From Oceaniglobus ichthyenteri (lineage in GTDB: Bacteria; Pseudomonadota; Alphaproteobacteria; Rhodobacterales; Rhodobacteraceae), in assembly GCF_003057885.1 (NCBI RefSeq), contig NZ_QAGK01000021.1, positions 1 to 37,214 on the forward strand: DNA of 37,214 nucleotides. The letters are read 5' to 3'. This document shows positions 1 through 37,214 of this stretch, piece after piece; position 1 is the stretch's first letter; every line of letters begins with the position of its first letter. The translations under genes and the position numbers were made by a program. The notes under the pieces were generated by a model. It saw only the letters and a program-made list of their open reading frames with translations. It was not told the origin of the DNA and searched no databases.

Positions 1-127
1 CCCGGGCGGCGGCCTGTTCAAATTTCACCCCTGCCAAATCAAGGTCAAACCGATGACATTTACAGAACCCGCCCGCGAAACCCTTGATCGGGCACGGATG
101 AAAGGCGCAAGTTTCAATTGGGAAGAT
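1..127. repeat. Terminal direct repeat, left copy (circular contig overlap)
   Basis: The first 127 bases are identical to 37088-37214. They include the first 25 codons of the acyl-CoA dehydrogenase gene. An exact 127-base end overlap is what a de Bruijn assembler with k=127 leaves on a circular contig, so this is best read as one locus counted twice and the molecule as about 37,087 bp around. Confidence 0.95.
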
Positions 128-1270
128 CCGTTTCGGATTGACGATTTGCTGACCTCGGAAGAAATCATGATCCGCGACACCGCGCGCGATTTCGCCCAGG
201 ATCGCCTGATGCCGCGCATCCTTGAATCGAACCGATCCGAAAGTTTCGATATCGATCTGATGAAGGAACTGGCCGATATCGGGTTTCTCGGGGCCAATAT
301 CGATGGGTTCGGCTGTGCCGGGATCAGCTATGTGTCCTATGGGCTGATCGCGCGTGAATTTGAACGGGTGGATACCTCTTTTCGCTCGGCGCTTGGGGTG
401 CAAAGCACGCTGAGCATGCTGCCGATTTATCTGTATGGCTCGCAAGAACAACGCGAGAGGTTTCTGCCGCCCATGGCCCGGGCCGAAGTGCTGGGCTGTT
501 TCGGGCTGACCGAACCCGATGTCGGGTCCGATGCCGCCAGCCTGAAAACCCGGGCGCGCAAGGTCGACGGGGGATACCGTTTGTCAGGTACGAAAACCTG
601 GATCACCCATGCCCCGATTGCCGATCTGATGATCGTCTGGGCCAAAGATGACGAAGGCACCATTCGCGGTTTCATCCTTGAGCGGGGCATGGAGGGGCTG
701 GCCACCACCAAGATCGAGGGCAAGTTTTCGGTGCGCGCCTCGCCCACCGGGCAGATCCATATGGATGATGTGTTCGTCCCCGAGGAAAACCGCCTGCCCG
801 ACGCCAAAGGCATCGGTGCGCCGTTTGGCTGTCTCAACAACGCCCGGTTCGGCATCTGCTGGGGCGCCATCGGGGCGGCAGAATTTTGTTGGCACGCGTC
901 GCGCCAATATGCCATCGACCGGATTCAGTTTGGCAAACCTCTGGCCTCAAAACAGCTGGTGCAGAAAAAGCTGGCCGATATGCAGACCGAAATCACCCTG
1001 GCGCTGGTGTCCACCCTACACCTGAGCCGGTTGCGCGATCAGGGCCAGGCCAGCCCCGAAATGCTGTCACTGCTGAAACGCAACAACGCAGGCAAGGCAT
1101 TGGATATTGCCCGCCTGGCCCGCGACATCCATGGCGGCAACGGCATCTCTGACGAATATCACATCATCCGGCACCTGATGAACATGGAAACGCTCAACAC
1201 GCTGGAGGGCACCCACGACATTCACGCCCTGGTCCTGGGCCGCGCCCAGACCGGCATTTCAGCATTCTGA
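53..1270 (+). CDS. gcdH: Glutaryl-CoA dehydrogenase-like acyl-CoA dehydrogenase
   Basis: A 405-residue flavin-dependent acyl-CoA dehydrogenase, full length for the family and alignable to human GCDH throughout. It should oxidise a short acyl-CoA to the 2-enoyl-CoA and pass electrons to ETF. The catalytic base is Glu385 in [14 protein letters not shown]. Arg111 matches the glutaryl-carboxylate-binding Arg94 of mature GCDH, and Glu104 matches Glu87. Two pocket residues differ: the Tyr before the catalytic Glu (Tyr369) is Leu384, and Ser98 is Gly115. Tyr369 belongs to the decarboxylation machinery, so the enzyme may be non-decarboxylating or use another substrate. Across the circle junction it lies 125 bp after the DUF35 gene, same strand, so it is probably the last gene of that operon. 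Family assignment is firm; glutaryl-CoA as substrate is not. Confidence 0.88.
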
Positions 1271-1288
1271 GGCCGATCCCTGAGGGCA

Positions 1289-1315
1289 CGGGCCGACGAT
1301 GCCATGGTCGGCCCG
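1289..1315 (+). terminator. Hairpin after the gcdH-like gene
   Basis: Perfect 9-bp arms (cgggccgac at 1289-1297, gtcggcccg at 1307-1315) flank a 9-base loop, 19 bases after the gcdH stop. No T-run follows, so it may act as a weak terminator or as a 3' mRNA end. It probably closes the catabolic operon. Confidence 0.5.
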
Positions 1316-1326
1316 GTGACGGTGCA

Positions 1327-1454
1327 CCGCCAGTCCGGAAGTCCATAAAACGTCCGTTTGATGGAGCTTTGCCCCGCCAGTCCGGCAACTTCGGGGCAAC
1401 GGGTAATCGGACATCTTGATTTCCGGATGGGTTTGCGGACAAATGCAAGGTGTC
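1327..1454. promoter_or_regulatory. Candidate res/operator region of the resolvase
   Basis: Upstream of the resolvase are a 12-base direct repeat ccgccagtccgg (1327-1338 and 1374-1385) and two dyads. Dyad 1 has arms tccataaaacg (1342-1352) and cgtttgatgga (1355-1365), 10 of 11 matching, around a 2-base centre, the geometry of a serine-resolvase crossover site. Dyad 2 has arms gacatcttgattt (1410-1422) and aaatgcaaggtgtc (1441-1454), matching if one base is gapped. Resolvases usually bind such subsites just 5' of their own gene; the role here is inferred from position and symmetry. Confidence 0.45.
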
Positions 1455-1491
1455 GGGCCATTCCGGGCGCGGTCTTTGTTACAGGTCTTGC

Positions 1492-2070
1492 ATGTCACTT
1501 ATCGGATACGCCCGGGTTTCAACCGCCGAGCAGGATCTTGCGCTGCAACTCGACGCGCTGCAGGCTGTCGGCATGACCCGCATCTTCGAGGATCGCGGCG
1601 TGTCGGGTGCCAAAACAGAGCGCCCGGGGCTGACGGCCGCGCTTTCGTTTCTGCGCGACGGTGACACCCTTGTCGTTTGGAAGCTTGACCGTCTTGGCCG
1701 GTCGATGACGCATCTGTTGCAAACCGTCACCGATCTTGAACGCCGCGGTGTCGGGTTTCGGTCGCTGACCGAGAATATCGACACCACCACCCCGACCGGG
1801 CGGCTGGTGTTTCACATCTTTGGGGCCCTTGGCCAGTTCGAGCGTGATCTGATCCGCGAGCGGACACAGGCCGGGCTTGCCGCCGCGGCGGCAAGGGGGC
1901 GCAAGGGCGGGCGACCCGTCGCCGCCACACCCGAGAAAGTCGCGCGCGCGCGCCAACTCATTGCCACGGGTCTTACCGTGCGCGAGGCCGCCGCGCGTGT
2001 GAAAATCGGCAAATCCGCGCTTTATGCCGCGCTCAAATCCGACGCAGCGGCGCAAACCCGCGAAAAATAA
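1492..2070 (+). CDS. Serine site-specific recombinase (resolvase/invertase family)
   Basis: A 192-residue small serine recombinase of the Tn3-resolvase/Pin type. The N-terminal catalytic domain begins SLIGYARVSTAEQ, with the nucleophilic Ser in ARVS, and contains the conserved LDRLGRS arginine motif and the FGALGQFERDLIRERT helix E region. The C-terminal end (about 140-190) is a helix-turn-helix with a GRKGGRP linker. Start chosen at ATG 1492, which begins exactly at the family N-terminus; an ORF from 1450 would add 14 non-homologous residues. On a small plasmid such a protein typically resolves multimers, though it could be left from a transposon. No transposase or Tn3-type terminal repeats were seen. 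It converges with mtlK, 14 bp apart. Confidence 0.92.
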   Translation: MSLIGYARVSTAEQDLALQLDALQAVGMTRIFEDRGVSGAKTERPGLTAALSFLRDGDTLVVWKLDRLGRSMTHLLQTVTDLERRGVGFRSLTENIDTTTPTGRLVFHIFGALGQFERDLIRERTQAGLAAAAARGRKGGRPVAATPEKVARARQLIATGLTVREAAARVKIGKSALYAALKSDAAAQTREK

Positions 2071-2084
2071 CGCGCGGCCGGGGG

Positions 2085-3548
2085 TCAGCCGCCCAGATAT
2101 CTGCGCAGCGCGGCCTCTGTTCCATCGCGCCAGATCAAGCGCAGCCAGACATCAAACCGTTCGGCAAACGCCGGGTTCTGGCCCAAATCGCCGTAAAACC
2201 GGCGCTGATCAATCCAGTGTTGCGGATCGTCCTTTGCGGTTTTTGCCGCCGCCTGCAGGATGTCCCATGCCGGATCGTTCGGGGCAATCACGCTGCCATC
2301 TTCGCGGGTGGCGTAACACATCCGCGCCCACAGCGCCTCGATCAGGGCAAGCCCGTCAAACGGTGTGCCGCGGGCCAGGGCATCGCGGATGATCGGATGC
2401 AGGAACCCCGGGTGGCGGGAACTGCCGTCAAAGGCGACGCGGCGGGTGGTGTCATGGATTTCGGGGTTGGAAAACCGCCCGGCGATCAGATCCACATAGG
2501 CCAGCGGGGTCATCCCCGGCACAGCCGCCACATGGGGCACGATTTCATCGGTCTGGATCTTGCGAAACGCATCGCGGATCAGCGGGTGCGCCATGGTGCC
2601 GGCAATGGTGTCGATCGACAGCAATTCACCCGGCGTTGCGATAATCTGATGGCCTGCGTTCAACTGGCGCAGTTTCATTGCCTCATAGCTGTGCACATCT
2701 GCGGTGAACACGGCGCCCACCTGATCCCAATCGGGGCGCCCGGCGCAGAATTTATCCTCGATCACCCATTGACGGAAATTTTCATGGGTGACCGGCACCG
2801 CGTCGTCAATTCCAAAGGACCGCGCCAGGGCCAGTTCACCCGCGCCGGTTGCGGGCACGATGCAATCGACCATGGCATTGGGAAAGGTCACGTTGTCGTC
2901 GATCCAGGTGGCCAGGTCCGGATCGCCAAGCCGGGCCAGCCCGACAAGGGTCTGGCGCAGGATATCGCCATTGCCCTGAAGATTGTCACAGCTTTGGCAG
3001 GTGAACGGGCCGGTGCCATTGGCCCGGCGCAGACGCAGCGCCGCGATCATCGCGCCAAACGCGGTCTTGGGCGTGTCAGGATGGGTGGCATCCGCGCGCA
3101 TGTCGGGATGTTCGCCATCAAAACCGCCGTCTGCGGCCACGTAATAACCGCCTTCGGTCACGGTCAGGGAAACGATCCTGATTGCCGGTTCCGCCATATG
3201 GGCGATCAGCGGGGCATTGTCGGGCGCCACGGGAACATACCCGATCATCGCGCCGGTCACTTCGGCGGATTTGCCTGCCGGGTCCAGTTCGATCAGGGTG
3301 GTCAGGCAATCCTGCGCCAACATTTTTTCGCGCTGTGCGGCGTCTGCGGGGCGCACGCCTGCGCCCAGAATGGCCCAGTCATGTGCCAGGCCGCGCTGCA
3401 TCAGGCGGTGCAGATACCATGCCTGATGGGCGCGGTGAAAATTGCCCAGCCCGATATGCACGATACCCGCCGTCAGATCGCCGCGCGCATAGGACGGCGT
3501 GGCGATCCGGGCGGGCAGGGCCGGGAGGGTCTGCAAATTCAGGCGCAT
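2085..3548 (-). CDS. mtlK: Mannitol 2-dehydrogenase
   Basis: A 487-residue polyol-specific long-chain dehydrogenase oxidising D-mannitol to fructose with NAD+. The Rossmann motif is GIVHIGLGNFHRAHQ near the N-terminus. The catalytic region MKLRQLNAGHQ supplies the Lys, Asn and His of the family active site. Start chosen at ATG 3548, whose A is the last base of the smoS stop (TGATG), giving tight coupling; ATG 3560 would add MDEL. The order smoK-smoS-mtlK matches the Rhodobacter sphaeroides polyol operon. The gene is intact although the transporter genes ahead of it are broken. Confidence 0.93.
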   Translation of the reverse strand: MRLNLQTLPALPARIATPSYARGDLTAGIVHIGLGNFHRAHQAWYLHRLMQRGLAHDWAILGAGVRPADAAQREKMLAQDCLTTLIELDPAGKSAEVTGAMIGYVPVAPDNAPLIAHMAEPAIRIVSLTVTEGGYYVAADGGFDGEHPDMRADATHPDTPKTAFGAMIAALRLRRANGTGPFTCQSCDNLQGNGDILRQTLVGLARLGDPDLATWIDDNVTFPNAMVDCIVPATGAGELALARSFGIDDAVPVTHENFRQWVIEDKFCAGRPDWDQVGAVFTADVHSYEAMKLRQLNAGHQIIATPGELLSIDTIAGTMAHPLIRDAFRKIQTDEIVPHVAAVPGMTPLAYVDLIAGRFSNPEIHDTTRRVAFDGSSRHPGFLHPIIRDALARGTPFDGLALIEALWARMCYATREDGSVIAPNDPAWDILQAAAKTAKDDPQHWIDQRRFYGDLGQNPAFAERFDVWLRLIWRDGTEAALRRYLGG

Positions 3549-4321
3549 CAGCTCATCCATTGGCCGCCGTCCACATTATAGGTTTGCGAAACGATGTAAT
3601 CGGCATCGGACGAGGCAAGAAACACCGCCATACCCGCCAGATCCGCAGGCACGGCAAACCGCCCCGCCGGAACAGAGGCGGCGACTTCGGCCTTTTTCTG
3701 GCCGGGCTTCTTGCCCTCCAGCCTGGCGAACATGGAAACCACATGTTCCCAATGGTCACCATCGACGACACCGGGCGCGATGGCATTCACGTTGATCCCG
3801 TGCCGGATCAGATCAAGCCCGGCGGATTGGGTGATTGAAATCACCGCCGCCTTGGTCGAGCAATAGACCATGACCAAAGGTTCGCCGCGCCGCCCGGCCT
3901 GGCTGGCCATATTGATGATCTTGCCGCCGTGGCCCTGGGCGATCATCTGCCGGGCCGCCGCCTGCAGGGTGAACAGCGTGCCCGCCACATTGACCGCATA
4001 CAGCCTGTCATAACTTGCGCGGGTGATATCGACGGTTTCGGCGGCATCAAACAGGGCGGCATTGTTGATCAGGATATCAAGCTTGCCGGTTTTGGCCACG
4101 ACCGCCGCAAGGGCGGCATCGATGCTGGATTGGTCTGACACATCCATCTGTACCGCATAGGCGGCATCGCCCAGTTCGGTGGCGGTTTTGCGGGCCGCCT
4201 CAAGGTTGAGATCGCCAATCGCCACGGTCGCGCCTTCGGCGATATAGGCTTCGGCAAAACCACGGCCAATGCCGCGTGCGGCCCCGGTGATCAGGGCGGA
4301 TTTTCCGGTAAGGCGGGTCAT
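3548..4321 (-). CDS. smoS: Sorbitol (D-glucitol) dehydrogenase, SDR family
   Basis: A 257-residue classical short-chain dehydrogenase very close to R. sphaeroides SmoS, which oxidises D-glucitol to fructose and also galactitol. Visible are the NAD-binding TGAARGIG (12-19), NNAA (86-89), Asn111 and the catalytic triad Ser140, Tyr153 and Lys157 in YCSTK. The stretch [18 protein letters not shown] and the C-terminus [10 protein letters not shown] are diagnostic. The start overlaps the smoK stop by four bases (ATGA), and the stop overlaps the mtlK start. Intact. Confidence 0.95.
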
Positions 4322-5322
4322 GCGATGCGCAACCCCGCGGCATCAAAACGGTGCAGTTGATCAAGGGCGGGCGTCAGATAAATCGTATCACCATGGCGCG
4401 CCGGAATATCGCCGGTGATGCGCACGGTCATCATATCGGCCAGCCCGGTATCATGCACATGGATAAAGGTATCAGACCCCAGATGTTCGGCCACGCCGAC
4501 GCGGCCTTTCCAGGTGCCTTCGGTCTTGGACACCTGCATGTGTTCGGGGCGGATGCCGATGGTGGTGGCGCCGTGTTTCTGTGCCTCGGGGCCGGTGATC
4601 AGGTTCATCTTGGGCGAGCCGATGAAACCGGCCACGAATGTGTTGCGCGGCGCGTGATACAGATCCAGGGGTGAACCGACCTGTTCGATCACACCGACCT
4701 GCAACACCACGATCTTGTCGGCCATGGTCATGGCTTCGACCTGATCATGGGTCACATAGATCATCGTCGTGTTCAGCTTTTTATGCAGTTCCATGATCTC
4801 AAGCCGCATGCCGACGCGCAGGGCGGCATCGAGGTTGGACAGGGGTTCGTCAAACAGGAACGCCGACGGTTCACGCACGATGGCCCGCCCAATCGCCACC
4901 CGCTGGCGTTGTCCGCCCGACAACTGGCCCGGTTTGCGGTCCAGATAATCGGTCAGATTCAGCGCCTTGGCGGCGGCGTCGATCTTGGCATCCTGCGCCG
5001 CCTGATCCAGCCCGGCCATGCGCATCGGAAAGGCGATGTTCTTGCGTACCGACATATGCGGATACAGGGCATAGGATTGAAACACCATCGCCAGCCCGCG
5101 TTTGGACGGCGGCAGTTCGGTGGCATCGCGGTCATCGATCCTGATGTTGCCCGATGTCGTATCTTCGAGCCCGGCAATCAGGCGCAGCAGCGTGGATTTG
5201 CCACAGCCCGACGGGCCGACAAAGACAACAAATTCGCCCTCGTTGATTTCAAGATCCAAAGGAGGAATGACTTGAACGTCGCCAAAGCTTTTGGTGATCT
5301 GGTTAAGGCTGATGTGACCCAT
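4318..5322 (-). CDS. smoK: Polyol ABC transporter ATPase (MalK/UgpC type)
   Basis: A 334-residue ATP-binding subunit of a CUT1-type sugar/polyol importer. Walker [10 protein letters not shown] is at 36-44, the Q-loop follows [12 protein letters not shown], the signature LSGGQ is at 134-138, Walker B FLFDEP at 155-160 and the H-loop His at 192. Residues about 240-334 form the MalK-type regulatory TOBE/OB domain (IGIRPEHM). The ATG overlaps the smoG stop by one base (TAATG). It would energise SmoF/SmoG, but smoG carries a nonsense codon, so its partner may be missing. Confidence 0.94.
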
Positions 5323-6152
5323 TATTTAACCGCTCCGAATGTAAGGCCCCGAACGAGCTGTTTCTGTGAAAACCAACCCATGACAAGGATCGGTGCGATG
5401 GCCAGCATCGAAGCGGCCGAAAGTTTGGCGTAAAACAGCCCCTCGGGCGCGGAAAAGCTGGCGATGAAACTGGTCAGGGGGGCGGCATCGACCGTGGTCA
5501 GAAGGATTGTCCAGAATGCCTCGTTCCAGGCCAGAATGATGTTCAGAAGTATGGTCGAGGCAATGCCCGGCACCGCCATCGGCGTCAGCACATGAATGAT
5601 TTACGAAGTCAGGCCAGCGCCATCCATACGCGCCGCTTCCAGAATTTCACCCGGAATTTCGCGGAAATATGTGTACAGCATCCAGACGATGATCGGCAGG
5701 TTGATCAGCATCAGAACCACCACCAACAGAATGCGGCTGTCCATGATGCCGAAATATTTCGCCAACAAAACCAGCGGGTACAAAACCCCGACCGCCGGCA
5801 ACATCTTGGTGGATAACATCCACAACAACACATCCTTGGTGCGTCTGCCCGGCACGAATGCCATCGCCCAGGCGGCGGGCACCGCGATCAGGATGCCCAA
5901 CAGGGTTGATCCCACCGCGATCACGATCGAATTCATCAACGCCTTGGGGTAATTCGACCGGTTTTGCACATCGGTATAGTTTTCCAGCGTCCAGTCAAAG
6001 AACAACCAGACCGGCGGGTCGGCAATTGCCGTGGCTTCGGTTTTGAAGGACGTCAGGAATGTCCACAGGATCGGAAAGAACATCATCAGGCCAAAGGCCC
6101 AGGCAAGGGCGGTCCAGATGAGTTTTCTTTGGGGTGTAACAGCGCGGGCCAT
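5322..6152 (-). pseudogene. smoG: Polyol ABC permease SmoG, interrupted by an in-frame TAA
   Basis: The reading frame would encode a 276-residue membrane permease of the CUT1/MalG type, but a TAA at 5601-5603 splits it after residue 183 (ARMDGAGLTS). The same frame continues as IIHVLTPMAVPGIAS. The stop lies inside the conserved EAA loop (EAARMDGAGL) that contacts the ATPase. Homologues carry Glu before the I-I-H stretch, so one GAA-to-TAA change explains it. A downstream GTG could start the 3' fragment, but that piece lacks most membrane segments. Either the gene is inactivated or this is an assembly or sequencing error. Two further lesions in smoE favour real decay. Confidence 0.85.
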
Positions 6153-6166
6153 GATTCAATTTCCCC

Positions 6167-7033
6167 TTAATTATCAAGATTCTTGCCGACGATCCGCATC
6201 AGGAAGATCGCAACGATATTGGCAAGGATAACGGCAACAATCCCGCCCGCAGATCCCAGGCCGATGTTCTGGCTTTCCAGCACGCGCTGATACACCAGAT
6301 AGGTCAGGGTACGGGTGCCAAAGGCGCCATTGGTGGTGACAAAGATTTCGGCAAAGATCGACAACAGGAAAATCGTCTGAATCAGGATCACGACGGTGAT
6401 CGCCCGGCTCAGATGCGGCAGGATGATGAACCGGAACCGTGACCAGGCCGGTGCGCCATCCATTTCCGCCGCCTCAAGCTGTTCACTGTCCAGCGATTGC
6501 ACCGCCGTCAACAGGATCAGCGTGGCAAAGGGCAACCATTGCCAGGCAACGATCACGATGATCGAAAACAGCGGCGCCTGACTGAGAAAATCATAGGGCT
6601 GCGCGCCGAAAAATTCAAAAGCATAGGAAAACAGCCCGTTATCGACGTTGAAAAACATGTTTTTCCACACCAGCGCCGAAACGGTGGGCATCACGAAAAA
6701 CGGTGCAATCACCAGAATCCGCACAACCCCCTGACCGAACATCGGCTGATCCAGCAACAGCGCCATCGCCACCCCGCCGGTTATGGTGATCGCTAATATG
6801 CCGCCCACCATCCACAGGGTGGTGATCAGCGAGGAAAGGAATGAACTTGAGGTCAGGAACCGGGCATAATTTTCAAACCCGACCCAAGGTTCGAACACGC
6901 CGCGCATCGGGCGGTAATCGGCAAACGAAAAATACAGGGTCATGCACAGCGGGATCAGCATCCAGACCAGCAGGACAAAAACAGCCGGGGCAATCATAAT
7001 GCGGGCTGCGGATTTGGAATGCGCTGTCGCCAT
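6167..7033 (-). CDS. smoF: Polyol ABC transporter permease (MalF type)
   Basis: A 288-residue inner-membrane permease with six predicted hydrophobic segments, the first at about 10-35. The EAA loop EAAEMDGAPAWSRFRFIILP contacts the SmoK ATPase. It is intact and lies between the broken smoE and the broken smoG, 14 bp before smoG. Family and position identify it as SmoF. Without SmoE and SmoG it cannot form the complete importer. Confidence 0.92.
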   Translation of the reverse strand: MATAHSKSAARIMIAPAVFVLLVWMLIPLCMTLYFSFADYRPMRGVFEPWVGFENYARFLTSSSFLSSLITTLWMVGGILAITITGGVAMALLLDQPMFGQGVVRILVIAPFFVMPTVSALVWKNMFFNVDNGLFSYAFEFFGAQPYDFLSQAPLFSIIVIVAWQWLPFATLILLTAVQSLDSEQLEAAEMDGAPAWSRFRFIILPHLSRAITVVILIQTIFLLSIFAEIFVTTNGAFGTRTLTYLVYQRVLESQNIGLGSAGGIVAVILANIVAIFLMRIVGKNLDN

Positions 7034-7153
7034 GACACAATGCTCCTGAAACCAAAGGGGTAAACGCCCGGAATGTGGGGCGCAGGGCCGCCGCTTTTGG
7101 TGTCATCCTTCAAGGATGCGCCAAAAGGTCGGGTGTTTTATCGTGGGGGATGG

Positions 7154-7179
7154 TCCGGCGGCACCACGGCGCCGCCGGA
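7154..7179 (-). terminator. Intercistronic hairpin between smoE and smoF
   Basis: Perfect 8-bp arms tccggcgg (7154-7161) and ccgccgga (7172-7179) around a 10-base loop, in the 162-bp gap after the binding-protein gene. No T-run follows. Such hairpins after binding-protein genes usually protect the upstream mRNA and lower permease expression. Confidence 0.5.
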
Positions 7180-7195
7180 TCGGAACGGCGCAGGC

Positions 7196-8523
7196 TTAGT
7201 ACCCTGCGGCTTCCATTTCTTCGACGGTCAGCTCTTGCGCATTGGCAAGGGCTTCTTCGGCACTCTGATTGCCGGCCAGGGCGTCTGAAAACTGCTGGCC
7301 TGTCTGGGTGGCAATCCCGGCAAATTCAGGGATCGCGACAAACTGAATCCCGGTATAGGGCACCGGCTGCACCGAGGGGTTGGTGGGATCGGCCGACAGG
7401 ATGCTGTCCAGGGTCATCTGCGCGAACGGGGCCGCATCCAGATAGTTCTGGTTCTTGTACAGCGATGTCCGCGTGCCCGGAGGCACATTGGCCCAACCTT
7501 CGTTTTCCGCGACCAATCCGGCATAGGCCGGGCCGGTTGCCCAGGAAATAAAGGTTTTGGCCGCGTCCTGCTTTTCGGACGACGATGGAATGGCCAGCGA
7601 CCATGCCCACAACCAGTTGCCGCGCTTGCCCAGACCATTGTCGGGGGCCAGGGCGAACCCGACCTTGTCGGCAACGGTTGAATCGGCGCCGGTCACGAAC
7701 GAGGCGGCAACAGTGGCATCGATCCACATGCCGCATTTGCCCTGCTGGAACAATGTCAGGTTTTCGTTGAACCCGTTGTTGGCCGCACCGGCGGGGCCGG
7801 ATTCATTCATCAGATCAAGATAGAAATTGATCGTTTCGGCCCATTCGGGGCTGTCGAACTGTGGGGTTCAGTCTTCGTCGAACCAGCGCGCGCCGAATGA
7901 ATTCGACATTGCGGTCAGAAACGCCATGTTTTCGCCCCAGCCCGCCTTGCCGCGCGCACAGATGCCGTTGATGTCGTTGTCACGGTCGGTCATGGCGGCG
8001 GCGGCTTCGCGGATGAAGTCCCATGTGGGCGCGTCGGGCATTTCAAGGCCGGCCGCTTCCATCAGGTCGGTGCGATACATCACCATCGAGGATTCACCAT
8101 AAAACGGCGAGGCGTAAAGATTGCCGTCAACGGTCAGACCGCCCGCGATGGCGGGCAAAAGATCGTCGGCGTCATAATCATCGGCCATGCCGTCGCTCAG
8201 CGAAACAAGCCAGCCATTCCTGGCCCAGATCGGCACTTCGTAGGTGCCGATGGTCATCACGTCATAAGCGCCACCGCCGGTGGAAATGTCTGTCGTCAGG
8301 TTCTGGCGCAGCACGTTTTCTTCCAACGTGACCCATTCCAGCATGATGTCGGGATGTTGGCGTTGAAGGCTTCGGTGAGCCCCTGCATCCGGACCATATC
8401 GCCATTGTTGACGGTGGCGATGGTGATTGTTGTGGCGTGGCTTTCCGCGGCAGCCGAGGTGGCGATGCCGGCGATCATGCCAAAACCGACTGCTGTGGAC
8501 AGCAGGGTACACTTAAGCGTCAT
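7196..8523 (-). pseudogene. smoE: Polyol-binding protein SmoE, frameshift plus nonsense codon
   Basis: Remnant of an about 442-residue periplasmic binding protein (SBP family 1). From ATG 8523, behind a good GGGAGG ribosome site, it starts with a signal peptide (MTLKCTLLSTAVGFGM...SAAAESHA). The frame shifts at about 8356-8357: expected N-A-N-H-P-D-I-M-L-E-W needs one extra base, so one G on the plus strand is missing. The restored frame then meets TGA at 7868-7870 where homologues suggest Trp (W-F-D-E-D-stop-T-P-Q-F-D), a one-base TGG-to-TGA change, and continues intact to 7196. Two independent lesions make loss of function very likely unless both are sequencing errors. Confidence 0.88.
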
Positions 8524-8591
8524 GAGTTCCTCCCAAGAAACTCTTTTACACGCGTTCATTTCTAGGTCTGAAATGTAAATCGGTCAATAAA

Positions 8592-8606
8592 TTTCTTGAA
8601 AAGAAA
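8592..8606. promoter_or_regulatory. Candidate LacI-family operator ahead of smoE
   Basis: A perfect dyad tttctt-gaa-aagaaa lies in the 110-bp gap between lacI and smoE, 69 bases 5' of the smoE start. It is a plausible target of the adjacent LacI-type repressor; assignment by position and symmetry only. Confidence 0.35.
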
Positions 8607-8633
8607 CCTCTGCAACGCAGCAAAATGTCAATT

Positions 8634-9689
8634 TCAGGCTGATTCCCGTATCTTCATTTCGCCATCGAACAATTTAAGTGTCTGTTTATCGGCAGGTTTT
8701 TCCGCGCGTATATTTTCGATCAGGCGCGTAACAGCCGCCTGGCCAATGCCATCCACATTCTGGGCCACGGTTGTCAGGCTGGGCACAGTGAAGGGGCACA
8801 GCGGATAATTGTCATGGCCTGCGATTCGCAATCCGCCCCTGCGCAGCGCCCCGGGCTCCAACCCATGTGCTGCGGCCGCGCGCAGCGCGCCGATGGCCAC
8901 ACGGTCATTGGCACACAGGATTGACGCATCGGTGAGCCGCCCATTTGAAAATTCACGGTCCAGCACGGCCAGGCCATGCGCCTCGAAATACCAGTCATCG
9001 CCCAGCTTTTCTGTCCCGATGACGCGCGGCTCAAGTTTCAGCTGCTCCATCCGGGCGATATAGGCGCGTTCGCGCTCCATGGCGTTGAAATTCATCCGCG
9101 GCATCGCCAGAAACACCGGCGCGCCGCCCACTCGGTTCAGATAATCCACCGCCAAACCCGTGCTTTGCATGTGATCCGAGCCGACAAAATCGACATTGGG
9201 CATGGTTTGGGGATGTGAATCCATCAACACGAACGGCAGGCGCTGGCGCAGCCTTTCATGCACTTTCAGATCGCTGTGATTGCCCAGCGGCACAACCAAT
9301 GCCCCATCCACATTCATCGACATGATGGTTTCGGCGGCGCGCGCCTCGATATCAGGGTCGGAATGGGAACACTGGGTGATGACGGTATATCCCGCCTCCA
9401 TCGCCGCGCGCTCGATGGCCTCAAGCAGGCGGGTGAAAAACAGATCGTTCAGATAAGGAATGATGACGCCGATGATCCCGGTCGATTTCCTGTTCATCCG
9501 CGTCGCAAAGAAATTCGGCACATATTCAACCCGGTCCAACCCCAGGCGGATCCGTTCGCGCGAGGTGCGGCTGACGCGCTCGGGGTCTTGAAAATACCGT
9601 GACAGCGTCGGGCGCGACACGCCAATCGCCACTGACAAATCTTCCATCGTGTCGATACGCTGTTTCGCGCTGCGGGGATCGTCGGGCAT
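8634..9689 (-). CDS. LacI-family transcriptional regulator of the polyol operon
   Basis: About 351 residues from ATG 9689, which has an AGGATGG ribosome site eight bases upstream; ATG 9701 or TTG 9725 are alternatives. The N-terminal helix-turn-helix is TMEDLSVAIGVSRPTLSRYFQDPERVS, followed by the hinge-helix region and a periplasmic-binding-protein-like effector domain (TGIIGVIIPYLNDLFFTRLLEAIE onward, with CANDRVAIGALRAA). It precedes smoE on the same strand and is most likely the polyol-responsive repressor of smoEFGKS-mtlK. The domain is intact although its operon is decaying. Confidence 0.9.
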   Translation of the reverse strand: MPDDPRSAKQRIDTMEDLSVAIGVSRPTLSRYFQDPERVSRTSRERIRLGLDRVEYVPNFFATRMNRKSTGIIGVIIPYLNDLFFTRLLEAIERAAMEAGYTVITQCSHSDPDIEARAAETIMSMNVDGALVVPLGNHSDLKVHERLRQRLPFVLMDSHPQTMPNVDFVGSDHMQSTGLAVDYLNRVGGAPVFLAMPRMNFNAMERERAYIARMEQLKLEPRVIGTEKLGDDWYFEAHGLAVLDREFSNGRLTDASILCANDRVAIGALRAAAAHGLEPGALRRGGLRIAGHDNYPLCPFTVPSLTTVAQNVDGIGQAAVTRLIENIRAEKPADKQTLKLFDGEMKIRESA

Positions 9690-9730
9690 ATCAATTTCCA
9701 TCCTACCGGTTTCTCTATTCGCCAAGGTCC

Positions 9731-9755
9731 ATATTTTTACACATGGTAAAAATAT
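9731..9755. promoter_or_regulatory. 25-bp perfect dyad upstream of lacI
   Basis: Arms atatttttac (9731-9740) and gtaaaaatat (9746-9755) are exact inverted repeats around acatg. It sits 42 bases before ATG 9689 in the only A/T-rich patch of this area. Likely an autoregulatory operator; it also separates the polyol operon from nirV upstream. Confidence 0.5.
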
Positions 9756-9840
9756 TCACCATCTCACCCGCAATGGCAAGAACTGATGACATCAGCGTCT
9801 ATGGGTCGATAGGATGGAAAAATCCAGTCCGCGCCAAGGC

Positions 9841-10566
9841 TCAGCTGCTTGGCGCGCTGTCTGACACCAGGCGCAGCCCCAGATGCGCGGGCGGTGCGCC
9901 GATGGCACATCCCCCCCGGGCCGGGTCACGTTCAAGAAACGGCACCACCGCCATATGCAGCCCCCCCACATAAAAGGCCGGGCAACGGTCGGGGGTGGCA
10001 TCGGTGGCACAATCCTGGGTCCATTCCCATACCGACCCATCCAGATCAGCAATGCCATCGCGGCTGGTTGAAAATGCGCCGGTGCGGCGCAATTCACGCG
10101 GCGAGTCTTCTTCGCGCAGATAGGTCGAGGCCCACCGCAAGGCGGGATCGGTGAAAATCGGGTCGGGAACATCGGGCACGATGCCCGCCGCAAGGGATTC
10201 CCATTCCGCCGAGCTGGGCAGGCGGAAATCATGGCCGGTCTGATCGGAAATCCAGGCGATATATTCCATCACATCCATATGGCTGAGATTGGTGGCCGGT
10301 GTGATGTCGGGGTGGCGCCCGTCCGGGGTGCGCAATTGCTGGCTGCATCCGCGCGCGGTGTGGCACAGGTTCCATTCGGCCACGGTAACCTCGTGGGGCT
10401 GCACCCAAAGCGGGCGGTCGCCGTCACGTTCAACGGCGATCAGGGCGGGCATCGATACCGGATCCGAGGCCCACCCCGCAAACGCGGCCCCCGCCGATCC
10501 TGCGGTGATCAGAACCGCAAGCGCGACACCGGATACAAGCTGGAAAGGCGAAGGGGTACGTTTCAT
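9841..10566 (-). CDS. nirV: NirV, formylglycine-generating-enzyme-like protein
   Basis: A 241-residue exported protein with a signal peptide (hydrophobic 10-30, GAAFA cleavage region) and a SUMF1/FGE-sulfatase fold (WVQPHEVTVAEWNLC, DFRLPSSAEWESLAAG, DLDGSVWEWTQDC, LGLRLVS). NirV follows nirK in many alphaproteobacteria. Its exact role is unsettled; it is not needed for NirK copper chemistry in studied strains. It starts 12 bp after nirK and is clearly co-transcribed. Confidence 0.88.
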   Translation of the reverse strand: MKRTPSPFQLVSGVALAVLITAGSAGAAFAGWASDPVSMPALIAVERDGDRPLWVQPHEVTVAEWNLCHTARGCSQQLRTPDGRHPDITPATNLSHMDVMEYIAWISDQTGHDFRLPSSAEWESLAAGIVPDVPDPIFTDPALRWASTYLREEDSPRELRRTGAFSTSRDGIADLDGSVWEWTQDCATDATPDRCPAFYVGGLHMAVVPFLERDPARGGCAIGAPPAHLGLRLVSDSAPSS

Positions 10567-10578
10567 TTCAGTGTCCTT

Positions 10579-11802
10579 TCACCCCTGAAGGGGTCCGGGT
10601 TCCTCGATCTGTTCCATCAGATCGTTGTTCCATTCGCCGCCGACGACAAAATGCGCGGTTGCACCCAGAAGGGCGGCTTCGATCAGGTTGTGGTTCACAT
10701 AGGCGTAAACGCCGGGCTGCTGGAACGTATACATCGCCGCCACCGCGCTGCCGCCGCGCACGAACCATGTTTCCATATCGCGCAACGGGGGATCGGTGAA
10801 CGAGCTTTCCCAGACATAATCCGCATGGCCCCCAATCAGGTGCGGACGGCTGTCGCGGTTGCACTGGTTGTGGATCATCAGAACGGTTTCGCCCACATCG
10901 CTGGTAATCGCACCGCGCCCCGTGACCGCCCCGACCGAGCCGTTGAACACCGAATGGGTCGGCACCAGGGAGCGCATCGCCTCAAGCGAATCCGCGTAAT
11001 CATCGCCTGCGTTGCTATAGGTTTTATAGACGCCGTTCTGATCCATCGGCAGGTAATAATCCTGCTCTCCCAGATAGGCGATCTTGTCATAGGTCAGGCT
11101 GTTGCCATCGCGGTCTTTCAGACCTTCGCGCGGCAGCACCATCAGGGCACCGTTCATGCCATGGCACACGTGATACGGGATCATCGCGCCACCGGGGGCA
11201 CAGTGATAGGTGAAACACCCCGCCTTGACCGCCTTCCAGCGCATCTTGACCTGTTCACCGGGATAGATATGGGTCAGCGCACCGCCGCCCAACGCACCGG
11301 TCGAGGCGTGGAAATCGACGTTGTGTTCCAACACGTTGCGGGTGTGGCTTTTCAGGGTCAGTTCGATGTAATCGCCTTCGTGCACGATGATCAGCGGGCC
11401 GGGCACGCTGCCGTTATAGGTCATCGCCCAGATCGACGCGCCGGTGTCTTCATCGACCACCATCAGGCGTTCATCGACCATCATTTCGATTTCAACGATT
11501 TTCGGCGGGCCACTGGCAACCTGTTCGTGTTTGGGGGCAAAGGGCGGGCGCACCAGCTTTTGCTGCACACGTTCAAGGCCCGACAGATCGACCGTTTTCG
11601 CATCTTCCATCTTTTGCTGTACCCGCACCAAAGTGTCGGCGGGCATGGTGATTTTCGGCGCGGCGTAATGGCGGCGCGCGGTGACGGCAGCGGCGGATGT
11701 CGCAAACGCTCCGGTCATCGCGGCGGCCCCGGCCAAAGCGGTGCCGCGCAAGACATTGCGGCGGCCTTGAGATTGCGGTTTGTCGTCAGAGTGATGTGTC
11801 AT
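10579..11802 (-). CDS. nirK: Copper-containing nitrite reductase
   Basis: A 407-residue periplasmic NirK reducing NO2- to NO. Start ATG 11802 opens a Tat-type signal (GRRNVLRGTALAGAAAM). Two cupredoxin domains follow. Type 1 copper ligands are His160, Cys201, His211 and Met216; type 2 ligands are His165, His200 and the His in RPHLIGGH (about 321). The catalytic Asp163 (HNVDFH) and His283 (VPTHSVF) are present. All key residues are intact. It lies between pseudoazurin, its usual electron donor, and nirV. An in-frame extension to 12006 overlaps pseudoazurin and is not supported. Confidence 0.97.
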   Translation of the reverse strand: MTHHSDDKPQSQGRRNVLRGTALAGAAAMTGAFATSAAAVTARRHYAAPKITMPADTLVRVQQKMEDAKTVDLSGLERVQQKLVRPPFAPKHEQVASGPPKIVEIEMMVDERLMVVDEDTGASIWAMTYNGSVPGPLIIVHEGDYIELTLKSHTRNVLEHNVDFHASTGALGGGALTHIYPGEQVKMRWKAVKAGCFTYHCAPGGAMIPYHVCHGMNGALMVLPREGLKDRDGNSLTYDKIAYLGEQDYYLPMDQNGVYKTYSNAGDDYADSLEAMRSLVPTHSVFNGSVGAVTGRGAITSDVGETVLMIHNQCNRDSRPHLIGGHADYVWESSFTDPPLRDMETWFVRGGSAVAAMYTFQQPGVYAYVNHNLIEAALLGATAHFVVGGEWNNDLMEQIEEPGPLQG

Positions 11803-11834
11803 CTCAAATTCCTCGGGTTGATCGTTGCCTGGGC

Positions 11835-11858
11835 CGGACCGGCCCCCTGGCCGGTCCG
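11835..11858 (-). terminator. Intercistronic hairpin between pseudoazurin and nirK
   Basis: Perfect 10-bp arms (11835-11844 and 11849-11858) around a 4-base loop, without a T-run. Lying between paz and nirK, it probably sets a higher level of the electron carrier mRNA or attenuates transcription into nirK. Confidence 0.6.
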
Positions 11859-11867
11859 ATACAGGGG

Positions 11868-12299
11868 TCACAAATTCTCCAGCTGCTCGGAAAAGCGATC
11901 CTTGGCGCGTTTGGGAATGCGCCCTTCCAGATATCCGTCGGGGGGCGTCACGCCTTCGCCCACGGCGATGGTCATCACCATGCCCATGGAATAATGCGGC
12001 AGGCATTTCACCGCATAGACCCCGTCAACATCCAGGGTGACTTCGATTTCCTCGTTGATCTTGCCTTTGAACGCCTCGGCGCCTTCGGGGATCATGTCGG
12101 GCACGCTTTCGGCGTTGTGGCCTTTGTCGGAGGCCAGAAATTTCACTGTGTCGCCAGTGGCGATCTGAATGAAAGCGGGTTCAAACACCATTGTGCCATC
12201 TTCGCCCTTGTTCAGCATTTTGATCTCATGGGTTTCGGCCAGGGCGGCCCCTGCCAAAAGCCCGCCAAGTGCGATGCCGATTGCCAATTTCTTCAACAT
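11868..12299 (-). CDS. paz: Pseudoazurin, electron donor to nitrite reductase
   Basis: A 143-residue type 1 blue copper protein. ATG 12299 follows an AAAGGAA ribosome site and opens a signal peptide ending at Ala21. Copper ligands are His61, Cys99, His102 and Met107, matching His40, Cys78, His81 and Met86 of mature pseudoazurins. It is the first gene of paz-nirK-nirV, behind an NnrR box, which implies delivery of electrons from the cytochrome bc1 branch to NirK. Confidence 0.95.
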   Translation of the reverse strand: MLKKLAIGIALGGLLAGAALAETHEIKMLNKGEDGTMVFEPAFIQIATGDTVKFLASDKGHNAESVPDMIPEGAEAFKGKINEEIEVTLDVDGVYAVKCLPHYSMGMVMTIAVGEGVTPPDGYLEGRIPKRAKDRFSEQLENL

Positions 12300-12360
12300 T
12301 GAAGTTCCTTTCAACTTAACGGTATTTGCCACACCCTAGGCTTTGGCGACTCACAGAGCT

Positions 12361-12374
12361 TTGCGTTTGCGCAA
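12361..12374. promoter_or_regulatory. NnrR/FNR-type box between paz and nnrR
   Basis: TTGCG-TTTG-CGCAA is a perfect dyad of the NnrR class. It lies between the divergent paz and nnrR genes and can serve both promoters. The same sequence apart from the centre occurs before norC. Confidence 0.8.
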
Positions 12375-12464
12375 AGGAAATTTCGATTGCGGGATGTCTT
12401 TGCCATGTTGTTTCCAATCCATGCCGTTCGTGCCAAAATGGCCCGAACCACAATCGGAGAGCCC

Positions 12465-13208
12465 ATGACCAGAGCCCCCCTGACAAAGCCCGCCCGGGTT
12501 GACAGTCGGCTGAATGAAAGCCTGCTGGCGCCACTTTCGGCCTTTGCACAGATGGATCGCGCCACAATCCGCGACATTCTGGATTTCGCGACCTCATCGC
12601 GGATCGAGGAAGGCCGGACCGTGTTCGAAGAAGCCACTCCGGCCACACATTTTTATCTGCTGCTTGATGGGACGGTCCGGGTGATCCACCTGACCCCCGA
12701 AGGCGAACAGGTGACGATGCTGCATATTCCCCCCGGCGAATTGTTCGGCTTTGCCGCCGCATTGGGGCGCGATACCTATCCGGGCACCGCGATTGCGGCG
12801 ACAGAATCCATCATCCTGTCCTGGCCGATGCACCTGTGGAAGGATTTTGCCAACAATCATCCGGGGTTCTCGGCCGCCGCCACCCGGACGCTGGGCCATC
12901 GGTTGAGCGAAATAAACAACCGCGTGATTGAAATGGCCACGCTGCATGTCGAACAGCGGGTGGCGCGCGCGCTGTTGCGGCTGATCGAACAAACCGGGCG
13001 GCGCACCGATGCAGGAATCGAAATCGACTTTCCGATCACCCGTCAGGATATTTCAGACATGACAGGCACGACACTGCACACAGTCAGCCGCCTGCTCAGC
13101 CGTTGGGCCCGCGATGGGGTTGTTGATGGCGAACGCAAACACAAGCGGATCACAGTCACCGATCCACACCGGCTGATCGAACTGGGCGAGGCGGGGTTGT
13201 CGGGCTGA
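12465..13208 (+). CDS. nnrR: Crp/Fnr-family nitric-oxide-responsive regulator (NnrR-like)
   Basis: A 247-residue regulator: cyclic-nucleotide-binding-like sensor fold (about 25-140), long dimer helix, and C-terminal helix-turn-helix with recognition helix TLHTVSRLLSRWARDG. It has no cysteines, so it cannot hold the FNR iron-sulfur cluster, as expected for NnrR/DNR proteins, which sense NO through haem. Start ATG 12465 follows GGAGA; an upstream in-frame ATG at 12387 would run through the promoter region. It is divergent from paz-nirK-nirV and near norC, both preceded by matching boxes, so it most likely activates both in NO and low oxygen. Confidence 0.88.
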   Translation: MTRAPLTKPARVDSRLNESLLAPLSAFAQMDRATIRDILDFATSSRIEEGRTVFEEATPATHFYLLLDGTVRVIHLTPEGEQVTMLHIPPGELFGFAAALGRDTYPGTAIAATESIILSWPMHLWKDFANNHPGFSAAATRTLGHRLSEINNRVIEMATLHVEQRVARALLRLIEQTGRRTDAGIEIDFPITRQDISDMTGTTLHTVSRLLSRWARDGVVDGERKHKRITVTDPHRLIELGEAGLSG

Positions 13209-13229
13209 TCCGGCGGACGGGCGACCGTT

Positions 13230-13451
13230 TCAAACGATCACGGTGCGAATTTCGCGCAAAAACGCCGCCGGGGACAGGCCATAAACCTCACATGCCTCGG
13301 CGATGGTGTAAAACCGGCGCACCGGGCAGCCGACACAGCGCATGTGGTGGCGCATGAAAACCGCGATCGTTTCGGGCCAGATGTCCATCATCCGCCCAAC
13401 CGTCAGGTCGGGGTCTTGCAAAAGGTTGAGGGGGTCTGTGATCTGTTTCAT
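13230..13451 (-). CDS. DUF1858 small redox-disulfide protein
   Basis: A 73-residue cytosolic protein of the DUF1858 / hybrid-cluster-protein-associated family. It opens with the typical DPDLTVGRMMDIWPETIAVFMRHHMRCVGCP pattern in pieces: the helical DLTV segment, then a CVGCP Cys-x-x-Cys motif at about 38-42. Start ATG 13451; the upstream in-frame extension to 13499 runs into a promoter box. It is convergent with nnrR. Such proteins accompany denitrification and NO-response clusters; the biochemical role is unknown. Confidence 0.8.
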   Translation of the reverse strand: MKQITDPLNLLQDPDLTVGRMMDIWPETIAVFMRHHMRCVGCPVRRFYTIAEACEVYGLSPAAFLREIRTVIV

Positions 13452-13485
13452 TCCCACAGGATTGCCCCGCAAAAGCCGCCGGTCG

Positions 13486-13499
13486 TTGCGCTGGATCAA
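13486..13499. promoter_or_regulatory. Hybrid FNR/NnrR-type half-site pair
   Basis: TTGCG-CTGG-ATCAA joins an NnrR-type half (TTGCG) to an FNR-type half (ATCAA). It lies 35 bases 5' of the DUF1858 start on the minus strand. It could let FNR, NnrR or both act there. Support is sequence match and position only. Confidence 0.45.
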
Positions 13500-13591
13500 A
13501 TCTTTTTCACAAACCTGATGCGATACTACAGGTCTTCGCCGTCACCCGGTCCGGGTGCCGGGCGGTTTAATCTTCCTAATTGGCGCAATTG

Positions 13592-13605
13592 TTGCGCTTG
13601 CGCAA
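13592..13605. promoter_or_regulatory. NnrR/FNR-type box upstream of norC
   Basis: TTGCG-CTTG-CGCAA, a perfect dyad, lies 63 bases before the norC ATG. It matches the paz/nnrR box at both halves, so one regulator probably activates nir and nor together. Confidence 0.8.
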
Positions 13606-13668
13606 AGTCGCATCCTTGACCCCCTGTTAGACAGGGCGGGATTGCAACTGCGAATGGGAGGCCCGCGC

Positions 13669-14121
13669 ATGGCCGAATTCCTGACTAAAAGCCGGGCGCG
13701 CAATATATTCTATGGCGGATCACTGTTTTTCGTCGTCGTCTTTATTGTGCTGGTCGCGCAAAGCCACCGATACGTGGTCAAGACATCCACCTCTGGAATG
13801 GAGCTGACCGAGGCGGTCGCCCATGGCAAGGAAGTGTGGGAGCGCAACAGCTGTATCAACTGTCACACCCTGCACGGTGAAGGCGCGTATTTCGCCCCCG
13901 AACTGGGCAATGTGATGACCCGCTGGGGCGTCATGGATGATCCCGAAGGGGCCTATGAAATCCTTGATGGCTGGATCGAGTCACAGCCCAGCGGCGTCGA
14001 GGGGCGCCGCCAGATGCCATATTTCGAACTGACCGAAGAGGACAAGCGCGGCCTTGCCGAATTCCTCCGCTGGGCGGATCAAACCGACACGCAGGGCTGG
14101 CCGCCCAATGACGCAGGATAA
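13669..14121 (+). CDS. norC: Nitric oxide reductase cytochrome c subunit
   Basis: A 150-residue membrane-anchored cytochrome c of cNOR. The N-terminal helix (NIFYGGSLFFVVVFIVLVAQ, 12-31) is followed by a periplasmic domain with one haem c site, Cys62-x-x-Cys65-His66 (CINCH); the Met in GRRQMPYF is the likely sixth ligand. Start ATG 13669 after GGGAGG gives the normal family length; a start at 13555 would run through the NnrR box. First gene of norCBQD. Confidence 0.96.
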   Translation: MAEFLTKSRARNIFYGGSLFFVVVFIVLVAQSHRYVVKTSTSGMELTEAVAHGKEVWERNSCINCHTLHGEGAYFAPELGNVMTRWGVMDDPEGAYEILDGWIESQPSGVEGRRQMPYFELTEEDKRGLAEFLRWADQTDTQGWPPNDAG

Positions 14122-14132
14122 GAGGCAAACAC

Positions 14133-15503
14133 ATGAAATATCAATCGCAACAGGTGGCCTATGCCTATTTCGTCGTCGCCATGGCGCTTTTTGCCGTGCA
14201 GGTGCTGGGCGGGCTGACCATCGGCTGGATTTATGTCCAGCCCAATTTTCTGTCGGAAATCTTTCCGTTTCATATCATCCGCATGGTCCATACCAACGCG
14301 CTGATCGTGTGGCTGTTGCTGGGGTTCTTTGGTGCCGCCTATTTCATGGTGCCCGAAGAGGCCGAGCGTGAAATCTGGTCAACCAAGCTGGCTTATCTGC
14401 AACTGATCATTCTGGTGGTCGGCACCCTGGGGGCCGTGATCGGATACGGGTTCAAGGTGCATGGCGGGCGCGAATTTCTGGAACAGCCGCTTTGGGTGCG
14501 GTTCGGCATTCTGGTTGCGGCGGTGATTTTCCTGATCAACATCTCGATGACGGTGCTGGCCGGGCGCAAGACCGCAATCACCGGCGTGTTGCTGGTGGGG
14601 TTGTGGCTGCTGTCGCTGTTGTGGATCTTTTCGTTCATCAACCCCGAAAACCTGAGCCTCGACAAGATGTATTGGTGGTTCATCGTACACCTGTGGGTCG
14701 AGGGCACATGGGAATTGGTCATGGCCTCGATCCTGGCGTTCCTGTTGCTGAAGCTGACAGGGGTTGACCGCGAGGTGATCGAAAAATGGCTGTATGTCAT
14801 CGTGGCCACCGCGCTGTTTACCGGCATTCTGGGCACGGGGCACCATTTCTTCTGGATCGGGCTGCCGGGATACTGGCAATGGATCGGCAGCATCTTTGGC
14901 GCATTGGAAATCGTGCCGTTTTTCCTGATGATGTCGTTTGCCTTTGTCATGGTCTGGAAAGGGCGGCGCAATCACCCCAACAAGGCGGCGCTTTTGTGGT
15001 CGCTTGGATCGGCCACCATCGCGTTCTTCGGGGCCGGGGTCTGGGGTGTTCTGCACAACATGCACGGTGTGAACTTTTACTCGCACGGCACACAGATCAC
15101 GGCGGCCCACGGGCACCTGGCGTTTTACGGTGCCTATGTCGCGATCAACCTGGCGATCATCAGCTATGCGATGCCGCTGTTGCGCGGGCGCGAACCCTAT
15201 AATCAGGTGCTGAACATGGCGTCGTTCTGGTTGATGACCGGGGGCATGGCATTCATGACCTTCACGCTGACCTTTGCAGGCGTGATCCAGACCCATATGC
15301 AGCGGGTTCTGGGGTACTATTTCATGGAGGTTCAGGACGAACTTGCCCTGTTCTATGTGATGCGCTTTATTGCCGGTCTTTCGGTTGTGGCGGGGGCTTT
15401 GCTGTTCATCTATGCGATCATGGTGGTGCGGCGGCGTGAAATCGTCTCGGCGGGCCCGGCCAATCCGGCCCCGACCCATTCAGACCCAATTCCGGGGAAA
15501 TGA
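14133..15503 (+). CDS. norB: Nitric oxide reductase cytochrome b subunit
   Basis: A 456-residue catalytic subunit of cNOR, reducing 2 NO to N2O in the inner membrane, with about 12 helices. Metal ligands appear in place: His53 and His328 for the low-spin haem, His326 for haem b3, and His186, His237 and His238 for FeB. The NOR-specific glutamates Glu190 and Glu194 (HLWVEGTWE) and Glu259 are kept. Starts 11 bp after norC; its TGA overlaps the norQ ATG (ATGA). Confidence 0.97.
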   Translation: MKYQSQQVAYAYFVVAMALFAVQVLGGLTIGWIYVQPNFLSEIFPFHIIRMVHTNALIVWLLLGFFGAAYFMVPEEAEREIWSTKLAYLQLIILVVGTLGAVIGYGFKVHGGREFLEQPLWVRFGILVAAVIFLINISMTVLAGRKTAITGVLLVGLWLLSLLWIFSFINPENLSLDKMYWWFIVHLWVEGTWELVMASILAFLLLKLTGVDREVIEKWLYVIVATALFTGILGTGHHFFWIGLPGYWQWIGSIFGALEIVPFFLMMSFAFVMVWKGRRNHPNKAALLWSLGSATIAFFGAGVWGVLHNMHGVNFYSHGTQITAAHGHLAFYGAYVAINLAIISYAMPLLRGREPYNQVLNMASFWLMTGGMAFMTFTLTFAGVIQTHMQRVLGYYFMEVQDELALFYVMRFIAGLSVVAGALLFIYAIMVVRRREIVSAGPANPAPTHSDPIPGK

Positions 15504-16303
15504 CGGTGAACGTGCATATCGAAAAACCACATCTGCCCTACTATGCCGCCACGGGCAATGAATGCGCCCTGTTTGATGCGGCCCACAAGAACGGTTTGCC
15601 CCTTTTGCTGAAGGGGCCAACCGGCTGTGGCAAAACCCGGTTCGTGGAACATATGGCCGCGCAAACCGGCCGGCCGCTTTATACCGTGGCCTGTCACGAC
15701 GATCTGTCGGCGGCCGATCTGATCGGGCGCTATCTGTTGCGCGGGGGCGAAACCGAATGGGTCGATGGCCCGCTGACCCGCGCGGTGCGCGAGGGCGCGA
15801 TCTGTTATCTTGATGAGGTGGTCGAGGCGCGCAAGGATGTGACTGTCGTGTTGCACCCGCTGACCGACAACCGCCGCACCCTGATGATTGACCGCACCGG
15901 CGAAGAACTGCACGCGCCCCCCGGTTTCATGCTGATCGCCAGCTATAATCCGGGCTATCAGAACGTGATGAAACGGATGAAGCCCTCAACCCGGCAGCGG
16001 TTTCTGGCGATCACCTTTGGCTTTCCCGATCCCGAAACCGAAATCCGTGTGGTGGCAACGGAAAGCGGGCTGGACCCGGCGCGCGTCGCCCCCTTGGTGC
16101 GGTTGGGCGGGCATATCCGCGCCCTGTCGGGGATGGATCTGGAAGAAGGCGTCTCGACCCGTCTGTTGATCTATGCCGCAACCCTGATGGCGGGCGGCAT
16201 GGGCGTGGAAAAGGCATTGGAGGCGGCGGTGATCGAACCATTGAGCGATGACGCGGATATCCAGACCGCTCTGCGCGATCTGATCACCAACGTCTACGGT
16301 TAA
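15500..16303 (+). CDS. norQ: NorQ, MoxR-type AAA+ ATPase for NOR assembly
   Basis: A 267-residue MoxR-family AAA+ protein. Walker A GPTGCGKT is at 39-46 and Walker B ICYLDEV at 101-107. In studied systems NorQ works with NorD to insert the FeB iron into NorB. Start overlaps norB by four bases; norD follows after 3 bp. Confidence 0.94.
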   Translation: MTVNVHIEKPHLPYYAATGNECALFDAAHKNGLPLLLKGPTGCGKTRFVEHMAAQTGRPLYTVACHDDLSAADLIGRYLLRGGETEWVDGPLTRAVREGAICYLDEVVEARKDVTVVLHPLTDNRRTLMIDRTGEELHAPPGFMLIASYNPGYQNVMKRMKPSTRQRFLAITFGFPDPETEIRVVATESGLDPARVAPLVRLGGHIRALSGMDLEEGVSTRLLIYAATLMAGGMGVEKALEAAVIEPLSDDADIQTALRDLITNVYG

Positions 16304-16306
16304 GCC

Positions 16307-18205
16307 ATGGCAGTGCGGCCCCTTGATTTTCTGGACCCCGAAGAGGCGGTCGGCAATGTCTGGCATGATATGGCCGTGCGGATCGGGGCGGCGACATCCT
16401 TTCCCGATCAAGGCGCCACTCTAGCCGGGCTGCGGCCCAGCCTGACGATGCTGTTTCGCGCCCTGGGCGGCACACCGGGCGTGGAAATGACCGAGGCCGC
16501 CGCCGTGGTCGCAACACACCGCCGCCCGTCTTTGCGCAAGATGGTCACCGAACGGGACAAACTGTTCCTGCCGGGATTTGATGGCGAACGGTTGCGCCTG
16601 CCGCCGGTGATCGATGCGTTTCCCACCCATGATCTGAACCGGCAGGCATATTTCTGGCTGACCGCGGCCGCCGCGTTGTCGGGGCCTGCGCTGCGCGACG
16701 CGGGCACGATGACAGGTGCGGCGCGCGATATCGCGATGATCCGGGCCAATACGGAACTGGCGGCGCGGATCATCGCCCACTGCCCCGGCCTGCGCGCGCC
16801 TTTTGGCACCATGGCCGCCCATATCATCGCCACCCGGCCCAACCTGCACCTGCCCGGCCCCGAGGCGGCGGTGGAACGCGCCCTGCGCGCCGCCCTGAGC
16901 CATGGCACGGCCCCCGACACGCCCGACCTTCCATCGGGGCGCGGGCACATGACCTTTGCGCCGGTGGCGATCTGGCTGGATTTCACCCCGCCCGGGCGCG
17001 GCGCCGCCCCCGACGCCCCCGCCGATGAACAGCCCGAGGCCCCCGCCGCCGCCGGGCTGACCAAACGCAAGCTGGGCCTGCGCGAAGACCGCGATCAGGC
17101 CAACCGCAAGGACAGTTTCATCCTGCACCGGTTCGAGGCGATCCTGTCCTGGGTCGAATCCATGAACCTGAACCGGTCGATCCACGACGACGATGAGGAA
17201 AACGCCCAGAAGGCCGCCGAAGACCAGGACAACATCACCCTGTCCAAAAACGACAAAAAGGCCGCCACCCGGTTGCGCCTGCATCTTGATCTGTCGCCCG
17301 CCGATACCGATCACGAACGCCTGTCCGACATTCACACCTATCCCGAATGGAACCATCGCGCCCGCAGCTATATGCCCGACCATTGCCGCGTCTTGGAGGC
17401 CGAGGCAGACCCCGACCCCGACACCGCCTTTGTCCCCGATGCCAAACGCATGGAGGAGGTGCGCCGCCAGTTCGAGGTGCTGCGCCCGCGCCGCATTCTG
17501 CAACCCCGCCAGATCGACGGTAACGAACTTGATCTTGATGCCGCCATTGCCGCGCGGATCGATCTGTTGGCGTCGGGGCGGTGCGATGACCGGGTGTTTC
17601 AATCGTCGCGCCAGACCCAGCGGGATCTGACGGTGGCCTTTCTGATCGATACCTCGCGCTCGACCGAATCCGCCGTGGGCGATACCTGTGTGATCGATGT
17701 CGCCCGCGATGCCCTGGCCGCGCTGGCGGGGGGGATCGATGCGGCGGGCGACCGGTTGGGTATCTGGGGGTTTTCATCGCTGAAACGCGACCGGGTGTTT
17801 CTGACCCGCTGCAAGGGGTTCGACCAAACCATGGGCCCGGCGGTGATTGACAATATCTGCGCCCTGAAACCGGGGCATTACACCCGGCTGGGCGCGGCAA
17901 TCCGCCATGTCAGCGCGCAATTGGCCGAACAGAGCGCAGCAAAGAAACTGCTGATCGTGCTGACCGATGGCAAACCCAACGATCTGGATCATTACGAGGG
18001 CATCCATGGCATCGAAGACAGCCATATGGCCGTGGGCGAGGCGCGCCGCGCGGGCCAGGCGGTGCATGGCATCGTCATCGACGAAGACGGGCAGGATTGG
18101 TTTGCGCGCATTTTCGGGCGCGGCGGATTCCATCTGATGACACGCCCCGACCGGTTGACCCGGGTTTTGCCCGATATCTATCGCACCCTCACACAGGAGA
18201 GCTGA
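16307..18205 (+). CDS. norD: NorD, von Willebrand A-domain NOR assembly protein
   Basis: A 632-residue protein with an acidic, low-complexity middle (HDDDEENAQKAAEDQD region, about 285-310) and a C-terminal vWA domain. The MIDAS motif DTSRS is at 448-452, with LTDGKPND later. NorD partners NorQ in activating NOR. Family length is normal and the gene is intact. Its stop is one base before the next small gene. Confidence 0.95.
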   Translation: MAVRPLDFLDPEEAVGNVWHDMAVRIGAATSFPDQGATLAGLRPSLTMLFRALGGTPGVEMTEAAAVVATHRRPSLRKMVTERDKLFLPGFDGERLRLPPVIDAFPTHDLNRQAYFWLTAAAALSGPALRDAGTMTGAARDIAMIRANTELAARIIAHCPGLRAPFGTMAAHIIATRPNLHLPGPEAAVERALRAALSHGTAPDTPDLPSGRGHMTFAPVAIWLDFTPPGRGAAPDAPADEQPEAPAAAGLTKRKLGLREDRDQANRKDSFILHRFEAILSWVESMNLNRSIHDDDEENAQKAAEDQDNITLSKNDKKAATRLRLHLDLSPADTDHERLSDIHTYPEWNHRARSYMPDHCRVLEAEADPDPDTAFVPDAKRMEEVRRQFEVLRPRRILQPRQIDGNELDLDAAIAARIDLLASGRCDDRVFQSSRQTQRDLTVAFLIDTSRSTESAVGDTCVIDVARDALAALAGGIDAAGDRLGIWGFSSLKRDRVFLTRCKGFDQTMGPAVIDNICALKPGHYTRLGAAIRHVSAQLAEQSAAKKLLIVLTDGKPNDLDHYEGIHGIEDSHMAVGEARRAGQAVHGIVIDEDGQDWFARIFGRGGFHLMTRPDRLTRVLPDIYRTLTQES

Positions 18206-18206
18206 C

Positions 18207-18383
18207 ATGCACCGTATCCTTTACCCCGCCCTGGTTTTTCTGCCCTCGCTTGCCTTTGCCCAAGGGTTTGAGAGGCCAATCCCCAACGCCCAGACCGCCA
18301 CCGCCGAAGGCTGGTTTCTGGCCGCCTCGATCGCGTTTCTGCTCGCACTTCTGGCGGTTCATATGCTGGTGCGGCGCCGGTGA
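18207..18383 (+). CDS. Small exported/membrane protein after norD (NnrT position)
   Basis: A 58-residue ORF starting one base after the norD stop, behind AGGAGAG. It has a signal-like N-terminus (ILYPALVFLPSLAFAQG), a short polar stretch (FERPIPNAQTATAEG) and a C-terminal membrane helix (WFLAASIAFLLALLAVHML) ending in RRR. Its stop overlaps the next gene's GTG. The place matches nnrT of the R. sphaeroides norCBQDnnrTU cluster, but I cannot confirm homology. Confidence 0.7.
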   Translation: MHRILYPALVFLPSLAFAQGFERPIPNAQTATAEGWFLAASIAFLLALLAVHMLVRRR

Positions 18384-18637
18384 CACATGACCCCGGGCGC
18401 GCGGGCTGGGGGGTGCGCAAGCTGGCCCTTGCGCTGTATCCCTTTGGGGCGGGGGCGGTGGCGATCAACCTGTTCATGGCCGGGTTGTTCGCACCGATGA
18501 TCGGGTTGCCGACGATCCCGCCCGGCTGGTCGGTTCTGGGCGGCGCAATCTTTGGGGTTCCGGCCACATGGGCCTTTGCGCGCCACATCCGGTCCCTGAT
18601 GGATCGCGCCGACGGCACCTCCCCGCCCCGCCGCTGA
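18380..18637 (+). CDS. Small two-helix membrane protein in the nor operon
   Basis: An 85-residue ORF starting with GTG 18380, overlapping the previous stop (GTGA). An ATG at 18387 is out of frame. It has two hydrophobic segments (LALALYPFGAGAVAINLFMAGLFAPMI in parts, about 15-41, and VLGGAIFGVPATWAFA, about 52-67) and a basic C-terminus. No family recognised. The coupling to norD and the preceding small gene suggests a role in NOR assembly or the NO response. Confidence 0.68.
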   Translation: MTHDPGRAGWGVRKLALALYPFGAGAVAINLFMAGLFAPMIGLPTIPPGWSVLGGAIFGVPATWAFARHIRSLMDRADGTSPPRR

Positions 18638-18645
18638 CTGAAGGC

Positions 18646-19107
18646 TTAGCGCAGGTTGGGCACCGCGCCGGGGCCTTTTGGCGCGCCATCCTGCACCGCC
18701 ATAAGCAAAGAGCGCGCAATCCGTTCGGCGCGCAGGATCACATGATCGGCCCCTTGCGCCGTGCAAACCTGATGTGCGGTTTCGCGAAACAGCATCAGCC
18801 AGCGGTCAAAATGAACCGAGGTCACCGGAAGGCCCACGTGTTTTGGCACCGGCGCCCCGTGATACCGCCCGGTCATCAGCGCCACCGAAGACCAGAATTC
18901 AACCATCCGGTCCAGATGCGGCCCCCAATCGGTGATCCGCGCGGCAAAGATCGGGCCAAGCATGTCATCCTGCCTGATCCGGTCATAAAACCGGTGCACG
19001 AGCCGGGTCAGCACCTCTTCATTCAGGCCGGTCTGGTCCATCAGCATCGCGGTCATTTCCGGCCGGGCCGAGGCGATGCGCGGGGTGTCTGGCGATGTGT
19101 CTGTCAT
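18646..19107 (-). CDS. Group III truncated haemoglobin
   Basis: A 153-residue truncated globin of the P/III group. Evidence: LVHRFYDRIRQDDMLGPIF with B10 Tyr41, the WGPHLDRMVEFWSSVALMTGRYHG block, and the likely proximal His99 in TSVHFDRWL. Start ATG 19107. It is divergent from nsrR and shares the intergenic NsrR-like operator, which argues for an NO-related job such as detoxification; the function of group III globins is not settled. Confidence 0.9.
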   Translation of the reverse strand: MTDTSPDTPRIASARPEMTAMLMDQTGLNEEVLTRLVHRFYDRIRQDDMLGPIFAARITDWGPHLDRMVEFWSSVALMTGRYHGAPVPKHVGLPVTSVHFDRWLMLFRETAHQVCTAQGADHVILRAERIARSLLMAVQDGAPKGPGAVPNLR

Positions 19108-19150
19108 TGTGGCCTCCGGGGATGGCGATCTTGCGCGATGTGATAAACCT

Positions 19151-19179
19151 GCTAATAGGTATTGTAAATACATATTAGC
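19151..19179. promoter_or_regulatory. NsrR-like operator between globin and nsrR
   Basis: A 14-1-14 imperfect dyad (12 of 14 pairs), with core AGGTAT-N5-ATACAT, centred at 19165. It lies 12 bases before the nsrR ATG and 44 before the globin start. The architecture fits NsrR sites, and the core recurs at 19645-19661. Autoregulation plus control of the globin is inferred. Confidence 0.7.
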
Positions 19180-19190
19180 CGGAGGGCCCG

Positions 19191-19646
19191 ATGCGCCTTA
19201 CCTCATTCACCGATTACGGGCTGCGGATGCTGATGCGGATGGCCAGCGCGCCCGAGCGTGCGTTTTCCACGGCGGATCTGTCGGCGGAATTCAATCTGTC
19301 GCGCAATCACCTGAGCAAGATCATGCAACATCTGTCGCGCGCCGGAATTGTCAGCACCCGGCGCGGGGGCGGGGGCGGCGCGGTTCTGGCGATTCCGGCG
19401 CAGGACCTGCGCCTTGGCCGGTTGATCGCGCTTCTGGAAGAGGATCAGCCGATTGTCGAATGTTTTGGCCCCAGCCCAAGCAAATGCACGATTTTGGGCC
19501 AGTGCCGCCTGAAATCCCGCCTGCGCAGTGCCGAGCGGGCGTTTCTGGCCGATCTTGATCACACCACCCTTGCAGATATCGCCCTGCCCGCCCGCAATGG
19601 CGAAATCGCCCCGGCCCCCTTGAATGAAGGCCCGGCCGCCACATAG
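19191..19646 (+). CDS. nsrR: NsrR, Rrf2-family nitric oxide sensor-repressor
   Basis: A 151-residue Rrf2 regulator starting MRLTSFTDYGLRMLMRMA, typical of NsrR. The winged helix (about 25-60) contains LSAEFNLSRNHLSKIMQHLSRAGIV. Three cysteines, Cys91, Cys99 and Cys105, match the cluster-binding spacing of NsrR. NO damages the [Fe-S] cluster and relieves repression. ATG 19191 follows GGAGG. Operators before itself and after its stop frame the likely regulon: globin, nsrR and the DUF454 gene. Confidence 0.92.
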   Translation: MRLTSFTDYGLRMLMRMASAPERAFSTADLSAEFNLSRNHLSKIMQHLSRAGIVSTRRGGGGGAVLAIPAQDLRLGRLIALLEEDQPIVECFGPSPSKCTILGQCRLKSRLRSAERAFLADLDHTTLADIALPARNGEIAPAPLNEGPAAT

Positions 19647-19661
19647 GTATATCAGATACCT
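19645..19661. promoter_or_regulatory. Second NsrR-like operator, before the DUF454 gene
   Basis: AGGTAT-ATCAG-ATACCT is a perfect 6-5-6 dyad with the same half-site and spacing as the nsrR operator. It begins within the nsrR TAG stop and ends 20 bases before the DUF454 gene start. Confidence 0.65.
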
Positions 19662-19681
19662 GTTCAGGAAATGCAGCATCC

Positions 19682-20113
19682 ATGGTTCGCACCCCGGCCC
19701 CCCTGTCAAAAGCAACGGCACCGCGCCCGCATATCGCGACGCGCCTGGCCTGGCAGGTCGTTGGTGGCCTTGCCTTGACGCTTGGGCTTGTGGGCGCGGT
19801 TTTGCCGGTACTGCCCACAGCGCCGTTCGTGATCCTTGCGGCCTTTGCCTTTGCGCGGGGCGCGCCCAGCGTCCAAAGATGGCTGGAACGCAACCCGATG
19901 TTCGGCCCGATCATTCTGGACTGGCGGGAAAACGGGGCCATCGCGACAAAATACAAGATCCTCGCGGTTTCAATGATGGTGATGTCTCTGGGGCTTGGCT
20001 TTGCCCTTGCGCTTCCGGCGATGGTGATCGCGTTTCAGGCCATCTGTATCGCGGCTGTTACGGTGTTCATCCTTACCCGCCCAAGCCGTGCAGCCCCCAC
20101 CCCGCCCCGCTGA
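19682..20113 (+). CDS. DUF454 (YbaN-like) inner-membrane protein
   Basis: A 143-residue membrane protein of the DUF454 family. Diagnostic is the segment LALTLGLVGAVLPVLPTAPFVILAAFAFARGAP in parts (29-61), then RWLERNPMFGPIILDWRENGAI, and two more helices near 92-132. The family is often beside haem or denitrification genes, but no activity is established. The NsrR-like site in front of it suggests induction by NO. Confidence 0.85.
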   Translation: MVRTPAPLSKATAPRPHIATRLAWQVVGGLALTLGLVGAVLPVLPTAPFVILAAFAFARGAPSVQRWLERNPMFGPIILDWRENGAIATKYKILAVSMMVMSLGLGFALALPAMVIAFQAICIAAVTVFILTRPSRAAPTPPR

Positions 20114-20372
20114 GCGCGTTTCAAGAGAGATGACCTGGTTCTGACCCTGAGGCCAGAGTAATACGCCCTTGCCAGCCCTGTGGCTCTCTTGCGTTGCGAG
20201 GCTGGGTGTCTTTCAGGCTCAACACCTGGCGATCTAATATATCCCAAGCAATGTCGCGACGCTCAATCCATTCAACCGCTTGGATTTTGCAATCCTTCGG
20301 GAACCTTTTTTTGGAAATCGACGGTTTCACCGGCTGTTTGCCCTGCAAAAACCCCATTGATCAGCGTTCGTG
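20114..20372. other. Gene-free stretch left of the origin
   Basis: No convincing gene. A minus-strand ORF (20121-20357) has a short stretch KKRFPKDCKIQAVEWIERR that faintly resembles the start of IS3-type OrfA proteins but nothing beyond it, so an insertion-sequence scar is possible but unproven. G+C falls toward the right as the origin is approached. Confidence 0.4.
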
Positions 20373-20405
20373 TGTGTTAAATATGTGTTAAAAATGTGTT
20401 ACGCA
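20373..20405. repeat. Three 11-bp A/T-rich direct repeats (candidate unwinding element)
   Basis: TGTGTTAAATA, TGTGTTAAAAA and TGTGTTACGCA lie head to tail without gaps, followed by an A/T-rich stretch to about 20450. One-turn-spaced A/T-rich repeats next to iterons are typical of a DNA-unwinding element in iteron plasmids. Confidence 0.6.
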
Positions 20406-20454
20406 TTTTTTTATGCCGATTCACTCAATATAAACAGTAACTTACGAGTATGAG

Positions 20455-20578
20455 GTGCAGGTGTTATCCCGATAGAATGCAGGTGTTATCCGGAAAAGTG
20501 CAGCTAATATCCCGATAGGAACTTGCAGTGCAGGTAATCTCCCGATAGGAAATACAGGTGCAGCTGATGTCCCGATAG
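20455..20578. other. Replication origin with five iterons
   Basis: Five tandem repeats of about 21 bp fit gtgcagNtNatNtcccgatag: 20455-20475, 20477-20497 (degenerate end), 20498-20518, 20528-20548 and 20558-20578. Start-to-start spacings are 22, 21, 30 and 30. They abut the repA start and are the expected RepA binding sites controlling initiation and copy number. Confidence 0.88.
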
Positions 20579-20603
20579 GGATGTGATTCCGGAGGTTGAA
20601 GGT

Positions 20604-21629
20604 TTGGAAGTCAGTTCGAAAAAACCGCTCCTGCCCGATCGGCACCCCCAAACCAGTCTGTTCATTTGTGATGTGGCGGATGCGGTCATCAAAAGCGACA
20701 TGGCCTCGATGGAACATCCGATTTTCACCCTGTCGAAAAAACCGATCCGCGAGGTGAAAACCTATCGCCATGGGGATGTCGTGCTTGAGGTCACGCCCAG
20801 TTCGAAAGGGATCGCGAATATCTATGACAAGGATATTCTGATCTTTGCGATCAGTCAGATCATGGCGTCAAAAAACGAAGGCCGCCCCTACTCTCGCGAG
20901 ATCATGTTCCACGCTCAGGATTTCATGGAATTCAGCAATCGTCACACTGGCGGGCATGATTACGATTTGCTGCGCGACTCGCTTGACCGGCTGGATGGCA
21001 CCCGCCTGAGAACCACGATCAAGACCGGCGGCGAGGAAACCTGGGAGGCATTCGGCCTGATCGATGGCGCAAGGATCAAACGCAAGCGCGCCGATGGGCG
21101 GGTCACGGAATGGGGCATCAAGCTTTCTGAATGGCTGTTCAAGGCGATTGAGGCAAACGAGGTGCTGACCCTGCACCCCGATTATTTTCGCCTCAGAAAG
21201 CCGACAGAGCGGCGCATTTACGAAATTGCGCGCAAACATTGCGGCGCCAAGGAGTTCTGGCAGATCGGCCTGAAGAAACTTCAGAAAAAATGCGGGTCCA
21301 GCGATGCTCTGAGGAACTTTCGCCAGGCTGTAAGCGCGCTGTGCGATTTTGATCATCTCCCGGATTATTCCGTAAGCATCAGTGGCGACATGGTTTCATT
21401 CCGAAACCGCATGGCCAAGCCTTTGGGCCTGGGTGTCGGGTATGCGACAGCCCTCAGGCCAGACACCTATGAAACCGCCCGCGAGGTTGCGCCGGGCTGG
21501 GATGTTTATGTGATCGAGCAAGAGTGGCGCGACTGGGTTGTTGGCCTGCTGGAGCAAGGGATGGAGCCGCCCCGAAGCCCGGACAGTGCGTTCATCGGTT
21601 TTTGCCGCAAATGGGTTTTGCGACGGTGA
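20604..21629 (+). CDS. repA: Replication initiator protein RepA (RPA family)
   Basis: A 341-residue plasmid initiator of the RPA type found on alphaproteobacterial plasmids. Recognisable are LLPDRHPQTSLFICDVAD, the DMASMEHPIFTLSKKP block, IYDKDILIFAISQI and the winged-helix-like region RLRKPTERRIYEIARKHCG. Start: GTG 20583 is possible, but a GGAGG at 20591-20595 sits eight bases before TTG 20604, which I prefer. The iterons immediately upstream imply autoregulation. parA follows. Confidence 0.9.
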   Translation: MEVSSKKPLLPDRHPQTSLFICDVADAVIKSDMASMEHPIFTLSKKPIREVKTYRHGDVVLEVTPSSKGIANIYDKDILIFAISQIMASKNEGRPYSREIMFHAQDFMEFSNRHTGGHDYDLLRDSLDRLDGTRLRTTIKTGGEETWEAFGLIDGARIKRKRADGRVTEWGIKLSEWLFKAIEANEVLTLHPDYFRLRKPTERRIYEIARKHCGAKEFWQIGLKKLQKKCGSSDALRNFRQAVSALCDFDHLPDYSVSISGDMVSFRNRMAKPLGLGVGYATALRPDTYETAREVAPGWDVYVIEQEWRDWVVGLLEQGMEPPRSPDSAFIGFCRKWVLRR

Positions 21630-21655
21630 TCTTCCCTTCTTTTATCATGCAGGTA

Positions 21656-21748
21656 GGGTAGGGTACCCAAAGGTACTCTTGGGTAGGCGTGGCATTCCTA
21701 ACACATCCATGCCATGCCATGGGTAGATATGGCTTCCCATGGATACCC
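21656..21748. repeat. Repeat-rich region upstream of parA (candidate centromere/operator)
   Basis: Multiple GGGTA motifs in both orientations (21656, 21661, 21681, 21721; TACCC at 21664 and 21744), a dyad tacccaa/ttgggta (21664-21670, 21679-21685) and a dyad ccatggg/cccatgg (21717-21723, 21736-21742). Its place before parA makes it a candidate parS and par promoter operator. Confidence 0.5.
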
Positions 21749-21798
21749 TTTCCATGAATACTCCTTGCACGAGCAGCAAAAACAGAAAGGCCGCACAA

Positions 21799-22476
21799 AT
21801 GCCGGTCATCTCCTTCGCGTCGTCCAAGGGCGGCGCAGGCAAGACAACGTCTGCCATCATACTTGCCACAGAACTTGCCCAGGGCACGGATGTGATCCTG
21901 ATTGACGCCGACCCGGCCGGACGCCTGACGCGCTGGTCCAGGTTACAGGCCCTGCCCGCGCGCACCGCCCTTGTCACCAGCGGCGGCGAGCGCAGCATTC
22001 AGGATGAAATCGCAACGGCGCGGACAAAGGCCACCTTTGTCATTGTCGATCTCGAAGGGTCGGCCTCCCGGCTGACGTCTTTTGCGATTTCGGAATCCGA
22101 TCTGGTGATCATCCCGTCAGGCGATGAACAGCAGGATGCCGATGAAGCGGTCGAAACCCTGGCGCAAATCGCGATGGAGGGCCGGGCGCGGCGGCGCGAT
22201 ATCCCTGCCGCCATCCTGTTTGCCCGCACCAACGCAGCGGTAAAAAGCAAGCTGGAAAAACACATCAACGGTCAGCTTCGCAGTGCCGTGCGGGTGTTTG
22301 ATACCGAACTCAACCGCCGCACGGCGTTTGCGTCCCTGCACAATGCGGGGGGCGGTCTGCGCCAACTTGACCGCGGCGATGTGAACGGCATCGACAAGGC
22401 AATCGTCAACGCCCAGGCCTTCGCTTGCGAAGTCATCGATATGCTGGAGGAAATGCGCCATGCCCAAACCGCTTGA
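21799..22476 (+). CDS. parA: ParA-type plasmid partition ATPase
   Basis: A 225-residue small (type Ib-like) ParA without an N-terminal DNA-binding domain. The deviant Walker A is KGGAGKTT (10-17), with VILIDADPAG and FVIVDLEGSAS as the A' and B motifs. Start ATG 21799 is directly before the Walker A strand; an ATG at 21739 lies in the repeat region. It overlaps the next gene by 17 bases. Confidence 0.92.
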   Translation: MPVISFASSKGGAGKTTSAIILATELAQGTDVILIDADPAGRLTRWSRLQALPARTALVTSGGERSIQDEIATARTKATFVIVDLEGSASRLTSFAISESDLVIIPSGDEQQDADEAVETLAQIAMEGRARRRDIPAAILFARTNAAVKSKLEKHINGQLRSAVRVFDTELNRRTAFASLHNAGGGLRQLDRGDVNGIDKAIVNAQAFACEVIDMLEEMRHAQTA

Positions 22477-22708
22477 TCTGGATCGTTTGAAACAATTCGA
22501 AACGCCGCACGAACCTGCGCGGGGCGAACCACGCCCGGCCCCGCCCCCCGAACGCTGGCCCAGCCGGGAACCGGTGCGCGATGGCCAGATCAGCATCAAG
22601 GCACCGCTTGATGTGATCGAGCGGTTTCGCAAACTGTGCAAGGATGACCGGCGAACCTATGCTGACATGTTGTCCATCCTCATGGACAATCATGGGCGCA
22701 CCCGCTGA
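22460..22708 (+). CDS. Small ParB-like partition partner
   Basis: An 82-residue protein overlapping the parA end. The first half is Pro/Arg-rich and probably flexible; the second (about 43-80, ISIKAPLDVIERFRKLCKDD...YADMLSILMDNH in parts) looks like a ribbon-helix-helix strand-helix-helix. Size, overlap and fold match centromere-binding partners of small ParA proteins. Confidence 0.75.
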   Translation: MPKPLDLDRLKQFETPHEPARGEPRPAPPPERWPSREPVRDGQISIKAPLDVIERFRKLCKDDRRTYADMLSILMDNHGRTR

Positions 22709-22787
22709 ACATGCACCCATAAAAGGGCAGGGGGCCGTCATCCCCGTTCGCTCCACGTGCCGAAACCGAATGCCCAAAGGATAGCCC

Positions 22788-23990
22788 ATGCTTGATGCTT
22801 ATATCTATGACGGTTTGCGCAGCCCGATCGGCAGTTCGGGTGGCACGCTTGCCGCCATGCGCCCCGACGATCTGTTGGCCGGGGTGATCCGCCCCTTGCT
22901 GGCGCGCCACACGCTTGCGGCCACGGATATTGATGATGTGATCATTGGCTGTGCCAATCAGGCGGGCGAAGACAGCCGGTGTGTGGCGCGTCACGCCGCC
23001 CTGTGCGCGGGTCTGCCGGTCGAGGTGCCGGGCACCGTCATTCAACGCAACTGCGGCAGCGGTCTGGGGGCGATGGTGTCTGCCGCCCACGCCCTGACCT
23101 CGGGCGAGGCCCGGGTCATCCTGAGCGGTGGCGTGGAAAGCATGAGCCGCGCGCCGTTTGTGATTGCCAAAACCGCCCGCCCCTATGCCCGGCAGATGGA
23201 GTGGTACGACAGCGCGGTTGGCGCCCGGTTCCCCAACCCAAAGCTTGAGGCAGAGTTCGGATCGGATTCGATGCCCCAGACCGCCGACAACATGGCCCAG
23301 GACCATGGCATCAGCCGCGAACAGGCCGACGCCTTTGCGCTGCGCTCGCAACACGGCTGGGCCAGGGCGCAGGCCAATGGGGTCTTTGCCAATGAAATAA
23401 CGCCGATCACCCTTCCCGGTGGGCGTGGCCGCCCCGACACCGTGATCGACACCGATGAACACCCCCGCCCCCAAAGTGATGCCGAAACACTTGCCAAATT
23501 GCGCCCGCTTTTCCCCGGCGGCGTGACCACGGTGGGCAATGCTTCGGGGTTGAATGATGGCGCGGTGGCGCTGATCATGGGGGGGCAATCGGCGCAAACA
23601 TGCATCGGCGCGGCCCCGATCGCGCGGGTGCTGGCCAGTGCGGTTGCCGGTGTGGCGCCGCGGATCATGGGCTTTGGCCCGGTGCCCGCCTCGCACAAGG
23701 CGCTTGCGCGGGCCGGGCTGTCCCTGTCGGATATGTCGGTGATCGAAATAAACGAGGCCTTCTCGGCTCAGGTTCTGGGCTGTCTCGCCGGGTTGGGATT
23801 GGCCTTTGACGATGAGCGGGTAAACCCCAATGGCGGGGCCATCGCCATGGGCCATCCGTTGGGCGCCTCGGGACCGCGCCTTGTGCTGAACGCGATTCAT
23901 GAAACCCGCCGCCGGGGGGGCAAATATGCGCTGGTGTCCATGTGTATCGGCATGGGTCAGGGGATCGCCCTTGTGTTAGAGGTGGTGTAA
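22788..23990 (+). CDS. Acetyl-CoA acyltransferase (thiolase)
   Basis: A 400-residue thiolase II family protein close to 3-oxoadipyl/acetoacetyl-CoA thiolases. All catalytic residues are present: Cys89 in QRNCGSG, His356 in NPNGGAIAMGHPLG and Cys386 in CIGMGQG. It is thus a genuine thiolase, unlike the one at 35373. It is followed 51 bp later by the acylating aldehyde dehydrogenase, probably co-transcribed. Substrate undetermined. Confidence 0.92.
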   Translation: MLDAYIYDGLRSPIGSSGGTLAAMRPDDLLAGVIRPLLARHTLAATDIDDVIIGCANQAGEDSRCVARHAALCAGLPVEVPGTVIQRNCGSGLGAMVSAAHALTSGEARVILSGGVESMSRAPFVIAKTARPYARQMEWYDSAVGARFPNPKLEAEFGSDSMPQTADNMAQDHGISREQADAFALRSQHGWARAQANGVFANEITPITLPGGRGRPDTVIDTDEHPRPQSDAETLAKLRPLFPGGVTTVGNASGLNDGAVALIMGGQSAQTCIGAAPIARVLASAVAGVAPRIMGFGPVPASHKALARAGLSLSDMSVIEINEAFSAQVLGCLAGLGLAFDDERVNPNGGAIAMGHPLGASGPRLVLNAIHETRRRGGKYALVSMCIGMGQGIALVLEVV

Positions 23991-24041
23991 GCGCGGCCCC
24001 CTTTTGATTGCCGCCTCGCCCCTTGATCACGGAGCCTGCCG

Positions 24042-25439
24042 ATGACCGATGCCCACACCACCATCGCCGCCCTGATTGCCAGGGCGCGTGCCGCAATGGC
24101 CGATTTTGCCGATGCCACCCAGGAACAGGCAGACGCGGCGGTGACCGCCCTGGCCTGGGCCATTTACGAACCCACCCGCGCCCGCGCCATGGCAGAGCAG
24201 GCGGTGGATGAAACCGGTCTCGGCGATGTGGAAAGCAAGGTGATCAAAAATCAGCGCAAGACCTTTGGCTGCCTGCGCGATCTGATGCGCATTCCCAGCG
24301 TTGGCATCATCGAAGACCTGCCCGAACGCGGTTTGGTGAAATACGCCAAACCGGTGGGCGTGGTGGCGGCGGTCAGCCCGTCAACCAACCCCACCGCGAC
24401 CCCGGCAAACAAGGCGATGTTCGCGATCAAAAGCCGCAATGCGGTGATCATCGCGCCGTCGCCGTCGGGGTGGGGGGCCACCAACACCGCCGTCACCCAC
24501 ATGCGCGCCGAATTGCAAAAGGCCGGGTTTCCCGCCGATCTGGTGCAAATCCTGCCTGCGCCAGTGAACAAGGCCCTGACCCAGGCGTTGATGGAACAGG
24601 CCGATCTGGTGGTGGTGACCGGATCGCAAAACAATGTGCGGCGCGGCTATTCCTCGGGCACGCCGACCATCGGGGTGGGGGCGGGCAATGTGCCGGTGGT
24701 GATTGATGCCGATGCCGATCTGGAGGATGCGGCCGAAAAAATCTGCCGCTCGAAAATCTTTGACAATGCCACCTCTTGTTCTTCGGAAAATTCGGTTTTG
24801 ATTCATGATGCGGTGTATGACGCGGCCATCGCCGCCCTGCGCCGTGCCGGGGGGTATCTGTGCAACGGCGATGAGAAATCCCGCATTCGCGATACATTGT
24901 GGGAAAACGGCCATCTGAACCGCCGGGTCATCGCGAAAGACGCGGCAACCCTGTGTGATCTGTTTGAACTGCGCCCCGAGGCGCAGGGCGCCAAATTCTT
25001 CATGGTCGAGGAAGGCACACCAGACCCGGCCAGCCCGTTCACCGATGAAAAGCTATCCCTGGTGCTGAGCGTGTACCGGATCAGCGATATGGATGATGCG
25101 GTGGCGCAATTGCGCACCATTCTGGATGTCTGCGGCAAAGGCCATTCTGTTGGCATTCACACCAACACCCCCGTCCATGCCACCCGGTTGGCCGAAGAGA
25201 TCGACGTGGTGCGCGTTCTGGTCAATCAGGCCCATACCTTTGCCAATGGCGGCAGCTTTGACAATGGGTTGGAATTTACCCTGTCCATGGGCGGCGGCAC
25301 CTGGGCGGGCAATTCGATCAGTGAAAACCTGAACGCCCGCCATTTCATGAACATCACCCATCTGGTGCGCACCATCCCCGAGGATCGCCCCGGCGAGGCC
25401 GATCTGTTCGGCCCCTATTGGGACCGGTACGGTAAATAA
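24042..25439 (+). CDS. CoA-acylating aldehyde dehydrogenase (SauS-like)
   Basis: A 465-residue NAD(P)-dependent dehydrogenase of the EutE/SauS group, converting an aldehyde plus CoA to an acyl-CoA or the reverse. The nucleophile is Cys246 in NATSCSSENS; glycine-rich GTPTIGVGAGNVPVVI and PVGVVAAVSPSTNP are typical. Length and sequence resemble sulfoacetaldehyde dehydrogenase (acylating) SauS, but no sauT or sauU gene is nearby, so another aldehyde, for example malonic semialdehyde, is equally possible. It follows the thiolase. Confidence 0.88.
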   Translation: MTDAHTTIAALIARARAAMADFADATQEQADAAVTALAWAIYEPTRARAMAEQAVDETGLGDVESKVIKNQRKTFGCLRDLMRIPSVGIIEDLPERGLVKYAKPVGVVAAVSPSTNPTATPANKAMFAIKSRNAVIIAPSPSGWGATNTAVTHMRAELQKAGFPADLVQILPAPVNKALTQALMEQADLVVVTGSQNNVRRGYSSGTPTIGVGAGNVPVVIDADADLEDAAEKICRSKIFDNATSCSSENSVLIHDAVYDAAIAALRRAGGYLCNGDEKSRIRDTLWENGHLNRRVIAKDAATLCDLFELRPEAQGAKFFMVEEGTPDPASPFTDEKLSLVLSVYRISDMDDAVAQLRTILDVCGKGHSVGIHTNTPVHATRLAEEIDVVRVLVNQAHTFANGGSFDNGLEFTLSMGGGTWAGNSISENLNARHFMNITHLVRTIPEDRPGEADLFGPYWDRYGK

Positions 25440-25456
25440 AGCGCCCGCGCGATGGC

Positions 25457-27442
25457 TTAAGCGATATGCACAACCGGATGCGCGGGGGCCCCTGTGCCCG
25501 TGCCGCGCGCCCCGGTTTTGGGGCAAATCCATTCGCCCCCCTTGGGCAAATCGGCGCCCGATGCAAACACGCGCAACACCTGACCTGCAGCGTTGCGCAA
25601 GGCCGGTGTGTCGCCGTCTTGTGCGTGCCAATCATCCGCCCCAAGGGCCAGCATCAGCGTTGAAATCAGTTCCGACCCGATGCGCGGGTTGAACCGGCGA
25701 TCAACCAATCCGGCGCGGGTGAAATAGCCCCGATCGGCATCATCCAGCGTATCCAGAACCACATCCACCCCATGCCCGACCCCGGCCAAAACCGTTTCAC
25801 CAAAGCGCAGGGCATTGGCCGTGGCATCGCCAAATTCCTCGGCGGGGCTGGCCTCGGTCGATTTGACGTATAGCACCGGCGCCAACCCCGATGCCGATGC
25901 AAATTCGCCAAGCGCCCGCGCCGTGACCCAAGGCGAGGCACTGCGCGAAATGGTGAATTGCACCGCGTCGATCAGGCCGGGGTTTTGGGCGGCAAAGGCG
26001 CTCAGCTCGTCCATTTCGCCCAGGGTAAATCCATGACTGATCAGGTGGTTGAACCGCGCACCGGTGTGTTTGGCCGCATCGGTGCGGTTGACCCGCGACA
26101 GGCACAACGACACGCCCGTGTCAGATTTCAGCGCCTTGATATCGGGGATCAACCCCGCCACATCGTTCCAGCCCAAAACCAGTTCAAGCCGCGCAATCAA
26201 CCCGGCGTGATCTTTCAACAGCGCCGCCTCGGCGGGGTTGGGCATACCATAGAGATACACCTGAAACCTATGGCCCACCCCACACATCAGCTCCATCCGC
26301 CGCCGGGTGGTGGCATCGGCCAGATCCTGAACAGGCACCCGCAACCCGCGCAGGCCCATTTCCCATAATGCCATCACCGGATAATCATTGCGCGCGATCT
26401 TGCGGCGAAACTCATCCACCGCGCCCGAGGGCGCCACGCTTAACTCTTCGGCCCAGGCATGGCGCATATCCACCGCAATGCCGGCGCGCAGCGCGGTTTT
26501 GACATGGGGGCGGGCGACGATATCGGGGGCCTTTTCATCGCCCTCGGCCAGGGTCGCGCCGTTGCTGCGATGATACCGGGCGACATGGCCGGTTTCATGC
26601 ACATCCAGGGTCAAAAACCCCAGCTTGGCCGCATCGTTGCGCCCTTTTTGATCGCCCCCCTCAATGCGGTACATTTCGGAATAATCGTGGCGCACGAAAC
26701 AGGTGGACGGGGTGACATAATATTCGGTTTCGCCAATCAGATCGTACCAGAAATTATGCACATGGGCGCTGAACAACGCCTCGGGCTTGTGGGTGCGGAT
26801 CAAATCCAACATCCAGCCGCGCCCCGGTTCGTCAATGTTGTCATAACTGCCCGGCTCGTCCTGGCGGGTGATATAGGGCGGATAATGGCTGAACAGAAAC
26901 ATCCGCGCGCCGCTGTGTTCTTGCATATACCCTTCCAGCCAGGCCGCCTGCTGCGCCTCGGCCGGATCGCCGGAATTGATCAGCGGTGAATTGATCACGA
27001 TGAAATGGCAATCCTCATGGGTGATGGCATAATAATCCTTGCCGAAATGTTGGCGGTACAGGGCGATAAATTCACCGTTCACCATGCCCGCAGGCATCCA
27101 GCTGACCGGTTTGTCGCCGATATCGTGATTGCCCGGCACCAGATGCAGCGGTGCGCGCAATTCTTTGGCCAGGTCGTGAAAATTCTCGGCAGCAGGCCCA
27201 TAGCTGGGCAGTTCGGGCACCGGATTGATCATATCGCCCAGATGGATGATGAACGCCGGATCGACCCTGTTGATCTGCGAAAATACATGGCGCGCGCGCG
27301 GATTTGCCTCGGCGTTGGCGGGATAGGGCGAGGCGGAAAAATCCTCTTTTTCGTTCACATGGGTGTCAGAGACAATCGATACCCTGAAAAGGATGGGGCC
27401 GTCGGGGCGTTTGTTCTGAAAAGACGGGGCGCGCGTTGCCAT
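25457..27442 (-). CDS. Calcineurin-like metallophosphoesterase with unknown C-terminal domain
   Basis: A 661-residue protein from ATG 27442 after AGGAGA; an upstream extension is not needed. Residues about 18-235 are a metallophosphoesterase with all metal motifs: Asp26-x-His28, Gly69-Asp70, Gly104-Asn105-His106-Asp107, His186 and His227-x-His229. Residues about 330-640 are unlike any family I recognise; repeated strand-helix segments with conserved-looking ends (LMCGVGHRFQVYLYG, LVLGWNDVAGLIPDIKA, DAVQFTISRSAS) suggest a TIM-barrel-like domain. No signal peptide seen. It is minus strand, between the aldehyde dehydrogenase and the crotonase. Confidence 0.85.
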   Translation of the reverse strand: MATRAPSFQNKRPDGPILFRVSIVSDTHVNEKEDFSASPYPANAEANPRARHVFSQINRVDPAFIIHLGDMINPVPELPSYGPAAENFHDLAKELRAPLHLVPGNHDIGDKPVSWMPAGMVNGEFIALYRQHFGKDYYAITHEDCHFIVINSPLINSGDPAEAQQAAWLEGYMQEHSGARMFLFSHYPPYITRQDEPGSYDNIDEPGRGWMLDLIRTHKPEALFSAHVHNFWYDLIGETEYYVTPSTCFVRHDYSEMYRIEGGDQKGRNDAAKLGFLTLDVHETGHVARYHRSNGATLAEGDEKAPDIVARPHVKTALRAGIAVDMRHAWAEELSVAPSGAVDEFRRKIARNDYPVMALWEMGLRGLRVPVQDLADATTRRRMELMCGVGHRFQVYLYGMPNPAEAALLKDHAGLIARLELVLGWNDVAGLIPDIKALKSDTGVSLCLSRVNRTDAAKHTGARFNHLISHGFTLGEMDELSAFAAQNPGLIDAVQFTISRSASPWVTARALGEFASASGLAPVLYVKSTEASPAEEFGDATANALRFGETVLAGVGHGVDVVLDTLDDADRGYFTRAGLVDRRFNPRIGSELISTLMLALGADDWHAQDGDTPALRNAAGQVLRVFASGADLPKGGEWICPKTGARGTGTGAPAHPVVHIA

Positions 27443-27711
27443 GAACAGGTCTCCTGAATGGGGCGTCCTGCCTTGGATCAGCGACATGGACAGCGGGATG
27501 AGGGCGCATGAACGTTTCACACACGGCCCCCTCGCACCGCAGCCTAGGCAGCCGCCCCCGCAAGGCAAGAAGATTTTTGGCGCCGGTGCGGCAACGCAGA
27601 CCTGTTGCCCGAACGCGCGGGGAATGGCACACAAACAAGGATCAGGCGCAGGCGCGCGCGGCCCTCACGGCGGGGCCGGTCATATAAAACGCTCAGAGAA
27701 CTGGAAAACCG
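27443..27711. promoter_or_regulatory. Divergent promoter region, phosphoesterase/crotonase
   Basis: A 269-bp gap between two divergent genes must hold both promoters. I see no clear dyad operator, RNA or small gene. Confidence 0.4.
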
Positions 27712-28446
27712 ATGGCAGTCACTTATGAATCCCGCGATGGCATTGCGATCATCACGATTGACCGGGCAGAAAAGCATAACGCAATCAACCGCGCGGTGTG
27801 TCAGGGGCTGTTGGACGCCTGGGAGCGTTTCGCACGCGACGATGACAAAGTCGCCGTTCTGACCGGCGCGGGCGATCAGGCGTTCTGTGTCGGGGCCGAT
27901 CTGAAGGATTTTCCCGGCGAAATCTGGCAGGCCCTGCCCAACCTTGCGGTGCCCTGCGACAAACCCATCATCGCGGCGATCAGCGGTTATGCCGTGGGGG
28001 CGGGGTGCAGCCTGGCGTTATATTCCGATATGATCGTGGCCAGCGACACCGCCAGCTTTATCTATCCCGAAGGCAAGGTCGGGATATTTCAGGGCATCAT
28101 GGGCGGTTTTCCCAAAAAGATGCCTTATAACGTCGGGCTGGAATGGGCGCTGACGGGGGATCCGATGAGCGCACAGCGCGCCTATGATATCGGTTTTGTA
28201 AACAAGGTCTGTACGCCGGGCACGCAACGCGATGTCGCGCTGGAACTGGCCGGTAAAATCGCCACCAAAGCGCCGCTTGTGGTGCAGGGGTTGAAAAACG
28301 TCGCCCTGCAAACCCTTCCGCGCAGCCCGATGGATGATTTTTATCCGCAAAAGCGCCGGCTTGATACCATCGCCAACAGCGAAGACGCCAAGGAAGGCGT
28401 CAGCGCCTTTGCACAAAAGCGCCGCCCGGATTTTCAGGGGCGATAA
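27712..28446 (+). CDS. Enoyl-CoA hydratase/isomerase (crotonase) family, atypical active site
   Basis: A 244-residue crotonase-fold protein. Oxyanion-hole segments CVGADLKDF (59-67) and SGYAVGAGC (91-99) are normal. Of the two hydratase glutamates of rat ECH, the first (Glu144, in GGGCE) is Ser100 here; the second (Glu164) is kept as Glu120 in YPEGK. With a single Glu it may be an isomerase, hydrolase or other crotonase rather than a simple hydratase. It converges with tctA. Confidence 0.88.
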   Translation: MAVTYESRDGIAIITIDRAEKHNAINRAVCQGLLDAWERFARDDDKVAVLTGAGDQAFCVGADLKDFPGEIWQALPNLAVPCDKPIIAAISGYAVGAGCSLALYSDMIVASDTASFIYPEGKVGIFQGIMGGFPKKMPYNVGLEWALTGDPMSAQRAYDIGFVNKVCTPGTQRDVALELAGKIATKAPLVVQGLKNVALQTLPRSPMDDFYPQKRRLDTIANSEDAKEGVSAFAQKRRPDFQGR

Positions 28447-28455
28447 ACGCCCCGG

Positions 28456-28480
28456 TCCGGGGGCCGGTCCGGCCCCCGGA
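28456..28480. terminator. Bidirectional hairpin between crotonase and tctA
   Basis: Perfect 10-bp arms tccgggggcc (28456-28465) and ggcccccgga (28471-28480) around ggtcc, in the 40-bp gap between convergent genes. No long T-run, but position and strength support a shared terminator. Confidence 0.7.
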
Positions 28481-28486
28481 TATGTC

Positions 28487-30022
28487 TCAGCCCGCCGTGC
28501 CCTTGGCTGCCTTTTCCGCCGCCTTGCCCCGTTCGCGTTTCTGGCGCGCCTCTCTGAGGGTCGATCTGATGATCAGCACGACGGAAACCGCCGTCAGGCA
28601 CCAGAACAGGATCGTGATCGGACCCCGGGCAAAGATTTCAAAATCGCCCCGTGACATCAGCATCGATTGTCGGAAACTGTTTTCCAGCATCGGCCCAAGA
28701 ATGAAGGCAATCAGGAACGGGGCCGCCGGAAACCGCAACAGCAGCATGACATAGCCCACAACCCCCATCACCAGCATCACCGCAACGTCAAAGATCGAGT
28801 TGTTGATCGCAAAAACGCCGAAAATACACAAAACCAGAACCCCGGGAAACAGCAGGTTGGCCGGCACATCGGCAATATAGCGAAACGCCCGAATGGCCAC
28901 CGATCCGATGATCAAAAGCAGGAAGGAACTGGCGATCAGCCCAAGGAACAGGGCATAGACGATATCGGCATTGTTCTGAAACAACAGCGGCCCGGGTGTG
29001 AGGTTATGCACCATGAACGCGCCGATGATGATCGCGGTGATCACATCGCCCGGAATCCCCAGCGACAACAGCGGGATCAGCGTGGCACCGGCCACGCCGT
29101 TATTGCCCGCCTCGGCGGCGGCCACGCCTTCCAATTCGCCCTTGCCGAACTTGTCGCGGTTGGGCGAGGCGCGCCGCGCCTCGGAATAGGACAGGAATGC
29201 CGAAGGTGCCGCGCCAATACCGGGAATGGCCCCCATGAACACCCCGATGGCACTGCCCCGAAAAATCGATTTCAGGCAGCGTTTGAAATCGAACCAGCTT
29301 AGCTTGGAATAGCCGATGGTCCTGACCTGAAGGTCTTTATGCCCGGGATTGCGGATATATGAAATGATCTCGGGCAGGGCGAACAGCCCGATTAGAACCG
29401 CCACGAAATTCAGCCCGCCGCGCATGTCGATCGACCCAAAGGTGAACCGTTCGGTCCCGCCGATGAAATCCAGCCCGATGGTTGACAGCAACAGCCCCAG
29501 CGTGGCCGCCACGACCCCCTTGAGCAGACTGTCGCCCGACACCCCGGCAATGATGGTCAGGGAAAAGAAGATCAGCGTGAACATTTCCGGCGGACCGAAA
29601 TTCAACGCAAACGAGGCCAGCCAGGCGGCAAAGACGATCAGCGAAATGTTCGAGATGAAATCAGCCAGGCACGAGGCATAAAGCGCCATCGACAGGGCTT
29701 CGCCCGCGCGGCCCTGTTCGGCCAGGGGATATCCGTCAAGCACCGTCGCCGATGAGGCCGGCGTGCCCGGTGTCTTGATCAAAATCGCCGGAATAGATCC
29801 GCCAAAGATGCCGCCCTTGTACACGCCCAACAGCAGCAAAATCCCGAAAATCGGCTGAAGCGCAAAGGTGAACGGCAGGGTCAGCGCCACCGCCATGGTG
29901 GCCGACATGCCCGGAATTGCCCCCGCCACCACGCCAATGAACACGCCAAGCGCCAGAAACAAAAGGCTTTGCCATTGCGCGACCAGAATAAAACCGGCGC
30001 TAAGAGCTTCGACAAACGTCAT
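28487..30022 (-). CDS. tctA: Tripartite tricarboxylate transporter, large permease TctA
   Basis: A 511-residue inner-membrane protein of the TctA family with about 11-12 helices and the glycine-rich repeats GVVAGAIPGMSATMAVAL and GVFMGAIPGIGAAPSAF. It uses an ion gradient to import a carboxylate delivered by TctC. The start overlaps tctB by four bases (ATGA). Confidence 0.95.
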   Translation of the reverse strand: MTFVEALSAGFILVAQWQSLLFLALGVFIGVVAGAIPGMSATMAVALTLPFTFALQPIFGILLLLGVYKGGIFGGSIPAILIKTPGTPASSATVLDGYPLAEQGRAGEALSMALYASCLADFISNISLIVFAAWLASFALNFGPPEMFTLIFFSLTIIAGVSGDSLLKGVVAATLGLLLSTIGLDFIGGTERFTFGSIDMRGGLNFVAVLIGLFALPEIISYIRNPGHKDLQVRTIGYSKLSWFDFKRCLKSIFRGSAIGVFMGAIPGIGAAPSAFLSYSEARRASPNRDKFGKGELEGVAAAEAGNNGVAGATLIPLLSLGIPGDVITAIIIGAFMVHNLTPGPLLFQNNADIVYALFLGLIASSFLLLIIGSVAIRAFRYIADVPANLLFPGVLVLCIFGVFAINNSIFDVAVMLVMGVVGYVMLLLRFPAAPFLIAFILGPMLENSFRQSMLMSRGDFEIFARGPITILFWCLTAVSVVLIIRSTLREARQKRERGKAAEKAAKGTAG

Positions 30023-30510
30023 GGCAGCCTCACGAACTGGCCTTGCGGAATGGCAACTCCGGCGACCTTGCTGAAAAAGAAATAAAGCCCAAGGGGCAGA
30101 ACCACGCCCACAACAAGACCCAGGATCAGATGCTTTGAATTGCTCATCAGCACCAGCAGGATAAACGTCACCATGCAGACCCAGACCATGCCAAACACCG
30201 GCAGCGCAAAATATGCACCCATCAAAATGGCGGCCAGCCCGGCAAGGCGCATCAGCTCGGGTGGGCTGGCGGTCTGACTGTCGACAATCACGTCAGGGGG
30301 GGGCGGGGTCATCGCCGCGCGCAGGGTCATCGCCGCACCACACAACAGCATTATCCAGCAGATGATCTTTGGCCAGAAACTGGGCGCCAGGGCCCTTAAC
30401 GGCGGGCGCTGGGGCAGCGCAACATAGGCCGGGATCAACCACCACAAGGTAAGAGCAGACAGCGCCATGACGCCAAGTCCGATCATCAATTCAAAACGTC
30501 GCGAAAGCAT
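30019..30510 (-). CDS. tctB: Tripartite tricarboxylate transporter, small permease TctB
   Basis: A 163-residue membrane protein with four predicted helices, typical of TctB. ATG 30510 follows GGAG. It overlaps tctA and is separated from tctC by 194 bp that contain a hairpin. Confidence 0.88.
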   Translation of the reverse strand: MLSRRFELMIGLGVMALSALTLWWLIPAYVALPQRPPLRALAPSFWPKIICWIMLLCGAAMTLRAAMTPPPPDVIVDSQTASPPELMRLAGLAAILMGAYFALPVFGMVWVCMVTFILLVLMSNSKHLILGLVVGVVLPLGLYFFFSKVAGVAIPQGQFVRLP

Positions 30511-30536
30511 ATGATCTCCGTTGCGGGTTGGCGCAT

Positions 30537-30552
30537 TTCGGCCGGGGCCGAA
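30537..30552 (-). terminator. Hairpin between tctC and tctB
   Basis: Arms ttcggc (30537-30542) and gccgaa (30547-30552) close a 4-base loop in the 194-bp tctC-tctB gap. It probably lets the binding protein be made in excess. The rest of the gap shows no gene. Confidence 0.4.
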
Positions 30553-30704
30553 GGATCGAAAAACAAGGCAGCACAGTCGGGTACACAGGCCCGGGATCTG
30601 TTGTGGGTCTTCCCGCGTCGTGTTGTGTGTGACGGTGCTGCATCATATGTCAAAACCATGCCCCACAGCCCCGAACCGGGCCATGGGACAGGGCAGGGTT
30701 CAGA

Positions 30705-31688
30705 TCACTTGATTTCCAGATCCAGTTCAACAACCAGACGGCGGAAGCTGTCATAGGCGCTGCTGACGAATTCCACCGACTCCTCGGGTGACATCAACTC
30801 AACGATCGAACCGCCCGATGTCATGTATTTCAGGAACGCTTCGTCCTCGACGGCGGCGGCCAGCCATTCGGCCCATTTTCCGGCGGCTTCATCGGTCAGA
30901 TCGGCGGGGCCTGCAATGCCGGTCCAGCCGACAAGCGCCTTGAGATCGGGCTTGCCCAACTCATCCACGGTGGGCGCGTCAAAGCCATCGATACGCTTTG
31001 AGGATGTGACAAGCAGCGGCACCATCTGGCCGCTGTCGACAAACGGCGCGGCGGGCGACGTGCTGCCGCAATAAAAATCCGATGTGCCCTGCAACACCGC
31101 CGTCAGGGCCTGGCCATCACCCTCGGTCGGGATGTGGATGACATTCTGCGACAGGTTTTCGACGCCAAACGCCTCAAGCACCATCAGCGGGCCGAAATGG
31201 GGCAATGTGCCCACGCCTGCCGAGCTGAACAAAACCTGGCCGGGGTTCTCGTTGACCTTGGTGATCAGCTCTTCAATGGTGGTGATGCCGGAATTGCTGT
31301 TGACGACACAGGCGACGGGGTTGATTTCGTAAATGCCGACAAAGCGGAATTCATCCACCGTATAGGGCAGTTTCGGGTTCATCGCCGGGTTCACCGTGTG
31401 CGATCCGACCCGCGCCACCAACATCGTATAGCCATCACCATCGGCGTCGCGCACGGCAACCGATCCGATTGCGCCGCCCGCGCCGGTTCTGTTGGACAGA
31501 ACGGTGGGCTGGGGCATGTGTTTGGTCAATGCCGTTGACAGCGCGCGCGCCGACAGATCGCTGGCGCCACCGGGGCCATAGGGAATGACCACCTGGATCG
31601 GACGATCAGGGTATTCAGCAGCGGCCGGTGCGGCCAGAGCCGTTGCGCAGGCAGCACCCATCGTCAGGGCTATAAGGGTCTTTTTCAT
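30705..31688 (-). CDS. tctC: Tripartite tricarboxylate transporter binding protein TctC
   Basis: A 327-residue periplasmic binding protein. ATG 31688 follows GGAGGAG and opens a signal peptide (MKKTLIALTMGAACATALAAPAAA). The mature start YPDRPIQVVIPYGPGGASD and the NRTGAGGAIGS loop are TctC/Bug hallmarks; this fold binds mono- and dicarboxylates. Substrate cannot be read from sequence. It is the first gene of tctCBA, divergent from the acyl-CoA operon, so it probably imports that operon's substrate. Confidence 0.94.
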   Translation of the reverse strand: MKKTLIALTMGAACATALAAPAAAEYPDRPIQVVIPYGPGGASDLSARALSTALTKHMPQPTVLSNRTGAGGAIGSVAVRDADGDGYTMLVARVGSHTVNPAMNPKLPYTVDEFRFVGIYEINPVACVVNSNSGITTIEELITKVNENPGQVLFSSAGVGTLPHFGPLMVLEAFGVENLSQNVIHIPTEGDGQALTAVLQGTSDFYCGSTSPAAPFVDSGQMVPLLVTSSKRIDGFDAPTVDELGKPDLKALVGWTGIAGPADLTDEAAGKWAEWLAAAVEDEAFLKYMTSGGSIVELMSPEESVEFVSSAYDSFRRLVVELDLEIK

Positions 31689-31861
31689 CTTTTCTCCTCC
31701 CAAGTTTGATATTGTGCCGGACGTTGCCGACAGTCGTCCTTATGCGAACCCCGGTTCAGGAACCGGACGGATCAGCATGTCTTTACAGATCGGCACAGGG
31801 GCGGGGCGTGTGGGTGTTTTTCCACCCCCCACATCCGTTTTGCGAATCTGTATTTGATTTT

Positions 31862-31871
31862 TTGTATACAA
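31862..31871. promoter_or_regulatory. TTGTATACAA dyad, GntR/FCD-like operator
   Basis: A perfect 10-base palindrome fitting the TNGT-NN-ACNA pattern of GntR (FadR subfamily) sites, 174 bases before the tctC start on the minus strand. No GntR gene is in the molecule, so a chromosomal regulator would be needed. Confidence 0.45.
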
Positions 31872-31958
31872 TTCGCTGCCGATACCCGCCCCCCGGCGGG
31901 CAAAGGTTTTGAAGCGGGCGCAGACAAAACCAATGCCCCGGCTCAGCCTCCCGTCCTT

Positions 31959-31979
31959 GGTAATCATGATCTGATTACC
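31959..31979. promoter_or_regulatory. GGTAATCA-N5-TGATTACC perfect dyad
   Basis: Exact 8-base arms (31959-31966 and 31972-31979) around TGATC. Central in the divergent region, it looks like a dimeric regulator site controlling both operons. The family of the regulator is unknown. Confidence 0.5.
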
Positions 31980-32409
31980 TGAACCCACGCGCCGTCCCCC
32001 TGCCATTTGCAACCTGTCAACAACGGCATACGCCCCGGGTTTTGTCTGCTCATCCCGCAAGATTTGCTCTCCCTTTGTGAGATAGTGCAATTTAGATCTA
32101 TCCTGTTCAAGCAAAATAGATTTGCCCTGATGACTGGCGTCTGATCCCGCCTGCCGGGCTCTTGCCGGGCGGGCAAACAGCACGGCGCATTTTGGATCGG
32201 GCCGCATTTGGGTCTTGAAACCTCGGACAAATTGTACACGATCCACCTGCGACGTTTTCGCGCCGCCCCTGAAACGGTCCACAAGGGCGTGCCACCCTCA
32301 TCAAACGGGATGTGCGGCCGCTGAACAGGATTGATGTGATATTGCCTCATCCGGGGCGTGATCTGACCGCGTGCTCCGGTAAATTCTGAACGATGGAAGT
32401 GACAATAAA

Positions 32410-33183
32410 ATGACGGATCTGGTACTTGAGACACGCCCCTTTGACGGTGTCGTATTGCTGACGATCAATCGCCCCGAGGCGCGCAATGCGCTCAACACTG
32501 CGTTGCGTCATGAACTTACCGACAAGATCGGCGCGCTTGGCCGGGATGACAGCGTGCGCTGCATTGTCATGACCGGCGACAACAAGGCATTCATGGCCGG
32601 GGCCGACATCAAGGAAATGCTGCCAAAGGGCACCGCCGAAATCACCCAGTCCAATGTGCGCCGCCTGTGGGCGATCATTGCCGATCTGCCCAAACCTCTG
32701 ATTGCGGCGGTCAATGGCGTGGCCTTTGGCGGGGGCTGCGAACTGGCCATGCATGCCGATATCATCGTCGCCGGGGAAGGCGCGAAATTCGGCCAGCCCG
32801 AGGTGACGGTGGGCGTCATGCCCGGCGGTGGCGGCACCCAACGCCTGCTGCGCGCGGTCGGCAAATTCAAGACGATGAAAATGGTGCTGACCGGTGAACC
32901 GGTATCCGGGCGCGATGCGTTCGAAATGGGTCTGGCCAGCGAAGTCGTGGCCGATGACACGGTTTTGCCCCGCGCTCTGGAAATCGCACAGCGCATTGCC
33001 GCCCTGCCGCCCCTGGCCGTGCGCCGGATCAAAGAGGTGGTGCTGGCGGGCGAAGACACCAGCCTGGCCGCCGGTCTGATGCTGGAGCGGCGCACCTTTG
33101 ACACCTTGTTTGACACCGCCGACAAAGTCGAAGGCATGACCGCCTTTGCCGAAAAGCGCCCGCCAAAGTTTACCGGCCGCTAA
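32410..33183 (+). CDS. Enoyl-CoA hydratase
   Basis: A 257-residue crotonase with both hydratase glutamates, Glu111 in FGGGCELAM and Glu131 in FGQPEVTVG, and PGGGGTQRLLRAVG; a true 2-enoyl-CoA hydratase giving 3-hydroxyacyl-CoA. First gene of the rightward operon; the synthetase follows 55 bp later. It would act on the product of the GcdH-like enzyme. Confidence 0.93.
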   Translation: MTDLVLETRPFDGVVLLTINRPEARNALNTALRHELTDKIGALGRDDSVRCIVMTGDNKAFMAGADIKEMLPKGTAEITQSNVRRLWAIIADLPKPLIAAVNGVAFGGGCELAMHADIIVAGEGAKFGQPEVTVGVMPGGGGTQRLLRAVGKFKTMKMVLTGEPVSGRDAFEMGLASEVVADDTVLPRALEIAQRIAALPPLAVRRIKEVVLAGEDTSLAAGLMLERRTFDTLFDTADKVEGMTAFAEKRPPKFTGR

Positions 33184-33238
33184 CCCCGCCCCGATTTTCC
33201 GCACAAGCCCCGACAGCGCCACAAGGCAGGAGCACGCC

Positions 33239-35368
33239 ATGACAATTTCACCAGACACTTCAACCAAAAGAGACGGGGTGGCCTGTCTGCTGGCGCCCAG
33301 ATCCATCGCGATCATCGGTGTGTCGCAGGATTTCAACAAACTGAACGGCCGGGTGATGAAATTCCTGCTTGAAAAGGGCTATGAGGGCGAAATTTTCCCG
33401 ATCAACCCGAAATACCAGGAGGTGGGCGGGCGGCGCTGTTATCCCAGCATTTCCGATCTGCCCGGCCCTGTCGATCTGGCCGTTCTGTCGATCCCGGCGC
33501 GTATGGTCGCGGACGAGCTGGAAAATGCCGGGCGGCAAGGTGTGCGCGCCGCGGTCGTGTTCAGTTCGGGGTTTGGCGAAATGGGCGAAGAGGGCAAGGC
33601 GCTGGAAGAGCAGATCCTTGACATCGCACGGCGCCATGACATCCGGCTGTGCGGCCCCAATACCCTGGGCCTGATCAACAGCTTTGAAAAGGTCTATGCC
33701 ACCTTCACCCAGTTCGGGATGGGCGAAACGCCCAGCGGACCAATCGGGTTTGTCACCCAGTCGGGGGCCTTTGGCACCGCGATTGCTGCCTTGGCGCGGC
33801 GGCGGGGGCTGGGCCTTGGGTATTTTGTCAACACCGGCAATGAATCCGATGTCACCTTTGCCGATGTCGCCACCCATGTGATGGCCGATGAGCGGATCAG
33901 GGTCGGCGCGGGATATATCGAAGGTCTGAAAGACGGGCCCGGCTTTGTCGAGGTGGCGAAAAACGCCCTTGAGGCGGGCAAACCCTTTGTCGTGACCAAG
34001 GTGGGGCGCACCGCGTCGGGCGCGCGCGCGGCCGCCTCGCACACCGGATCATTGGCCGGGGAACACCGGGTGTTTGAAGGCATTTCAAACCAGTTCGGGG
34101 TTTGCCGGGCGCGCAACGAAGAACAGATGCTGGATCTGGTGGATATGTTTTCCACCACCCCGGTGCCCCGGGGGCGGCGCGTGGCGATCATCACCCAATC
34201 GGGGGGGGCGGGCGTGTTGATGACCGACCGCGCCGCCGATCTGGGGCTTGAGGTGCCGGATCTGGCCCCAACAACCAAGGCGCGCCTGGCCGAGGTGCTG
34301 CCGTCCTTCGCCGCACTTGGCAATCCGGTGGATGTGACGGCCCAGTTCATTTCCGACCCCTCAATGTTGAAGGAAAGCGTCAAGGCGGTGCTGGCCGACC
34401 CCAACATTGATATTGCGGCGATCTGGCTGCAACTGATGGATGGGTTTGTTGAACCGCTGACGCAGATTTTCCGCGAACTTCTGGCCGAAACCGAAAAACC
34501 GTTTGTGGTGGCCTGGGTTGCGGCGCCCGAACACGGGCTGAAGGCGCTGCGCGATCTGGGCATCTGCACCCTGCGCGGCGGCGAACCGGTGATCGACGCC
34601 ATCGATGCGCTGTGCACCTGGGGCACGGCGCGCGATCGCTGGGCCGCCGACGCACCCGCCCGGGCGGCGCGGGTGTTGCCGGATCCGGGCCTGAGCGGTG
34701 GGCGCGGGCAGTTGGGCTCTGACATTGCGGGGGCCTGTCTTGAGGCGGCAGGCGTGCCATTGGCGCGCGCCCGTCTGGCCAAGGATGCCGAAGCCGCCGT
34801 TACCGCCGCCGACACGCTGGGATATCCTGTCGCGCTGAAGATTGAATCCCCCGACATTGCCCACAAGACCGAACTGGACGGCGTCGAAATCGGCCTTGCC
34901 GACGCCGATGCGGTGCGCGCGGCGGGCAACCGGATTCTGGCCCGGGCGCGCGAACTGGCCCCGAATGCGCGGCTGTCGGGCCTGTTGGTGCAGGAAATGA
35001 AATCCGGCACGGTCGATCTGGTGGTCGGGCTGCGCAACGATCCGGTGTTTGGAATGGTGGTGATGGTGGGCCTTGGCGGCATTCTGGTCGAGGTTCTGGA
35101 GGATGTGGCATTCCGCAAGGCCCCCGTGACCGAGGCAGAGGCCGATGAGATGCTGTCGCGGTTGCGCGGTGCGGCGATTCTGGATGGGGTGCGCGGCAAG
35201 CCCGGCGTGGATCGCGCGATGGTGTCGCGGTTCATTGCGCGGGTATCGGAATTTGGCGCCGCCAACGCCGCCCACCTGGAAGAGCTTGATCTGAATCCCG
35301 TTCTGGCGGGCCCCGAAGAAATTGTCGCGGTCGATTGGCTGCTGGTGGAAAAACAGGAACAGGAGTGA
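33239..35368 (+). CDS. NDP-forming acyl-CoA synthetase (ACD-like)
   Basis: A 709-residue single-chain enzyme activating an organic acid to its CoA ester with NTP, releasing NDP. Order: CoA-binding domain (about 15-110), ligase-CoA domains with phospho-His268 in ASHTGSLAG and THQSG-like VTQSGAFGT, then a C-terminal ATP-grasp domain with the second relay His in SPDIAHKTELDGV. Start ATG 33239 follows GGAG; an in-frame start at 33146 would overlap the hydratase. Next gene starts 4 bp after its stop. Substrate unknown, probably the acid imported by TctABC. Confidence 0.92.
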   Translation: MTISPDTSTKRDGVACLLAPRSIAIIGVSQDFNKLNGRVMKFLLEKGYEGEIFPINPKYQEVGGRRCYPSISDLPGPVDLAVLSIPARMVADELENAGRQGVRAAVVFSSGFGEMGEEGKALEEQILDIARRHDIRLCGPNTLGLINSFEKVYATFTQFGMGETPSGPIGFVTQSGAFGTAIAALARRRGLGLGYFVNTGNESDVTFADVATHVMADERIRVGAGYIEGLKDGPGFVEVAKNALEAGKPFVVTKVGRTASGARAAASHTGSLAGEHRVFEGISNQFGVCRARNEEQMLDLVDMFSTTPVPRGRRVAIITQSGGAGVLMTDRAADLGLEVPDLAPTTKARLAEVLPSFAALGNPVDVTAQFISDPSMLKESVKAVLADPNIDIAAIWLQLMDGFVEPLTQIFRELLAETEKPFVVAWVAAPEHGLKALRDLGICTLRGGEPVIDAIDALCTWGTARDRWAADAPARAARVLPDPGLSGGRGQLGSDIAGACLEAAGVPLARARLAKDAEAAVTAADTLGYPVALKIESPDIAHKTELDGVEIGLADADAVRAAGNRILARARELAPNARLSGLLVQEMKSGTVDLVVGLRNDPVFGMVVMVGLGGILVEVLEDVAFRKAPVTEAEADEMLSRLRGAAILDGVRGKPGVDRAMVSRFIARVSEFGAANAAHLEELDLNPVLAGPEEIVAVDWLLVEKQEQE

Positions 35369-35372
35369 CGTG

Positions 35373-36581
35373 ATGAAAGGCAAGACAGCCATCGCAGGGG
35401 TGGGGCGCACGCCCTACAGCCGGGCCAAACCCGATGAACGGATCCTGACCGTTGACGAATATATCGCCTGGGCGGCGGAACTGGCGCTGGAAAGTGCGGG
35501 CATGTCGAAAAAGGATTTCGACGGTCAGGGCTTTGCCGTCTCCCACGCCGAAGCGGCCCACACGGTCAACTGGGCCTCGGCCACGGCCGAAAACCTGGGC
35601 TTGTCGCCCAAGTCAATTCTGCGCGGCGATCAGGGCGGGGCCAGTGCCGCATCGCTTTTGGTGCGGGCCTCGGCGATGATCGAGGCGGGCGTCGTTGACC
35701 GGTTTCTGATCGTGGGTGCCGATACCCCGCTGACGATCCCGTCGATTGCGCCGGGCCTGCCCCTGTCGCCCGAACGCACCCGCGGGGTGTATTGGGATTT
35801 TCAGGGCCCGTTCGGCGTGATGGGCGCCACCGCGCAATTCGCCATGAGCCAGCGGCGCTATATGGAACAGGCCGGAATTACCGAACAGCAACTTGGCAAG
35901 ATCGCATCCACCACCCGGTATCACGCATCGCTGAACCCCGGCGCAATTTACCGCACGCCCTATGATGTCGAGGAATACATGGCATCGCGGATGCTGTCCG
36001 ATCCGATCCGCCTTTATGATTGCGTGCCGATGGTGAATGGCGGGCTGGCCTATATCGTGACCTCGGCCAAGACCGCGCGCGCCGCGGTCGAGCGGCCGGC
36101 CTTTATGCTGGGCCATGCCGAGTTGAACAACTATTACGCCGGGCCGCGCAGCCACCCCGACATCACCGGCACCGGCTTTATCGAAACCGGGCCCGAGGCC
36201 TTTGCCATGGCCGGGATCACGCCAAAGGATGTGGATGTGTTCCTGCCCTATGACGATTATCCCTTTGTCGTCATGTTGCAACTGGAACACTATGGATTTT
36301 GCAAACGCGGCGAAGGCGGGCAATACGTCGAAAACACCGATTTCACCTTCAGGGGTGATCTGCCCCTGTCCACCGATGGCGGGCAGTTGTCGGGCGGGCA
36401 ACCGGGGGGCGCGATTGGCGGCTTCATGCCCATCGTCGAGGCCGTGACCCAGATCCGCGGCGAGGGTGGCGAACGCCAGGTCAAGGATGCGCAGATCGCC
36501 CTGGCCTCGGGATTTGGCGGCATCACCTATGGGCGCAACGCGCGCAGCTGCGTTTCCATCGTGTTCGGACAGGAGGGGTAG
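35373..36581 (+). CDS. Thiolase-like protein lacking catalytic Cys/His (Ltp2-like candidate retro-aldolase)
   Basis: A 402-residue thiolase-fold protein of the lipid-transfer/SCPx group. The nucleophilic Cys is absent: the loop reads RGDQGGASA (84-92). The GHP motif is GGQP, with Gln343 in place of His, and the C-terminal Cys loop is SGFGG. Kept are LEHYGFCKRGEGGQY and PYDDYPF, as in Ltp2, the aldolase partner of DUF35 proteins in steroid side-chain degradation. Classical thiolysis is therefore unlikely. Start ATG 35373, after AGGAG. DUF35 follows within 4 bp. Confidence 0.85.
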   Translation: MKGKTAIAGVGRTPYSRAKPDERILTVDEYIAWAAELALESAGMSKKDFDGQGFAVSHAEAAHTVNWASATAENLGLSPKSILRGDQGGASAASLLVRASAMIEAGVVDRFLIVGADTPLTIPSIAPGLPLSPERTRGVYWDFQGPFGVMGATAQFAMSQRRYMEQAGITEQQLGKIASTTRYHASLNPGAIYRTPYDVEEYMASRMLSDPIRLYDCVPMVNGGLAYIVTSAKTARAAVERPAFMLGHAELNNYYAGPRSHPDITGTGFIETGPEAFAMAGITPKDVDVFLPYDDYPFVVMLQLEHYGFCKRGEGGQYVENTDFTFRGDLPLSTDGGQLSGGQPGGAIGGFMPIVEAVTQIRGEGGERQVKDAQIALASGFGGITYGRNARSCVSIVFGQEG

Positions 36582-36585
36582 ACCC

Positions 36586-37014
36586 ATGAGCAAGACCATC
36601 ACCGGAACACCGCTGCCGGAAATCACCGACCAGACCAGACCATTCTGGGACGCGGCCAATGAAAACAAACTGGTCATGCAGAAATGCACCCGGTGCGGCA
36701 CGGTCAATTTTCCACCCAAACCCTGGTGCATCGAATGCGGCAGCCGCGATATCCCCTGGACCGAAGTCGGGCCAGGCGGCACCGTCTATTCCTTTACCAT
36801 CAGCCGCAGCGTGGCAATGAACTGGCCCGACTGGGACAAACAGCTGCCGGTTATCCTGTGTCTTGTCGATGTTGATGACGGGGCGCGGATGTATGCCCAG
36901 GTGGTGGATTGCGCGCCTGAAAAAATCGCCATCGGCATGCGGCTCAAGGCCACCTTTGCCCCGATCGGCGATGGGGTGTCGATCCCCAAATTCGTGCCTG
37001 CCGACACGGCATGA
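36586..37014 (+). CDS. DUF35 zinc-ribbon/OB-fold partner protein
   Basis: A 142-residue protein with a rubredoxin-like zinc ribbon (Cys34-x-x-Cys37 and Cys48-x-x-Cys51) and a C-terminal OB fold (GTVYSFTISRS to TFAPIGDG). DUF35 proteins bind acyl-CoA and form complexes with thiolase-like partners such as Ltp2. ATG 36586 follows AGGAGG. It is coupled to the preceding gene and precedes, across the junction, the gcdH-like gene by 125 bp. Confidence 0.92.
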   Translation: MSKTITGTPLPEITDQTRPFWDAANENKLVMQKCTRCGTVNFPPKPWCIECGSRDIPWTEVGPGGTVYSFTISRSVAMNWPDWDKQLPVILCLVDVDDGARMYAQVVDCAPEKIAIGMRLKATFAPIGDGVSIPKFVPADTA

Positions 37015-37087
37015 TCGGGGCCTGACCCTTTGCCAACAGGTTGTGCGCTCTGCGCCTTGCGGATCGCACGACCGTCTTTTCAGGGAA

Positions 37088-37214
37088 CCCGGGCGGCGGC
37101 CTGTTCAAATTTCACCCCTGCCAAATCAAGGTCAAACCGATGACATTTACAGAACCCGCCCGCGAAACCCTTGATCGGGCACGGATGAAAGGCGCAAGTT
37201 TCAATTGGGAAGAT
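37088..37214. repeat. Terminal direct repeat, right copy, with start of the gcdH-like gene
   Basis: Exact copy of 1-127. The gcdH ATG here is at 37140; the ORF runs off the end only because the circle was cut. Not a second gene. Confidence 0.95.

Follow-up and report, generated by a model that had tools for sequence, protein, structure and literature searches.

A plasmid-borne operon of Oceaniglobus ichthyenteri with a predicted thiolase-fold retro-aldolase and a proposed role in the catabolism of an omega-sulfonated short acid

The window, a stretch of 37,214 nucleotides from Oceaniglobus ichthyenteri (contig NZ_QAGK01000021.1), has ends that overlap directly by 127 bp and closes to a circle of 37,087 bp; the operon described here is plasmid-borne. 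The five operon genes named in an initial annotation of this DNA are present as open reading frames where it had placed them, and their general names agree with Pfam and NCBIfam scans. The features considered are the following:

32410..33183, + strand: enoyl-CoA hydratase (ECH; sequence and NF006007, 375 bits, cut-off 355)
33239..35368, + strand: NDP-forming acyl-CoA synthetase (ACS; Pfam, motif and start-codon choice)
35373..36581, + strand: thiolase-fold protein of the aldolase branch, predicted retro-aldolase, with Y293-D294-D295, Gln338 and Gln343 (alignment, PDB matches, trees)
36586..37014, + strand: DUF35/ChsH2-type partner (Pfam PF12172 and PF01796, PDB matches, Cys spacing)
53..1270, + strand: GcdH-like acyl-CoA dehydrogenase (ACAD), the last operon gene, beyond the contig join
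22788..23990, + strand: canonical thiolase of the Cys type, resembling 3-oxoadipyl-CoA thiolase, with 51 bp between it and SauS
24042..25439, + strand: SauS, CoA-acylating sulfoacetaldehyde dehydrogenase (NF047625, 752 bits, cut-off 600)
28487..30510, - strand: TctA- and TctB-like membrane parts of a transporter, beside TctC (sequence; the names are our reading)
30705..31703, - strand: TctC-type (Bug) receptor, clustering with operon TctC-type genes, for example those of loci L008 and L021
25457-27634: metallophosphoesterase frame
3548-4321: SDR gene within a polyol gene cluster

The gaps between the ECH, ACS, thiolase-like and DUF35 genes measure 55, 4 and 4 bp. Because the contig ends overlap, the GcdH-like frame follows the DUF35 gene after 125 bp, across the join of the circle. 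No LysR gene was seen at the window copy of the operon, a point against the model proposed below.

The ECH contains both crotonase glutamates, which we take to lie in GCELA and GQPE, and is predicted to hydrate a 2-enoyl-CoA. The ACS, with a likely start at the ATG at 33239, comprises CoA-binding, succinyl-CoA-ligase and ATP-grasp domains (Pfam) with a His in SHTG; it hit four NCBIfam ligase models, each with a score under the cut-off. A passage of PMC12890257 describes ADP-forming ligases that act on sulfoacetate and 3-sulfopropionate. TctC-type homologues terminate the operon in other genomes; in the NCBIfam scan the window copy gave a weak TRAP-TAXI match, and 28487-30022 in the TctA/TctB region gave none. 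A homologue of the 28487-30510 part adjoins the operon at locus L032 with 36% identity. In other genomes, the transporter beside the operon is of the TRAP or ABC type.

The initial annotation had called the product of 35373-36581 a degenerate thiolase, and the active site bears this out: Gly occupies the position of the nucleophilic Cys (GGA) and Gln that of the catalytic His (GQP). The nucleophile position is Gly in 36 of 36 aligned rows (the alignment leaves out L010, L030, L037 and L043; L030 entered a separate comparison), and L009, L012 and L014 have a Cys one position past it. The nucleophilic Cys and catalytic His (GHP) of SCP2-type and other Cys thiolases are both missing, and a plain thiolase function was rejected on this ground. 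All 36 rows carry a Y-D-D motif in which the catalytic Tyr is kept. The motif reads YDDY rather than the YDHF of Ltp2, with Gln at the place of Tyr344; compared with Sal (Tyr302 and Cys304, YDCY), the Tyr is kept and the Cys is Asp in every row. Judged by its active site, the pair reads as neither Ltp2 nor Sal, and true membership of either was discarded.

The phylogenetic check suggested in the initial annotation places the pair with described aldolases: in small trees of 26 and 29 rows, some of them on long branches, the thiolase-like protein groups with Ltp2, Sal and IpfD and is split from the Cys-thiolases at 100/99, while its position beside Sal (87/85 and 83/86) stays under the starred support level. 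A family-profile search of the PDB ranked Sal best (262 bits), followed by 4u4e (230), the thiolase 7yvy (189) and Ltp2 (181). The DUF35 protein, encoded beside the thiolase-fold gene, combines a C-x2-C-x10-C-x2-C zinc ribbon with an OB fold and finds its best PDB matches in 9myr_B and 6ok1_B. Retro-aldol cleavage, earlier considered possible for an Ltp2/ChsH2-like pair, is thereby supported at the level of the family as a predicted activity, although not as that of an Ltp2 or a Sal. Because of the aldolase-branch placement and the kept catalytic Tyr, acetyl-CoA and an aldehyde are the likely products.

The closest solved relative by sequence is Sal/Shy, the bile-acid side-chain aldolase of Comamonas testosteroni (PDB 9myr), which shares with the pair the thiolase fold and DUF35 partner, the Gly for the nucleophilic Cys, the catalytic Tyr and both Gln (347 and 352 in Sal). 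At about 34% identity, the window protein differs in having Asp for the catalytic Cys304; its DUF35 partner is a separate protein with a C4 zinc site, whereas Shy has a C3H1 site and a fused MaoC domain, and the operon, unlike the Sal system, carries a crotonase-type ECH. Variants of Sal with Ser, Ala or His for Cys304 are dead, which counts against our model, the Asp at this place being a predicted acid only. Ltp2-ChsH2(DUF35) of Thermomonospora curvata (PDB 6ok1) resembles the pair in fold, partner, the Tyr of YDHF and the C4 zinc ribbon, but at about 28% identity the His of YDHF is replaced by Asp and the second catalytic residue, Tyr344, by Gln. The Bbs operon (benzylsuccinate; BbsA/BbsB thiolase) brings together a GcdH-like ACAD, an ECH and a DUF35/thiolase pair, as here; unlike the window protein, BbsB keeps the true thiolase Cys and His, and Bbs, unlike our operon, includes a dehydrogenase of its own (BbsCD). 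HMG-CoA lyase and citramalyl-CoA lyase perform retro-aldol type cleavage of small 3-hydroxyacyl-CoAs with other folds. IpfDE of ibuprofen degradation (pIBU218) is likewise a thiolase-fold/DUF35 pair on a catabolic plasmid, but has a YDA motif (the IpfD frame being our assignment by position in the record) and an aromatic dihydrodiol substrate, and the Ipf system employs an AMP-binding ligase and a ring dioxygenase where the operon has ACAD and ECH. A passage of PMC9195938 mentions a retro-aldolase that gives propionyl-CoA; in another passage, the wording is "ipfDE-encoded thiolase". A steroid side-chain role was set aside, as no steroid genes were recognised among the translated frames of the window, part of which were covered by family scans.

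The ACAD matches human GCDH over nearly its full length (567 bits). In human GCDH numbering, transferred by motif, it keeps the anion-binding Arg94 and Glu370, but Tyr369 is Leu; Arg94 is kept and Tyr369 replaced by Leu in 23 of the 23 copies compared (22 loci plus the window; the gene is present in 29 loci). The combination of Arg94 and Tyr369 at the substrate carboxylate, which marks a decarboxylating GCDH, is therefore missing. According to a passage of PMC3169403, Tyr369 of GCDH bonds the Arg and contacts the carboxylate that is lost as CO2. The host has a further, chromosomal GcdH in which the Tyr is present.

Conservation was counted over 36 loci (L005-L037, L041, L045 and the window), several broken by contig ends; L038-L040, L042 and L043 (36-39% identity) were excluded, and the relatives' frames were picked by GC3-GC2 score, a rough gene caller. 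The DUF35 gene is present in 34/36 loci, the synthetase in 32/36, the GcdH-like gene (at least 60% identity) in 29/36 and a nearby ECH in 19/36. Chance grouping of the genes is unlikely, because they are conserved across the 36 loci. The 17/36 loci in which no nearby ECH was found, some of them cut and one (L030) with an uncounted 29% match 3.5 kb off, count against the model proposed below. In the C. necator record, the genes carry the names thiolase family protein, OB-fold protein and acetate-CoA ligase family protein.

As the initial annotation held, the replicon carries no 3-hydroxyacyl-CoA dehydrogenase (HAD): none of the ten PF02737 matches of the genome lies on C14, the contig of the window, and tblastn with four HAD queries found none in the window, although the SDR gene of the polyol cluster is present. 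This absence from a 37-kb plasmid is a weak argument, since four strong PF02737 matches are encoded on other contigs of the genome. Furthermore, in three loci (L009, L012 and L014) a HAD family gene ends the run of thiolase-like, DUF35 and transporter genes, an observation that counts against an aldolytic model.

The operon is linked to sulfoacetaldehyde acetyltransferase (Xsc) both statistically and by position. Xsc scores above its cut-off in 32 of the 35 other operon genomes, compared with 34/300 and 74/297 background genomes (Fisher, carriers taken out of the background, 3.6e-23 and 6e-15); after close kin were collapsed by hand, in our own grouping, the count is 24/27 (1e-17 and 3e-11). 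These figures are unmatched for genome size, and Xsc-rich genomes may simply be large generalists. In the host, two Xsc genes score above the cut-off, on contigs C37 and C23; none was found in or beside the operon within the window. Only two genomes showed Xsc at a distance of up to 8 kb from the operon; in the remaining stretches seen, the window included, it is unlinked, which counts against the model proposed below. One of the two, G804, has a single run of thiolase-like, DUF35, TAXI, TRAP, Xsc and acetate/propionate kinase genes, divergent from LysR, ECH, ACAD and ACS, and the 19 kb seen there contain neither a HAD nor a canonical thiolase nor SauS; at the other, L026, Xsc and a phosphate-acetyltransferase-like gene adjoin the operon. 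TauE/SafE (sulfite exporter) family genes occur near the operon at L009, L012, L014, L022, L033 and L035.

The gene at 24042 had been proposed to oxidise the aldehyde product. It does encode an acylating dehydrogenase, and because it is SauS above the cut-off, the aldehyde is more likely to be sulfoacetaldehyde than a plain one. SauS is near the operon in the window, L011, L017 and L022. Among the 36 operon genomes, host included, 23 have SauS above the cut-off and 12 have no match, while G1211, with two partial pieces below the cut-off, was counted in neither group. The frequency of 23/36, a raw count among operon genomes, fits thiolytic cleavage or general sulfonate use. Since SauS lies apart from the operon and 12/36 operon genomes are without a match, it is not an obligate step; we infer its functional tie to the operon. 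In L024, L025 and L045, aldehyde dehydrogenase genes of the ordinary, non-SauS kind occur no more than 8 kb from the operon and could mark another fate of the aldehyde.

Taurine, isethionate and sulfoacetate are the known feeders of sulfoacetaldehyde, and 4-sulfobutanoate is the sulfonate twin of glutarate. Among the literature matches listed (titles and abstract starts at most), we found none on 4-sulfobutanoate degradation and none on a beta-oxidation/aldolase feeder of sulfoacetaldehyde dissimilation. The linear alkylbenzenesulfonate carboxylate route was considered because it also needs carbon-carbon cleavage, and was ruled out: its later genes are not among the annotated neighbours, and it leaves Xsc unexplained. 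In C. testosteroni KF-1, this route leads from 3-C4-SPC to 4-sulfoacetophenone (PMC3746432).

We postulate, with slightly better than even confidence, that the operon serves the CoA-dependent catabolism of a short omega-sulfonated acid, with 4-sulfobutanoate the likeliest, by retro-aldol cleavage to sulfoacetaldehyde, which Xsc would take over. The analysis establishes the gene content with its conservation, the family placement, the active-site residues and the link to Xsc; the substrate, each of the reactions and the function of the Asp are inferred. Uptake would proceed through the adjacent TTT transporter (elsewhere TRAP or ABC), and the NDP-forming synthetase would yield 4-sulfobutanoyl-CoA. 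The GcdH-like enzyme would desaturate this thioester without decarboxylation, its Arg holding the sulfonate, and the ECH would add water to give 3-hydroxy-4-sulfobutanoyl-CoA. The thiolase-fold/DUF35 pair would then release acetyl-CoA and sulfoacetaldehyde, with Tyr293 as the putative base and Asp295 as the putative acid in place of Cys304 of Sal or the His of Ltp2. Xsc, encoded elsewhere in the genome, would convert sulfoacetaldehyde to sulfite and acetyl phosphate.

The same end could be reached by thiolysis, with a HAD from elsewhere oxidising the 3-hydroxyacyl-CoA, the canonical thiolase at 22788, for which only this route has a need, producing acetyl-CoA and sulfoacetyl-CoA, SauS reducing the latter to sulfoacetaldehyde, Xsc following, and the thiolase-fold/DUF35 pair in another or accessory role. 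The 51-bp spacing of the thiolase and SauS genes, the strong HAD matches in the host, the number of SauS-bearing genomes and the HAD gene in three operons all favour this route. We nevertheless regard it as unlikely: none of ten other SauS regions examined (22 other genomes have SauS above the cut-off) contains a canonical thiolase, the G804 operon has Xsc yet none of the other required genes in the part seen, and the pair itself is without thiolase Cys and His in the aligned rows. Moreover, nine operon genomes, including all three with the HAD gene, have Xsc and no SauS match; there, sulfoacetyl-CoA made by a thiolase could not reach Xsc through SauS.

If cleavage is aldolytic, the substrate might still be a different sulfonate, such as an omega-sulfo acid that is longer or branched, or the operon might serve a final step in the beta-oxidation of omega-sulfo fatty acids; the product would then be another sulfo-aldehyde or propionyl-CoA. 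This shares the Xsc, TauE and SauS evidence and suits the bulky substrates of the Sal and Ltp2 relatives, but the similarity of the ACAD to human GCDH speaks for an acyl chain of five atoms that ends in an anion, and the substrate of Xsc is sulfoacetaldehyde, which makes it improbable. The initial annotation had envisaged a plain short (di)carboxylate, for example glutarate or a methylated relative, leaving Xsc as a mark of lifestyle only. The carboxylate-binding Arg is kept in the GCDH-like enzyme, carboxylate carriers occur among TTT, TRAP and ABC transporters alike, and aldehyde dehydrogenase genes lie near three copies. Against this stand Xsc within one operon and beside another, its strong enrichment, and the Tyr369 to Leu exchange in a host whose chromosome already encodes a GcdH with the Tyr; a sulfonated acid is the more likely substrate on the Xsc, SauS and TauE evidence, and a plain carboxylate appears quite improbable.

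There is about an even chance that the retro-aldol route to sulfoacetaldehyde represents a new dissimilation of a C4-sulfonate, 4-sulfobutanoate, in which a new class of aldolase active site (Tyr-Asp-Asp plus two Gln) replaces the dehydrogenase and thiolase of beta-oxidation and passes sulfoacetaldehyde directly to Xsc; the YDD class would also serve other catabolic plasmids, for example pDB1 and pJP4. If true, no thiolase-fold aldolase described before, to our knowledge, has a small aliphatic acid as substrate in place of a steroid or an aromatic drug, and the pair would add a new catalytic set within the thiolase fold. It would also open a new way for organosulfonates to enter the sulfur cycle by its Xsc branch, with a bearing on the possible mineralisation of surfactant- and sultone-derived sulfonates. 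The proposal also gives this conserved operon, with genes known by general names only, a substrate that can be tested.

The four operon ORFs proposed by the initial annotation were recovered at the coordinates claimed, separated by intergenic gaps of 55, 4 and 4 bp, and the operon continues with a fifth gene across the contig ends:

32410–33183, enoyl-CoA hydratase (ECH)
33239–35368, acyl-CoA synthetase (ACS)
35373–36581, thiolase-like protein
36586–37014, DUF35 partner
53–1270, GcdH-like acyl-CoA dehydrogenase (ACAD)

The contig ends form a 127-bp direct terminal overlap, which gives a circle of 37,087 bp. This circle has a replication initiator of its own, besides a gene resembling ParA/VirC1. 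The GcdH-like ORF lies 125 bp further on across the circle join. The ECH scores above the PRK08138 cut-off (NCBIfam); no NCBIfam model shown reaches its cut-off with the synthetase, the dehydrogenase or the thiolase-like protein. The DUF35 protein comprises a zinc ribbon and an OB fold (family scan).

The plasmid carries further genes:

2085–8512, ABC-type polyol/sugar gene cluster that includes a gene of the mannitol dehydrogenase family
9841–19646, region containing the copper nitrite reductase NirK (above its NCBIfam cut-off)
25457–27634, metallophosphoesterase domain with a long C-terminal part lacking a Pfam match
27712–28446, second crotonase-family gene, adjoining the transporter; of the two crotonase glutamates one is missing (GCSLA)

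The polyol/sugar system looks broken: one of its permease ORFs is short, and the binding-protein gene is divided between two ORFs. The neighbours of NirK read as NorC/B/Q/D-like genes for nitric oxide reductase, an FGE/NirV-like ORF and regulators of the Crp/FNR and NsrR-like kinds, several of these names being given by sequence reading. Together they make up a denitrification island, which shares the plasmid with the operon. A homologue of the metallophosphoesterase ORF (38% identical) directly precedes the thiolase-like gene at another locus (L013:3433–5508). Given its lost glutamate, the second crotonase is perhaps no plain hydratase.

The closest solved chains to the thiolase-like protein by sequence are Sal (9myr, 1.6e-50), 4u4e and Ltp2 (6ok1), and the family profile scores 262 bits for Sal, 230 for 4u4e, 189 for thiolase 7yvy, 181 for Ltp2 and 141 for BbsB. 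According to passages of PMC12329534, Sal employs catalytic Tyr302/Cys304, with Gln347 and Gln352 close by, and has Gly in place of the thiolase Cys, while Ltp2 uses Tyr344 and Tyr294 of YDHF. Our family carries a Y-D-D-Y/F motif, with Gly at the Cys place, in 36/36 aligned rows, and retains both Gln in all 35 rows extending that far. In two trees, both with some long branches, Ltp2, Sal, IpfD, 4u4e and these YDD proteins separate from the Cys-thiolases (100/99), and the YDD proteins form a single clade (99/98 and 99/99) neighbouring Sal with moderate support. IpfD shares the branch and has the motif YDA; passages of PMC9195938 term its step retro-aldolase in one place and thiolase in another. 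Plasmid pDB1 encodes a further member of the YDD clade, and pJP4 has kin of it at 88% identity. The pair of thiolase-like protein and DUF35 partner is predicted to be aldolase-like, with a motif unlike that of Sal or Ltp2.

The YDD-type thiolase-fold gene of pDB1 (L059 6884–8050) is accompanied by DUF35 and has as neighbours a TauD/TfdA-family gene and a gene for an acyl-CoA synthetase; its pJP4 relative is H73. Elsewhere (L038:9116–10354), a fusion of DUF35 with a short-chain dehydrogenase adjoins a YDD-type thiolase-fold gene. At three loci (L009, L012, L014), the residue that follows the lost nucleophile is Cys; these loci also carry a 3-hydroxyacyl-CoA dehydrogenase (HAD) family gene.

A pattern scan of a genome collection of 84,980 species returned 39 loci; the 36-locus set consists of L005–L037, L041, L045 (a Cupriavidus necator NH9 plasmid) and the window. 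Among these loci, many of which have short flanks, 34/36 contain DUF35, 32 a synthetase gene, 29 a GcdH-like gene (at least 60% identity), 22 LysR, 19 ECH, three a HAD family gene and two a canonical thiolase, one of these two being the window. The transporter varies between a TctC-type receptor, TRAP-TAXI and an SsuA/NMT1-kind ABC system. In an even sample of the host's class, 1/385 genomes has the operon gene, the host itself; even samples of two orders gave 1/399 and 2/397, centre genomes counted. The operon is conserved yet rare.

The operon is linked to sulfonate genes. The window dehydrogenase at 24042 is the CoA-acylating sulfoacetaldehyde dehydrogenase SauS (752 bits, cut-off 600), also found near the operon at L011, L017 and L022, and the host has two genes for sulfoacetaldehyde acetyltransferase, Xsc (959 and 933 bits, cut-off 676). 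Xsc exceeds its cut-off in 32/35 other operon genomes (none in G1190, G1194, G1197), compared with 34/300 and 74/297 genomes of two orders; with carriers taken out of this background, which is not size-matched, Fisher tests gave 3.6e-23 and 6e-15, or 1e-17 and 3e-11 with kin collapsed by hand (24/27). In genome G804, one strand encodes the thiolase-like protein, DUF35, TAXI, TRAP, Xsc (913 bits) and an acetate/propionate kinase (292.5 bits, slightly below the cut-off of 293.4), with LysR, ECH, ACAD and ACS divergent. At L026, Xsc (1047 bits) lies ahead of the thiolase-like gene, its end 3.1 kb away, and a phosphate-acetyltransferase-like gene is found in the interval. A TauE/SafE-family gene is found nearby at six loci, including three close kin and two close kin, and in G1206 a LysR 75% identical to the operon LysR is found ~1 kb before Xsc.

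Retro-aldol cleavage by the pair would yield sulfoacetaldehyde and acetyl-CoA. The first rival is a thiolytic route, in which HAD and a canonical thiolase would act before SauS. SauS is above cut-off in 23/36 genomes including the host, in two partial pieces in G1211 and without a match in 12, although absences are soft in genomes reached through loci, whose completeness is unstated. Nine of the 12 have Xsc (G387, G388, G389, G804, G1189, G1193, G1198, G1205, G1206), so that there the thiolytic product, sulfoacetyl-CoA, would have no SauS path to Xsc. Furthermore, canonical thiolase is absent from 10/10 other SauS regions viewed, of 22 genomes with SauS. The three operons with a HAD gene belong to G388, G389 and G1193, all without a SauS match, and the nearest named model of this gene is an aldehyde-oxidising relative (184 bits vs a cut-off of 500). 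Xsc without SauS in nine genomes and the lack of thiolase in ten SauS regions together favour direct release of sulfoacetaldehyde by the pair.

At L009, L012 and L014 (~12.8–13.8 kb), the HAD family gene is the last of the thiolase-like/DUF35/TRAP run. Two groups of neighbouring genes are left unexplained by the aldolytic model: aldehyde dehydrogenase genes of the ordinary type at L024, L025 and L045, and genes for TPP enzymes of the HACL/ALS-like kind at L023, L033 and L035. These TPP genes resemble 2-hydroxyacyl-CoA lyase or acetolactate synthase; those scanned, at L023 and L035, score far below the Xsc cut-off.

The GcdH-like dehydrogenase matches human GCDH with 567 bits. With residues matched by motif, 23/23 copies compared retain the Arg94-Ser95 stretch (human numbering) and the catalytic Glu370, and have Leu for Tyr369. 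Tyr is present at this place in the other GcdH of the host, which is 58% identical. In GCDH, Tyr369 bonds Arg and contacts the carboxylate lost as CO2, as described in part of PMC3169403. These residues point to a substrate with a terminal anion that would be oxidised without decarboxylation.

Sulfoacetaldehyde and acetyl-CoA as retro-aldol products would require 3-hydroxy-4-sulfobutanoyl-CoA, and hence 4-sulfobutanoate as the starting compound. ADP-forming ligases are known for sulfoacetate and 3-sulfopropionate (passages of PMC12890257), and among the open-access literature matches listed we found no publication on 4-sulfobutanoate degradation. As 4-sulfobutanoate is glutarate with one carboxylate replaced by sulfonate, it would fit a GCDH-like enzyme, and we infer that it is the probable substrate of the operon.
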